A stretch of DNA of 42,768 nucleotides, from the NCBI RefSeq assembly GCF_016756745.1, contig NZ_JAESIH010000022.1:1-42768 (forward strand), given 5' to 3'. The first letter of the stretch is position 1, and every line of letters begins with the position of its first letter. This DNA is from Aminivibrio sp. GTDB lineage: Bacteria; Synergistota; Synergistia; Synergistales; Aminobacteriaceae. Of this stretch, positions 1-42,768 are shown in pieces. The position numbers were made by a program, and so were the translations under genes. Under the pieces are notes generated by a model. It did no database searches. It saw nothing but the letters and a program-made list of their open reading frames with translations, and was not told the DNA's origin.

Positions 1-190
1 GATCGCTTCGCTCAGGATGACAAAAAACAAGGCCTCAGGTCGACAGGCTTTTGTTTGTCATCCTGAGGCCGGCATCTTGGCCGAAGGATCTGGTACTTCT
101 TGTCATTCTGAGGGCGAAGCCCGAAGAATCTCGGTCTTGAGGGGCAAGACCAACCCCGAGGTCCTTCCCTCGCAGTGCTCGGGATGCTTC
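1..190. repeat. Interspersed TGTCATYCTGAG-type repeat cluster
   Basis: Several copies of a short motif, TGTCATCCTGAG or TGTCATTCTGAG followed by CGAAG...GAAGGATC or GAAGAATC, lie head to head here. Positions 12-24 (TCAGGATGACAAA) are the exact inverse of 55-67, with AACAAGGCCT and AGGCTTTTGTT also pairing inside, so 12-67 can fold into a long hairpin. A further unit lies at 101-131. Related copies occur near 8941 and at 10395-10485. The remaining bases up to 306 hold nothing I can assign. Confidence 0.7.
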
Positions 191-306
191 GCGATCGGGG
201 GGTGAAACAGCCCTCAGGACGACAGAACAAGAGCGAAAGCGAGGAGGATTCTCGCTCCAGAAGGAATTTAGAATTCCTGCGGCAGCCATAAATTATCGCT
301 CCCGGT

Positions 307-1422
307 TCATCTGCGTTTCCTTCCCGCGAAAAGCCATCCCCCGGCCAGGGCGGTGAAGGGAGCCACGGTGATCAGGCCGAAGCTCCCCACGAGAGTGTGC
401 AGTATCTCCGCCGAGACGTACTGCATGTTCAGGATATTGGCCGGGGGGACGCCCTGGGCGACGAAGACCAGCAGCAGGCTGGAATAGCTGCCCGTGTATG
501 CCAGCAGCAGCGTGGTGGTCATGGTTCCCACCACCGACCTGCCCACGGCGAACCCGGACAGGACAAGCTGTCTCCGGGAGAGGTCCGGCCGTTTTTCCGC
601 GATCTCGGCCATGGCGCTTGATACATCCATGGCGAGGTCCATCACCGCCCCGGAGGACGCCAGAAATATTCCCCCCAGGAAGATGCGCGTCAGGTCGAGG
701 TGGGCAAAACCGCTGTAGAGCAGGGTCTCCGAGAAAGGCTTCACCGCACCGTGGATGCGGAATTCGCTGCCGAAATAGAGGGACAGGCCGCAGGTCAACA
801 GGATCCCAAGGGCGGATCCCAGGAAGGCCGCCATTCCCTTGCGGCTGACCCCGCCCACGAGAAAAACGATGGCTGCGGTGAGGGCAAGGGCGGTGAAAAG
901 AGAGATGAGCACCGGGTCAAGTCCTGCGAGGTATCCGGGAAGCAGCACCTTCCAGATCATGGCGCCGGTGAAGAAGAAGGAGAGCAGGGCCCGGGCGCCC
1001 GTCCAGCCGCCGAAGAGAAGCAGGAGGGCGCAGAAGAGCAGGAGCAGCCGAAGCTGGATGTCCAGCCGGTAATGGTCAAGGACGTTGGCCTTGGCGATCC
1101 GCCCGGCGTCGGCGTCCACCACTGCAAAGGCGAGGTCGCCGGGGACGAAGACCTTGTCCAGTTCCAGCCGTCCCGCCAGGTGGTTCACCGCGTCGATTTC
1201 CGTTCCCCTGAAGTTCCCTTCCAGGATCCGGATACGGAGCCCCTGGTCACCGGTCCGCACGATGCCAAACTGTCGCATGTTCGAGTTGTCCACCGACAGC
1301 ACACGCACCTTCACCCGCTCCGCCGAATCGGGAGCCTGTTTCCAGGAGGGGAGAAGGAAGAGGGCCAGGGTGAGCAGCAGAAAGAGCAGCGTCAGCAGGT
1401 GGTCCCGCCGTTTCGATTCCAT
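307..1422 (-). CDS. YibE/F family membrane protein
   Basis: A 371-residue integral membrane protein of the YibE/F family, whose biochemical role is not established. An N-terminal hydrophobic segment (about residues 9-25) is followed by a small soluble beta-rich domain (about 35-120), then about seven hydrophobic segments to the C terminus. The charged, serine-rich stretch around 'VMDLAMDVSSAMAEI' and the 'VGRSVVGTM' segment are typical of the family. The ATG is preceded by GGAGG at a normal distance. It follows the alkaline phosphatase gene on the same strand, separated by a strong hairpin, so the two may be partly co-transcribed. Length is normal for the family. Confidence 0.85.
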   Translation of the reverse strand: MESKRRDHLLTLLFLLLTLALFLLPSWKQAPDSAERVKVRVLSVDNSNMRQFGIVRTGDQGLRIRILEGNFRGTEIDAVNHLAGRLELDKVFVPGDLAFAVVDADAGRIAKANVLDHYRLDIQLRLLLLFCALLLLFGGWTGARALLSFFFTGAMIWKVLLPGYLAGLDPVLISLFTALALTAAIVFLVGGVSRKGMAAFLGSALGILLTCGLSLYFGSEFRIHGAVKPFSETLLYSGFAHLDLTRIFLGGIFLASSGAVMDLAMDVSSAMAEIAEKRPDLSRRQLVLSGFAVGRSVVGTMTTTLLLAYTGSYSSLLLVFVAQGVPPANILNMQYVSAEILHTLVGSFGLITVAPFTALAGGWLFAGRKRR

Positions 1423-1440
1423 GAAATAACCTCCGTAAAC

Positions 1441-1474
1441 AGGCCGGCCGGAGGGAGTCCCCTCCGGCCGGCCT
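1441..1474 (-). terminator. Perfect 15-bp hairpin between phosphatase and yibE/F
   Basis: AGGCCGGCCGGAGGG (1441-1455) pairs exactly with 1460-1474 around a 4-nt loop. It lies between the phosphatase stop and the yibE/F ribosome binding site. On the minus strand it is not followed by a clear U-tract (TGTTTACGG), so it may be a weak terminator, an attenuator or an mRNA 3'-end stabiliser. Confidence 0.6.
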
Positions 1475-1497
1475 TGTGATGTGAGTTTCCGGCTTTT

Positions 1498-3024
1498 TTA
1501 CCGCACGCCGAGGATGGACATGGTCTTCCAGGCGACGTCCGTGTTGTCGTAGTATCCGGCGAAGATCTCGGAGCCGAGGCCCATGGCGAAGAGAGGAACC
1601 GGGATGCCCGTGTGGGCGTAGGTGGTCCAGCCTATGCCGGCTTTCCGGTTGAGGATGTGGGTGATCTTCACCGAGAGGGGCTCATAGCCGCCGTAGAGCA
1701 GGAAGGTGGCTTCATCCTTCGCCCGTTCCTTCTTCTCGAGCATGCTGTTTTCGAAGGCCGTCCGGAGTTCGGCCAGCTCAAGGTCGGAGAGGGTCATGGA
1801 GAGAGCGATCCGGGCTTCGTCGTCGCCGGCTTTGGCCCTTTCTTCGAGAGCGGAGCGCTCTTCGGCGGTGGCGGTGCGGAGCCCGAAGGACTCGGTGATG
1901 AGGGGCATCATCTTTTCGAAGGTTTTTTCGCTTCCTTTGCGGAAGGCGGCTATTTTCTTGTCGAAGGCCTCGTAGGACTCTTTCTGGTGGGCGATCTTCT
2001 CGAAGAATGTCTCGTACTCGGTGCCGGCGAAGCCGATACTCATGCCGCCGGTCTCGTGGTCTCCCACGACGATGATCAGCGTCTCGTCGGGGTGTTTCTC
2101 CGCGAAGGTCAGAGCTTCCTTCACGGCCGCGTCGAAGGCGAAGGTGTCGCCGATGGCTGCCGCTGCGTCGTTCGCGTGGCAGGCCCAGTCGATCTTGCCT
2201 CCCTCGACCATCATGAAGAACCCGTTCGGGTTATTGAGCAGTTCGATGCCCTTGCGGGTAAACTCGGCGAGGGAGAGTTCCTTTTCCGTCCGGTCCATGT
2301 CGTAGGGCATGGCGTTGCTGCCGTCGAGGACTGGGTTTACCGCTATGATCTTCGTGCCGGGCTGAGCCGAGAGGATGTCTTCCCGGGTGCGGAGGACCTG
2401 GTAGCCCTTCTCTTTCGCGATCTCGTACAGATCTTTGCTGTCCTTGTCCTTGCCGGTGTTCTGGTGCAGGCCGCCCCCGGCGAAGAAGTCGAAACCGCTG
2501 TCGATGAGCTGTTTGCCGATGCCGTAGTAGTCGTTCCGGGACGGGACGGAGGCGTAAAAGGCCGCGGGGGTGGCGTGGTTCAGCGACACGGAGGTGAGGA
2601 TGCCTACTTTCATTCCCTTGGCGTGAGCCATCTGGGCGACGGTGGTGAACTTCCGCTTCTTAGCCGGGTCCATGCCGATGACGCCGTTCTCCGTCTTGTA
2701 GCCCGTGGCGAGGGACGTTGCCGCGGGGGCCGAGTCGGTGATGAAGGAGTTGGTGGAGTAGGTGGTGATCATCCCCTGCACCGGAAGGCCGCTCAGGGCC
2801 AGCTTTTTGATCGCGGGCTCGCCGCCCGTACTGTTGACGGACCCGTTGTAGACCTCCGCCGCGTTGACCTGCTGGAGCCCCAAACCGTCGCCGATGAACA
2901 GAAATACGTATTTTGCTTTCGGGCCGCTCCAGTCGTTGCCCGTCCCTGCCGCCCAGACAACCGATGCCAGCATCAGCAGGACAAGGAGCGCCAGTCCAGT
3001 TTTGTTCCGCAATGATCGCTTCAT
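1498..3024 (-). CDS. phoA: Secreted alkaline phosphatase (PhoA family)
   Basis: A 508-residue phosphomonoesterase that would release phosphate from organic phosphates outside the cytoplasm. An N-terminal signal peptide (basic start, hydrophobic core to about residue 26, AWA/AGT-type cleavage region) is visible. Active-site features of the family are present: the metal aspartate in FLFIGDGLG (D46), the nucleophile serine in TDSAPAATS (S98), EGGKIDW (E274), the DHETGG block (D322, H323) and a late YAHTG histidine near 475. Residues about 335-455 form a charged helical insertion relative to the E. coli enzyme as I remember it. The start has a strong AAGGAGGG ribosome binding site. Divergent from a GntR regulator; no Pho box was recognised. 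Confidence 0.93.
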   Translation of the reverse strand: MKRSLRNKTGLALLVLLMLASVVWAAGTGNDWSGPKAKYVFLFIGDGLGLQQVNAAEVYNGSVNSTGGEPAIKKLALSGLPVQGMITTYSTNSFITDSAPAATSLATGYKTENGVIGMDPAKKRKFTTVAQMAHAKGMKVGILTSVSLNHATPAAFYASVPSRNDYYGIGKQLIDSGFDFFAGGGLHQNTGKDKDSKDLYEIAKEKGYQVLRTREDILSAQPGTKIIAVNPVLDGSNAMPYDMDRTEKELSLAEFTRKGIELLNNPNGFFMMVEGGKIDWACHANDAAAAIGDTFAFDAAVKEALTFAEKHPDETLIIVVGDHETGGMSIGFAGTEYETFFEKIAHQKESYEAFDKKIAAFRKGSEKTFEKMMPLITESFGLRTATAEERSALEERAKAGDDEARIALSMTLSDLELAELRTAFENSMLEKKERAKDEATFLLYGGYEPLSVKITHILNRKAGIGWTTYAHTGIPVPLFAMGLGSEIFAGYYDNTDVAWKTMSILGVR

Positions 3025-3214
3025 ATGTTTTCCCTCCTTAAAGTATTTGACGCCATTATCCGGAGGGAGCGTTACGGATGCAGCAAGGAAGTGTATCGGA
3101 GGTGTAAAAAGTTGGGGGATGGAAGCAGGGTGGCCGATCCGGGCGGGTGTCCCGTTCCGGGGGTGACAATATCACTGTCTCGTAACATTTTTCCGCGGTA
3201 CAATTGAAAACAAA

Positions 3215-3227
3215 ATCATCGTATGAT
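3215..3227. promoter_or_regulatory. Small palindrome upstream of the GntR gene
   Basis: ATCAT-CGT-ATGAT is a perfect 5-bp inverted repeat just upstream of the regulator's AAGGAGG ribosome binding site, in the divergent intergenic region. FadR-type GntR proteins often bind short palindromes at their own promoters, so an autoregulatory operator is possible. The assignment rests on position and symmetry only. Confidence 0.3.
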
Positions 3228-3262
3228 AGGATGAAACGACAAAAAGGAGGGGGGATACGCCC

Positions 3263-3985
3263 ATGCCGTTGCCCCTGAGGGCAAAGAAGCTCACGGAACT
3301 GCTTATTGACGAGATAAAGGTGCTCATCGAGGCGGATTCTCTTCAGCCGGGGGACAAAATTCCCACGGAGCAGGAGCTGATGAGGATCTTCAAGGTGAGC
3401 AGGACCTGCGTCCGGGAAGCCCTTTCGGTTCTCCGTCAGGAGGGAGTGGTGGAAATCATCCAAGGAAAGGGTACTTTCCTTAAAAAACACTATACCCCCT
3501 TTCCCGATATGGCCGACCCTTCCTCCAGCGCCCTGGGGCACTTCATGGAGGCGAGGAAAGTGCTGGAGAGCAGCCTGGCCCGCCTTGCCGCCGAAAGGGC
3601 CTCGGAAGAGGACCTGGAGCGGATGGAGTCTGCCCTGTCCGTTCTCGAAGGGGCGGACGCCGACCTCGACCCGGACCGGGTGGTCCAGTCCGACCTCGAT
3701 TTTCATTACAGTCTCGCGAAAGCTGCGGGAAATCCCGTGCTTCTTCACCTTCTCCAGGAGGTGGATTCTCATCTTCAGATAGGCCGTTCCACCACCATCA
3801 CCTTTCCCCAAGGGCGGAAGAAAGCTCTCGAGGGACACAAAAGAGTGCTCCAGGCTCTGCGGAGGCGGTCTCCCGACGATGCCGCCCTTCAGATTGCCCG
3901 GCATATCGACGAGATAGAGAAGGCCCAGAGGTTCATCATGGCCCTCCAGGACGGTCCGGCGAAAGAAGGAGGGACTGGAAAATGA
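3263..3985 (+). CDS. FadR-subfamily GntR transcriptional regulator
   Basis: A 240-residue regulator with an N-terminal winged helix-turn-helix (about residues 10-76; TEQELMRIFKVSRTCVREAL and the wing EIIQGKGTFL) and a C-terminal FCD ligand domain (about 90-225). The FCD metal-ligand pattern is present: SDLDFH, then EGHKRV, then IARHIDEI. Such proteins usually sense small carboxylates or acyl compounds and control transport and catabolic genes. It is encoded just upstream, on the same strand, of a TRAP/TAXI transporter and a NadX-like enzyme, its likely targets. The start has AAGGAGG 10 nt upstream. Confidence 0.9.
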   Translation: MPLPLRAKKLTELLIDEIKVLIEADSLQPGDKIPTEQELMRIFKVSRTCVREALSVLRQEGVVEIIQGKGTFLKKHYTPFPDMADPSSSALGHFMEARKVLESSLARLAAERASEEDLERMESALSVLEGADADLDPDRVVQSDLDFHYSLAKAAGNPVLLHLLQEVDSHLQIGRSTTITFPQGRKKALEGHKRVLQALRRRSPDDAALQIARHIDEIEKAQRFIMALQDGPAKEGGTGK

Positions 3986-4069
3986 TCTGAGAGGTTTTGG
4001 AGCAGACGGAGAAAAAATTGTCTCGTGCAGGGGAAGAAGGAAATGTTGCTGATCGGGGAGGCTTGAATT

Positions 4070-5941
4070 TTGGATTGTTTTCCTGAAAGAAAAATGAACC
4101 TTTTGATTACTGCCGTTTCAGCAGCCATGGGAATTTTTCACGTCTACACGGCGTTTTTCGGGGTGCTGACCGCCCTCTGGCAGCGGAGCATCCATCTTAC
4201 CTTCGGATTTCTCATCTGTTACCTGACCGTGGTCGGAGGAGCCTCCCTGAAGCGGGAAAAGATATTCCCGCTGATTGCTGCGGCGGCCTCCCTTTTTTGC
4301 CTGGGGCATTTCATTCTCAATTTCCAGGCCATGATCCTCCGGTTCGGAGAGCCCGACACTCCGGACCTTGTGGTGGGGACGGTGCTTATCGTACTCGTCC
4401 TGGATTTCGCCCGGCGTTCTGTGGGGAACGTCCTTCCCGGGATCGCCGTGGTGTTCCTTCTCTACGCCGTTGCCGGCCCCTATCTGCCGGGGATGCTCCG
4501 GCACAGGGGGTACGACCTGACCCGGATCGTCTACCAGATCTCCCTGAGCACCGAGGGCATCTTCGGCACGCCCCTCGGTGTGTCGGCGAACTACGTCTTT
4601 ATCTTCGTCCTCTTCGGGGCGTTCCTTGAGGTCACCGGGGCGGGGCGGTTCTACATCGACTTTGCGGTGAAATCCGTAGGCGGAAGCGCCGGGGGCCCGG
4701 CGAAGGCCGCCGTGGTGGCGAGCAGCCTCTTCGGTTCCGTTTCGGGCAGCGCCGTGGCCAACGTGGCGGGCACGGGAGCGGTGACCATCCCCCTCATGCG
4801 CTCCATCGGCTACAGGCCGGAATTCGCGGCGGCGGTGGAGGCGGTGGCGTCCACGGGAGGGCAGATCATGCCTCCCCTCATGGGCGCGGCGGCCTTCATC
4901 ATGGCGGAGATTCTGGCCATTCCCTACTACAAGGTGGCCCTGGGCGCCCTCATCCCCGCCCTGATTTTCTACGGCACGGTCTTCACCATGGTCCACTGCA
5001 GGGCGAAGATCCTCGGCCTCTCGGGGACGGCCCGGGATTCCCTTCCTCCCATGAAGGCCATTCTCCGGGACCAGGGCATCTTTTTCATTCCCCTCCTCGT
5101 GTTGATCTACTTTATGATCATCGCCCAGTACTCCGTCATGAAGGCGGCGGTCTACTCTCTTCTCGCCACGGTCCTGGTGGGTTTTTTCAAGAAGCGGATG
5201 GGCTGGCGGGACATCATCGCCGCTTTCGAGAGCGGCGCCAGGGTCTCCCTGGTGGTCATAGCCTCCACGGCATGCGCCGGGATCATCGTGGCGGTCATGA
5301 ACCTGACCGGGCTGGGCATGAAGTTTTCGAGCCTCGTTCTCGCTGTGGGGGGAAACAGCCTGATCCTCGTACTCATCATGATCATGCTCGCCAGCCTGCT
5401 GCTGGGCATGGGGCTCCCGACAACCCCCGCGTACCTCATCCTGGCGGTCCTCGGGGCGCCCACCCTGGTGAGGCTGGGAGTGGAGCCGCTGGCGGCCCAT
5501 CTCTTCGTCTTCTATTTCGGCTGCATGTCCATGATCACACCGCCGGTGGGGCTGGCCGTGTACGCTGCCTCCTGCATAGCGGAGGCGGATTTCTGGAAGA
5601 CGTCGAAGAACGCCCTTCTCCTGGCCCTTCCGGCCTTCCTGGTGCCCTACATGTTTGTGTTTCACCCGTCGCTGGTGGGTCTTGGAGATATCGTGTCCGT
5701 TCTCTCCGCGGCGGCGAGCGGGCTGCTCGGGGCCGTGATCCTCGGGGCAGGGCTGTCGGGCTGGTTTTTCCTGAAGGTTTCCCTTCCGGACCGGGCGATC
5801 CTCTGCACCGCAGGCATTCTGCTTATCCTGCCGGGGTGGCCGAGCAATATCGCGGGTATTCTTCTTGCTTTCGCAGTATGGGTATTCCGGAAGAAGCTGA
5901 AGAACCGACACTCGGAGCAGCGTCCTTTCGGAGAGCAGTGA
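4070..5941 (+). CDS. TRAP transporter fused permease (4TM/12TM, TAXI type)
   Basis: A 623-residue membrane protein that fuses the small (DctQ-like, about residues 1-170) and large (DctM-like, about 180-600) TRAP permease subunits. Family blocks visible: SVSGSAVANVAGTGAVTIPL, GGQIMPPLMGAAAFIMAEI, and MGLPTTPAYLIL with a nearby MITPPVGLAVY. It would drive sodium-coupled uptake with the binding protein encoded next. I chose TTG at 4070 because GGGGAGG ends 8 nt upstream; ATG at 4094 is the alternative but has a weak ribosome binding site. TAXI-linked permeases are usually fused like this. The substrate is unknown; the downstream aspartate-dehydrogenase-like gene hints at an amino acid or dicarboxylate. 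Confidence 0.92.
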   Translation: MDCFPERKMNLLITAVSAAMGIFHVYTAFFGVLTALWQRSIHLTFGFLICYLTVVGGASLKREKIFPLIAAAASLFCLGHFILNFQAMILRFGEPDTPDLVVGTVLIVLVLDFARRSVGNVLPGIAVVFLLYAVAGPYLPGMLRHRGYDLTRIVYQISLSTEGIFGTPLGVSANYVFIFVLFGAFLEVTGAGRFYIDFAVKSVGGSAGGPAKAAVVASSLFGSVSGSAVANVAGTGAVTIPLMRSIGYRPEFAAAVEAVASTGGQIMPPLMGAAAFIMAEILAIPYYKVALGALIPALIFYGTVFTMVHCRAKILGLSGTARDSLPPMKAILRDQGIFFIPLLVLIYFMIIAQYSVMKAAVYSLLATVLVGFFKKRMGWRDIIAAFESGARVSLVVIASTACAGIIVAVMNLTGLGMKFSSLVLAVGGNSLILVLIMIMLASLLLGMGLPTTPAYLILAVLGAPTLVRLGVEPLAAHLFVFYFGCMSMITPPVGLAVYAASCIAEADFWKTSKNALLLALPAFLVPYMFVFHPSLVGLGDIVSVLSAAASGLLGAVILGAGLSGWFFLKVSLPDRAILCTAGILLILPGWPSNIAGILLAFAVWVFRKKLKNRHSEQRPFGEQ

Positions 5942-5976
5942 AAGAGAAAGCACACCATTCAAAGGAGGAAGAGAAA

Positions 5977-6948
5977 ATGAAAGGAAAGGTATGGAAAGGA
6001 ATCACCCTTGCGGCGGCGCTCATGATGTGTTTCGGGGCGCCTCTGACGGCTTCGGCCCTTGAGCTGAAGCAGATTTCCATCGCGGGAGCCGGTACGGCGG
6101 GAACGTTTTACATCATGGCCGCGGGAATCGCCGATCTGTTCGGCAAACAGCTCGGCGTGAACTCCGTGGCCGAGGTGACGGCGGGTTCTGTGGAGAACGT
6201 CAAGCTCCTCGACAGCAACCGGGTGGAACTCGCCGTCATGCAGGTGGACGTCATGCAGAACGCCCTGGCGGGGAAGGCCCAGTTCAAGGCGCCGGTGGAC
6301 ATGGTTGCAATCGCTCCCCTGTACCCCAACGTGATCCAGATCGTCACGCTGAAGGATTCCCCCATCAACACCTTCGCGGACCTGAAGGGCAAGAGGATCT
6401 CCGTGGGCTCTCCCGGAAGCGGCATCCTCGCCACGAACCAGATCATCCTGGAGACCATGGGAATGACGCTGAACGACATCCAGCCCCAGTACCTCTCCTT
6501 TGCCGAGACCACCAACGCCTTCCGTGACGGTTCCATCGACGCGGCCATCGTGAACACCGCCGCTCCCGCTCCCTGGGTGGTGGACCTTGAAACGAGCCAC
6601 GAAGTGAAGTTCATCGAGCTTTCGAAAGAAGAGATTGAAAAGTTCACCGGGAAATTCGGCCATTTCGTCCCGGCGGAAATACCCAAAGAGGCCTACAAGT
6701 CCCTTGACAAGGATGTCACCACCTTCGCCGTGTGGATCACCCTGTCCGGCCGGGGGGACCTTCCCGAGCAGGATGTCTACGACATGACGAAAACCATTTT
6801 CGAGAACACCGATTTTCTGAAGAGCATCCATGCGGTGGGAAGCTACATCACCCTGGAGAACGTGTCGAAGATCGCCTCCCTGCCCTTCCACCCCGGCGCC
6901 GTGAAGTTCTATGCCGAAAAGGGAATCGACGTTTCGCCGAAGAAATAG
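5977..6948 (+). CDS. TAXI-family TRAP solute-binding protein
   Basis: A 323-residue periplasmic binding protein for the fused permease just upstream. It has a signal peptide (KGKVWKGITLAAALMMCFG...ASA, about residues 1-26), then the TAXI hallmark GTAGTFYIMAAGIADLF, TAGSVENVKLLDSNRVELA and the KGKRISVGSPGSG segment. The start ATG is preceded by AAAGGAGG. The reading frame is open far upstream across the permease gene, but the signal peptide and ribosome binding site fix the start here. The ligand is not readable from sequence; TAXI ligands known to me include glutamate and other carboxylates. Confidence 0.92.
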   Translation: MKGKVWKGITLAAALMMCFGAPLTASALELKQISIAGAGTAGTFYIMAAGIADLFGKQLGVNSVAEVTAGSVENVKLLDSNRVELAVMQVDVMQNALAGKAQFKAPVDMVAIAPLYPNVIQIVTLKDSPINTFADLKGKRISVGSPGSGILATNQIILETMGMTLNDIQPQYLSFAETTNAFRDGSIDAAIVNTAAPAPWVVDLETSHEVKFIELSKEEIEKFTGKFGHFVPAEIPKEAYKSLDKDVTTFAVWITLSGRGDLPEQDVYDMTKTIFENTDFLKSIHAVGSYITLENVSKIASLPFHPGAVKFYAEKGIDVSPKK

Positions 6949-6963
6949 AGAGGAGGAGGAGCG

Positions 6964-7788
6964 TTGAAAAAACTGCGCGTGGCCATCCTTGGCTGCGGAA
7001 CCATCGGACGGTTTGTCCTTGATCACCTCGCCGACGGGGTGGTGCCCGGGTGTGAGCCGGTGGCGGTCTGTCTCCGTTCTCCGGAATCCAGGGGAAGAGA
7101 GCACCTCGAGTCGAGAAAGATCCCCTGGGTCACCAGCCTCGAAGATCTTCTCACGTTTTCGCCCGACGTGGTGGTGGAAGCGTCCGCCCATGACGTCGTA
7201 GTGGCCATGGGGCCGGAAATCCTGGAGAGGGGAGTGGATTTCATCCCTCTGAGCCTCGGGGCCTTCGTGGAACCCGGTCTTATGGAGACCATGACGGCGG
7301 CGGCGGAAAAGGGCGGCAGCAGGCTCCACATCCCCTCGGGAGGCATCGGCGCCCTGGACGCTCTGCAGACCGCCCTGATCGGCGGTGTGGAGAAGGTGAC
7401 CATGACCACCAGGAAATACTCCACCACGTGGAAGGGCATTCCCGCCGTGGACGAGCTGGGGGTGGACCTGGAGAACCTGAAGGAGCCCCTGCTTCTTTTC
7501 GAGGGCCCCGCCAGGGAGTGCATGAAGAAGTACCCCCAGAGCATCAACATCGGCGCGGCCCTGAGCATCGCCGGGATCGGCTTCGACAGGACGATCATCA
7601 GAATCTACGCCGACCCGACGGTGGAGTACAACACCCACGAGATCCGCTGGGAAGGAGCCACGGGAAAAGTGACGGTCCTCTTCGAAAACACGCCGGTCCC
7701 CACGAACCCGAAGACGACATACCAGGCCTGTCTCAGCACCCTCTTCGTGCTGAAGAACATGACGGGGAACAGGATTATCGGCGCCTGA
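6964..7788 (+). CDS. nadX: Aspartate dehydrogenase-like NAD(P) oxidoreductase (NadX family)
   Basis: A 274-residue enzyme with an N-terminal Rossmann fold (VAILGCGTIGRFVL) and a C-terminal domain with the family pattern NIGAAL...GFDRTIIRIYADP...NTHEI...PTNPKTTYQACLS. L-aspartate dehydrogenases interconvert aspartate and iminosuccinate; homologues act in NAD biosynthesis or in amino acid catabolism. No nadA/nadC genes adjoin. Instead it follows a TRAP/TAXI transporter by 15 nt, so a catabolic role on an imported amino acid or related imine is more likely (inference). Start is TTG at 6964 with a very strong GAGGAGGAGG site; there is no better ATG. A terminator follows. Confidence 0.85.
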   Translation: MKKLRVAILGCGTIGRFVLDHLADGVVPGCEPVAVCLRSPESRGREHLESRKIPWVTSLEDLLTFSPDVVVEASAHDVVVAMGPEILERGVDFIPLSLGAFVEPGLMETMTAAAEKGGSRLHIPSGGIGALDALQTALIGGVEKVTMTTRKYSTTWKGIPAVDELGVDLENLKEPLLLFEGPARECMKKYPQSINIGAALSIAGIGFDRTIIRIYADPTVEYNTHEIRWEGATGKVTVLFENTPVPTNPKTTYQACLSTLFVLKNMTGNRIIGA

Positions 7789-7817
7789 TCCACGCTGAGA
7801 GCCGAGAGACGGCCGAA

Positions 7818-7862
7818 AAAGGGCGGGTCGGGGAGATGTCTTTCCGGGCCCGCCCTTTCTCT
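7818..7862 (+). terminator. Intrinsic terminator after nadX
   Basis: AAAGGGCGGG (7818-7827) pairs with CCCGCCCTTT (7849-7858), followed by TTTCTCTG. It lies 30 nt after the NadX-like stop codon and would close the GntR/TRAP/NadX transcription unit. Confidence 0.8.
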
Positions 7863-7864
7863 GT

Positions 7865-8100
7865 CTACCTGAACTGTTCGTCCAGCCGGTCGAGGGCAGC
7901 CCTGCCCACGGAGAAGAACATCTCCTCCGCCGCTGCCGTCCGCGCCCGGGCTGCGGAGGAGCTGGAAGTCCATCTCCGAATCGCTGAAAAGAGAAAGCCG
8001 CACCCTGCTCCTCGTCACTCCCCGTACCTCCGGTGTGCCGTCCGCCCCCGTCCCTGGGGCGAACAGAATCACCAGCGGGAGGACCGATCCTGCATAGGTC
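7865..8100 (-). pseudogene. Possible decayed coding remnant
   Basis: On the minus strand two reading frames look coding but do not join. One frame runs through 'VILFAPGTGADGTPE...LSLFSDSEMDFQLL' and then loses sense. A second frame carries 'ARTAAAEEMFFSVGRAALDRL' and ends in a stop at 7865. This looks like one short gene broken by a frameshift near 7945. I do not recognise the family. It could also be chance coding-like sequence in GC-rich DNA. The 329-base gap between nadX and nudC holds only this and the terminator. Confidence 0.3.
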
Positions 8101-8117
8101 CACCTCCCTGGAGTGCT

Positions 8118-8903
8118 CTATTCCTTCCTTCCGGCGAGCCAGTGCTCGATGAGCCTTCTGGATATGCTGATGGACGGGGGGATTTCCGGCATGGTCCCGG
8201 GAGTGAACCACCCGGCATCCTCGATTTCCTTCCCGTCAGGGGTCAGCTCCCCCCCGGACCATTCGGCCGTGAAGCCAAGCATGAGGGAGTGGGGGAAGGG
8301 CCAGGGCTGGCTTCCGAAATAGGCGATGTTCTTTACCCGGATACCCACTTCCTCGAAAATTTCCCTCTCCACGGTCTCCTCGAGGCTCTCCCCCGGTTCC
8401 ACAAACCCGGCGAGGACGCTGTACCGTCCCTTCGGAAAGTGGGGGCTCCGGGCCAGGAGGAGCCTCTCGTCCCTGGTCACCGCCACGATGACCGCGGGGC
8501 TGATAATGGGATAGGCCATGTAGCCGCATTCCGGGCAGCCGTAGGCCCTGTCGCTGTCCGCAAGATTCATGGGTGCGCCGCACCGTGGGCAGAACCGGCT
8601 GTTCCGCTTCCAGTCCATCATCTGGAAGGCCGTGCCCGCCGCGTGGAACAGGGCTTTTCCCCCGAGGGCCCACAGTTCCCGCAGGCCCACCGTTTCATAC
8701 CCCGGGGGCGGTACCTCGTCCCCGGGGTATTCGCCCCAAGAAAAGCTTCCCCTTGTTGGGGGAAGAACGCCGGTGACCGTCAAACGGTCCCGGAAGAGGG
8801 GTTCGTCCTCCGACGACGGAAGGGAGAGCGGGGTTTTCGATTTGACGAGCAGAAGATCCTTGTGAAAGAGCAGCCATTCGCCTCCGGGGCGGGAGAAGGT
8901 CAT
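8118..8903 (-). CDS. nudC: NAD(+) diphosphatase (Nudix hydrolase with zinc ribbon)
   Basis: A 261-residue NADH pyrophosphatase, which hydrolyses NAD(H) to NMN(H) and AMP and can remove NAD caps from RNA. A four-cysteine zinc ribbon (FCPRCGAP...GCPECGY, about residues 102-126) precedes the Nudix box, which fits the G-x5-E-x7-RE-x2-EE-x-G pattern exactly (GFVEPGESLEETVEREIFEE, then VG). It also carries the NADH-specific array SQPWPFPHS. Length matches the family. Upstream lie two tandem 11-bp repeats. No operon partner on the same strand is tightly linked. Confidence 0.95.
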   Translation of the reverse strand: MTFSRPGGEWLLFHKDLLLVKSKTPLSLPSSEDEPLFRDRLTVTGVLPPTRGSFSWGEYPGDEVPPPGYETVGLRELWALGGKALFHAAGTAFQMMDWKRNSRFCPRCGAPMNLADSDRAYGCPECGYMAYPIISPAVIVAVTRDERLLLARSPHFPKGRYSVLAGFVEPGESLEETVEREIFEEVGIRVKNIAYFGSQPWPFPHSLMLGFTAEWSGGELTPDGKEIEDAGWFTPGTMPEIPPSISISRRLIEHWLAGRKE

Positions 8904-8918
8904 AACAGGGCCTCCAAT

Positions 8919-8940
8919 GTCGTTATATTGTCGTTATATT
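8919..8940. repeat. Tandem 11-bp repeat in the nudC leader
   Basis: GTCGTTATATT occurs twice back to back (8919-8929, 8930-8940), only 16-37 nt upstream of the nudC start codon. On the minus strand each unit reads AATATAACGAC. This may be a doubled promoter -10-like element or a protein-binding site. The sequence from about 8941 to 9000 resembles the TGTCATTCCTG interspersed repeat family. Confidence 0.5.
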
Positions 8941-9030
8941 CCTGTCATTCCTGGCGGGGTGGAGGATTCCGCTTCCGGAGACCTCAAAGTGCCCCGGCGT
9001 GTGACAGACAGAACTATTATATCCCAAGGT

Positions 9031-9062
9031 GAAGAGCCCCCGATGCTGTTCGGGGGCTCTTC
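9031..9062 (-). terminator. Hairpin downstream of the Sel1-like gene
   Basis: GAAGAGCCCCCG (9031-9042) pairs perfectly with 9051-9062 around an 8-nt loop, 25 nt past the stop of the Sel1-like gene. No long U-tract follows on the minus strand, but a TATAAT box (within 9017-9024) does, so this spot separates two transcription units. Confidence 0.6.
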
Positions 9063-9087
9063 TTGGGCTCTTCGGAGCCCCGCGCTA

Positions 9088-9927
9088 TTACTTCTTTCCG
9101 TGTTTTTGCGGATGCCCGTGTTTGGGGGGCGGAGCTTTCGGATTGCCCTTCCCCGGACCGCCGTGGCCTTTCGGGGGAGGGGCGTACTGCGGCGGATGGC
9201 CGGGGCCGCCCTTCTGCGGGCCGTAATGTACTGGGGGATGGCCGTGGTGGTGTCCGGGGGGATTCCACCTGTGACGCGGAGGCATTCTCCGGTCATCGGA
9301 CCAATAACGCCGGGGAGGGAAAGGCATCCTCCGTAGGGAGTCGTGGTAGTACCTCCTGGGGGGAAGGGGGTGACGGTACGCGGGGCCCCGGGGGTGCCAC
9401 CTGTCCCGGTCTCTGTAATAAAAGAGGTCGAGAATGAGGGACGCGTGGACGTTCCCTTTTTCGTATTCCAGCACAAGTCCCGGAAGGGCGTCTCTCCAGA
9501 GGACGAGGGCTCGCCGTTTATCGACCCCGCGGCCGTACCCGGTGTGGTAATGGTACGCCAGCATGGCCTGGGCCATGGGGTTTCCTCCGGCGGCGCTTCT
9601 CTCGTACCAGTAGGCCGCCTGGAACGGGTCCTCGGAATACCCCCTGTCACCCCTGTCGAAACCCAGGCCGGCAAGAAACTCCATCTCCGGGTCTCCGTTA
9701 TCCGCTTCCGCCAGGACTTCGGCGAAAGAAAACCCGTCGTCCTCAGCGGAGCCGGGGAGAGAGTAAGGAGCGGAAAAAGCCGCCGGAATGGAAATGACGG
9801 CCGCGCTCCCTGAAGAAAAGACGGGGGCTGCCTCCGCGGGAAGGGAAAGAAATGCCGCAGAGAGGACGGCAAGGGCTGAAAACAGGGCCGGGGGAGGAAA
9901 GCTGAAACGGTGCGGTGTATCTTCCAT
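9088..9927 (-). CDS. Secreted Sel1-like protein with His/Pro/Gly-rich tail
   Basis: A 279-residue exported protein of unknown function. I chose ATG at 9927 because AAAGGAGG lies 9 nt upstream; the frame is open further but without a site. An N-terminal signal peptide (hydrophobic core 'LFSALAVLSAAFLSLPAEA') is followed by a region with Sel1/TPR-like helical repeats (EDPFQAAYWYERSAAGGNPMAQAMLAYHYHTGYGRGVDKRRALVLW). From about residue 165 to the end the chain is dominated by Pro, His, Arg and Gly (for example PPGHHHGHPPVHYGP and KHGHPQKHGKK), which could bind metal or polyanionic envelope components (inference). Sel1 proteins usually mediate protein contacts. Downstream hairpin at 9031-9062. 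Confidence 0.75.
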   Translation of the reverse strand: MEDTPHRFSFPPPALFSALAVLSAAFLSLPAEAAPVFSSGSAAVISIPAAFSAPYSLPGSAEDDGFSFAEVLAEADNGDPEMEFLAGLGFDRGDRGYSEDPFQAAYWYERSAAGGNPMAQAMLAYHYHTGYGRGVDKRRALVLWRDALPGLVLEYEKGNVHASLILDLFYYRDRDRWHPRGPAYRHPLPPRRYYHDSLRRMPFPPRRYWSDDRRMPPRHRWNPPGHHHGHPPVHYGPQKGGPGHPPQYAPPPKGHGGPGKGNPKAPPPKHGHPQKHGKK

Positions 9928-10092
9928 GAAAATTCGCCTCCTTTCGTTGTCCCGCCGCCGAAAGAAAAGCCGACAGTCCGGCCGGCGGAAGATGAACAAA
10001 ACGACCCATGAGTTTAATCATTATTTTAGACGGAAGGTCAGGAACCGGTACCGCTGTTCTACCGAACCGGAATGTTAGCCGTCTTTACTTAC

Positions 10093-10142
10093 CCTAAATC
10101 CGCAGGCACCGGTGACGCTCCCCGCTGAGGTGCGGATTTAGG
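10093..10142. repeat. Palindromic repeat, CCTAAATCCGCA family, copy A
   Basis: CCTAAATCCGCA (10093-10104) and TGCGGATTTAGG (10131-10142) form a perfect 12-bp terminal inverted repeat around GGCACCGGTGACGCTCCCCG-type sequence. The same ends and core recur at 31570-31832, 35148-35226 and 42593-42654. The rest of the non-coding stretch 9928-10394 contains the leader of the Sel1-like gene and nothing else I can assign. Confidence 0.8.
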
Positions 10143-10394
10143 CTTACGGAAGGCTATATATCGGAAACTCCATATTGTTGTAATATGTTATGCCCGGCAG
10201 CCGGAAGAGAGCGGGAGGATGTATTCGCCATGAAACGAGGGGCGTTCTCGTTTCCGTGCGGTTTTGAAGAGGACCGGAGAGCAGCGGGACCTGCGGCGAC
10301 TGCCTGGGGCGGATGGTGATCAGCGAAAGGGAGACAGGTATATTTTCCGACGGCCGAAGGGGAAACCGGGATCCTTCCCCCTCGGGGACGCAAT

Positions 10395-10485
10395 CGCCGC
10401 GCTCAGAATGACATACCGTCATCTGCCGTTGTAAGCATGTCATATTCCTGTTCTGTTATCCTGAGGAGCGAAGCGAAGAATCCGA
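10395..10485. repeat. TGTCATTCTGAG-type repeat cluster overlapping the opgH2 3' end
   Basis: Two units of the interspersed repeat are visible: GCTCAGAATGACA at 10401-10413 and TCCTGAGGAGCGAAGCGAAGAATC near 10460-10483 (read on the plus strand). The second unit runs into the coding sequence of the downstream OpgH copy and supplies its last codons and stop. Confidence 0.65.
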
Positions 10486-12606
10486 CCCTCGCTTTTTCTC
10501 TTTCTTTTCGGGAGGAACCAGGCCCCATCGAGCGGCGTCCTTTTCGTCGCCGAGGCGCCACACCTTCCTGTGGAGTTCCCGCAGGTGGTGCGGGGCCCTG
10601 AGGAGGGCCGTCTTTTCCTTCCGGTTCAGGGCGTCAGGCCCCGAGGCCAGCGCCTTTTCCACGATCCTGTCCCGGGCCCGTTCACGGGAAGGAGCTCCCC
10701 GCCGGAATCGGAGCAGCAGGGATGTGTGGAGACTGTGGACCAGGGGGTCCACCACCGCCCGGAGAAAACCTTTTTTCCGGTCGAAAAAGAACGGGAAGTA
10801 GGGTTCCGGGCGCAGGAGATTCTCCTCCAGGACCTGCAGTTCGGGGGGCAGCTCCACCTCCTCGGGGATGAGGAAGAGCCCTGATCTCCGGAACAGCCGT
10901 CCCACGGCGGCCCGTCCTGTGACGACGGAGATGGGGACGGAGAGGACCAGGGAGAAGATGACGGGGGAGATCCACCAGAAGAAGGACGGAGTGATCCGGT
11001 AGACCACCGTGCCCCAGCCGATGCCGAGGAGGGTGCCCCACCAGTGGGCCCGGAGGGCTTCCCTCCAGGTGGTTCCCCGATCGTCCCGGGACTGGGTTCC
11101 CCACCCCACGCTTTTTCCCAGGAGGGTGGACACTACGAAGAGGCTGTGGAAGACCATCCTGATGGGGGTGAGAATTATGGACAAAACCACCTCGAGGAGG
11201 ATGCTCAGGAAAAGACGTAACTTCCCACCGTAGAGCCTGGCCCTGAAATCGGCGAGGAGAATGGGTAAAGCGCTGAGAAACTTCGGGAGGAAGAGGAGCA
11301 GGGTGGTGGAGCCCAGCAGCGAGATGGCCCAGTGGGGACGCCATACGGGAAGCTCGGGGAGGAATTTTCGCAGTATGGGCATGTACACCGGTTCGAAGAG
11401 GACTTCCGAAATGGCCTGGGCGGAGTTGACCGTCAGGAAGGACAGCCAGAGAAGGGCCGAGCCGTAGGAGAGGATTCCGTTGATGAACAGCGCCCGGTGA
11501 GCGGGGAAGAAGCCCCGGGTGAAGAGCAGGCGGGTGTGCTGGAGGTTGCCCTGGCACCACCGGCGGTCCCGCTTGAGCTCGTCGATGAGGGTGGGGGGCG
11601 TTTCCTCCCATGTCCCCTTGAGGTCGTAGGTGAGCCAGATTCCGTACCCTGACCGGCACATGAGGGCCGACTCCACGTAGTCGTGGCTGAGGATGTCCCC
11701 GCTCAGCGGACCTTTGCCGGGAAGGCGGGGAAGCTCGCAGTGCTTTATGAAGGGGTCCACCCTGATTAGGGCGTTGTGGCCGCAGTACTGGGCATCGCCT
11801 AGCTGCCAGAAATGGAGACCCGCAGCCAGCAGGGGGCCGTAGACGTGGTTGGCGAACTGCTGCACCCGGGCGATGAGCGTTTCCCGGTTCACCGCCTTGG
11901 GAGGCGTCTGGAGGATGCCGATGTCCGGCCGAGCCTCCATGATCTGCACCAGCCGCACCAGAGTTTCGCCGCTCATGATGCTGTCGGCGTCGAAGACGGC
12001 CATGTACCGGTAGCTTTTGCCCCACCGGCGGCAGAAGTCGGCCACGTTGCCGCTTTTCCGCTTGGTGTTGCTGGTCCGCTTCCGGTAGAAGACCCGTCCG
12101 AAGGCGTTTTCCTCCGAACAGAACCTGTACCAGGCTTCTTCCTCCTCCACCCAGACGTCGGGATCGGTGGTATCGCTGAGCAGGAAGAAGTCGAACCGGT
12201 CCAGGGAGCCCGTCGCCCGGACGGACGCGTAGGTCGTCCGCAATCCCGCGACGACCCGCTTTACATCTTCGTTGTAGATGGGGATGAGGATGGCCGTTCG
12301 TGCCGCTTTGTCGGCGATGGTGAAGTCGAGACCGTCGCAGGCCCGGGAGACCCGGTAGGAGTCCTTTTTCGTCAGCAGGATGACCAGCCCCGCGATGGAA
12401 GTCCAGAAGCCCACGGAAATCCAGGCAAACAGGGTGGTGAACACCGCCACGAGGAATGTGTCCAGCAGGATGCTTCCTCGGTCGGGCAGGAGCCGGGCCA
12501 TGGTGTTGCTGGAGATGATGGTCGGGATGAGGACGATCAGGAGGAGCAGCAGGCGCCGCCTGCTGCCGGTGCGCCTCCAGGCCGGAACGGGTCCGCCGTC
12601 AGCCAT
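10456..12606 (-). CDS. opgH: Glucan biosynthesis glucosyltransferase OpgH, second copy (membrane-catalytic part)
   Basis: A 716-residue inner-membrane family-2 glycosyltransferase that would polymerise glucose from UDP-glucose into the backbone of osmoregulated periplasmic glucan. Visible are an N-terminal TM pair (about 18-80), the catalytic domain with AILIPIYNEDVKRV, LLSDTTDPD, the DAD motif in VFDADSIMSGET, SHDYVESALM and ELKRDRRWCQGNLQH (QxxRW-type), and about six C-terminal TMs. It lacks the roughly 130-residue cytoplasmic N terminus of E. coli OpgH; that part is encoded by the overlapping upstream ORF (ATGGCTGA, 8-nt overlap, GGAGGG site 7 nt before the ATG). The C terminus (GSDSSLRSSG) is encoded by an interspersed repeat. 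By eye about 70-80% identical to the first copy across the catalytic core. Confidence 0.92.
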   Translation of the reverse strand: MADGGPVPAWRRTGSRRRLLLLLIVLIPTIISSNTMARLLPDRGSILLDTFLVAVFTTLFAWISVGFWTSIAGLVILLTKKDSYRVSRACDGLDFTIADKAARTAILIPIYNEDVKRVVAGLRTTYASVRATGSLDRFDFFLLSDTTDPDVWVEEEEAWYRFCSEENAFGRVFYRKRTSNTKRKSGNVADFCRRWGKSYRYMAVFDADSIMSGETLVRLVQIMEARPDIGILQTPPKAVNRETLIARVQQFANHVYGPLLAAGLHFWQLGDAQYCGHNALIRVDPFIKHCELPRLPGKGPLSGDILSHDYVESALMCRSGYGIWLTYDLKGTWEETPPTLIDELKRDRRWCQGNLQHTRLLFTRGFFPAHRALFINGILSYGSALLWLSFLTVNSAQAISEVLFEPVYMPILRKFLPELPVWRPHWAISLLGSTTLLLFLPKFLSALPILLADFRARLYGGKLRLFLSILLEVVLSIILTPIRMVFHSLFVVSTLLGKSVGWGTQSRDDRGTTWREALRAHWWGTLLGIGWGTVVYRITPSFFWWISPVIFSLVLSVPISVVTGRAAVGRLFRRSGLFLIPEEVELPPELQVLEENLLRPEPYFPFFFDRKKGFLRAVVDPLVHSLHTSLLLRFRRGAPSRERARDRIVEKALASGPDALNRKEKTALLRAPHHLRELHRKVWRLGDEKDAARWGLVPPEKKEKKRGSDSSLRSSG

Positions 12607-13135
12607 TGGTTTTCCCTCCGAAGAGTTCCCGGCTCCACCGCCGAAGAAAACGGACGAGGGACGTCCTCCAGGGCAGGCGGTCCATTTCCTCCGCCACCAT
12701 GACGGCCCGGTTCAGCGGAGGAAAGGAGGAGATGCGCCGTCCTCCCCGATCCATGATGTCGGGTGAAAATCCTTCTTCCCGGAGCAGCCGCTCAAGGGCG
12801 TCCATGGCTTCTTCAGGGGATGACGGGGCTTCCTCAAGGCTCCGCGCGGCGAGGGAGAGACCCCTGGCAGGTTGGATGCCGAGCCCCCGGATATAAAGAA
12901 GGACCCTGTCCCCGGCAGCCCACTGCCCGGGGGCGGGCTCTTCGGAACAGGGTGCGGTGCGGTCGCCCGGACAGGTCACGGCAGCCTCCGGGAAAAGGGG
13001 GATGCAGCGAGGGAGCGGAAATGAAAGGAGGGGCGTCGGGACGGAAGGCCCCTTCCGGGAAACGTCTTCTCTGGATACACCGGGAAAACCTCCTGGCGGT
13101 TCGGTCTTGTGTTTATGAAGCCTATGAGACATCAT
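12599..13135 (-). CDS. Free-standing OpgH N-terminal domain, second copy
   Basis: A 178-residue soluble protein. Its C-terminal half (GDRVLLYIRGLGI..., ISSFPPLNRAVMVAEEMDRLPW, SLVRFLRRWSRELFG) parallels the small ORF upstream of the first opgH copy and resembles the cytoplasmic segment just before TM1 of E. coli OpgH (remembered as ...[23 protein letters not shown]). I infer it is the OpgH N-terminal region encoded separately. The start is uncertain: ATG at 13135 has GGAAGG 9 nt upstream and overlaps the preceding opgH by 14 nt. Its first about 80 residues look unlike the paralogue and are low-complexity, so a later start is possible. It ends inside the start of the next opgH, implying translational coupling. 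Confidence 0.7.
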   Translation of the reverse strand: MMSHRLHKHKTEPPGGFPGVSREDVSRKGPSVPTPLLSFPLPRCIPLFPEAAVTCPGDRTAPCSEEPAPGQWAAGDRVLLYIRGLGIQPARGLSLAARSLEEAPSSPEEAMDALERLLREEGFSPDIMDRGGRRISSFPPLNRAVMVAEEMDRLPWRTSLVRFLRRWSRELFGGKTNG

Positions 13136-15290
13136 ACGGGCATTCCTTCCGTCCTGCAAGGAAGGGGGAATTCCTATCCCCGGCCGGCGGGAGCACGACC
13201 AGTCCCCAGAGGGCGGCCGCGTCCCGGTCTTCCAGTTCCCATACCCGGCGGTGGAGTTCCGCCAGGCGGCGGGGGTCCTTCAGAAGCTCTATCTTCTCCC
13301 GTTGGGTGAGACTGCCCGGGCCTTTCGCGATGGCTTTTTCCACCAGCCCTTCCATGGCGTTCTCCCGGGCGGGGGCTTTCTTTTTGTAGCGCAGCAGGAG
13401 AGATGTGTGGAGGGCGTGGACAAGAGGGTCCACCACCGCACGGAGAAATCCCTGTTTCCGGGAGAAGGGGAAGGGCGTATAGGGTTCGGGACGCCGGAGG
13501 TTTTCCTCGAGGTCGGCGAGTTCGGCGGGGAGTTCCACTTCCTCCGGGATCAGGAGCAGGCCGGAGTTCCGGAAAGCCCTCCCCAGGGACGCACGGCTCG
13601 TGAAGACCGAGAGGGGCGCCGAGAGAACCAGAGAGACGACGATGGGGGAAATCCACGGGAAGAAGGACGGGTTGGCCAGGTAGACCAGGCCGCCCCAGGC
13701 AGCGCCGAAGAGGGTTCCCCACCAGTGGGCGGAAAGTGCCTCGCTCCAGGATGTTCCCCGGTCGTCCCGGGACTGGCTGCCCCACCCCACGCTTTTTCCT
13801 AGCAGTGTGGCGGTGACGAAGAGACTGTGGAAGATCATCCGCACCGGGGCGAGAAGGGTGGAAAGCCCCACCTCGAGCAGGATGCCCGAAACAAGGTTTG
13901 TCCTGCCGCCGAAAGCCCGTGCCGATGGGTCCCTCAGGAGGATGAGGACCATGCTGAAGAGCTTGGGGAGGAAGAGGAGCACCGCCGTGGAGCCGAGTAG
14001 GGTGAGCGCCCAGTGGGGGTGCCACACGGGCCACTGGGGGAAGAGGGTCTTCGTCCCGGGAAAGTACACCGGCTCGAAGAAAACTTCAGCAACGGCCTGG
14101 GCGGAGCTCAGCAGCAGGAAGGCAAGCCACAGGAGGGCGGACCCGTAGGAGAGAATGCCGTTAAGAAACAGGGCCCTGTGGGTGGGAAAGAACCCCCTGG
14201 TGAAGAGAAGGCGCATGTGCTGGAGGTTCCCCTGGCACCAGCGCCGGTCGCGCTTCAGTTCGTCCAGCAGGGTGGGCGGGGTTTCCTCCCAGCTTCCCCC
14301 GAGGTCGTAGGCCAGCCAGACGCCGTAGCCCGCCCGCCGCATGAGGGCGGCCTCCACGAAGTCATGGCTGAGGATGTCCCCCGCCAGGGGGCCTTTTCCC
14401 GGAAGGCGGGGTACCTGGCAGTACTTCATGAAGGGTTCCGTCCTGATGATGGCGTTGTGTCCCCAGTACTGGGCGTCTCCGAGCTGCCAGAAATGGAGGC
14501 CTGCGGCGAACATCGGGCCGTAGACATGGTTTGCGAACTGCTGGGCCCTGGCGATGAGGGTCTCCCGGTTCACTCCGGCGGGAGGCGTCTGGAGGATGCC
14601 GATGTCCGGCCGGGCCTCCATGCACTGCACCATGCGGACCAGAGTTGTGCCGGCCATGATGCTGTCGGCGTCGAAGACGATCATGTAGCGGTAGTTTTTC
14701 CCCCACCGGCGACAGAAGTCGGCCACGTTGCCGCTCTTTCGCCGTGAGTTGCTGGAACGCCTCCGGTAGAAAACCCGCCCTGAGGCGTTCTCCTCCCGGC
14801 AGAATCGCCGCCAGGCTTCTTCCTCCTCAACCCAGATGTCCGGGTCGGTGGTGTCGCTCAGCAGAAAGACGTCGAACAGGTCTGAGGAGCCGGTTTTCCC
14901 CAGGGAGGTGAACACGGTGCGGAGCCCCGCCATCACACGTTTTACATCCTCGTTGTAGATCGGTATGAGGACGGCGGTCCGAGCTGTTCTGTCGGCGATG
15001 GACCAGTCCATATGCTCGCAGGCCCGGGAAACGGAGAAACGGTTGTTTTTCCCCAGGAGGAGAAAGAAGCCCATGGAGGCCGTCCAGAATCCCACGGAAA
15101 TCCAGGCGAAAAGGACGGCGAACACCGCCACGAGGAGGAACTCCATGGCCGTGCCGCCCCGGAAGGGCAGCAGCGCGGCCATGGTGCGGGCGGCTGCGAT
15201 CGTGGGAAGGATGACCAGGACGATGAGCAGAATGCGCCGCCAACTGGCGGCGCGGTTCCACGAAGGGTTGGGCATCCCGGTGTCATGCAT
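13122..15290 (-). CDS. opgH: Glucan biosynthesis glucosyltransferase OpgH, first copy (membrane-catalytic part)
   Basis: A 722-residue membrane glycosyltransferase with the same design as the second copy: TM pair (about 20-75), GT2 domain with VLIPIYNEDVKRV, LLSDTTDPDIW, VFDADSIMAGT, AGLHFWQLGDAQYWGHNA, SHDFVEAALMRRAGYGVW and ELKRDRRWCQGNLQH, then C-terminal TMs. All catalytic motifs known for OpgH appear intact. I chose ATG at 15290 (MHDTGMP), which overlaps the stop of the small upstream ORF as ATGCATGA and has GGGAGA upstream; the frame stays open to 15350. E. coli OpgH is a single chain of about 847 residues, so this gene plus the preceding ORF together make one conventional OpgH. Confidence 0.93.
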   Translation of the reverse strand: MHDTGMPNPSWNRAASWRRILLIVLVILPTIAAARTMAALLPFRGGTAMEFLLVAVFAVLFAWISVGFWTASMGFFLLLGKNNRFSVSRACEHMDWSIADRTARTAVLIPIYNEDVKRVMAGLRTVFTSLGKTGSSDLFDVFLLSDTTDPDIWVEEEEAWRRFCREENASGRVFYRRRSSNSRRKSGNVADFCRRWGKNYRYMIVFDADSIMAGTTLVRMVQCMEARPDIGILQTPPAGVNRETLIARAQQFANHVYGPMFAAGLHFWQLGDAQYWGHNAIIRTEPFMKYCQVPRLPGKGPLAGDILSHDFVEAALMRRAGYGVWLAYDLGGSWEETPPTLLDELKRDRRWCQGNLQHMRLLFTRGFFPTHRALFLNGILSYGSALLWLAFLLLSSAQAVAEVFFEPVYFPGTKTLFPQWPVWHPHWALTLLGSTAVLLFLPKLFSMVLILLRDPSARAFGGRTNLVSGILLEVGLSTLLAPVRMIFHSLFVTATLLGKSVGWGSQSRDDRGTSWSEALSAHWWGTLFGAAWGGLVYLANPSFFPWISPIVVSLVLSAPLSVFTSRASLGRAFRNSGLLLIPEEVELPAELADLEENLRRPEPYTPFPFSRKQGFLRAVVDPLVHALHTSLLLRYKKKAPARENAMEGLVEKAIAKGPGSLTQREKIELLKDPRRLAELHRRVWELEDRDAAALWGLVVLPPAGDRNSPFLAGRKECPYDVS

Positions 15291-15675
15291 GGCCGTTTGT
15301 CTCCCAGGGGCCGAAAAGATTCCGCCTCCACCGGCGGAGGAAGCGGCCAAGGGCTGATTTCCATGGAACCCGGTCGAGGGGCTCCGCCACCATGACTCCC
15401 CTGTTCAGGGAAGGCATCGAGGAGATGTGCTTCCCTTCCTCGTCGAGGATTCCCCTGTCGAGGCCGTTTTCCGCCAGGAGTTCCCGGAGTTTTTTCACGG
15501 CCTCCGAGGTGGACGCGGGGCCGGTTGCCTTGAGGCTCTCCACGGCCAGGTCGAGCCCTCGAAAGGGAGGCAGGTCAAGGGCACGGACGTAGAGGAGAAC
15601 CCGGTCCCTGGAGTAGCGCCACTCGTCGTGGGATCCGGCGGGCCTATTCATTCCGGTCTCAGGGATGGAGGTCAT
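15283..15675 (-). CDS. Free-standing OpgH N-terminal domain, first copy
   Basis: A 130-residue soluble protein between opgG and opgH. Its body (RYSRDRVLLYVRALDLPPFRG...ESLKATG...VKKLRELLAENG) is a helical domain, and its end (ISSMPSLNRGVMVAEPLDRV followed by LGRFLRRWRRNLFG) matches the region that precedes TM1 in single-chain OpgH. ATG at 15675 overlaps the opgG stop by 17 nt and has CGGAG about 10 nt upstream; ATG at 15651, 8 nt past that stop, is the alternative. Overlaps at both ends make it part of one coupled operon. In E. coli this N-terminal region is reported to contact FtsZ; whether the free form does is unknown. Confidence 0.8.
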   Translation of the reverse strand: MTSIPETGMNRPAGSHDEWRYSRDRVLLYVRALDLPPFRGLDLAVESLKATGPASTSEAVKKLRELLAENGLDRGILDEEGKHISSMPSLNRGVMVAEPLDRVPWKSALGRFLRRWRRNLFGPWETNGHA

Positions 15676-17329
15676 AGGTCCACGTCTCCGTAAGGGGATC
15701 GGGGAGGTTCTCTCCCTTTTTGAGAAGGGCGGTGATCCGGATGTAGGGCCTTGCCGCCTGGGTCGGGAAAATGGTCTTGAGTTTGCCCTTCGGGTCGACG
15801 GCAATGTGCAGGACGAGGCGCCATCCCCCGGTGACCTCGTTTTTCAGCAACTGCTTCTCGAGAAGACGGCCCCCTTCACCCACGGTGACCACGCTCGTCA
15901 GTCCCGAGTCCCCGGGAAGGTCGGCCAGCTGCCCGCCCTCGAAGTCCAGGACGAAGCGCACCGTCCCTTCCTGGTTCCCGGCGGCCATTCTGCTCGCCGC
16001 GGCCCTGCCGAGGGGGTGGACGGTTTCCGAGGGGTGCATCCATCGCATCCGGTACGCGAAGGACATCTCGCCGGGGTATTTCCGCACGTCATTTATCGGC
16101 AGACCGTCTGCGCCCGTCTCTTCAATTTTATCGGGAACCCAGTACGCCACCATGTTGTCGTGAATCTCCAGTTCCGAGGGAATTTCCACCAGCTCCACCC
16201 TTCCCGGTCCCCATGAACCCCGGGGTTCGATCCAGAGGGAGGGGCGCTTCTCGTATCGTGCCTCCAGGTCCTGGTAGTGGTCGAAGGTCCCGTCGCGCTG
16301 CATCAGGCCGAAGCCGGCAGGATTGACCTGGGGGTAGAGGATAACGGCAAGGCGGGAGGGGTTTGCCAGGGGACGCCAGATCCACTCGCCGGACTCGGTG
16401 TGCATCAGGAGACCGTCGGAATCGTGGACTTCGGGGCGATAATCCCCCTGCCGGCCGTTTTCCGTCTCCCCGTAAAGGAACATACTCGTCAGGGGGGCGA
16501 TGCCGAGCTTCTGCAGGTCCTTCCGCAGAAAAAGGGTGCTCTCGGCGTCCATGACGGTCTCCTTCCCTGGAATGACGGTGAAGGCGTAGGCGCCGGTGAG
16601 GCCGGGACTGTCCAGGAGTGCGTAGATCCTGATGAGGGTGCTCTCCGGGGCGGGCTTCTCGATCCAGAACTCGCGGAAGTAGGGGAACTCCTCCCCCGAC
16701 TGGAGGGCCGTGTCGACGGCGAGCCCCCGGGCGGAAAGACCGTACTGCACGTCCCGGGCCACGGCACGGAAGTAGCTGGCCCCCAGGAAGACCACCGCCT
16801 CGTCCTTGTAATTCCCGGAATTGAGGTTGCAGTGAATCCGGAAACCGGCGAAGTCGAGGGGCGTTGATGCCACTTTCGAAGCGAATTCGTTGTCGCCGTA
16901 GTCGAAGGCCGAAGAGGAGAAGGGGAGCTTCTCCGACCGTCCGTTTTCAATGATGTTGATCGTGACCAACCTGTTGTAGAAAAGCCCGGGGTGGAAGAAC
17001 TGCACCTCGAAAGGCAGGCCTTCCGCCCTCCACAGGGATTCGGAGGGACGGAAGCGGATTTTCCGCCACTGGTCGTAGCTGATGTTCAGCAGAAAATCGG
17101 GAACCTGCCCCTCCGGGTTCTCGAAGGGCCGGGATGCCAGTTCTTCGGCCTTTTGCTTTACATCGTCGAAGGAGAAGTGGAGGACTGCCGCAGGGCCGGA
17201 CTGAACGGCGTCCCCCGGGGGCGTCTCCGATGCCCCGGGGGACGCGGGAAGCAAGCAAAACGCCGCCGCGAGGAACGCGGCGACGGCTATCTGACGGTAT
17301 GAGCGATGGCGCCGAATGCAGGGGAACAC
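15659..17329 (-). CDS. opgG: Periplasmic glucan biosynthesis protein OpgG
   Basis: A 556-residue periplasmic protein of the OpgG/OpgD family, needed with OpgH to form and branch osmoregulated glucans. The start is GTG at 17329: AAGGAGGG lies 6 nt upstream and the product then begins with a typical signal peptide (RRHRSYRQIAVAAFLAAAFC...). ATG at 17377 in the same frame has no ribosome binding site. Family features: FSFDDVKQKAEELASRPFE, DFLLNISYDQWRKIRFRP, FHPGLFYNRLVTINI, REFWIEKPAPES and the C-terminal Ig-like domain ending TWTYDLHP. A plausible promoter, TTGCGC-16-TATCAT, lies in the 105 nt between the GGDEF-EAL gene and this start. First gene of the opg operon. Confidence 0.92.
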   Translation of the reverse strand: MFPCIRRHRSYRQIAVAAFLAAAFCLLPASPGASETPPGDAVQSGPAAVLHFSFDDVKQKAEELASRPFENPEGQVPDFLLNISYDQWRKIRFRPSESLWRAEGLPFEVQFFHPGLFYNRLVTINIIENGRSEKLPFSSSAFDYGDNEFASKVASTPLDFAGFRIHCNLNSGNYKDEAVVFLGASYFRAVARDVQYGLSARGLAVDTALQSGEEFPYFREFWIEKPAPESTLIRIYALLDSPGLTGAYAFTVIPGKETVMDAESTLFLRKDLQKLGIAPLTSMFLYGETENGRQGDYRPEVHDSDGLLMHTESGEWIWRPLANPSRLAVILYPQVNPAGFGLMQRDGTFDHYQDLEARYEKRPSLWIEPRGSWGPGRVELVEIPSELEIHDNMVAYWVPDKIEETGADGLPINDVRKYPGEMSFAYRMRWMHPSETVHPLGRAAASRMAAGNQEGTVRFVLDFEGGQLADLPGDSGLTSVVTVGEGGRLLEKQLLKNEVTGGWRLVLHIAVDPKGKLKTIFPTQAARPYIRITALLKKGENLPDPLTETWTYDLHP

Positions 17330-17434
17330 GAAGGACCCTCCTTGGCCGGATTTTCCGGACCGGTTGTGAAATAACATACATCATGATAAGCCTTTTTTGC
17401 CGGAGCGCAATGAGGGAGGGAAATTTCCCTGTTT

Positions 17435-19927
17435 TCAGAAAACATCCGGAAGTTCCGAGACGACGAACTGGGGGATCCGCTCCGGCGGCAGGGGACGGGA
17501 GAAGATGTAGCCCTGGATGGAGGCCGCCATCCCCTCAGGAATGAGTCTTCTCAGCTTTTTGAGCTGCTCCATGGTCTCGACCCCCTCGAAGGTCACCTCC
17601 ATCCGCAGGTTTGCCGCGAGGTGGATCATTGTGGAGACCACACCCCGGGTTTTTTCGTTTTCCATGTCCAGCATGAAGGACCGGTCGATCTTGAGTTCCG
17701 ATATGGGCAGCATGCGGAGTTGTGAAAGGGAGGAAAACCCGGTGCCGAAGTCGTCCAGGGAGAAGCGGATGCCCTTCTCTCCCAGTTTCGCCATAACTTC
17801 CCGGGCGTGGTCCGGGTTCTCCATGAAGGCGGACTCGGTGATCTCGAGCTGGAGGAAGTAGGGGTTCATGCCCGTCCGCTCCACGATTTCCAGGACACCC
17901 GTCACGAACGATTCCGAGGAGATCTGCTTCGCCGAGATGTTCACCGCCACGGGGATTTCCATTTTCCGGGCGGCCCACTCCACCCACCGGAGGCAGACCT
18001 GTTCGAGGGCAAAAGCGCCGAGGGCCCGGATTTCGCCGATTTCCTCCGCCAGGGGGATGAAGATGTCGGGGGGGATCATGGTCCCGTCTGCCGAAGTCCA
18101 GCGGAGCAGGGCCTCCAACCCCACGGTTTTCCGTTCTCCCAGGCTGATCTTGGGCTGGTAGAAAAGGTGGAACTCCCCGGCGTCGAAACCCCGCCGGAGG
18201 TCGGACTCCAGGCGCATCCTGCGCTGGATTTTCCTGTCGAGGTCCTCGGTGAAAAGCCTCCAGGTGTTCCCCCCTTCCCGCTTGGCCCGCTCCATGGAGA
18301 GGGAGGCGTTCTGGAGGAGTTCCTCGGGGGTTTCCCCGTCCCGGGGATAAAAGGTGACTCCGGCGCTGGCGGTGATCCTGTAGGAATGGCCCCCCACGGA
18401 GAAGGGGTTTCTGAGGATCGCGAACATTCGCTCCACCGTCCGGAGAGAGGAAGAGTAGGAGTCTCCCCCGGTGAGCAGAACGACGAATTCGTCCCCGCCG
18501 AATCGGGCCACGGCTCCCGGTTCGGCGGCCGCCCCGGCGAGCCTTTTGCCCACCTCCTGGAGCAGCCCGTCTCCCACGGGGTAGCCCAGGGTCTTGTTTA
18601 CAGACCCGAACCGGTCCAGGCCGATCATGATCACCGAAAGGATCTGTTGTTTTTCCCTGGCCCTGGAGAAGGCGAGGGAGAGCCTGTCATGGAAGAGGAA
18701 GCGGTTGGGCAGGCCCGTCAGCCCGTCGTGGTTCACCTCGTGCAGCAGCAGGTGCCGGCTTTGGTGGAGTTCGGTCAGGTCCTGGTAGACGCCGATGTAG
18801 CGGCTTACTTTCCCTTCGCCGCCGGCGTAGGCGAAGATGTTCAGCCGGGAGGGAAAGGCTTCGCCGTTCTTCCGGCGGTCCCATATCTCGCCCGACCACT
18901 GGCCGTCTTTCCTGAGGGCGTCCCACATTTTCCGGTAAAAATCGGGGCCGTGCTTGTCCGACTTCAGCATGTCCGGCGTTTTGCCTATGATCTCTTCCGG
19001 ACCGTACCCTGTGATGGCGGTGAAGGCCCGGTTGACTTCGAGAATGCGCCCCTCGGTGTCGGTGATCATGATCCCCTCGGCTGCGTTCCGGTAGATTTGG
19101 GTAATGAGGGCGAGCTGGTTCTCGGACCGGGCAAGCTCCAGGGTTTTTTCCTTCAGGCTCCGGTCCAGGAGCGCGGCATGGGCTGCCTTTCTTCCGAGAA
19201 GGACCGCCCTGAGGCTCAGGAAGAGAGAGACCGCCCCCGCCGCAGCGATGGAAAGAAGTCCCGCGGCCACGAAGCGCATTTTCCATGCGGCCATGCTCTT
19301 TTTCGCATCGTCGATGTAGACTCCCGTCCCCACGATCCAGTTCCACGGCTCGAAAAGGGCCACGCAGGATGTTTTCGGGGTCAGGGTGTTCAGATCGTCC
19401 TTGAATTGCCACTGGTAGTCCACTATTCCCCTCCGTTCGGGGGAGGAGACGGCGGTTTCGATCCTGTCGAAGAGCCTGCGGAGGAGAACGCCGTCCGGCC
19501 CGGCGGTGGTGTCCGGGTTCGCGCCCTCGAGATCGGGCCGGTAGGGGTGCATGAGGAGGGTTCTTTCGGGCCCGAGGATCCAGAAGTAGTCCTTTTCCAT
19601 TTCTCCGAAGCGGAGGGAGCGGATGCGGGTGAGAGCCCGGGCCTTGGCCTCCCCCGGAGGGATCTTCCCTGCGAGTTCCTCCCTGTGCAGGGCTTCGAGG
19701 TAATGGAGCTGCACCAGGATCAGATTTCTGCAGAGGTCCCTTTTTTCCGCCATGTGGCTTTCTTCAAGGAGGGGAAGCAGAACGCCGAAAATCACGGCGA
19801 AAAGAATAACCAGCAGGAAGGAAACAGGAGCCATGGTCTGGAGGAAGGTTCGGAGAAACACCCGATCTCCGGCGAGCTGAACGACCTTTTCCATGTTGTA
19901 GGCCGGAGCCTGGGGTCTTTCCGCCAT
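17435..19927 (-). CDS. Cache-PAS-GGDEF-EAL membrane cyclic-di-GMP enzyme
   Basis: An 830-residue membrane sensor. From ATG at 19927 (GGAAGGAG 9 nt upstream): TM about 33-55, periplasmic single-Cache domain about 58-210 (KDYFWILGPERTLLMHPYRP), TM about 217-242, PAS about 270-385, GGDEF about 400-555 and EAL about 575-825. The GGDEF signature RFGGDEF is intact. The inhibitory RxxD site is missing; the matching residues are AEPG. EAL residues are all present: LEALLRW, AVNISAKQI, EITESAFM, DDFGTGFSS, LKIDRSFM and FEGVET. Both synthesis and breakdown of c-di-GMP are therefore possible. A TATAAT at 19985-19990 marks a likely promoter. It lies 105 nt before opgG on the same strand. Confidence 0.93.
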   Translation of the reverse strand: MAERPQAPAYNMEKVVQLAGDRVFLRTFLQTMAPVSFLLVILFAVIFGVLLPLLEESHMAEKRDLCRNLILVQLHYLEALHREELAGKIPPGEAKARALTRIRSLRFGEMEKDYFWILGPERTLLMHPYRPDLEGANPDTTAGPDGVLLRRLFDRIETAVSSPERRGIVDYQWQFKDDLNTLTPKTSCVALFEPWNWIVGTGVYIDDAKKSMAAWKMRFVAAGLLSIAAAGAVSLFLSLRAVLLGRKAAHAALLDRSLKEKTLELARSENQLALITQIYRNAAEGIMITDTEGRILEVNRAFTAITGYGPEEIIGKTPDMLKSDKHGPDFYRKMWDALRKDGQWSGEIWDRRKNGEAFPSRLNIFAYAGGEGKVSRYIGVYQDLTELHQSRHLLLHEVNHDGLTGLPNRFLFHDRLSLAFSRAREKQQILSVIMIGLDRFGSVNKTLGYPVGDGLLQEVGKRLAGAAAEPGAVARFGGDEFVVLLTGGDSYSSSLRTVERMFAILRNPFSVGGHSYRITASAGVTFYPRDGETPEELLQNASLSMERAKREGGNTWRLFTEDLDRKIQRRMRLESDLRRGFDAGEFHLFYQPKISLGERKTVGLEALLRWTSADGTMIPPDIFIPLAEEIGEIRALGAFALEQVCLRWVEWAARKMEIPVAVNISAKQISSESFVTGVLEIVERTGMNPYFLQLEITESAFMENPDHAREVMAKLGEKGIRFSLDDFGTGFSSLSQLRMLPISELKIDRSFMLDMENEKTRGVVSTMIHLAANLRMEVTFEGVETMEQLKKLRRLIPEGMAASIQGYIFSRPLPPERIPQFVVSELPDVF

Positions 19928-19984
19928 GGGGAGGCTCTCCTTCCGGTATAAGAGGCCGGAAACCGTTTTCCGAGCCATTCCTGT

Positions 19985-19990
19985 ATTATA
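19985..19990 (-). promoter_or_regulatory. Consensus -10 box before the GGDEF-EAL gene
   Basis: A perfect TATAAT on the minus strand 58 nt upstream of the chosen ATG; transcription would then begin near 19978, leaving a leader of about 50 nt. No good -35 hexamer is seen at the usual distance, so an extended -10 or activator-dependent promoter is possible. Confidence 0.4.
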
Positions 19991-20061
19991 TCAGGAAAAA
20001 AATGCCCCAGGCAGAAGCTCTTGTCCTCAATAATTCTGGGTCCTCGGACCCCGGAAGGGAG

Positions 20062-20091
20062 AAAAAAACTCCCCGCAGGTTTCCCGGGGAG
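20062..20091 (-). terminator. Intrinsic terminator after the HAD gene
   Basis: On the minus strand CTCCCCG...CGGGGAG (20091-20085 with 20075-20069) is followed directly by seven U residues (20068-20062), 10 nt past the HAD stop codon. A textbook terminator. Confidence 0.9.
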
Positions 20092-20100
20092 AGCGGGCGG

Positions 20101-20838
20101 TTAGAGAAGGGGGTCGAGCCACCGGAAAAAGTCGTCCGTGACCAGGGCGTCAGGGCCTCCCGGAACGAGGTAGGAAGCTCTCCGGAAGAGAGGGTCGTCG
20201 GTCCTCTCGCCTGGGGCGGGCAGGGCGACGCAGGTCATTCCGGCGTTCAGGGCCGCCTCCACGCCGTATTTCGTGTCCTCGAAGACGATGACCGATTCCG
20301 GTTTTGTGTTCATTCTTCGGGCAGCCTCGAGGAAAATGTCCGGAGCGGGTTTTCCCCGCCGGACTTCCGAGGAAGAGACGATGTGGGTGAAAAAGGAGCG
20401 GACGCCCAGAACCTCCAGGATTTCCGAGGCGATGGCGCTGTTGGATCCCGTGGCCACCGCCATGGGAAGCCCTCTTCCGGCAAGCCCCTCGAGAAGGGGT
20501 TTCATGGGCGGGTAGAGTCGGCTTGACGAGAGAGCGATCTTCCGGTACAGAGCGTTCTTCTCGTCCACCAGGGCCTGCACGTCGTCCTCCAGGCCGTAGT
20601 TTGCCCTGATGCGCCGGACCATCTCGTGGATGTCCTTCCCCACGTAAGCGGCCTTGTCTTCCCTGGAGAAGGAAATGCCCCGCCGGGAGAGGAGGATCCT
20701 GTCGCTTTCGTAGTGGTTGTCTTCGCTGTCGATGAGGGTTCCGTCCAGGTCGAAAAGAGCGAGCTCCAGAGTTCGCCTGACGGGGCCGGAGGAGGTTCCT
20801 TTCTCTCCGGCGAGAAAAGCCAGAGGAGATTCCATCAT
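20101..20838 (-). CDS. HAD-superfamily phosphatase (beta-phosphoglucomutase-like)
   Basis: A 245-residue subfamily IA HAD hydrolase. Motif I is LALFDLDGTLIDSE, motif II VATGSNSAI, the motif III lysine sits in RRGKPAPDIFLEAARR, and motif IV is VIVFEDTKYGVEAALNAGM; an inserted helical cap (about 45-110) follows motif I. This pattern is shared by phosphoglycolate phosphatases, beta-phosphoglucomutases and sugar-phosphate phosphatases, so the substrate cannot be named. An N-terminal extension of about 27 residues precedes the core. The start is ATG at 20838 or the next ATG at 20835, preceded by GGGAAAGTGGGA. Divergent from the cyclophilin-like gene. Confidence 0.85.
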   Translation of the reverse strand: MMESPLAFLAGEKGTSSGPVRRTLELALFDLDGTLIDSEDNHYESDRILLSRRGISFSREDKAAYVGKDIHEMVRRIRANYGLEDDVQALVDEKNALYRKIALSSSRLYPPMKPLLEGLAGRGLPMAVATGSNSAIASEILEVLGVRSFFTHIVSSSEVRRGKPAPDIFLEAARRMNTKPESVIVFEDTKYGVEAALNAGMTCVALPAPGERTDDPLFRRASYLVPGGPDALVTDDFFRWLDPLL

Positions 20839-20962
20839 GGTTATTCCCACTTTCCCTTCGGTTCCGTTTTCCCAAATTGTACCATGGATCCCTCTTCTGC
20901 ATACAGCATCCGGCCATGGTATAGAATGAGGGCGGAGAAAATCAAAGGAGGCTTGAAATATC

Positions 20963-21328
20963 ATGATCATTGAGACGGGAAAGCACACCTTCCAAGTGGA
21001 GCTCTGCGGCGGTGACGCCGCGCGAAACCTTGAGAAAACACTGCCCCAGGAGATTTCCATGTCCCGCTGGGGCGATGAATTCTACGGCACGCTGAAAGAA
21101 AAGGTGGACTCCGGCGCCGACAAGCTCGGAGATGTCTTCGAAATCGGCGACGTGGCTCTCTGGCCGGCGGGCAACGCCCTGTGCATCTTTTTCGGCCCCA
21201 CGCCGGCAAGTGAGGGAACCGAGCCCCGGATGGCCTCCCCCGGCGTCCTTCTGGGAAGAATCGCCGGCGACGCAACGGTACTGCGGGACTGCGGCAGGTC
21301 GCTGAAAAAAGTCCGGATCCTGCCCTGA
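20963..21328 (+). CDS. Cyclophilin-like fold protein (TM1367 type)
   Basis: A 121-residue cytoplasmic protein with the small cyclophilin-like beta-barrel of the family typified by Thermotoga TM1367. Recognisable blocks are the N-terminal strand IIETGKHTFQVELCGGDAARNL, the SMSRWGDEFYG segment, EIGDVALWPAGNALCIFFGPTPAS, and the C-terminal ASPGVLLGRIAGDATVLRD. The family has unknown function and lacks the catalytic set of true peptidyl-prolyl isomerases. AAAGGAGG lies 11 nt upstream of the ATG. It is convergent with the ABC ATPase gene, only 7 nt away, with no obvious terminator between them. It is the only plus-strand gene in a long minus-strand stretch. Confidence 0.8.
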   Translation: MIIETGKHTFQVELCGGDAARNLEKTLPQEISMSRWGDEFYGTLKEKVDSGADKLGDVFEIGDVALWPAGNALCIFFGPTPASEGTEPRMASPGVLLGRIAGDATVLRDCGRSLKKVRILP

Positions 21329-21335
21329 CCCCCCT

Positions 21336-22088
21336 TCACGACGGCACCACCAGGGAAACGCCTTTGTGGCGGACGATGTCCACGGGCACGCCGTAGACAT
21401 CGGCGATGATCTCCCCCGGGACCTCCGACGGAAGGAACACCCCCCGGATGCATCCGTCCTTCAGGAAGAGCAGCCGGTCGGCGTACCGGAAGGCGGTGTT
21501 CAGGTCGTGGAGGCTCAGCAGAGCAGCCACGCCGTGTCCCTTGACCACCTTCCTGAGGGTGGCCAGCATGTCGAGCTGGTTTTTCAGGTCGAGGCTGCTG
21601 GTGGGTTCGTCGAGGAGCAGCACCCGGGGTTCCTGCACCAGGGCCCGGGCAAGGAGCACCTTCTGGAACTCCCCTCCGCTCAGTTCGTCGATGTAACGCA
21701 GGGCGAACCGCTCAAGGGAGAGGCTTTCGAGGGCGGATTCCACCTTTTCCATGTCCTGCCGCTCCACGGACCACCCCAGGTGGGGCCGGCGGCCGAGCAG
21801 CACGGCGTCGAAGACGGTGAGCCTGACCGGTTCTCCCCGCTGGGGAACGTAGCCGAAGAACTTTGCCCGTTCCCGGGGAAGGCATGCCGCGGCGTTTCTG
21901 GACTCCATGAGCACCGTGCCCCCCGCCGGGCGGAGGATGCCGCCTATGGTCCGCAGCAGGGTCGTCTTCCCCGTGCCGTTGGGGCCGAGAAGGGCCGCCA
22001 TCTCTCCTTCCGCCAGGGTGAAGGTCACGTCCTCGAGCACCGGTACACCCCTGTAGGCGAAGGAAATTCCGTTCACCGAGAGGATCAT
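21336..22088 (-). CDS. FecE-type ABC transporter ATPase
   Basis: A 250-residue ATPase of an iron-siderophore, haem or cobalamin-type importer. Walker A GPNGTGKTT (about 36-44), Q-loop GYVPQRGEP, signature LSGGEFQKVLLARAL, Walker B VLLLDEPTSSLD and H-loop SLHDLNTAFRYAD are all present. It overlaps the permease gene by 4 nt (ATGA), so it is translationally coupled to it as the last gene of the three-gene transporter operon. The ligand cannot be decided from the ATPase. Confidence 0.92.
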   Translation of the reverse strand: MILSVNGISFAYRGVPVLEDVTFTLAEGEMAALLGPNGTGKTTLLRTIGGILRPAGGTVLMESRNAAACLPRERAKFFGYVPQRGEPVRLTVFDAVLLGRRPHLGWSVERQDMEKVESALESLSLERFALRYIDELSGGEFQKVLLARALVQEPRVLLLDEPTSSLDLKNQLDMLATLRKVVKGHGVAALLSLHDLNTAFRYADRLLFLKDGCIRGVFLPSEVPGEIIADVYGVPVDIVRHKGVSLVVPS

Positions 22089-23152
22089 GTCCGCCGCCTC
22101 CGGGCGATGAGGGCGAGGAAGACCGGCGCCCCGAGAAAGGCCGTAAAAACCGACACAGGGAGGGTCCGGGGCGCGAAAACGAGCCGGGCGACCGTGTCGG
22201 CCGCCAGCAGAAGCAGACCTCCCATCAGCACCGATCCGGGGATGAGAAAACGGTGGTCAGAACCGAGAAAGCGCCGGAGCATGTGAGGACAGACCAGCCC
22301 CACGAAGCCGATCACGCCGAGGAGGGCCACCATCACCGCCGACAGCAGGGACGTGACCACCATGGCCTCCATGCGGATCCGGGATGCGGAGACCCCCAGC
22401 GAAAGGGCCGTCTCGTCGCCGCAGTCGATGGCGTTGAGGTCGAACCGGCGGAGGAAGAACAGGACAAAGGCGGCAGCCAGCAGCCCTCCCATGAGGGGTA
22501 TGTCCCGCCAGGAGGCCCGGGAGACGTCCCCGAAGGTCCAGAAGACCGTGGCGGCGATCTGGCTGTCGTCGGCGAAGTACTGCAGGAACATGGTCCCTGC
22601 AGTAAAAAGGGAGCTGAGGGCTACCCCGGCGAGGATCATCACGTCCGGCATGCCCCTGGTGACCGAGGAGATGACGAGCACCACCCCCATGCAGAGGAGG
22701 GACGCGAGGAAGGCCGCACCGGTGGTCAGCCACGGGTTGACGATGGTGACTGCGTTCACGGCGCTGCTCTGCATGCTGCCCGTTCCCAGCACGATGATGG
22801 AGAAGGCGGCGCCGAAGGCTGCGGCGTTGGACAGGCCGAGGGTGAAGGGGGAACCGAGGGGGTTCCGGAGCGCCGACTGCATCACCGTCCCCGCCAGGGA
22901 GAGCCCTCCGCCGGCAAGGAGGGCCGCAAGGGTCTGGGGAAGGCGTATGTTCAGCACGATGATGCGCCACTTCCCCTCCCCGCCTCCGAGAAGAGTGCTT
23001 ACCACGTCGGCGATCGGGATAGAGACGGCCCCCCGGGAGACGGAGAAAATTCCCGTCAGCAGGCAGGCAGCCGCCAGCCCGAAAAGAAAGAGTTTCTTGC
23101 GTCCCACGTGCCGTTCGTAGTTCGGGGAGAGATGATGTCCTTCCAGATGCAC
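22085..23152 (-). CDS. FecCD-family ABC transporter permease
   Basis: A 355-residue permease with about ten hydrophobic segments. FecCD/BtuC family blocks include RLPQTLAALLAGGGLSLAGT, RNPLGSPFTLGLSNAAAFGA, and the ATPase-coupling region GVIGFVGLVCPHMLRRFLG. The start is probably GTG at 23152, with GAGGAG 7 nt upstream and 4 nt after the binding-protein stop; an in-frame TTG at 23167 would overlap that gene but has a poorer site. It forms the membrane channel with the ATPase encoded downstream. Confidence 0.9.
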   Translation of the reverse strand: MHLEGHHLSPNYERHVGRKKLFLFGLAAACLLTGIFSVSRGAVSIPIADVVSTLLGGGEGKWRIIVLNIRLPQTLAALLAGGGLSLAGTVMQSALRNPLGSPFTLGLSNAAAFGAAFSIIVLGTGSMQSSAVNAVTIVNPWLTTGAAFLASLLCMGVVLVISSVTRGMPDVMILAGVALSSLFTAGTMFLQYFADDSQIAATVFWTFGDVSRASWRDIPLMGGLLAAAFVLFFLRRFDLNAIDCGDETALSLGVSASRIRMEAMVVTSLLSAVMVALLGVIGFVGLVCPHMLRRFLGSDHRFLIPGSVLMGGLLLLAADTVARLVFAPRTLPVSVFTAFLGAPVFLALIARRRRT

Positions 23153-23156
23153 TGCG

Positions 23157-24275
23157 CTACTCCTCAAGGAGGATCTTCGAGAAAGCCCGCCCCGAAAATC
23201 CCTCGTTCATGACCGAAAAGACCGGTTTTCCCACCAGGAATGTGAAGATCTCGTCCGCCTTCGCCGCCGGGTCCACGTCTTCGAACCGTTCGGGGTAGAG
23301 GACCTTGCCGACGAAATAGCCGTTGGCGAGCACCGACCCGTAGTTGATGGTGTAGGAGTTGTAGGGCAGCACGCCCCATATCCGCCCCTCCCGCACGGCG
23401 GTCAGGGCGGAGAAGACCGGGTCGTGCCGGAGCTGATGAAGGGAGTTGGCCTGCTCCCCCGCCGCTGCGGTGCTCAGGTCCACGAAGAGTATGTCCGGAT
23501 CCCATTCGAGGAGCTTTTCCTTTGATACCTGGACGACGGCTGAGGTCTTTTCTCCCGGCGCCGCCGCCACGTTGTTCGCCCCCGTATACAGGAACGGGGG
23601 ATATCCCGGCTCCGTTGAGGTGAAGCCGTGGGCTCCCCTTGAGGACACGCCGCCGATGTAGCAGGAAGGCCGCCTCTCTTCGGGGATGTTCGCCGTGCGG
23701 GCCGCGAGTTCGGCCAGATGTCCCTCGAAGAAGGCGATAACCTCCTCCGCCCGTTCCTCCGTGCCGAGAATTTTCCCCATCAGGCGCAGGGTGGCGTAGA
23801 AGTCGCCCTTTTTGTCGGTGAGGTTGCCGTACTCCAGGCCTACCGCGGGGATTCCAGTCTTGGCGGTGAGCTGGTCCGGATGGGGGCCCGAGAGGGGGGA
23901 GACCTTGAAGATCACCTGGGGCAGGGGAGAGAGTCCGGCGATCAGCTCGGGGTTGTCCATCCCCCGGAACTCGCCGAATATGGGCAGATCCTGGAAGCGG
24001 GGGTTGGCGAGAGAATAGGGCCGGACCGACGCCGGGACGGCGAGGCCGCCCCCCCGCCCTTCCGCCGAGTCTGCGGCGACCACCCTGTCCTGGGCCTGGA
24101 GATAAACGATCAGACGGAGCGCCCCGGAACCCGAGCCGATAATCCGCTCCGGTGACACCGGCACGGCGACGTCCCGCCCCAGGCTGTCGGTCACGGTGAT
24201 CTTCCCGGCCTGGGCCGGGAAGGCGATGGAAAGAAAAACGAAGACGTACAGGAAGCACGCGCGGAACCGCTGCAT
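23157..24275 (-). CDS. FecB-type iron-complex substrate-binding protein
   Basis: A 372-residue periplasmic binding protein of the helical-backbone type. A signal peptide (QRFRACFLYVFVFLSIAFPAQA) precedes TDSLGRDVAVPVSPERII, the family's N-terminal signature. Further blocks are the NPELIAGLSPLPQVIF and WDPDILFVDLST segments and the C-terminal INYGSVLANGYFVGKVLYP. There is no lipobox cysteine, so it is likely soluble or signal-anchored rather than a lipoprotein. ATG at 24275 has AAAGGAG upstream; the frame is open beyond but without signal features. First gene of the transporter operon. Ligand not determinable; a Fe, haem or metallophore complex is most likely. Confidence 0.9.
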   Translation of the reverse strand: MQRFRACFLYVFVFLSIAFPAQAGKITVTDSLGRDVAVPVSPERIIGSGSGALRLIVYLQAQDRVVAADSAEGRGGGLAVPASVRPYSLANPRFQDLPIFGEFRGMDNPELIAGLSPLPQVIFKVSPLSGPHPDQLTAKTGIPAVGLEYGNLTDKKGDFYATLRLMGKILGTEERAEEVIAFFEGHLAELAARTANIPEERRPSCYIGGVSSRGAHGFTSTEPGYPPFLYTGANNVAAAPGEKTSAVVQVSKEKLLEWDPDILFVDLSTAAAGEQANSLHQLRHDPVFSALTAVREGRIWGVLPYNSYTINYGSVLANGYFVGKVLYPERFEDVDPAAKADEIFTFLVGKPVFSVMNEGFSGRAFSKILLEE

Positions 24276-24648
24276 GAAACCCACTCCTTTACGGAAGATG
24301 AACCTGGACGGCCCATATAGTAGCACGAATAGGAGTATTTGTGCCATTGCGTTCCTCCGGGATCCCCAAACGGAACAACTCCGGAAAGGTTCGCCGGCGG
24401 AGCAAAAAGGCCGTAAGGGAAACGAAAACCCCTGATCGGTATTCAAATTTCTTTTGTCATAAGAAGCGTTTTGTTTTTATCGTGAAAGAGTACATTTCGA
24501 AAGGTAGGGGCTATCCCTGGAATACTCTTTTCTGGAATAAGAAAAATTCTGTATTTATGGAAGAGGTGCTCCGATGAAGGCAAAGAAGAACGTGCGCGGA
24601 ATGTCGCTCATGATGAAGCTCGGTGGAGGCGCCGCTCACCAAAACGCG
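24276..24648. other. 373-base gap between transporter and LysE-type gene
   Basis: Probably holds the promoter for the FecB-type gene (TACTATAT-like bases near 24311-24320 on the minus strand). Bases 24440-24575 are distinctly AT-rich for this genome and contain the direct repeat TGGAATA (24518 and 24533). An ATG at 24574 on the plus strand, after GGAAGAGG, opens a frame, but it soon becomes antisense to the LysE-type gene. I see no convincing gene here. Confidence 0.4.
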
Positions 24649-25254
24649 TTATCCGAAGAGGACATTCCCGAGGCCGGAGACGGAGAAGGCGCACCAGGCG
24701 AGCAGGCCGCCCATGACGAGGTCGACCGCCCTTCCCTGCCTGGACATGACCCGCTTCTGGGCCGCCCCGAGGGCGGTCCAGAGGATGACCCCGCTGGAGC
24801 AGGCCAGGGCGAGGAAGAGACCGGTCCCGAAGAGCCAGGCTTTCGAGGACGTCCAGGGAATGACGAAGGCGGAGAGGGCCGTCAGGCCGAAGAGGATCAC
24901 CTTCGGGTTGAGGAACTGGAGGACGAAACCCTGCCGGAAGCCCGGAGCCGAGGGTACGGTCTCTTCTTCTCCTCCCCGGGATTTCGGGAAGGCGATCTTC
25001 CATGCGAGCCGGAGAATGTAGACCGCCCCAGCCGCCCTGAACCAGGGGAGGACTGCCGGCAGAAGCCGGACGAGCAGCAGGTTGAAGGCCGCGCAGCCCG
25101 TCATGATGATCACGAGCCCGGAGATCATGCCGGACACCAGGGGCAGGGCTCCGGCGAAGCCGTGGATCCTGGCGGTGTTCATGGCGAAGATGATGTTCGG
25201 CCCCGGGGTGTGGGACGCGATGAGAACATAGGTGAGAAAGGCGGTCCATTCCAT
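24649..25254 (-). CDS. LysE/RhtB-family amino acid exporter
   Basis: A 201-residue membrane protein with about six hydrophobic segments. The family signature SHTPGPNIIFAMNTARIHG near the N terminus and the FLNPKVILFGLTALSAFV block mid-protein are characteristic. Such proteins export amino acids or their derivatives, which fits a cell that takes up and ferments amino acids. Start ATG with GGAGGAACC upstream. It lies 24 nt after the Hsp70-like gene on the same strand and may be co-transcribed with it. Substrate unknown. Confidence 0.88.
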   Translation of the reverse strand: MEWTAFLTYVLIASHTPGPNIIFAMNTARIHGFAGALPLVSGMISGLVIIMTGCAAFNLLLVRLLPAVLPWFRAAGAVYILRLAWKIAFPKSRGGEEETVPSAPGFRQGFVLQFLNPKVILFGLTALSAFVIPWTSSKAWLFGTGLFLALACSSGVILWTALGAAQKRVMSRQGRAVDLVMGGLLAWCAFSVSGLGNVLFG

Positions 25255-25278
25255 GGTGGTTCCTCCTCGGGGGGCGGG

Positions 25279-27279
25279 TCAGGGGGCAGGCCGCAGCCCC
25301 CCGATCTCCGTCAGGGATTTCAGTTCGTCCGCCACCAGGGCGCGGACATGGTCTTCAAGCTCGTTTCTGGTCGCGGCAAGCCTGGAATCGAGCCAGGCAG
25401 CCATGGCTTCCTCGAGATTCCTCTCCGCTTCCTCCATTCCCGCTTCCGTCATGAGAAAAACCGCTGCCGCCGGAGGGAGGGGAATCTCTTCCGCCATTTT
25501 CCTGACCCTGTCCCGTCCCCAGCGCACCATGAGTACCGACAGGGCAAGCCCGGCAGCGCCGCCTACTGCCAGCCCCAGGGGTCCGGCTGCCACGAGGGCC
25601 GTACCGGCCCCCCCGCAGAGCAGGGCTGTCCCGGCGGTGACCAGGCTTCCGAGAACCCCGGCGAGGACGTTCACCACGCCGTCCATTCCCGAAATCTCAA
25701 TGGAGATGGAATCTTCCTTCCGGCCGCTGTCTGCACTTAGGGAAGCTCTTCCCGGAGGAGGGGTGACGCCGTGGCGGGCGAACCACCGGGCGGTGAGCTC
25801 CCGGGTTTCCTCCGCCAGGCCCGGAAGCACCCCGGGCAAATTTTTCTCCAGGCTTTCCCGAATCAGGGGGGCCTCCGCGGCGAGCCGTTCGTCGAGCCGC
25901 CTGCGGAGGGATGCGAGGGACCCCCCGGTGCTCCTGAACTCCTCGAGGAGGGGGCGCAGCTTCTTCCGGAAGAATTCGTTCCCCGTCTCGGCGAGAATGC
26001 GTTCCTTAACGGCGGTACACCTGCGGACGAGAACGGGCCCAATCTCGTTCTCCAGGAAGCCGGGAAGCTCGGAGGCGAGCGCCTCCCTGACGGAGGCGAA
26101 CTTCGCCGTCAGGGCCGGGAGAAGGGCCAGCCCCATGGAGATGACCGCGTAGGGCCGTTCGCTCCGGAGAAGGATCCTCCGCTCCGAAGTCTGCCGGTCG
26201 GAGAGGGGAAAGCGGAGTTCCTCCCTGAGGATGTCGGGGACGAAGGGCCAGAGGCTGCTTCCTCCGGCGAGAATGACCAGGGAAATCCTCAGGGGCTCTA
26301 TGCCTCTCTCGTTCAGTCCCGAGAGCAGACACTCCCTGAACATGAGGAAAAGATCGGTTCCTTCCGGCGTCAGCCCCGGGACCCCTTCCGCCTGAGCCGT
26401 TCGCCGGAGAAAGGCCGAGGGGGAGTAGACGGACCCCCGGCGCTGGAATTCCGCCCACGTCATGTTCCGTATCCCTCCGTAGCCAGGAAGGATTTTCGAT
26501 ACGGTCTCGTCCCTGTCCCGGGCCATGGACCGGGAGAAAAACTCCTTCGCCTCCCGGCAGAGGTGGGACTGGACGAAGTAGGCGGATCCCTGTTCCTCCA
26601 ATTTTTCTTCCAGGCCGGGATTCCGGTCGAGAAGCCACTGGTAGAACAGGTCATCGAAAAGCCGTCCCCCCAGGTTCATGTCTCCCCAGGAGTGGACGGG
26701 TTTCCCCCCTTCCAGGAAGGCGAAGTCGCAGGTGCCCCCTCCGAAGTCCGCCACAAGGACGCCCTCCAGGGCCTGTTCGGCGGAAATGTCCCCCTGTCTG
26801 AGGTGGTAGAGCAGGGCCCCCTTCGGCTCGTCCACGAGATCCGGAAGGCCGAAGCCCCCCTGCCGGGCTGTTTCCCGGAGGGCGGCCCGGAAGGCCTCGT
26901 CGGCCTCGCTGGGAACGCCGAAAAGAACCTGCCTGCGGTCCGGCTCCAGGTCGAGATGCTGTTTCCTCGCACCGGCGAGCACGGCGGCAAGGAAATCGGA
27001 TGCCGCGGTTCTTGCCGCTTCCGAGCGGGCCAGGTCGGCCTTGAAGTTGGTTCGCAGGCGAAGGGTCCGCCGCTCTTCCGGGGAGGCCTCGCCGTAGGCG
27101 TCCAGGGCCGTCTGGCCCACAAGGGGGTCCTTTCCCTCCCGGTAGAGGATGGCGGAGGGTATACCGTCCCTTCCGTCGCCGAAATCGATGCTCACCGGTG
27201 AGGGGTCGTCGCCGGGGCACTTGGAGAAGTAGGTTTTCGTAGTGCCGAAGTCGGCGGCAAGCACGGAACGGCCGCTCAT
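25279..27279 (-). CDS. Hsp70-like ATPase with C-terminal membrane segment
   Basis: A 666-residue protein with an Hsp70/actin-type ATPase domain (about 1-390): phosphate-1 loop VLAADFGTTKTYFSK, phosphate-2 loop LVADFGGGTCDFAFLEGG and adenosine motif LVILAGGSSLWPFV. After it there is no DnaK-type substrate-binding beta-sandwich. Instead come helical residues (about 400-520), a Gly/Ala-rich hydrophobic region of about 50 residues (VNVLAGVLGSLVTAGTALLC...LALSVLMV) and a helical tail. The start overlaps the upstream stop as ATGA, so it is coupled to the GrpE-like gene. I infer a membrane-tethered, specialised chaperone or regulator. It is unlike standard DnaK in length and C terminus. Confidence 0.85.
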   Translation of the reverse strand: MSGRSVLAADFGTTKTYFSKCPGDDPSPVSIDFGDGRDGIPSAILYREGKDPLVGQTALDAYGEASPEERRTLRLRTNFKADLARSEAARTAASDFLAAVLAGARKQHLDLEPDRRQVLFGVPSEADEAFRAALRETARQGGFGLPDLVDEPKGALLYHLRQGDISAEQALEGVLVADFGGGTCDFAFLEGGKPVHSWGDMNLGGRLFDDLFYQWLLDRNPGLEEKLEEQGSAYFVQSHLCREAKEFFSRSMARDRDETVSKILPGYGGIRNMTWAEFQRRGSVYSPSAFLRRTAQAEGVPGLTPEGTDLFLMFRECLLSGLNERGIEPLRISLVILAGGSSLWPFVPDILREELRFPLSDRQTSERRILLRSERPYAVISMGLALLPALTAKFASVREALASELPGFLENEIGPVLVRRCTAVKERILAETGNEFFRKKLRPLLEEFRSTGGSLASLRRRLDERLAAEAPLIRESLEKNLPGVLPGLAEETRELTARWFARHGVTPPPGRASLSADSGRKEDSISIEISGMDGVVNVLAGVLGSLVTAGTALLCGGAGTALVAAGPLGLAVGGAAGLALSVLMVRWGRDRVRKMAEEIPLPPAAAVFLMTEAGMEEAERNLEEAMAAWLDSRLAATRNELEDHVRALVADELKSLTEIGGLRPAP

Positions 27280-28358
27280 GGATTGCGCACCTTCCGCACC
27301 AGACCCCGGCGGAGAACCCTGCCGTCCCTCAGGAGGGGAGGGCGCTCCACCCTCACCCGGTCGCCCGGTTCGACATACCCGAAGACCTCGAACCTCTCCG
27401 CCGCCTCGGGATTCCACCCGAATTCCCCAGCTTCTCCGGCGCTGCCGAATCCGAGGTTGCGGACGTCACCAGCGAGTTCGTCCATTCCGGCAGCCAGGTC
27501 GTCCCGGGAAGCCCCCTCCAGGGCGAGAATTTTCGCCGCGAGGGCCGGCATTTCCCTGTCGGCGAGGGGTGTTTCGGCACCTGGTTCCGCGCCTGTTTCC
27601 GCCCGGCCGACCAGGAAGGCAACCCGGGCGGCCGCTTCGAGCCAGGCAGAGAGGTCTTCTTCGATCCTTTCAGCCCATGCCGTGCGGTCCAGCCGTTCCG
27701 TTCTTCGGCCGAGCAGGAGCAGCAGGGCCAGGAGGGCGGGAAAAAGCACAAGGCGGGAAAGGGAGCCACGGTTTGTCCGGAGGAGATTCCAGCCCCGGGA
27801 GAGAAGGGATCCGGATCCGAGGAAGGCGAGAGCCTCCCGAAGTGTGGCCAGGCCGAGAAGCCCAGCCAGTGCCCCGAGCAGCTTCCGGTTTTCGGGAAGG
27901 CGGAGGGCGGCAAGGGAGAGGCCGAAGGCTCCAAGAGGCGCGCCGAGAAGGAATCCCGCCTCCCGGGAGCCGAAAAAGAAGGCCGTGAGGGGAGAGAAAA
28001 ACCCCATGCCGATCAGGGCCCCCGCCCCCGCCGCCAGCCCCGTCCGGAGGGGAGGAGCGCTCCGGTCCACCGTGGGGGCGGACGCCGGGAAGGGTGGAAG
28101 GTGTTCCTGCAGCCTCAGGGCGAAGAGAGCGCCCTTTCCTTCGTCCTCCAGACCGAGGGCCCGGGCGAACCCGGGCGAGACAACCTCCAGCGCCCGGCCT
28201 TCCGCGCGGCCGCAGGCCGTGCGGAAGGCCCCGGTTCCGGGAATCCCCTCTTCGGGAAGGAGGGCCAGGAAGGCGTCCCTGCCTTCCTCCGCCGCCTTTT
28301 TCCGAAAAGGTTCCGTTGTCTTTAAAAACTGATCAAGGGTCAATGGTCCCGGTTTCAC
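27276..28358 (-). CDS. Membrane protein with GrpE-like C-terminal end
   Basis: A 360-residue protein, coupled by an ATGA overlap to the Hsp70-like gene. Residues about 106-218 contain four hydrophobic segments. Residues 222-300 are helical, and the end (FEVFGYVEPGDRVRVERPPL, LRDGRVLRRGLVRKV; about 323-357) resembles the beta-wing of GrpE, where GDxVLEVVRPGY...GRVLRPAxVxV is usual. I therefore infer a membrane-bound nucleotide-exchange partner for the Hsp70-like protein; this rests on motif resemblance only. Start is GTG at 28358 behind AAAGGAGGTGATC, a near-perfect complement of the 16S rRNA 3' end, implying strong initiation. The first 100 residues match nothing I know. Confidence 0.65.
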   Translation of the reverse strand: MKPGPLTLDQFLKTTEPFRKKAAEEGRDAFLALLPEEGIPGTGAFRTACGRAEGRALEVVSPGFARALGLEDEGKGALFALRLQEHLPPFPASAPTVDRSAPPLRTGLAAGAGALIGMGFFSPLTAFFFGSREAGFLLGAPLGAFGLSLAALRLPENRKLLGALAGLLGLATLREALAFLGSGSLLSRGWNLLRTNRGSLSRLVLFPALLALLLLLGRRTERLDRTAWAERIEEDLSAWLEAAARVAFLVGRAETGAEPGAETPLADREMPALAAKILALEGASRDDLAAGMDELAGDVRNLGFGSAGEAGEFGWNPEAAERFEVFGYVEPGDRVRVERPPLLRDGRVLRRGLVRKVRNP

Positions 28359-28473
28359 GGGATCACCTCCTTTATTCTTTATGGATGGGCACTAGCGTAT
28401 CCTTCCCGGGGCGGAAGGGCAAGGGGTATTTCGCGAAAAAAGCGGAAGGTTCATTCCATGGGCCGGCGCAAAG

Positions 28474-28508
28474 AAGAAGCGGAATTCCGGAAAGGAGTTC
28501 CGCTTCTT
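28474..28508 (-). terminator. Hairpin downstream of the C45-like fragment
   Basis: AAGAAGCGGAA (28474-28484) pairs perfectly with 28498-28508. It lies 26 nt past the stop of the broken C45-type gene and has A/G-rich and T-rich flanks on both strands, so it may also act as a boundary for the Hsp70-like unit. The remaining bases up to 28359 hold the leader of the GrpE-like gene. Confidence 0.6.
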
Positions 28509-28533
28509 TGGCGGTACGTGTGGGGTATTGTGA

Positions 28534-28980
28534 TTAATATTTCGGGTGCAGGTCGAAGGTCCTGGCCATGCCCTCGTATTCGCAGGGCCTTCCTACGGAG
28601 TACCGTACCTGGTTGAAGTCCACGGTCGCAATCTTGGTGTCCGTGGTCGAACCGATATATGTCTCCGGATACCCTCCGTCATGGCTGCAGATAGTGCGGC
28701 TTGCAAGATGGGCAGGAAGCCACTCTTTCCCATTGGTAATCTTTTCCACCAGCTCGCCCTTCTTGGTGATGTAGGAGTGGGATGTCCATATCTTCCTGAT
28801 CTTGTCGGCATCGAGTTTTCCGAAGTTCATCTTTGCCTGCCAGAATGCGGTGTGATAACGGGTTGCGCTCAGAGGAGCATAGTCTTCATCGCCGAAGAAT
28901 GTCATTGGGAAATCAGTTCTCTCGTTGTTGGCATCATAGCTGTGGTTTGCGACGAAGTGATTGGTCGCCACGATGAATCC
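28534..28980 (-). pseudogene. 3' fragment of a C45-family acyltransferase/amidohydrolase
   Basis: About 148 codons of the C-terminal half of an isopenicillin-N acyltransferase-like (MEROPS C45) protein: GFIVATNHFVANH, ATRYHTAFWQAK, ADKIRKIWTSHSY, SRTICSHDGGYPETYIGST and VRYSVGRPCEYEGM. The N-terminal half, including the autocatalytic cysteine, is missing, and the frame upstream of about 28980 reads as nonsense. No start with a ribosome binding site is visible. These enzymes are self-processing Ntn hydrolases that cleave or form amides. Truncation by rearrangement is the simplest reading. Confidence 0.7.
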
Positions 28981-28990
28981 GGGGAAAATG

Positions 28991-29287
28991 GAGCTACCGG
29001 CCCGGGAGCATGTTGTGGATGAGGCCGCCCAGAGGTTCGCGGACTTTCTCGATGGTGTGGTGGGCTTTGTGGAGAAGGGGAAGCCGAGGCTGTTTTCCGG
29101 AGCCTCCGTTGCGGTCGTTCTCTCTGCGGAAGAGGAGCACTTCCACGAGGACGGCATGTCCTCGTTCCGATACCGCTCGGAGGCTGGGCTAAACCTACGA
29201 CGGGAGCGCCTGTCTCTCTCGATGCCGGACTGCCGGGTCCCCACGGGACCACGGGAGGCGGAGAAAAGCAAAAGCGGACCCTTTTGA
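28991..29287 (+). pseudogene. Unrecognised coding remnant on the plus strand
   Basis: The plus frame from about 28991 to a stop at 29287 reads like real protein for its first 55 codons (REHVVDEAAQRFADFLDGVV, then KPRLFSGASVAVVLSAEEEH) with genome-like codon use, while the opposite strand here is not protein-like. It faintly recalls the core of flavin nitroreductases, in which a GAPxxxVVLS segment precedes the Asp-rich turn. The start is lost at the junction with the C45-type fragment. It is either a second gene fragment joined head-on or chance. Confidence 0.3.
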
Positions 29288-29299
29288 GGGACCGCTTTT
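29265..29299 (-). terminator. Intrinsic terminator after the U32-like gene
   Basis: AAAAGCGG(A)CCC (29270-29281) pairs with GGG(A)CCGCTTTT (29288-29299). On the minus strand the stem ends in CCGCTTTTGCTTTTCT, which supplies the U-tract, 20 nt past the U32-like stop codon. Confidence 0.8.
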
Positions 29300-29319
29300 C
29301 CGGGCAGGATATCTGTCCG

Positions 29320-30264
29320 TCAGATCTTCGGAACGTGCAGGTCCGGTGCTCCCTGGGGCGAAACCCGCACCCCCGGCTCGTTGAGGGTGACGTGCCCGAT
29401 TGCCCATTCAGCCCACTTGACCTTTTTCTCCATGAGGCGCATGTGCTCCTCGTCGGAGTTGAAGGGGTTGTAGTAGCCCGCGGTCGGCGCCGGCTCGAAC
29501 TTGAAGTAGCAGGGTGCGTAGACCTTCGCGACCTCCGGGGCGTCGTACATGCGGTTCGATCCGCCGTAGGTGTCGAAGGTCCAGATGTAGAAGTCGATGG
29601 GAATGTCGGTCACGGACCGGATGGCGACCATCTGGGGCAGGGTGAGGTCCGCCACGGGGTTGAAGGAACTTGCGCCGAGCTGCTGGGCCAGAAGAGCCCC
29701 GGCGGGGGAGGAAACTCCGGCCCAGACGGAGAGCTTGATCACGATATCCTTCGGGAAGTTCCCCTGCTCCTGCATTTTGCCCACGAGGGCCAGAACGCCT
29801 CGGTCGACGAGCATGAAACCCCGGAAACCTATTTCGTACATCCTCAGCATATCGGCGATCACCTTGCGGATTTCGTCCGATCCGCGATGGTTCAGTCCCC
29901 CGCAGCGCTGGCCGTCCGGAGTGACGAACTGCCGCCCGATGTCCCACGCGTTCCTCGGCCCGGGGATGGCGATGACTTCCATCTTTTCCTCGGCGGCCAT
30001 CTGGGCGAAGTCCTTCAGTTCGGCGTCGTCGTAGAGGGTGCCTCCCTGGCAGAAAGAGACCAGCCGGTGAATGGGCACGTTCCGCTTTCTCCGCTCCCGG
30101 ATCAGGGCCTCGAGGACCTTCGGCCCCTCCACGCCCGACATTTCGATGCGGTAGTGGCATCCGTCCGGGAAGCTCTTTCCGCTCGCGGGACGGTCGTAGA
30201 GATCCCGTCCGGGAATTCCCGCCTGTTCCATCATTTTTGATACCGCATCCATCGTTACTGCCAT
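29320..30264 (-). CDS. U32-peptidase-like TIM-barrel protein
   Basis: A 314-residue cytoplasmic protein. Blocks such as PIHRLVSFCQGGTLYDDAEL, KLSVWAGVSSPAGALLAQQL, GASSFNPVADLTLPQMVAI and FYIWTFDTYGGSNRMYDAPEV fit the barrel of proteins annotated as U32-like; true U32 family members act as collagenase-like proteases or tRNA/ubiquinone hydroxylation proteins. Its actual activity is unknown. ATG at 30264 (AGGAGG 7 nt upstream) is preferred over the ATG at 30270 that overlaps the IclR stop. It is in one operon with the IclR regulator and stands divergent from the TRAP genes, so it may process the transported substrate (inference). Confidence 0.7.
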   Translation of the reverse strand: MAVTMDAVSKMMEQAGIPGRDLYDRPASGKSFPDGCHYRIEMSGVEGPKVLEALIRERRKRNVPIHRLVSFCQGGTLYDDAELKDFAQMAAEEKMEVIAIPGPRNAWDIGRQFVTPDGQRCGGLNHRGSDEIRKVIADMLRMYEIGFRGFMLVDRGVLALVGKMQEQGNFPKDIVIKLSVWAGVSSPAGALLAQQLGASSFNPVADLTLPQMVAIRSVTDIPIDFYIWTFDTYGGSNRMYDAPEVAKVYAPCYFKFEPAPTAGYYNPFNSDEEHMRLMEKKVKWAEWAIGHVTLNEPGVRVSPQGAPDLHVPKI

Positions 30265-30266
30265 GT

Positions 30267-31112
30267 TCATTCCTCCTGTCGTTTTCTCTCCGGGACCGGT
30301 TGTCCGCCCGGATGGTCGTGTTCCCGGTTCCGTCCGCTGTATCCCAGTTCCCCGCTGATGCTTTCCGCTGCGTCCAGAAGGAGGGGGACGATGGTACTTT
30401 CGGCTTTCTCCATGTCGGGATGCCGGAAGGATGGAAAGGAAACGCTGATGCCCGCGGTGACCTTCCCCGAGGCATGGAAGACCGGGGCCGCAAGACAGGA
30501 AAGTCCCGGGTGGGATTCCTCCATGTCCCGGGCAAAGCGGTCCGTCCGGATCGTTTCGAGTTCCTCCATCAGCATATTCAGCGATTTCACCGTCCGCTCC
30601 GTGTACGGCACGAAGGACGTGCCGGAGAAGAGCTTTTTCACGGTTTCCGCCGGCAGAAAGGCAAGGATCGCCTTCCCGAGGGCCGAACAGTAGGCGGGCA
30701 TCCTCCGGCCCACCGGAAGATTCACCTGGATCGTCTCGTCGCACTGGATCCTTTCCAGATACACGATGTCGGTCCCGTCAAGACAGCCGAGATTCACGGC
30801 TTCGCCCACCTTTTCGGACAGGGAGCGCAGCGCCGGCCGGGCCCGCTCCCTGATCTGCTGCATATCCGGAGCGGCTCCCCCGAGAAGGGAGAACTTCGGC
30901 GTATTCGAGTACTTGCTGTTCAGGGGGTTCTGCCGCACATAGCCCATTTCCCGCAGGGTCGCGAGAATCCGATAGGCTGTGCTCTTGTCGATGCCGAGGC
31001 GGCCGTCGATCTCGGTGACTCCGAGTTCTCCCTCTTCGGCCAGCATCTCGGCAATCCGGAACGCCCTGATGACGGACTGGAGCAACTGCCGCGGATTTTC
31101 TTTCCTTCTCAC
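30267..31112 (-). CDS. IclR-family transcriptional regulator
   Basis: A 281-residue regulator. An N-terminal winged helix (SVIRAFRIAEMLAEEGELGV, IDKSTAYRILATLREMGYV) is followed by the IclR effector domain (NLGCLDGTDIVYLERIQ, VGRRMPAYCSALGKAILAFL, DMEESHPGLSCLAAPVF, SISVSFPSF). The start is GTG at 31112 with GGGAGGG 8 nt upstream; the frame is open further through the broken MFS gene but without a site. It lies upstream of the U32-like gene and opposite the dctPQM genes, its likely targets. A 21-bp palindrome at 31479-31499 is a candidate operator. Confidence 0.9.
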   Translation of the reverse strand: MRRKENPRQLLQSVIRAFRIAEMLAEEGELGVTEIDGRLGIDKSTAYRILATLREMGYVRQNPLNSKYSNTPKFSLLGGAAPDMQQIRERARPALRSLSEKVGEAVNLGCLDGTDIVYLERIQCDETIQVNLPVGRRMPAYCSALGKAILAFLPAETVKKLFSGTSFVPYTERTVKSLNMLMEELETIRTDRFARDMEESHPGLSCLAAPVFHASGKVTAGISVSFPSFRHPDMEKAESTIVPLLLDAAESISGELGYSGRNREHDHPGGQPVPERKRQEE

Positions 31113-31189
31113 GATGGAGACCCTCCCAATTTCTTCCCCGTCCGGCCATACGGAAGAAAAGAGACGGCCGGCGGCGCGATCGCCGCCCC

Positions 31190-31468
31190 CAGGGCCGGAC
31201 TCATGAAGCCCCGCGAAAAGATGTCTGTGGCGAGGGTGGCGTCCACGGGACGGGGTTGATTCCTGTCCTGTCGGCAGGCATGCCGCTCGCGATGACCGCG
31301 AGGACATACCCCCGGCTGGAAAACTGCGGGAATGAAATCCGTGTCCGGGGCAGCCGGGCCGAACTCTCCCGGTATCAGCGATGTTACGGCCGAAAAACCG
31401 TACCAGGGCATATACCCCAAAAAGATTGACACTATCGTGACGACAAGCAACCGATCTTCCGATTTCAT
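31190..31468 (-). pseudogene. Frameshifted N-terminal fragment of an MFS transporter
   Basis: From ATG at 31468 the product begins like a major-facilitator carrier (KSEDRLLVVTIVSIFLGYMP then WYGFSAVTSLIPGEFG). The frame breaks at a run of five C (31309-31313, G on the coding strand); dropping one base restores FQPGYVLAVIASGMPADRTG, the usual TM2/loop motif. A second shift near 31255 returns to PRPVDATLATDIFSRGFM. Only about 90 of some 400 residues remain before the IclR gene. It once likely headed the IclR/U32 operon. Confidence 0.65.
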
Positions 31469-31478
31469 TCCGACGGTC

Positions 31479-31499
31479 TTGTTTTGACTGTCAAAACAA
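31479..31499. promoter_or_regulatory. Perfect 21-bp palindrome, candidate operator
   Basis: Half-sites TTGTTTTGAC and GTCAAAACAA flank a single central base. It lies 14-34 bases downstream of the predicted start point of the promoter at 31520-31548, an ideal place for repression. IclR-type regulators bind such palindromes, so autoregulation by the neighbouring IclR protein is the simplest guess. Confidence 0.6.
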
Positions 31500-31519
31500 C
31501 ATTTTGCAAACATGGCGAC

Positions 31520-31548
31520 AGGGTATATCTTCCGTGCGTCCCTGTCAA
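31520..31548 (-). promoter_or_regulatory. Sigma-70-type promoter for the MFS fragment/IclR/U32 unit
   Basis: On the minus strand a perfect -35 TTGACA (31548-31543) is followed after 17 nt by TACCCT (31525-31520); TATACC with 15-nt spacing is the alternative -10. Transcription would start near 31513. Confidence 0.5.
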
Positions 31549-31569
31549 GTGCGGCGGCATTTTATACCC

Positions 31570-31832
31570 GGCCTAAATCTGCGCATTTTTCAGGCAGAGG
31601 GAATGTCGCCGGGCATAAGGTGAATTCGCCCTCCCCAGGGGCGAAGAGATTATCCCCTGGGGAAGGGCGCCTGAGGTGAGAGAAACCGACACGGATGTCG
31701 GTTTCACAGGCAGGCAACCGGCGAACGCAGGGAGCCGCGGGACTCGCTTGGGCAGTTGTCACGAACGACAATCTGCACCCCCCGCCCAAGCAAGTTCCGG
31801 TGACACTCCCCGCTGGGGTGCGGATTTAGGCC
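31570..31832. repeat. Palindromic repeat, CCTAAATCCGCA family, long copy B
   Basis: Ends are GGCCTAAATCTGCGCA (31570-31585) and TGCGGATTTAGGCC (31819-31832). The outer sequence matches copy C at 35148, but about 180 bases are inserted. The inserted part holds several hairpins: CCCCAGGGG/CCCCTGGGG (about 31635-31662), AAACCGACA/TGTCGGTTT (31682-31707) and GCTTGGGC...GCCCAAGC (31746-31791) with an inner TTGTC/GACAA stem. There is no convincing ORF. It may be a small structured RNA, a non-autonomous mobile element or a compound repeat. Confidence 0.7.
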
Positions 31833-31844
31833 CGGCCCGGCACC

Positions 31845-31872
31845 TTGACAATATAACCATGTTGAGGATAAT
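31845..31872 (+). promoter_or_regulatory. Promoter of the dctPQM genes
   Basis: TTGACA (31845-31850), 16-nt spacer, GATAAT (31867-31872). Transcription would begin near 31880, giving a leader of about 60 nt before dctP. GTTTTC-AA-GAAAAAC at 31899-31913 is a near-palindrome in the leader that might be a regulator site. Confidence 0.7.
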
Positions 31873-31939
31873 AAAAAACCACGCACCAAAATATGTGAGT
31901 TTTCAAGAAAAACGGATTTAATTTAAGGGAGGTGCTTTA

Positions 31940-33007
31940 ATGAGGAACAGAAACCTAGGTACGTTGTTCGTGGCCGCAGCATTTGTCGCAAGCGTTTTTG
32001 CAGTCGGTTTTATTTCACCCGCCCTTGCCGCGGAGGGAAAGGTGTATCAGTGGAAATTCCAGAGCCATCATACCCCCGGTTCCCTTGCAATCGAATCCGT
32101 AATCAAGCCGTTTATCGAAAGAGTGGAAAAAATGTCGGGCGGCAGGCTGAAAATGAGCCTGCACTATGCGGGAGAACTTGTTGATTATGCTGAAGTAGAC
32201 AAGGCCCTCCAGGCGAACATGATCCAGATAGCCAATACAAGTTCCCTCTTCTTCAGGGGAGCTATCCCCATGGGGTGGGTAACGGCGCCCAACATGCCGC
32301 CCTTTGTCACCCGGTCCAACGACGAGTTCAACGAGCTGTTCCATCACAGGGGAATTGACCAGCTGGTGGCAGAAGCCCTTGCTGAGCGGGGCATCAAGTA
32401 CCTCGGATGCCACAGCGTGGGCAACACCTATTTCTGGAGCAAAAAGCCCATCAATTCACTGGAAGACCTCAAGGGATTCAAAATCCGTTTCTTCGGTTCC
32501 ATGTCCGATTTCGTGGAGCACTTCGGCGCCTCTCCCGTCATGCTTCCCCATCCTGAGACCTACATGGCCATCGCCATGGGCACTCTCGACGGCAGCGGCA
32601 CCGCCTGGTGGCTCTACCGCGACCTGAAGCTCTACGAGGTCTGCAAGTATTTCATCGGCCCCGCCTTCCAGGTACCCCAGGGTATGGAGCTGTGGGCATC
32701 CAAGAAAGCATGGGATGAGCTGCCTGCGGATCTTCAGGCAATCGTCGAGACTGCGGCTGAAGTCTTCAACACGAATTTCATGGACGCCGTGACCATGGAG
32801 GAAAGGGAAATGTTCAACAAATCCTTCAAGGAGTGGGGAACCACCTACACCGAATTCAGCCCCGAAGAAGTGGTCAGGATTACCGAGGAATTCAGCCTTC
32901 CCTACCTCGACAAGATCGCCGAAGAGCAGGGAAAGAAGGACCCGAGGGTCATCAAGGCCGTCGAGATAATCAAGCAGTTCATGAAGGACTACGGCTATAT
33001 CAAATAA
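31940..33007 (+). CDS. dctP: TRAP transporter DctP-family solute-binding protein
   Basis: A 355-residue periplasmic binding protein. A signal peptide (RNRNLGTLFVAAAFVASVFA...ALA) is followed by KWKFQSHHTPGS-type N-terminal sequence. The DctP core shows LEDLKGFKIRFFGS, whose arginine usually binds the ligand carboxylate, then FGASPVMLPHPETYMAIAMGTLDG. Ribosome binding site GGGAGGTG. It delivers an organic acid to the DctQ/DctM permease encoded next. A strong hairpin with a U-rich tail just after its stop should raise its expression above the permease genes. Ligand unknown. Confidence 0.93.
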   Translation: MRNRNLGTLFVAAAFVASVFAVGFISPALAAEGKVYQWKFQSHHTPGSLAIESVIKPFIERVEKMSGGRLKMSLHYAGELVDYAEVDKALQANMIQIANTSSLFFRGAIPMGWVTAPNMPPFVTRSNDEFNELFHHRGIDQLVAEALAERGIKYLGCHSVGNTYFWSKKPINSLEDLKGFKIRFFGSMSDFVEHFGASPVMLPHPETYMAIAMGTLDGSGTAWWLYRDLKLYEVCKYFIGPAFQVPQGMELWASKKAWDELPADLQAIVETAAEVFNTNFMDAVTMEEREMFNKSFKEWGTTYTEFSPEEVVRITEEFSLPYLDKIAEEQGKKDPRVIKAVEIIKQFMKDYGYIK

Positions 33008-33030
33008 GAGTTGATCCGTGAGGGTACGGG

Positions 33031-33069
33031 TACCCCCTTCTTCTCTCCGGGAGGGGGTATTTCTTTTTA
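33031..33069 (+). terminator. Attenuator-like terminator between dctP and dctQ
   Basis: TACCCCC (33031-33037) pairs with GGGGGTA (33053-33059), followed by TTTCTTTTT. It lies 24 nt past the dctP stop and inside the operon, so it probably causes partial termination. Confidence 0.75.
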
Positions 33070-33107
33070 CGCCGTCCGCGGCGGAATCTTTCAATGGGGT
33101 GAGGCGA

Positions 33108-33653
33108 TTGCAGTTTTTAAGAGGTTTCATTCGATGTGTCGACGCCGCGATTGACTTTATCGGCAAGGCCGCGAGCTTTCTTATTTATCCGACCATGCTC
33201 GTGCTGGTGTACGAGGTTGTCATGCGCTATTATTTTACCCGACCGACCATTTGGGCTCACGAGACGTCCTGCATGCTCTACGGCGCACACTTTATAATCG
33301 GGGGATCGTATGCCCTGCAAAAGGGCGCCTTTGTCAACGTCGAAGCTTTTTATATGCGGTTTTCACGACGGACGCAGGCGATCCTTGATCTTTTTACCTG
33401 GACCATGTTCTATGTTTTTGTGGGTGTATTGCTCTGGGAGAGCCTTCCATGGGCATGGGAAAGCTTCTTGGTCCGTGAATTCTCCGACAGCACGTGGGGA
33501 CCCTATGTCTGGCCCGTCAAGATGAGTATCCCTTTTGCATCTTTTCTGATGCTTCTCCAGGGAATGACCAAGACAATCAAGGACGCGTACCTGGTCGTAA
33601 CGGGGCGAGAGCTCCTGGTCGCGCCGGATGCCGGCGCTGCCGCCGGGAACTGA
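33108..33653 (+). CDS. dctQ: TRAP transporter small permease DctQ
   Basis: A 181-residue membrane protein with four hydrophobic segments, typical of the small TRAP subunit (LVYEVVMRYYFTRPTIWAHE and AHFIIGGSYALQKGAFVNVE are the family blocks). The start is uncertain: TTG at 33108 lies 4 nt after GGTGAGG, while GTG at 33099 is the alternative; no ATG fits. It sits 9 nt upstream of dctM. The intrinsic hairpin in front of it, after dctP, would lower its expression relative to the binding protein. Confidence 0.88.
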   Translation: MQFLRGFIRCVDAAIDFIGKAASFLIYPTMLVLVYEVVMRYYFTRPTIWAHETSCMLYGAHFIIGGSYALQKGAFVNVEAFYMRFSRRTQAILDLFTWTMFYVFVGVLLWESLPWAWESFLVREFSDSTWGPYVWPVKMSIPFASFLMLLQGMTKTIKDAYLVVTGRELLVAPDAGAAAGN

Positions 33654-33662
33654 GGTGAGCTC

Positions 33663-34976
33663 ATGAGTATTGAAATGATTTCCGTTCTGCTTTTCGGCAG
33701 CATGCTCCTTCTGCTCGCCTTGGGGCTTCCCGTCGCGTTTGTCCTCGGAGGCCTCGCAGTGGTTTTTACCGGTGTTTTCTGGGGGCCGGAGTCTCTGTTC
33801 ATCATTCTTGCCAGAACTTTTTCCATGATGTCCACCACGACCCTCGTGGCGGCGCCCCTTTTCGTCCTCATGGCCGTGGTGCTTGAACGTTCCGGCGTGG
33901 CGGAAGACCTCTACGAAATGATGTACCGGTGGTCCGGGGGCATCAAGGGAGGGCTGGCGGTGGGAACCGTCCTTGCCTGTACCCTGATCGCCGCCATGTC
34001 AGGCATTGCCTCCACAGGAGTCGTCATGATGGGCGTCATGGCTCTCCCGGCAATGCTGAAGAGGGGGTACGACAAGAGAATCGCCACAGGCTGCATCCTG
34101 GCCGGAGGCGTCCTTGGGCCCCTGATTCCTCCGAGCATCGCCCTGGTGCTATACGGCACCATGGCCCAGGTCTCCATAGGCGCCCTCTTTGCCGGAGGGA
34201 TGGCTGCGGGAATGCTCTGTTCCCTGCTGATCATCGGCTACATTTTGATCAGGTGCCACCTCAATCCGAAACTGGGCCCGGCCATTCCCGTGGAAGAACG
34301 GGCCGACTGGAACGCGAAGATATCCTCCCTCAAGGGAGTCATCCTTCCCCTTCTCCTTATCACCGCTGTTTTGGGCTCCATCTACAGCGGCATCGCCACC
34401 CCGACGGAAGCGGCCGCGGTCGGAGCCCTGGGCGCGTTCGTCTGCAGCGCACTTCACAGGCGGCTGACCTGGGACCTGATCAAAAACGTGGCCTATACCA
34501 CCATACAGGTCCAGGGGTTCATGATGTGGATCCTCTTTGCCGCCCAGGGGTTCGCGGCCGTCTACATGGGCCTTGGAGCCTCCAGGATGGTCGTCAACCT
34601 GGTCCAGACTTACCAGGTAGGCTGGTGGACCATGCTGATCGGCATACAGGTCGTATGGTTCCTGCTCGGGTGCGTGATCGACGCCTGGAGTATCCTCATG
34701 ATAACCCTTCCCATCATTCTTCCGCTCCTGCCTTTGTATGGCTTCGATCCCCTGTGGCTGGGGGTGCTGTACGCCGTGAACACCCAGACAGGGTACCTGA
34801 CGCCTCCCTTCGGCACCATGCTGTTCATGATGAAGGGCATCGCTCCGAAGGAAGTTTCCATGACCGACATTTATTATTCCATCGTGCCGTTCGTGGCGAC
34901 TCAGCTTTTCTGCCTGGTGCTGTGCATCATGTTCCCCAGGATTGTTACCTGGCTTCCCGATCTGCTTTTCAAATAA
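33663..34976 (+). CDS. dctM: TRAP transporter large permease DctM
   Basis: A 437-residue, roughly 12-TM sodium symport subunit. Family blocks: LALGLPVAFVLGGLAVV, MSGIASTGVVMMGVMALPAM, AGGVLGPLIPPSIALVLYGT, TPTEAAAVGALGAFV and the C-terminal TGYLTPPFGTMLFMMKGIAP. Start ATG with GAGGTGAG upstream. It completes the DctPQM system with the binding protein and DctQ. A strong terminator at 34990-35020 closes the operon. Regulation by the divergent IclR protein is likely by position. Confidence 0.94.
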   Translation: MSIEMISVLLFGSMLLLLALGLPVAFVLGGLAVVFTGVFWGPESLFIILARTFSMMSTTTLVAAPLFVLMAVVLERSGVAEDLYEMMYRWSGGIKGGLAVGTVLACTLIAAMSGIASTGVVMMGVMALPAMLKRGYDKRIATGCILAGGVLGPLIPPSIALVLYGTMAQVSIGALFAGGMAAGMLCSLLIIGYILIRCHLNPKLGPAIPVEERADWNAKISSLKGVILPLLLITAVLGSIYSGIATPTEAAAVGALGAFVCSALHRRLTWDLIKNVAYTTIQVQGFMMWILFAAQGFAAVYMGLGASRMVVNLVQTYQVGWWTMLIGIQVVWFLLGCVIDAWSILMITLPIILPLLPLYGFDPLWLGVLYAVNTQTGYLTPPFGTMLFMMKGIAPKEVSMTDIYYSIVPFVATQLFCLVLCIMFPRIVTWLPDLLFK

Positions 34977-34989
34977 CCGTTCAGACGAA

Positions 34990-35020
34990 AAGGCGGGGCG
35001 GGCAGCCCCGCCTTTTTTAT
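34990..35020 (+). terminator. Intrinsic terminator after dctM
   Basis: AAGGCGGGGC (34990-34999) and GCCCCGCCTT (35005-35014) form a perfect 10-bp stem followed by a U-run. Confidence 0.92.
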
Positions 35021-35085
35021 TCCCGCAGGGGCGCGTAAAAAAGACGCCGGCCGGTCCTTTCATGGCCGCACGGACGGGAGGAGGC

Positions 35086-35109
35086 TATGAATGGGGATAT
35101 GAATGGGGA
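35086..35109. repeat. Tandem 12-bp direct repeat
   Basis: TATGAATGGGGA occurs twice in tandem (35086-35097, 35098-35109), between the dctM terminator and repeat copy C. On the plus strand it would encode YEWG twice in a small frame from ATG 35061, which runs into the palindromic repeat and has no ribosome binding site; I do not call it a gene. Confidence 0.6.
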
Positions 35110-35147
35110 GATACGGCTGCGTGGTTTTGGTGCGTCCCTGTTCCAGG

Positions 35148-35226
35148 CCTAAATCCGCAAATTTTTCAGGCAGAGGGAGTGTCGCCGGGCATAAGGTGAC
35201 GCTCCCCGCTGGGGCGCGGATTTGGG
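35148..35226. repeat. Palindromic repeat, CCTAAATCCGCA family, copy C
   Basis: CCTAAATCCGCA (35148-35159) at one end and GCGGATTTGGG at the other enclose CAGGCAGAGGGAGTGTCGCC and GTGACGCTCCCCGCTGGGG. GGGAGTGTC and GACGCTCCC can pair internally, giving a nested hairpin. This compact copy of about 79 bp shows the basic element from which the longer copy B can be derived by insertion. Confidence 0.8.
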
Positions 35227-35240
35227 GATGTCTTCCGGTA

Positions 35241-35269
35241 TTGCGCTCCGCAAGCCTTTCCGCTACACT
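35241..35269 (+). promoter_or_regulatory. Promoter of the adenine deaminase gene
   Basis: TTGCGC (35241-35246), 17-nt spacer, TACACT (35264-35269), just after the palindromic repeat and 32 nt before the start codon. No purine riboswitch fold was recognised in the leader. Confidence 0.45.
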
Positions 35270-35300
35270 TCACCATGGAAAAGAACGGGGGGATGAACCG

Positions 35301-37022
35301 GTGAATGTTTCGGACTATCTCGCGGTGGCCAGGGGTGACCGGCCTGCGGACCTGGTGCTCCGGGGAGCCCGGGTGGCCAACGTCTTCACCCTGGAATACG
35401 AGGAAGCGGACGTGGCCCTTTTCGGGGGACGGATCGCCGGGGTCGGAAAGAACTACAAGGGCGTCAGGGAAGAAGACCTGTCGGGGATGGTAATCGTCCC
35501 CGGCTTCATCGACGGCCACTGCCACATCGAGAGTACCATGCTCACCCCCGCCGCATTTTCGGAACTCGCCGCGGTCCGGGGTACCACGGCCGCGGCCCCC
35601 GACCCCCACGAGATCGCCAACACCTGCGGCATGGCAGGAGTGGAGTACATGTGGAGGGAGAGCCTGAACTGCCCGGTGGACCTCTTCTTCACGGCGCCTT
35701 CCTGTGTTCCCGCTTCATCCTTCGAGACCCCCTTCGAGGAGCTCGACGCGGGGGCGGTGGCCGAGATGTTCGCCAGGGGATGGTGCGATTCCCTCGGAGA
35801 AGTGATGAATTATCCGGGGGTGATAGGCGGAGACCCGGCCCTCTGGGCGAAACTCTACGCCTCGGGTACGAGGGCAAAGTCAGGCCACGCACCCGGCCTG
35901 ACGGGGAAGGACCTGTGCGCCTATCTCCTCAGCGGGTGCGATTCCGACCACGAAAGTTTTACCGCCGGGGAAGGGCTCGACAAGCTCCGGCGGGGCATGA
36001 TGCTCATGATCCGGGAAGGGGCCACGGAGCACAACCTGGAGGAGCTGGCCTGCCTGGTGCGGGGAAACGAGGCCCGGTCGAGCCGGTGCATGATGGTGAG
36101 CGACGACCTGTCCGCCCGCTATCTCCGCGACCGGGGGCACATGGACGAGAAGATCCGCCTCGCCGTGAAGTCCGGCATTTCGCCCCTGGCGGCCCTTCGT
36201 ATGGTGACCCTCACCCCGGCGGAATACTTCGGGTGGAAAGACAGGGGAGCGGTGGCGCCGGGAAGGATCGCCGACCTTGCAGCGGTGGACTCCCTGGAGA
36301 ACTGCTCCGTGAAAAGAGTATGGAAGCGGGGAAGGCTCGTTGCCCGGGACGGCAGGCTCCTCTGCGGACCTGTCCCGAGGGTGGAGGCGCCTGCTTCCGC
36401 CCGGGGGAACATCTCCGTCCCCGAAAAAGAAGCTTTTGAAGTTTTTGTTCCCGGTGGAGCGAAGATCCGGGTGGTGGGACTCCGTCCCGGGCAGGTGGTG
36501 ACGGACCACCTGGTGATGGATCCCCCTGTCTCAGACGGGCTGGCGGCCGCCGACCCCTCCAGGGACATCTGCTGGCTGGCCGTTCTGGAGAAGAACCGCG
36601 GCACCGGACGCCTTGCCTTGGGCTTCGTCCATGGTCTGGGGCTGAAAGAAGGGGCCATAGGGTCCTCCGTGGCCCACGACGCCCACAATTTTGTGGCCGC
36701 CGGAACGGACATCCTTTCCCTGAGAACGGCCCTCGGATTTTTGGCCTCCGAGGGAGGCGGTATTGTGGCGGTCCGGGGCGGGGAAGTCCTTGGCTCCCTC
36801 GGCCTTCCGGTGGGAGGCCTCATGAATCCGGGAAGCGCCGATGAGGTCATAAAGGGCCTGGAGGCGGCGGAAGAGGCGGCCCGGTCCCTCGGCACCACCG
36901 TGGACCATCCCTTCATGGCCATGAGCTTCCTCTCCCTGTCGGTGATCCCCGAACTCAAGCTCACCGACCAGGGGTACGTGGATCTGGGCAGGGGAGGCAT
37001 CCAGTCACTCTTTACGGAATGA
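35301..37022 (+). CDS. ade: Adenine deaminase
   Basis: A 573-residue amidohydrolase that converts adenine to hypoxanthine plus ammonia. It shows the metal-site motif FIDGHCHIESTMLTPAAF, GTTAAAPDPHEIANTCGMAG, MVSDDLSARYL, the LRMVTLTPAEYFGWKDRGAV block, and the C-terminal half with SVAHDAHNFVAAGTD, all typical of the bacterial Ade family; length is also typical. GTG at 35301 is chosen because GGGGGG lies 8 nt upstream; the open frame further upstream runs through the palindromic repeat and is not coding. It precedes an NCS2 purine permease by 31 nt, so uptake and deamination of purines are likely linked. Confidence 0.95.
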   Translation: MNVSDYLAVARGDRPADLVLRGARVANVFTLEYEEADVALFGGRIAGVGKNYKGVREEDLSGMVIVPGFIDGHCHIESTMLTPAAFSELAAVRGTTAAAPDPHEIANTCGMAGVEYMWRESLNCPVDLFFTAPSCVPASSFETPFEELDAGAVAEMFARGWCDSLGEVMNYPGVIGGDPALWAKLYASGTRAKSGHAPGLTGKDLCAYLLSGCDSDHESFTAGEGLDKLRRGMMLMIREGATEHNLEELACLVRGNEARSSRCMMVSDDLSARYLRDRGHMDEKIRLAVKSGISPLAALRMVTLTPAEYFGWKDRGAVAPGRIADLAAVDSLENCSVKRVWKRGRLVARDGRLLCGPVPRVEAPASARGNISVPEKEAFEVFVPGGAKIRVVGLRPGQVVTDHLVMDPPVSDGLAAADPSRDICWLAVLEKNRGTGRLALGFVHGLGLKEGAIGSSVAHDAHNFVAAGTDILSLRTALGFLASEGGGIVAVRGGEVLGSLGLPVGGLMNPGSADEVIKGLEAAEEAARSLGTTVDHPFMAMSFLSLSVIPELKLTDQGYVDLGRGGIQSLFTE

Positions 37023-37053
37023 ATTCATTCTCAATAGAAGGGGAGGAGTTGCA

Positions 37054-38355
37054 ATGGCTTCATTGCTTGAAAACCGCTTTCATCTGAAGGAGGCGGGAAC
37101 GGACGTCCGCACGGAGGTCCTGGCAGGAATCACCACGTTCATGACCATGGCGTACATCATCTTCGTAAACCCCGGAATTCTGCAGAACGCCGGCATGCCT
37201 TTCGGTGCCCTCATGACGGCCACATGTCTGGCGAGCGCCCTGGCCACGTTCCTCATGGCCTTCATGGCCAACTACCCCATCGCCCTCGCGCCGGGCATGG
37301 GGCTCAACGCGTTCTTCGCCTTCGGCGTGGTCCTCGGCATGGGAATCTCCTGGCAGGTGGCCCTGGCCGCCATCTTCATCGAGGGTATCCTCTTCATCCT
37401 GCTTACCCTCACGAAAATCCGGGAGAACATCGTCAACGGCATTCCCAAGTCTCTCAAGATAGGCATCTCCACAGGAATCGGCCTGTTCATCGCCTTCATC
37501 GGCCTCCAGAGCGCCGGAATCATCGTGAAAAACGACGCGGTCCTCGTCGGCCTCGGGAACATGAAGTCCGTGGAGGTTCTTCTCGCCTTTGCCGGGTTCT
37601 TCATCATGGTCACCCTGGAAGTCCGGAAGGTGAGAGGCTCCATCCTCTGGGGCATCCTCGCCGTCACCGGGATCGCCGTGGCTCTCGGCGTGACGAAAAT
37701 GCCCGACGGCGTGGTCTCCATGCCTCCTTCCATCATGCCCATCTTCGGGAAGATGGACTTCTCGGGGATAGCCAACCCCAACTTCTGGATCGTCATGTTC
37801 TCTTTCTTCTTCGTCGACTTCTTCGACACGGTGGGAACCCTTGTGGGTGTCACAAACCGGGCCGGCATGCTCGATTCCGAGGGCAGGCTGCCCAGGGCCG
37901 GCCGGGCTCTCATGGCGGACGCCATCGGAACCACGGCCGGAGCCGTGCTCGGAACCTCCACGGTCACCTCCTACGTGGAAAGCGCAAGCGGCGTGGAGCA
38001 GGGAGGCCGGACGGGCCTCACGGCCTTCGTCACGGGAGTCCTTTTCCTCCTGGCCCTTTTCTTCTCCCCCATCGTCTCCATCGTCCCGGCATGTGCCACC
38101 GCTCCGGCGCTGGTACTCGTCGGCATCTTCATGATGGCGGGCCTCAAGGACCTTGACTTCTCCGACTGGACGAACTTCGTTCCCGCATGCGTGCCCCTCT
38201 TCATCATGCCCTTCACCTACAGCATCGCCAACGGCATCGAGTTCGGCATCATCTCTTTCGCTGTGCTCAAGATCCTCGGCGGCAAGGCGAAGGAAGTCAG
38301 CTCCATCATGCTCGGCCTGGCGGTCCTCTTCATCGCCAAGGAAATCTTTTTCTAA
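37054..38355 (+). CDS. NCS2-family adenine/guanine/hypoxanthine permease (AzgA-like)
   Basis: A 433-residue purine transporter with about 13 hydrophobic segments. AzgA-type blocks are clear: EVLAGITTFMTMAYIIFVNP, the NYPIALAPGMGLNAFFAFGV loop, GIGLFIAFIGLQSAGI, FFFVDFFDTVGTLVGVTNRA, and TSTVTSYVESASGVEQGGRT. It would import adenine or hypoxanthine by proton symport for the deaminase encoded just upstream. Start ATG with GGGGAGG upstream. A strong terminator follows. Confidence 0.95.
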   Translation: MASLLENRFHLKEAGTDVRTEVLAGITTFMTMAYIIFVNPGILQNAGMPFGALMTATCLASALATFLMAFMANYPIALAPGMGLNAFFAFGVVLGMGISWQVALAAIFIEGILFILLTLTKIRENIVNGIPKSLKIGISTGIGLFIAFIGLQSAGIIVKNDAVLVGLGNMKSVEVLLAFAGFFIMVTLEVRKVRGSILWGILAVTGIAVALGVTKMPDGVVSMPPSIMPIFGKMDFSGIANPNFWIVMFSFFFVDFFDTVGTLVGVTNRAGMLDSEGRLPRAGRALMADAIGTTAGAVLGTSTVTSYVESASGVEQGGRTGLTAFVTGVLFLLALFFSPIVSIVPACATAPALVLVGIFMMAGLKDLDFSDWTNFVPACVPLFIMPFTYSIANGIEFGIISFAVLKILGGKAKEVSSIMLGLAVLFIAKEIFF

Positions 38356-38371
38356 AATCTTTTTTCATCGA

Positions 38372-38413
38372 AACCAGGGCCTTCCGGATTGTCCGGGAGG
38401 CCCTGGTTTTTTT
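38372..38413. terminator. Bidirectional terminator between the NCS2 permease and Fur-family genes
   Basis: AACCAGGGCCT pairs with AGGCCCTGGTT, with a further TCCGG stem inside, followed by seven U on the plus strand. On the minus strand it lies directly after the Fur-family stop codon, which overlaps the edge of the T-run. Confidence 0.9.
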
Positions 38414-38957
38414 ACCTGCCCAGCCCTCCGCGGAACCTCCGGCGTCTCGGGCAGTGCCCCGACCGTCCGAAGGGTCCCTGGTCCGCCGGTGAGGCGTTCT
38501 CGTCCTTCAGCTCTTCCCGGCATTTGCCGCACAGCCCGGCAATGGCGATGGACTGGGGGAGAAGCTCCATTCCGATATCCGCAAGCCATTGTTCCAGGGT
38601 TTCCTGTTTCCTGTCCTCTCCCCCGAGAGGGAAAAGGGATCCGCAATGGCGGCAGAAGGCGGAGATATGGAGCTTCTGCTCCGGCATTTCGAGCCGGAAT
38701 TCCCCCTCGTTCAGGTAGATGACGTTCACCACGCCCATCTCGGCGAGAAGGTTGATGGTCCTGTAGACCGTGGCGATGCCGATGGAGGGGTCGAGATCCC
38801 TCGTCTTCCCCCAGATGTCCTGCACTGTGGAGGGCACGCCGAGGTTTTCGGCGATTACCCGGAAGAGCACTTCCCGCTGGGCAGTGAGCCGGAGGCCCCT
38901 GCCTTTCAGTTTTTCAAGAAAGCCGGTCACGGCGCTTTCATGCTGCTGTTCGTCCAT
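38412..38957 (-). CDS. fur: Fur-family metal-responsive repressor
   Basis: A 181-residue regulator. The winged helix is visible (GLRLTAQREVLFRVI, then SIGIATVYRTINLLAEMGVV), followed by the dimerisation domain with HISAFCRHCGSLFPL and the second CxxC in CGKCRE, the usual structural zinc site. The signal metal (Fe, Mn, Zn or peroxide) cannot be assigned. The C terminus has an unusual basic, Arg/Gly-rich tail of about 35 residues. ATG at 38957 has AGGAGGAG upstream. Divergent from the NifX/MinD/Mrp cluster, whose promoter carries a Fur-like box. Confidence 0.9.
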   Translation of the reverse strand: MDEQQHESAVTGFLEKLKGRGLRLTAQREVLFRVIAENLGVPSTVQDIWGKTRDLDPSIGIATVYRTINLLAEMGVVNVIYLNEGEFRLEMPEQKLHISAFCRHCGSLFPLGGEDRKQETLEQWLADIGMELLPQSIAIAGLCGKCREELKDENASPADQGPFGRSGHCPRRRRFRGGLGR

Positions 38958-38993
38958 AGAATCTCCTCCTGCAGGGGAATCATGGTTTTCCTC

Positions 38994-39043
38994 TTGACAT
39001 AATGGCACAAAGGGGTCTATTATGCAACTGATAATCAGTATCA
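38994..39043 (+). promoter_or_regulatory. Promoter with Fur-like box before the DUF5320/NifX/MinD/Mrp cluster
   Basis: TTGACA (38994-38999), 18-nt spacer and TATTAT (39018-39023). Just downstream, TGATAATCAGTATCA (39029-39043) is a perfect TGATA-N5-TATCA inverted repeat that matches the GATAATGATAATCATTATC-type Fur consensus well. It spans the expected transcription start, so binding would block initiation. Confidence 0.75.
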
Positions 39044-39061
39044 TTAAAGGAGGAATGAACA

Positions 39062-39322
39062 ATGCCTGCACGGAACGGAACGGGACCCCTCGGAATGGGG
39101 CCCATGACAGGTTGGGGAAGAGGATGGTGCGGCGGCGGCAGAGGTATGGGCCGCGGCTTCGCCGGATACGGCAGGTTCGGCATGGGACGGGGGTTCGGCG
39201 GCGTATGGGCGGCCCCGGTCACGCCGGAGATGGAGGAGCAGGCTCTCCGGCAGGAGATGGAAATGCTCAGATCCAGGATGGATGAGCTGCAGGCGCGGCT
39301 CGGAAAGGACAGGGGAGAATGA
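39062..39322 (+). CDS. DUF5320 family small protein
   Basis: An 86-residue protein: a Gly/Arg/Met-rich N terminus (GPLGMGPMTGWGRGWCGGGR and onward, about 1-48) followed by a coiled-coil tail (EMEEQALRQEMEMLRSRMDE). This layout is typical of DUF5320 proteins, which occur beside NifX-like and Mrp genes and have no known activity. AAAGGAGG lies 8 nt upstream. Its stop overlaps the start of the next gene. First gene of the cluster behind the Fur-like box. Confidence 0.85.
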   Translation: MPARNGTGPLGMGPMTGWGRGWCGGGRGMGRGFAGYGRFGMGRGFGGVWAAPVTPEMEEQALRQEMEMLRSRMDELQARLGKDRGE

Positions 39323-39705
39323 CGAAGGCGGCCATCGCTCTGGACGGGAATATCATTTCGGAACACTTCGGGAAAGTCCGGGAGTTCCTTTTCGTGACCT
39401 TTGAGGATGGGAAAGAGCTTTCCAGGGAGGTCATCCCCGCCCCTTCGGCCGATCATGCGCCGGGCGTTTTCCCCAACTGGGTGAAATCCATGGGGGCGGA
39501 CATGGTTATGGCGGGGGGCATGGGCGTCAAGGCAAAGCAGTTTTTCCAGGCCCTCGGAGTCCGGGTCCTCACGGTGCCTTCCATGGATGTTGAAGAGGGT
39601 GTGAAAGCCCTTCTTCTGGGAACAGTCCGGACAGTGGAAACCGACTGCGGTCACGGAGCGGACCATGACTGCAGCCCCGAATCCGGTCACGACTGCGGAA
39701 AATGA
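39319..39705 (+). CDS. NifX/NafY-type dinitrogenase cofactor domain protein
   Basis: A 128-residue protein with the small alpha/beta fold that carries metal clusters in NifX, NafY and the orange protein (ITTKAAIALDGN-type start, SEHFGKVREFLFVTFEDGKE, GADMVMAGGMGVKAKQFFQA). The C terminus is His/Cys-rich (DCGHGADHDCSPESGHDCGK) and could hold metal. No nitrogenase genes are present, so a nitrogenase role is unlikely. ATGA overlap with the gene before and with the MinD gene after: tight translational coupling. Confidence 0.88.
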   Translation: MTKAAIALDGNIISEHFGKVREFLFVTFEDGKELSREVIPAPSADHAPGVFPNWVKSMGADMVMAGGMGVKAKQFFQALGVRVLTVPSMDVEEGVKALLLGTVRTVETDCGHGADHDCSPESGHDCGK

Positions 39706-40544
39706 AAATAGCGGTGGCCAGCGGCAAGGGAGGCACGGGAAAGACAAGCATCTCGGCCTCCCTTGTGCTTGCGAGGCCTCGGGTACTGGCGGTCGATCTT
39801 GACGTGGAGGAGCCGAACCTTTCCATTCTGCTCGGCTGCGCTGAAACTGAAGCCCTGTCCGTAACGATGCCGTCGGCGAAAATCGACGGGAGCGCATGCG
39901 TTTCGTGCGGCACATGTGCGAAGGCGTGCGTCTTCGGGGCTATCGCCTGGCTGGGCGGGGGGATTCCCGTCATCAACGAATCCCTGTGCCGGGGGTGCGG
40001 GCTCTGTTCCAGGGTGTGCCCCCCGAGGGCGATTTTCGAGGAAGAACAGACGGTCGGCGAGGTCAGGTCAGGAAACTGCGGCGGCATTTCTTTTCTTGAG
40101 GGAAGACTCCGGGTCGGAAGCGTCAATACAGTGCACGTCATCGGGGAAACGGTCAAAAAGGCGGAAACGCTGGGAGTCTCCGACTGGGTGATGGACTGCC
40201 CTCCCGGCACGGCCTGCCCCGTGGCGGCGTCCCTTCGCCGTGCCGACATGGCCCTTTTGGTGACGGAGCCCACACCCTTCGGAAGGTCCGACCTGGAGGG
40301 TATGCTCGAACTGACAGCGGACATGAAAATTCCTTCCGCTCTCGTGATCAACAAGACGGGCATCGGCAACACTTCGCTCGAGGACCTGTGCGGACGGTTC
40401 GGCGTGGAGATCCTCGCCCGTTTCCCTTTCTCCCGTTCAGCAGCGGAATCCGGGGCCCGGGGGGAATCTCCGTTCCTGACCGACGCCGGATGGGCTGAAA
40501 CCACACGGTCGCTCTGGTCGGAGATCGAAAGGAGATTCTCATGA
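39702..40544 (+). CDS. MinD-type ATPase with inserted 2[4Fe-4S] ferredoxin domain (first)
   Basis: A 280-residue deviant-Walker P-loop ATPase. The Walker A with signature lysine is ASGKGGTGKTS; two 4Fe-4S motifs follow the first strand pair (CVSCGTCAKAC at about 66-76 and CRGCGLCSRVCPP at about 94-106); the switch region is VMDCPPGTACPV. The insertion of a ferredoxin in a MinD fold is characteristic of the paired ATPases in NifX/Mrp clusters and in the orange-protein operon. It probably binds or moves Fe-S or mixed-metal clusters. Coupled at both ends by 4-nt overlaps. Confidence 0.92.
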   Translation: MKIAVASGKGGTGKTSISASLVLARPRVLAVDLDVEEPNLSILLGCAETEALSVTMPSAKIDGSACVSCGTCAKACVFGAIAWLGGGIPVINESLCRGCGLCSRVCPPRAIFEEEQTVGEVRSGNCGGISFLEGRLRVGSVNTVHVIGETVKKAETLGVSDWVMDCPPGTACPVAASLRRADMALLVTEPTPFGRSDLEGMLELTADMKIPSALVINKTGIGNTSLEDLCGRFGVEILARFPFSRSAAESGARGESPFLTDAGWAETTRSLWSEIERRFS

Positions 40545-41416
40545 GCATCCGAGAGGTTGTGATCATCAGCGGCAAGGGCGGAACAGGAAAGACCACCCTG
40601 GCGGCCTCTCTCGCAGCCGTCGCGGATGAGAGGAAAATCCTTGCGGACGCCGACGTGGACGCGCCGAACCTGGCCCTTCTGTTGCATCCCGCAGAAACGC
40701 ACCGTGATCCCTTTTCAGGCATGTCCATAGCTGACGCGGACGGTGAGCGGTGCACCGGGTGCGGGATCTGCGAATCGGCCTGCAGGTACGACGCGATCCA
40801 TGTCCGGGACGGAAAGGCCGTCGTCGACGAAGGCTTTTGCGAGGGGTGCAGGGTGTGCCTTTTTGTGTGCCCTGAACGGTGCATTTCCCTGAAAAGTATC
40901 GAGCGGGGAACCATACGCCGGGGAGATACGGCCCTGGGGCCCCTGTGGCATGCCCGGCTGAATCCGGGCGGCGAGAACACCGGCCTGATGGTGGCCCTTC
41001 TGCGGGAGGAAGCCCGGAAGGAAGCGGAAAGAACCGGGGCACCGCTCATAATCACCGACGGGCCTCCGGGCATCGGCTGTCCGGTGACCTCGTCGGTAAC
41101 GGGGGCCGATTTCGCGGTAATTGTTTCCGAGCCCTCCCGGTCCGCCCTGTCGGATCTCCGTCGGGCTGCGGAATTGTGCGGCATACTGACGGTGCCTTTC
41201 GGGATCGTGATCAACCGGTGGAACCTCTCGGAAAAGCTGACGGAAACGATACAAACGACGTGCAGGGAGCAAGGATGGTCCCTGCTCGGCACGGTTCCTT
41301 TCGACGAAAGAATCGCGGAGGCCGTAGGAGCAGGCCGCATACCCGTCCCCGAGATGGGGAACGCACTGCCGGCACTGTGGGGTTCAATACGAAAAACAGG
41401 GAGGCTGGAACAATGA
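40541..41416 (+). CDS. MinD-type ATPase with inserted 2[4Fe-4S] ferredoxin domain (second)
   Basis: A 291-residue paralogue of the preceding gene: Walker A ISGKGGTGKTT, DADVDAPNL, ferredoxin insert with CTGCGICESAC and CEGCRVCLFVCPE, then TDGPPGIGCPV. The second Fe-S motif reads CEGCRVCLFVCP and keeps all four cysteines. Such pairs are thought to form heterodimers. It overlaps the first ATPase by 4 nt and the second NifX-like gene by 4 nt (ATGA), so the cluster is one operon. Confidence 0.92.
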   Translation: MSIREVVIISGKGGTGKTTLAASLAAVADERKILADADVDAPNLALLLHPAETHRDPFSGMSIADADGERCTGCGICESACRYDAIHVRDGKAVVDEGFCEGCRVCLFVCPERCISLKSIERGTIRRGDTALGPLWHARLNPGGENTGLMVALLREEARKEAERTGAPLIITDGPPGIGCPVTSSVTGADFAVIVSEPSRSALSDLRRAAELCGILTVPFGIVINRWNLSEKLTETIQTTCREQGWSLLGTVPFDERIAEAVGAGRIPVPEMGNALPALWGSIRKTGRLEQ

Positions 41417-41751
41417 TCCGTATCGCGGTCGCGGCATCAGGAAAAGAAGAAACATCCAAGGTGGCGGACAGGTTTGCACGGGCCCCTTTTTTTATCATAG
41501 CGGACGAAGAAGGGAAGATCCTGGAGGCTGTTGAAAACGACGCCGGGGCGGAGCAGCACGGAGCGGCGTCGAGGGCCCTTATGACCCTATCGCAGAAACA
41601 GGTTTCCGTGCTGCTCGCTCCCAGGATGGGGCCGAACGCCCTCGGTTTTATACAACAGGCGAACATGGAGGCATACTGTGCCGAAGGAATGACGGTCAGG
41701 CAGGCCCTGGACGGATACAAAAACTCATCCCTTGAAAAAATAGCCAAATAG
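41413..41751 (+). CDS. NifX/NafY-type cofactor domain protein (second)
   Basis: A 112-residue NifX-like protein (RIAVAASGKEETSKVADRFA, APFFIIADEEGKILEAVEND, AYCAEGMTVRQALDGYKN). It is of the size of the Desulfovibrio orange protein, which carries a Mo-Cu cluster, but lacks the His/Cys-rich tail of the first NifX gene here. It starts at the ATGA overlap with the second ATPase and ends 18 nt before mrp. Confidence 0.88.
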   Translation: MIRIAVAASGKEETSKVADRFARAPFFIIADEEGKILEAVENDAGAEQHGAASRALMTLSQKQVSVLLAPRMGPNALGFIQQANMEAYCAEGMTVRQALDGYKNSSLEKIAK

Positions 41752-41769
41752 AAGGAGCGGACTTCATTC

Positions 41770-42534
41770 ATGACATTACCGCCGAAAAGCGACAGGAAGC
41801 AGATCAAGAAAATTTACGCCGTAGGCAGCGGAAAGGGCGGCGTGGGAAAGAGTTCCGTCACGTCCCTTCTCGCCGTGGCAGCAGCCCGTGAGGGGAAAAA
41901 AACGGGCATCATGGACGCCGACATCACGGGACCGTCAATACCCGCCTTCTTCGGGCTCAGCACTTTCCCCTTCGGGAACGCCGATGGGATCGATCCGCCG
42001 AAAACGAAGCTCGGAATCAAGGTCATCTCCATGAACCTCCTGCTGGATGACCCGGCGAAGCCCGTGGTCTGGAGAGGGCCTCTGCTCGGCAACGCCGTGA
42101 CTCGGTTCTTTACTGAAGTGAAGTGGGACGATCTCGACGTGCTCTTCATCGACCTCCCCCCGGGAACAGGCGACGCCGTGCTCACGGTGATGCAGACCAT
42201 TCCCCTCGACGGTTTCCTCCTGGTGACCTCCCCCCAGGAGATCGCCTCCCTGGTGGTGCGGAAAGCGGCGAAAATGGCGGAAATGCTCTCCATCCCCCTT
42301 ATGGGCGTAGTGGAGAACATGAGCGCCTTTGTCTGCCCCGACTGCGGCAAGCGGGTGGAGCTTTTCGGCAAAAGCCATTCCCCGGCTCTCCTGGAGCACC
42401 TCGGCACTTCCTTCTGGGGGAGCCTCCCCCTTGATCCCTCCCTGGCGGAGATGGCCGACAGCGGCGCTATCGAGAACTACCACAACGAAGAAGTCTTCTC
42501 GGTTCTGACGAAAGGCTTGCATGGAAACATGTAG
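41770..42534 (+). CDS. mrp: Mrp/NBP35-type Fe-S cluster carrier ATPase
   Basis: A 254-residue Mrp/ApbC protein. Walker A GSGKGGVGKSS (about 19-29), MDADITGPSIP, VVWRGPLLGNAVTRFF, LFIDLPPGTGDAVLTV and VVENMSAFVCPDCGKRVELF, in which the CxxC binds a bridging Fe-S cluster in the dimer. Mrp proteins deliver Fe-S clusters; the version in the orange-protein operon is reported to act on the mixed-metal cluster. Last gene of the operon; terminator at 42555-42580. Confidence 0.94.
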   Translation: MTLPPKSDRKQIKKIYAVGSGKGGVGKSSVTSLLAVAAAREGKKTGIMDADITGPSIPAFFGLSTFPFGNADGIDPPKTKLGIKVISMNLLLDDPAKPVVWRGPLLGNAVTRFFTEVKWDDLDVLFIDLPPGTGDAVLTVMQTIPLDGFLLVTSPQEIASLVVRKAAKMAEMLSIPLMGVVENMSAFVCPDCGKRVELFGKSHSPALLEHLGTSFWGSLPLDPSLAEMADSGAIENYHNEEVFSVLTKGLHGNM

Positions 42535-42554
42535 CCGGATTCGACTCCATGGGT

Positions 42555-42580
42555 GCCCCTCTCCGGAGGGGCGTTTTTTT
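42555..42580 (+). terminator. Intrinsic terminator after mrp
   Basis: GCCCCTC (42555-42561) pairs with GAGGGGC (42566-42572) around a TCCG loop, followed by seven T (42574-42580). Confidence 0.93.
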
Positions 42581-42592
42581 ATTGGTTCCCTC

Positions 42593-42654
42593 AATCCGCA
42601 GGCACAGGTGACACTCCCCGCTGCCTGCGGATTTGGGGACTTCCTAAATCCGCA
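42593..42654. repeat. Palindromic repeat, CCTAAATCCGCA family, copy D plus partial end
   Basis: AATCCGCAGGCA (42593-42604) and TGCCTGCGGATT (42622-42633) form a perfect 12-bp inverted repeat around a GTGACACTCCCCGC core shared with the other copies. A lone end, CCTAAATCCGCA, follows at 42643-42654, suggesting a second, truncated copy next to it. Confidence 0.8.
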
Positions 42655-42670
42655 CCCTAAAAAATAAAAA

Positions 42671-42741
42671 ACCTCTCTGGACTGTTCGGAGAACAGTGGT
42701 AAGGTAGTGTTTACGAAGGCACAACCCTTCACCAGAGAGGT
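42671..42741 (+). promoter_or_regulatory. Nested inverted repeats in the leader of the last gene
   Basis: ACCTCTCTGG (42671-42680) is the exact inverse of CCAGAGAGGT (42732-42741), and ACTGTTC-GGA-GAACAGT (42681-42697) is a hairpin nested just inside. The distal arm contains the GAGAGG ribosome binding site of the ATG at 42751, so a folded leader would hide it. Alternatively these are end features of an insertion sequence. Confidence 0.6.
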
Positions 42742-42750
42742 GCAATCATT

Positions 42751-42768
42751 ATGACTGAAAAGGCGAAG
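42751..42768 (+). CDS. Start of an unidentified gene cut by the window edge
   Basis: ATG with GAGAGG 10 nt upstream opens a frame of six codons (MTEKAK) that runs off the window. The structured, AT-richer leader directly after a repeat suggests a mobile-element gene such as a transposase, but six residues cannot show this. Confidence 0.4.

What the first reader, a model, noticed from the sequence alone, without database searches (positions are those of the whole stretch)
3263..7862. TAXI TRAP transporter paired with a NadX-like enzyme under a GntR regulator
The NadX-like gene is 15 nt after the binding protein and far from any NAD biosynthesis genes. A transport-linked aspartate dehydrogenase suggests catabolism of an imported amino acid through an imine (iminosuccinate-type) intermediate, giving NAD(P)H and ammonia; the substrate may not be plain aspartate.
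Basis: partly seen in the sequence, partly recalled or inferred. Interest (0 to 1): 0.5.

Follow-up and report, generated by a model that had tools for sequence, protein, structure and literature searches.

The report
Uptake operon with aspartate-dehydrogenase-like enzyme
A four-gene bacterial operon pairs a carboxylic-acid uptake system with an aspartate-dehydrogenase-like enzyme that does not appear to serve NAD synthesis; its binding protein differs at residues that hold glutamate in a studied relative, so the imported compound may be one not yet assigned to this transporter family.

Summary
gntR (3263-3985), fused TRAP permease (4070-5941), TAXI binding protein (5977-6948) and a nadX-like gene (6964-7788) lie on one strand, 15 nt between the last two. 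NAD synthesis is very unlikely: nadA has no match in any of the 9 genomes found with this nadX clade. In 8 of these 9, including three Bacillota, TAXI lies directly upstream of nadX. The ninth (G130) keeps gntR and nadX but has a DctP-type TRAP and three hydrolase-family genes.

The strongest VcGluP determinant, Gln93, is kept. (2) The 13-mer WCATCGTATGATA stands 34-41 nt before gntR in the 6 gntR loci found, and nowhere else in this genome even with one mismatch. (3) Arg-Ser at the nucleotide-fold beta2 end in 7 of 7 clade enzymes suggests NADP(H).

Most likely: import of a dicarboxylate-like compound and NADP-linked conversion through an imine. Ligand and direction are not shown. A beta-hydroxyaspartate pathway was tested and not supported.

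The parts
3215..3228 (.). Conserved block ATCATCGTATGATA upstream of gntR (3215-3227 a perfect palindrome here), candidate GntR operator
   Evidence: WCATCGTATGATA without mismatch before gntR in the 6 gntR loci found; one match with 0-1 mismatch in G000. Overlaps a promoter-like site at 3204-3232, so promoter conservation is not excluded
3263..3985 (+). gntR: FCD-type GntR-family regulator
   Evidence: Pfam PF00392 and PF07729 above cut-off
4070..5941 (+). Fused TRAP permease (QM) of TAXI type; TTG start at 4070 or ATG at 4094
   Evidence: TIGR02123 635.6 bits, PF06808 291.5 bits; starts
5977..6948 (+). TAXI-type solute-binding protein; F44, S71, Q89, N118, V192, N193 at the VcGluP ligand positions
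   Evidence: TIGR02122; nearest solved relatives are TAXI proteins, several with glutamate; mapping by my count on the printed alignment
6964..7788 (+). nadX-like gene: aspartate-dehydrogenase-family enzyme, 274 aa, TTG start
   Evidence: PF01958, NF009828 above cut-off; 2dc1 best solved relative by sequence and fold; only match in the genome
7818..7858 (+). Hairpin after nadX, possible terminator; tail only loosely T-rich
   Evidence: MFE -37.5 kcal/mol for 7800-7880, z -2.60, 1 of 200 shuffles as good; not listed by the terminator scan

Best explanation
The locus is a self-contained uptake-and-conversion operon under its own GntR regulator. The TAXI protein captures a small dicarboxylate-like compound, perhaps not L-glutamate, and the fused TRAP permease imports it. 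The NadX-family enzyme then interconverts it with the matching oxo acid plus ammonia through an imine, using NADP(H). I take the oxidative, catabolic direction as the more likely: it would give an oxo acid, ammonia and NADPH that feed central metabolism without further dedicated enzymes. Shown: gene order, families, recurrence of the unit, no nadA match, altered TAXI pocket, conserved block before gntR. Inferred: operator function, cofactor, substrate class, direction.
For: Operon layout and families. nadX is the only match in the genome. nadA has no match in 9 of 9 clade genomes (G000, G030, G044, G121; G000, G062, G130, G149-G151). TAXI directly upstream of nadX in 8 of 9 of them. In 149 genomes of the phylum the clade TAXI is in 5 and the clade nadX in 6, overlapping in 5; the next TAXI is 43% identical. 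In G130, with another TRAP, gntR (66.5%) and nadX (68%) are kept together. F44/N118 in 7 of 7 linked TAXIs against Y/E in 7 of 8 others compared; Y45 and E125 contact the glutamate amino group in VcGluP (PMC11574862). The conserved block has no second copy in G000. R38-S39 in 7 of 7 clade members.
Against: In VcGluP only Y45A and Q93A severely cut affinity; the Glu125 change did not, F44 keeps the aromatic ring, and Gln93 is kept, so glutamate binding is not excluded. If the amino contacts do matter, the ligand may have no free amino group. Characterised aspartate dehydrogenases aminate faster than they deaminate in vitro (DelAspDH 32.8 against 5.1 U/mg, PMC5554190). G130 separates nadX from the TAXI transporter. 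No enzyme or ligand data were found for any member. With 0-1 mismatch the block is no commoner than its reversed control in 5 of 9 genomes, and with 2 mismatches a copy in a 42.8 kb sequence is unremarkable (25 of 100 shuffles).
Confidence: 0.55

Rival explanations
1. Same operon, reductive direction: a keto or imine dicarboxylate (or its precursor) is imported and NadX aminates or reduces it with NADPH to an amino acid for biosynthesis.
For: Two of the three side chains that contact the amino group in VcGluP are replaced. A Proteus TAXI system takes 2-oxoglutarate and 2-hydroxyglutarate (passage in PMC12344293). R38-S39 suggests NADP(H). Two characterised enzymes aminate faster than they deaminate. 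In two Bacillota nadX is followed by DapA-family and homoserine-dehydrogenase-family genes; in Lutispora both reach a cut-off (dapA 214.9 against 206.15; NF004976 221 against 205).
Against: Import of an oxo acid only to aminate it would be an unusual use of a dedicated regulated transporter (judgement); the Gln93 equivalent, which contacts the amino group, is kept in all 7 linked TAXIs compared.
Confidence: 0.25
2. A beta-hydroxyaspartate-type pathway in which NadX replaces the iminosuccinate reductase BhcD.
For: In two Bacillota a class V aminotransferase gene near the unit has BhcA as its best NCBIfam match (244-246 bits, cut-off 650); in G069 a distant nadX homologue lies near a BhcC-like gene (173.8 bits, cut-off 690) and a Rid-family gene.
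Against: BhcA and BhcC models reach their cut-off in 0 of 12 genomes. The PLP dehydratase beside the unit in G062 scores best as threonine ammonia-lyase, 259.3 against 550 for BhcB, and is 77-79% identical in all 5 genus genomes and in G130, on contigs other than the unit's. Genomes were not searched with the BhcB or BhcD models.
Confidence: 0.05
3. NadX serves de novo NAD synthesis, supplying iminosuccinate to quinolinate synthase.
For: Family name and homology to Thermotoga TM1643.
Against: No nadA match in G000, in the other 4 genus genomes or in any of 10 genomes with a nadX-family gene, 6 of them of this clade, while 12 of 14 control genomes rang. Completeness of the four genomes reached through public records is not given.
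Confidence: 0.02
4. NadX is a housekeeping or repair activity that merely shares the operon with an unrelated transporter.
For: One genome pairs nadX with a different TRAP type.
Against: The TAXI-nadX adjacency survives at 53-64% identity across two phyla; nadX and gntR stay together even where the transporter differs.
Confidence: 0.08

Closest known systems
Aspartate dehydrogenase / NadX family (EC 1.4.1.21; TM1643, A. fulgidus 2dc1)
   Same: Same two-domain family; 2dc1, 1h2h and 1j5p are the top three by sequence and by fold; the His of the N-x-H motif is conserved (its catalytic role is recalled)
   Different: Below the equivalog cut-offs TIGR03855 and NF009830; no nadA match; Arg-Ser at the beta2 end where two distant Synergistota homologues have Asp; sits in a transporter operon
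TAXI-TRAP glutamate transporters (VcGluPQM, T. thermophilus TtGluBP)
   Same: Fused permease plus TAXI protein; predicted fold matches 8s4j and 1us4, TM-score 0.86 by target length; Q93 and S75 equivalents present
   Different: Y45 to F, E125 to N, Y200 to V, M201 to N
TAXI-TRAP of Proteus mirabilis for 2-oxoglutarate / 2-hydroxyglutarate (passage in PMC12344293, citing Roden 2023)
   Same: A TAXI system whose reported ligands are not amino acids
   Different: Its sequence was not fetched, so the pocket was not compared
Aspartate dehydrogenase genes beside transporters on plasmids (bacterial and haloarchaeal)
   Same: nadX-family gene within two annotated genes of a transporter gene in 9 of 12 regions read
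   Different: 32-39% identical; ABC, DctP-type TRAP, TTT, DMT or other transporters; none annotated as TAXI in the 12 regions
Beta-hydroxyaspartate cycle (BhcABCD)
   Same: Would use an imine dicarboxylate reductase
   Different: BhcA and BhcC models reach cut-off in 0 of 12 genomes

Membership tests
Aspartate dehydrogenase family (Asp_DH_C) | PF01958 C-terminal domain and Rossmann NAD-binding domain | tested here: met
   PF01958 101.3 bits (cut-off 27), PF03447 59.9 (24); fold match 2dc1 (model pLDDT only 68)
Aspartate dehydrogenase family (Asp_DH_C) | Equivalog score for NAD-pathway NadX (TIGR03855) | tested here: not met
   177.2 bits against 206.55
Aspartate dehydrogenase family (Asp_DH_C) | Activity on aspartate / oxaloacetate + ammonia | not testable with these tools
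   Needs enzyme assay
De novo NAD synthesis via NadX-NadA | nadA in the same genome | tested here: not met
   0 of 9 clade genomes; control 12 of 14
TAXI-type TRAP transporter | TAXI binding protein with adjacent fused QM permease | tested here: met
   TIGR02122 and TIGR02123 above cut-off, adjacent genes
Glutamate-specific TAXI (VcGluP-like) | Tyr45 and Gln93 equivalents (the two strong determinants) and Glu125 | tested here: not met
   F44, Q89, N118: Gln kept, Tyr and Glu not (roles from PMC11574862)
FCD-type GntR regulator | GntR HTH plus FCD domain | tested here: met
   PF00392 66.3 bits, PF07729 101 bits
FCD-type GntR regulator | Binding to the conserved block upstream of its gene | not testable with these tools
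   Conservation only
Beta-hydroxyaspartate cycle | BhcA and BhcC over family cut-off | tested here: not met
   0 of 12 genomes for each
Beta-hydroxyaspartate cycle | Linked BhcB-type dehydratase | tested here: not met
   The one linked dehydratase (G062) scores 259.3 against 550 for BhcB and is a shared gene located on other contigs in the genus

The most novel reading that the evidence does not exclude
The permease-TAXI-nadX unit is a cross-phylum module with its own substrate: a TAXI clade with a Phe/Gln/Asn pocket that carries a compound not yet assigned to any TAXI transporter (a dicarboxylate lacking a free alpha-amino group, or a modified aspartate), coupled to an NADP-dependent branch of the aspartate-dehydrogenase family with matching altered specificity. 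In G130 the same regulator and enzyme serve a larger precursor that is first opened by creatininase-, nitrilase- and phosphotriesterase-family hydrolases.
Probability: 0.35. Interest if true: 0.55.

Novelty: new variant of a known kind. Interest (0 to 1): 0.4.

Why it matters
Only a handful of TAXI substrates are known or postulated (PMC12344293, passages read). This clade ties a pocket change to one enzyme, so ligand and enzyme substrate can be tested against each other. It also shows that an 'aspartate dehydrogenase, NAD biosynthesis' label on such genes is misleading in genomes without nadA.

Tried and rejected
NAD biosynthesis: rejected, no nadA match. The nadB profile matches in G000 (4, best 288 bits against 452.75) are all below the cut-off; the same search rings in 13 of 14 control genomes, over the cut-off in 5.

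Beta-hydroxyaspartate pathway: raised by the PLP dehydratase beside the unit in G062, the BhcA-like aminotransferase in Bacillota and the BhcC-like gene near a distant nadX in G069. Not supported: the dehydratase is shared by the whole genus on other contigs, and the BhcA and BhcC models stay below cut-off in 12 of 12 genomes. A BhcC-like gene exists elsewhere in G000 (C7, 172 bits against 690), beside an FCD-type GntR gene and a RidA-like reading frame (by eye).

G144 as a counter-example: this genus member lacks nadX and TAXI, but its gntR (74%) and the first 80 residues of the permease run into a contig end, so it is uninformative, not a loss. It is not among the 9 clade genomes.

Rows left aside: of 12 of 149 genomes with a nadX match, 6 are the clade, 3 hold distant homologues (G087, G069, G141), and 3 (G013, G021, G082) have only weak partial matches, which I did not use. 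The fragmentary G151 TAXI was not compared.

Other phyla: one scan of genome contigs gave 7 loci. Two draws of 391 Bacillota genomes, largely the same genomes, gave 3 with a match each: the centre genome, G151 and a 33-34% match in G243. The plasmid search found 122 records; I read 12 regions, taken from the 30 listed before seeing their neighbours. All 12 have a transporter gene within 6 kb and 9 of 12 within two annotated genes, but no background rate was measured and these gene tables are incomplete. The NadX model is weak in its C-terminal half and was used only for fold matching.

Literature: 'aspartate dehydrogenase' with 'TRAP transporter' gave 0 papers. The listings showed nothing, by title and start of abstract, on a transporter-linked aspartate dehydrogenase. 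The library lacks most subscription journals, so this is not proof of absence from print.

They confirmed families first named by eye. I corrected the palindrome claim (perfect only in G000 and G130), the hairpin end, and the weight of Glu125, and lowered the novel-case probability from 0.40 to 0.35 for the last reason.
Full report
WHAT IS THERE. The window is contig 22 of a 2.94 Mb genome (G000); the closest nadX in named records is in a Synergistaceae MAG (96%), so I call its phylum Synergistota. Four genes run on the + strand: gntR 3263-3985, fused TRAP permease 4070-5941, TAXI binding protein 5977-6948, nadX-like 6964-7788. Gaps are 84, 35 and 15 nt, and TAXI and nadX have purine-rich ribosome-binding-like sequences just upstream. 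Family assignments are above curated cut-offs: GntR+FCD, TRAP_fused, TRAP_TAXI, and Asp_DH_C / NF009828. nadX scores below the equivalog cut-off for NAD-pathway NadX (177.2 against 206.55). A hairpin at 7818-7858 follows nadX (z -2.60); its tail is only loosely T-rich and the consensus scan did not list it.

NOT NAD SYNTHESIS. nadX has one match in the genome. nadA has no match in G000 or the other four genus genomes; 1 of the 20 genomes searched has it. None of 10 genomes with a nadX-family gene (6 of this clade, 4 with distant homologues) has a nadA match; four of the ten were reached through public records and their completeness is not given. Together, 0 of 9 clade genomes. The same search rang in 12 of 14 control genomes.

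THE UNIT RECURS. In the genus, G030, G044 and G121 hold the same four genes in order. G144 has gntR and the start of the permease at a contig end. In G062 (same family, another genus) permease, TAXI and nadX lie together; no relative of this gntR was found in the 19 kb around them. In [Clostridium] (Schnuerera) ultunense and Lutispora saccharofermentans permease, TAXI and nadX are followed by DapA-family and homoserine-dehydrogenase-family genes and preceded by a class V aminotransferase gene and an oppositely oriented LysR gene; the two last are in reverse order in the two genomes. In G151 a TAXI fragment is directly upstream of the nadX start on one contig, and the rest of nadX is on another. 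Identities to the window for G062 and the two Bacillota fall in parallel: TAXI 59-64%, permease 55-59%, nadX 53-56%. So 8 of 9 genomes found with this nadX clade have TAXI directly upstream. Among 149 genomes of the phylum, clade TAXI is in 5 and clade nadX in 6, with 5 shared; the next TAXI is 43% identical. A hypergeometric value of 1e-8 ignores relatedness (four of the five are one genus) and is not a probability.

THE INFORMATIVE EXCEPTION. G130 keeps gntR (66.5%) and nadX (68%) but has a DctP-type TRAP (DctP, DctQ, DctM by Pfam) and genes of the creatininase, carbon-nitrogen hydrolase and phosphotriesterase families between them; a 0.95 kb stretch among these holds no reading frame over 67 codons. 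Regulator and enzyme are the stable pair there. I infer that the inducer is the NadX substrate or product and that G130 imports a derivative that must first be hydrolysed.

A CANDIDATE OPERATOR. Upstream of gntR the five sequences first aligned differ widely except for a block around TCATCGTATGATA. WCATCGTATGATA occurs without mismatch exactly once in each of G000, G030, G044, G121, G130 and G144, each time 34-41 nt before gntR (for G144 measured to the fourth codon), and not without mismatch in G062, G149 and G150. G144 is independent support of a kind: its gntR was found through the motif. I did not search genomes for other copies of gntR. In G000 there is no second copy even with one mismatch. 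The block is a perfect ATCAT-CGT-ATGAT palindrome only in G000 and G130; in the others the arms are shorter. It overlaps a promoter-like site (3204-3232), so promoter conservation is an alternative. With one mismatch allowed, counts equal or fall below the reversed-pattern control in 5 of 9 genomes (G000, G044, G144, G130, G150), so the argument rests on the exact, positioned copies. If it is the operator, the regulon looks local and the NadX product should enter general metabolism directly (inference).

THE TAXI POCKET. In VcGluP the glutamate amino group is contacted by Y45, Q93, E125 and the M201 main chain; of six residues considered, only Y45A and Q93A severely cut affinity, 213- and 990-fold (PMC11574862, section 22 and the first of two parts of the Discussion read). 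By my count on the printed 8s4j alignment, the window protein has F44, Q89, N118 and N193 at these places, and S71 for S75. All 7 nadX-linked TAXIs compared have F, Q, N at the three side-chain positions. Of 8 other Synergistota TAXIs compared, 7 have Y, Q, E and one is divergent at all three. The clade is thus set apart, but shared ancestry alone could do that, Gln is kept, Phe keeps the ring, and Glu125 was not a strong determinant. The predicted structure (pLDDT 87.6) has TAXI proteins as its nearest solved relatives: 9ibp (VCA0144) first, then glutamate-bound 1us4, 8u79 and 8s4j. Reported TAXI ligands also include 2-oxoglutarate and 2-hydroxyglutarate in Proteus and phthalate in Azoarcus (passages of PMC12344293). 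The pocket leans against glutamate and leaves open whether the ligand has a free amino group.

THE ENZYME. The nearest solved proteins are A. fulgidus and T. maritima aspartate dehydrogenases by sequence and by fold. The N-x-H and NPKT motifs are conserved (their catalytic role is recalled). At the end of the second strand of the nucleotide fold two distant Synergistota homologues have Asp and a Burkholderiales one has a gap, while 7 of 7 clade members have Arg-Ser; by the general Rossmann rule (recalled) this suggests NADP(H). Characterised enzymes are reversible and two of them aminate faster than they deaminate (PMC5554190, first of three parts read), so direction cannot be read from the family.

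HOW COMMON IS IT. Distant nadX homologues on plasmids also sit with transporters: 9 of 12 regions read, of 122 records, have a transporter gene within two annotated genes of nadX, none annotated as TAXI. A transport-linked aspartate dehydrogenase is thus a wider pattern. What is particular here is the TAXI clade, its pocket and the local regulator.

MECHANISM. Best supported: import of a dicarboxylate-like compound and NADP-linked, imine-mediated conversion, more likely oxidative. The weakest steps are ligand and direction. The reductive reading is a serious rival. The beta-hydroxyaspartate reading was tested and dropped.

VERDICT. A real, conserved, probably regulated module; a new variant of known parts; moderate interest because it predicts a TAXI ligand that may be new and gives paired tests for it.

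Noticed in passing
L029 10955-11836, L030 10911-11792, L049 4886-5839, L052 4859-5812: A DapA-family gene lies directly beside nadX in two Bacillota (same strand) and, by annotation, in two Rhodobacterales plasmids (divergent), a recurring partnership between distant lineages.
   Followed up: partly
L022 5063-14963 (G087): A distant nadX (33%) in a cluster with genes above cut-off for cysteate racemase CuyB, pyruvate carboxylase subunit B domain and GntG-type aldolase, plus below-cut-off matches to aspartate aminotransferase and a dicarboxylate symporter: perhaps another non-NAD use of this family.
   Followed up: partly
L023 1439-8081 (G069) and L025 12364-13875 (G141): Distant nadX homologues near Rid-family genes (L023: 102.5 bits, just below the 106.25 cut-off; L025: Pfam above cut-off); in L023 also a BhcC-like gene.
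   Followed up: partly
window 10456-15350: Two similar large glycosyltransferase genes in tandem, next to an MdoG (periplasmic glucan) gene at 15659-17377.
   Followed up: no
window 29320-38355: IclR-type regulator, a 331-aa reading frame without Pfam match, and a DctP/DctM TRAP system, followed by adenine deaminase and a purine permease-family gene.
   Followed up: no
L017 1066-4042, L019 209-3187: In two other genus members a tripartite tricarboxylate transporter (TctB, TctA, TctC by Pfam) lies directly upstream of gntR; in the window this place holds alkaline-phosphatase and YibE/F-family genes. G062 has a TctA gene downstream of its unit.
   Followed up: partly

Follow-up and report, generated by a model that had tools for sequence, protein, structure and literature searches.

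Organization of the locus

The window analysed here is a stretch of 42,768 nucleotides from Aminivibrio sp. On its minus strand lie two genes joined by an ATGA overlap, gene 1 upstream and gene 2 downstream (25279-28358). This coupling, with exactly these coordinates, had been noticed in an original prediction made from the sequence letters. Gene 1 encodes a membrane protein whose C terminus is probably GrpE-like in fold, and gene 2 encodes an Hsp70-like ATPase with a predicted membrane hairpin near its C-terminal end (Table 1). Upstream of the pair there is an open reading frame (28534-29271, minus strand) with a weak coding score and no Pfam match, which may be a gene remnant. Further along the window (10456-19978, minus strand), a gene for MdoG-type periplasmic glucan synthesis adjoins two family-2 glycosyltransferase genes and a gene for a GGDEF-EAL c-di-GMP phosphodiesterase.

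Table 1. Genes, predicted protein regions and ribosome-binding site of the pair (positions are those of the window)
Feature	Position	Strand	Description or basis
Shine-Dalgarno sequence of gene 1, AAAGGAGGTGATCC	28360-28373	minus	Pairs perfectly over 14 nt with the 16S 3′ end
Gene 1, membrane protein with GrpE-like C terminus	27276-28358	minus	GTG start, 360 aa
Gene 1 residues 103-217, about four predicted TM helices	27708-28052	minus	AlphaFold2 model and hydrophobic sequence
Gene 1 residues 225-360, GrpE-like region	27279-27686	minus	Secondary structure, Foldseek, profile alignment, conservation
Gene 2, Hsp70-like ATPase whose C-terminal part has a predicted membrane hairpin	25279-27279	minus	ATG start, 666 aa
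Gene 2 residues 1-372, Hsp70 nucleotide-binding domain	26164-27279	minus	VIA-align to DnaK and hhalign
Gene 2 residues 379-502, long helical arm replacing linker and substrate-binding domain	25774-26145	minus	Predicted structure
Gene 2 residues 533-587, glycine-rich transmembrane hairpin	25519-25683	minus	Predicted structure and conserved glycine-rich pattern
Gene 2 residues 612-654, 43-residue return helix	25318-25446	minus	Predicted structure

The ribosome-binding site of gene 1 is as strong as had been claimed. Its Shine-Dalgarno sequence pairs with 14 nucleotides at the 3′ end of the 16S rRNA of the same genome (GGATCACCTCCTTT) with zero mismatches. The site is truly exceptional, since the 2.94 Mb assembly has just two occurrences of its core 12-mer, AAGGAGGTGATC, one at this site and one as the complement of the 16S end. 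In relatives of the same genus the Shine-Dalgarno sequence is retained with one mismatch, and in other phyla the ribosome-binding site of gene 1 is ordinary.

An intact Hsp70 ATPase domain

Gene 2 has a complete and conserved Hsp70 nucleotide-binding domain (NBD), in line with the intact ATPase core that the original prediction had stated. Its AlphaFold2 model (mean pLDDT 83.8) superposes on DnaK over 333 residues with a VIA-align Z of 34.6 and an rmsd of 2.8 Å, and hhalign against the NBDs of the genome's own Hsp70 proteins gives a probability of 99.2 (E 1.5e-19). The Pfam HSP70 family is matched above its cut-off, over a stretch of 100 residues only. The nearest NCBIfam models are those of HscA and DnaK, with HscA reaching 41.5 bits against a family cut-off of 708.6. 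In an alignment of 45 homologues, the phosphate-binding and catalytic motifs (DFGT, DFGGGTCD, LGGRLFDD, KE.FS and GGS) are conserved, as are the residues at the catalytic positions: D10, T13, K80, E151, D178, T183, D185, K245 and S249. The same assembly carries two DnaK genes, one of them directly 3′ of a normal GrpE gene (contig C71, about 9385-10701; contig C64, 622-2400), and on contig C31 a shorter Hsp70 gene adjoins a J-domain gene.

A predicted membrane protein with a probable GrpE-like tail

The AlphaFold2 model of gene 1 (pLDDT 88.5) consists of N-terminal helices, about four TM helices and a tail, so the TM segments, helical stretch and beta-wing-like end that had been read from the sequence all reappear in the predicted structure. 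Within the tail, a helix of 30 residues (225-254) is followed by two shorter ones (266-281 and 285-301) and then by a beta wing at 304-356. Conservation within the protein is highest in this beta wing and in the TM regions.

The tail is likely to be GrpE-like in fold, judging from its model. In a Foldseek search, the E. coli GrpE bound to DnaK (1dkg) was matched with a probability of 0.92, Thermus GrpE (3a6m) with 0.82 and 0.75, and human GrpEL1 (9blt) with 0.54, whereas all non-GrpE entries among the 50 matches listed had probabilities of at most 0.28. With the whole chain as query, these GrpE matches have E values from 0.085 to about 1 and TM-scores of about 0.34-0.38 of the target. When VIA-align was run with the model of the complete gene 1 protein, the 50 entries listed were mostly helices of ABC transporters and included no GrpE. 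At the level of sequence profiles, our own profile-profile alignment places gene 1 residues 267-355 colinear with residues 102-196 of GrpE, its C-terminal half. The score of this alignment was reached by 0, 2 and 30 of 200 column shuffles at three offsets, being 0 at the laxest, and is thus sensitive to the offset; a first scoring scheme, based on expected BLOSUM values, was uninformative.

Gene 1 matches no family in Pfam, NCBIfam or PADLOC. Two sets of gene 1 homologues (29 and 45) yielded no consistent Pfam or NCBIfam family, and no member of either set matched GrpE there. In addition, hhalign against GrpE from Synergistota gave a probability below 1%, and a PDB profile search yielded only designed helical bundles and other chance matches. 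The proposed resemblance to GrpE is thus upheld by the predicted structure and marginally by our profile comparison, while Pfam, NCBIfam and hhalign do not support it. We describe gene 1 as 'GrpE-like in fold', given the marginal sequence-profile support; membership of the GrpE family is unproven.

These negative searches are also what speaks for an alternative in which gene 1 would serve in the membrane as an anchor or as a transport component. Its small beta domain would then be unrelated to GrpE, the likeness would be coincidental and no nucleotide exchange would take place. Every sequence-based family search is indeed negative. Nevertheless, the structural matches with the highest probabilities are several independent GrpE entries, and the partner of gene 1 is an Hsp70 ATPase, which is the known target of GrpE. 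We consider a coincidental likeness unlikely.

The predicted helical arm and membrane hairpin of gene 2

After residue 372, the model of gene 2 lacks both a VLLLDV-type linker and a beta-sandwich substrate-binding domain. As had been proposed, a TM-containing C terminus, with a predicted hairpin, takes their place. The arm is predicted to form helices at 379-451 (73 residues), 455-484 and 488-502, and a disordered stretch separates it from the hairpin, whose tip (557-577) is poorly predicted, with pLDDT below 50. No family match was obtained for this C-terminal half.

The order of the parts, that is, a head, a long helical stalk, a glycine-rich hairpin and a return helix, is that of bacterial dynamin-like proteins. 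This suggests an alternative in which the protein is an ATP-driven membrane remodeller whose C-terminal half is a dynamin-like stalk and membrane paddle, with the Hsp70 ATPase in the place of the GTPase. Several matches point in the same direction. Among 38 C termini of the gene 2 family, 23 matched the PADLOC model LeoBC (best 2.1e-9) and 11 matched LeoB (best 2.8e-10), and in several members the matches are long and colinear. Furthermore, the bacterial dynamin-like protein BDLP (2j68) is among the matches (E 0.64), and a dynamin-like protein from Synergistota aligns to the same C-terminal region. However, reversed sequences still score 4.6e-5 with LeoB and about 0.004 with LeoBC, and nearly all of the signal disappears when the hairpin is masked. 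Composition therefore accounts for much of the LeoB and LeoBC signal. A profile search of 23 dynamin-like proteins likewise returned weak matches only. Dynamin homology of the arm was consequently downgraded, as these controls leave an architectural likeness for which homology is not established. The whole genome has no Dynamin_N match at E 1e-12, and the head of gene 2 is Hsp70-like and not a GTPase.

We regard this remodeller reading as improbable. Its fuller form seems still more doubtful to us. This would be a hitherto unreported kind of machine that uses ATP to remodel or tether membranes; the GTPase of a dynamin-like stalk and paddle would be replaced by an Hsp70 ATPase domain, and a dedicated GrpE-like protein integrated in the membrane would reset that domain. 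A role in anti-phage defence was set aside, there being no specific PADLOC support for it apart from the dynamin-like arm. In the Rhodopila locus L043, a gene that looks like a P-loop GTPase of the dynamin type (595-2475, minus strand) is separated from the pair by about 3 kb and has the opposite orientation, and relatives of this gene are found in L049, L050 and L052.

Conservation and distribution of the pair

Gene 1 is a near-constant partner of gene 2. A scan of genome contigs found 44 gene 2 loci. Two of them, L039 and L045, start right at the end of a contig, so that 42 could be tested for the partner, and in 40 of these 42 a gene 1 homologue precedes gene 2 in the same orientation. The loci belong to Synergistota, Planctomycetota, Chromatiaceae, Rhodopila and other Acetobacteraceae, and to records labelled Deltaproteobacteria, Myxococcales, Chlamydiae and CSSED10-310. 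The two genes usually overlap or lie within about 100 bp of each other and are farther apart in a few cases, for instance in L024 and L029. A partner adjoining the ATPase gene is absent from two of the testable loci (L023 and L026). Both are from Planctomycetaceae, and in L026 the gene upstream encodes an AAA-type ATP-binding protein instead (4323-5588).

The co-occurrence of the two genes is equally close at the level of genomes. In Synergistota, both are present in the identical 9 of 61 genomes. In the order of Allochromatium, gene 1 is present in 13 of 147 genomes and gene 2 in 12 of those 13, the thirteenth partner gene lying at the edge of its contig, which would cut off the ATPase gene. 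All 12 locus genomes counted have one partner gene each. The recurrence across phyla and the identical genome sets show that the pairing is not due to chance, so the genome search supports the dedicated pair that had been proposed. Neither of the outcomes named beforehand as contradicting the original prediction, a predicted C-terminal fold of gene 1 unlike GrpE or a pair that is seldom adjacent elsewhere, was observed. Within groups the pair occurs sporadically, and this favours an optional role over a housekeeping one.

No third gene family was found to be constant across phyla among the clusters of open reading frames, apart from probable chance matches. The suggested link with the adjoining LysE-type exporter did not hold: the LysE gene lies 3′ of the pair only in the window and in one genus relative, and other lineages have unrelated genes there. 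Other neighbours were discarded in the same way as lineage-specific, namely a murein transglycosylase gene overlapping the ATPase gene in another family of Synergistota (genomes G039, G041, G052 and G053) and lipase or SOUL-like genes in Chromatiaceae.

Some loci depart from the common layout. In two loci from rumen or gut planctomycetes, two tandem Hsp70-like ATPase genes follow one partner gene (L035, 5989-10566; L037, 5989-9490). In a record of Candidatus Thiodictyon intracellulare (L051), which is connected with Pseudoblepharisma tenue by the name of its contig, the ATPase gene is broken up into different frames, and a genome of the same order (G143, contig C268) has in-frame stops in both genes of the pair. 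It looks as if the pair decays together in these two records.

Probable independence from J-proteins

The genome encodes five J domains, on contigs C9, C31, C61 and C86, and none of them is near the pair, since the window is contig C22. This bears out the observation that no DnaJ gene lies nearby. The positions of DnaK that are reported to be involved in DnaJ binding include N170 and T173 (PMC4022485). In the gene 2 family, the DnaJ contact residues (R167, N170 and T173 in DnaK) are not retained. Position 147 of gene 2, equivalent to R167, is mostly E, R, K or D; position 150, equivalent to N170, is D, E, P or H and never N; and position 153, equivalent to T173, is K, L, I, F, V or E and never T.

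A proposed mechanism

The reading that we favour, with a probability of roughly 0.6, is that the pair forms a two-protein, membrane-embedded ATPase of the Hsp70 class with a dedicated putative GrpE-like exchange factor, in which the nucleotide cycle moves the arm and the hairpin. Membrane tethering of both proteins, as originally proposed, is supported by prediction. Since an even number of TM helices is predicted for each of the two, the ATPase domain of gene 2 and the GrpE-like tail of gene 1 should lie on one side of the membrane, presumably the cytoplasmic one. Gene 2 would be anchored there by the predicted TM hairpin at the end of its long helical arm. GrpE opens the cleft of the NBD by means of a beta wing that is inserted between the lobes (PMC4753570, PMC12987570), and gene 1 therefore most likely resets gene 2. 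In effect, the beta wing of gene 1 would pry open the nucleotide cleft of gene 2 and allow ADP to be released. The continuous helical arm may then pass the movement of the lobes between the ATP and ADP states on to the membrane hairpin, to the TM bundle of gene 1 or to both, and not to a bound client. On this reading, the pair would be a switch or lever at the membrane that is driven by nucleotides and is independent of J-proteins. Candidates for what it might act on are the shape of the membrane, a substance that is transported and the assembly of the envelope.

An Hsp70 domain and a GrpE-like factor that are both at the membrane could also constitute a specialised chaperone for membrane proteins, that is, a localised DnaK-GrpE system in which the hairpin or the arm, or gene 1, binds unfolded membrane segments. 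Nevertheless, the linker and substrate-binding domain are missing, no J-domain gene is nearby and the DnaJ contact residues are not retained. The sporadic distribution is also unlike that of a housekeeping chaperone, and we judge this possibility to be quite unlikely. Finally, an actin-like membrane filament of the MreB or FtsA kind, in place of an Hsp70-type switch, is very improbable, because the weak MreB and EutA family matches to the phosphate-binding region of gene 2 are those expected of any member of the fold, while its best fold matches are all to Hsp70 and span the whole NBD, and its partner is GrpE-like.

Relation to known systems

Among the closest known systems is the DnaK-GrpE complex (PDB 1dkg; PMC4753570). 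Like DnaK, gene 2 has a complete Hsp70 ATPase domain in which the catalytic residues are conserved, and in the model of gene 1 a long helix is followed by short helices and then by a beta wing at the C terminus, which is the order found in GrpE. In contrast to that complex, gene 2 has neither linker, nor substrate-binding domain, nor DnaJ contact residues, both proteins of the pair are predicted to be membrane-embedded, and gene 1 cannot be recognised as GrpE by its sequence.

Pairs of GrpE and Hsp70 genes in one operon are already known. For instance, plasmid pPg_01 of Pseudanabaena galeata (L165, 3456-5587) carries an annotated grpE gene overlapping an Hsp70-family gene, which is an operon-encoded pair of soluble proteins and is followed by genes for a DUF1257 protein, an ATP-binding protein and a DUF2997 protein. 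Kaur et al. (2020, PMC7159879) similarly describe HSP70/GrpE gene neighbourhoods, some with an HSP70 that lacks the peptide-binding domain. A dedicated GrpE or GrpE-like protein encoded beside a divergent Hsp70 is common to these systems and to our pair; the gene overlap recurs in the Pseudanabaena case, and the loss of the substrate-binding domain recurs in part of the neighbourhoods that Kaur et al. describe. They differ in that their GrpE proteins are recognised as such, unlike gene 1, and in their neighbouring genes, which in that study include some DnaJ fusions; its passage on these neighbourhoods describes no membrane-embedded GrpE (PMC7159879).

Bacterial dynamin-like proteins (BDLP1; LeoABC, PMC4159319) have in common with gene 2 a nucleotide-driven head, a long helical stalk, a glycine-rich hydrophobic hairpin and a return helix, together with the weak LeoB and LeoBC matches. 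Nevertheless, the head of gene 2 is an Hsp70-type ATPase and not a GTPase, and the likeness of the stalk is one of layout. As for the specialised bacterial Hsp70 proteins HscA and HscC, gene 2 shares their ATPase domain. Both of them retain the linker and the substrate-binding domain, which gene 2 does not have. In the literature searched, which included a minority of subscription journals, neither the pair itself, nor a GrpE-like partner embedded in the membrane, nor an Hsp70 ATPase carried on an arm with a membrane hairpin was found to be described.

Implications

Hsp70 is commonly regarded as a chaperone that binds clients. The pair suggests that several phyla have put its nucleotide switch to another use, without the client-binding part but with a GrpE-like partner for resetting, as a motor or switch that is built into the membrane. 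It thereby provides a testable system for asking whether the motion of Hsp70 can do mechanical work on a membrane. According to a 2015 review, eubacterial genomes encode a single exchange factor for Hsp70, which is GrpE (PMC4753570). The pair points to a second, membrane-integrated family of GrpE-like proteins that has been missed by sequence annotation.
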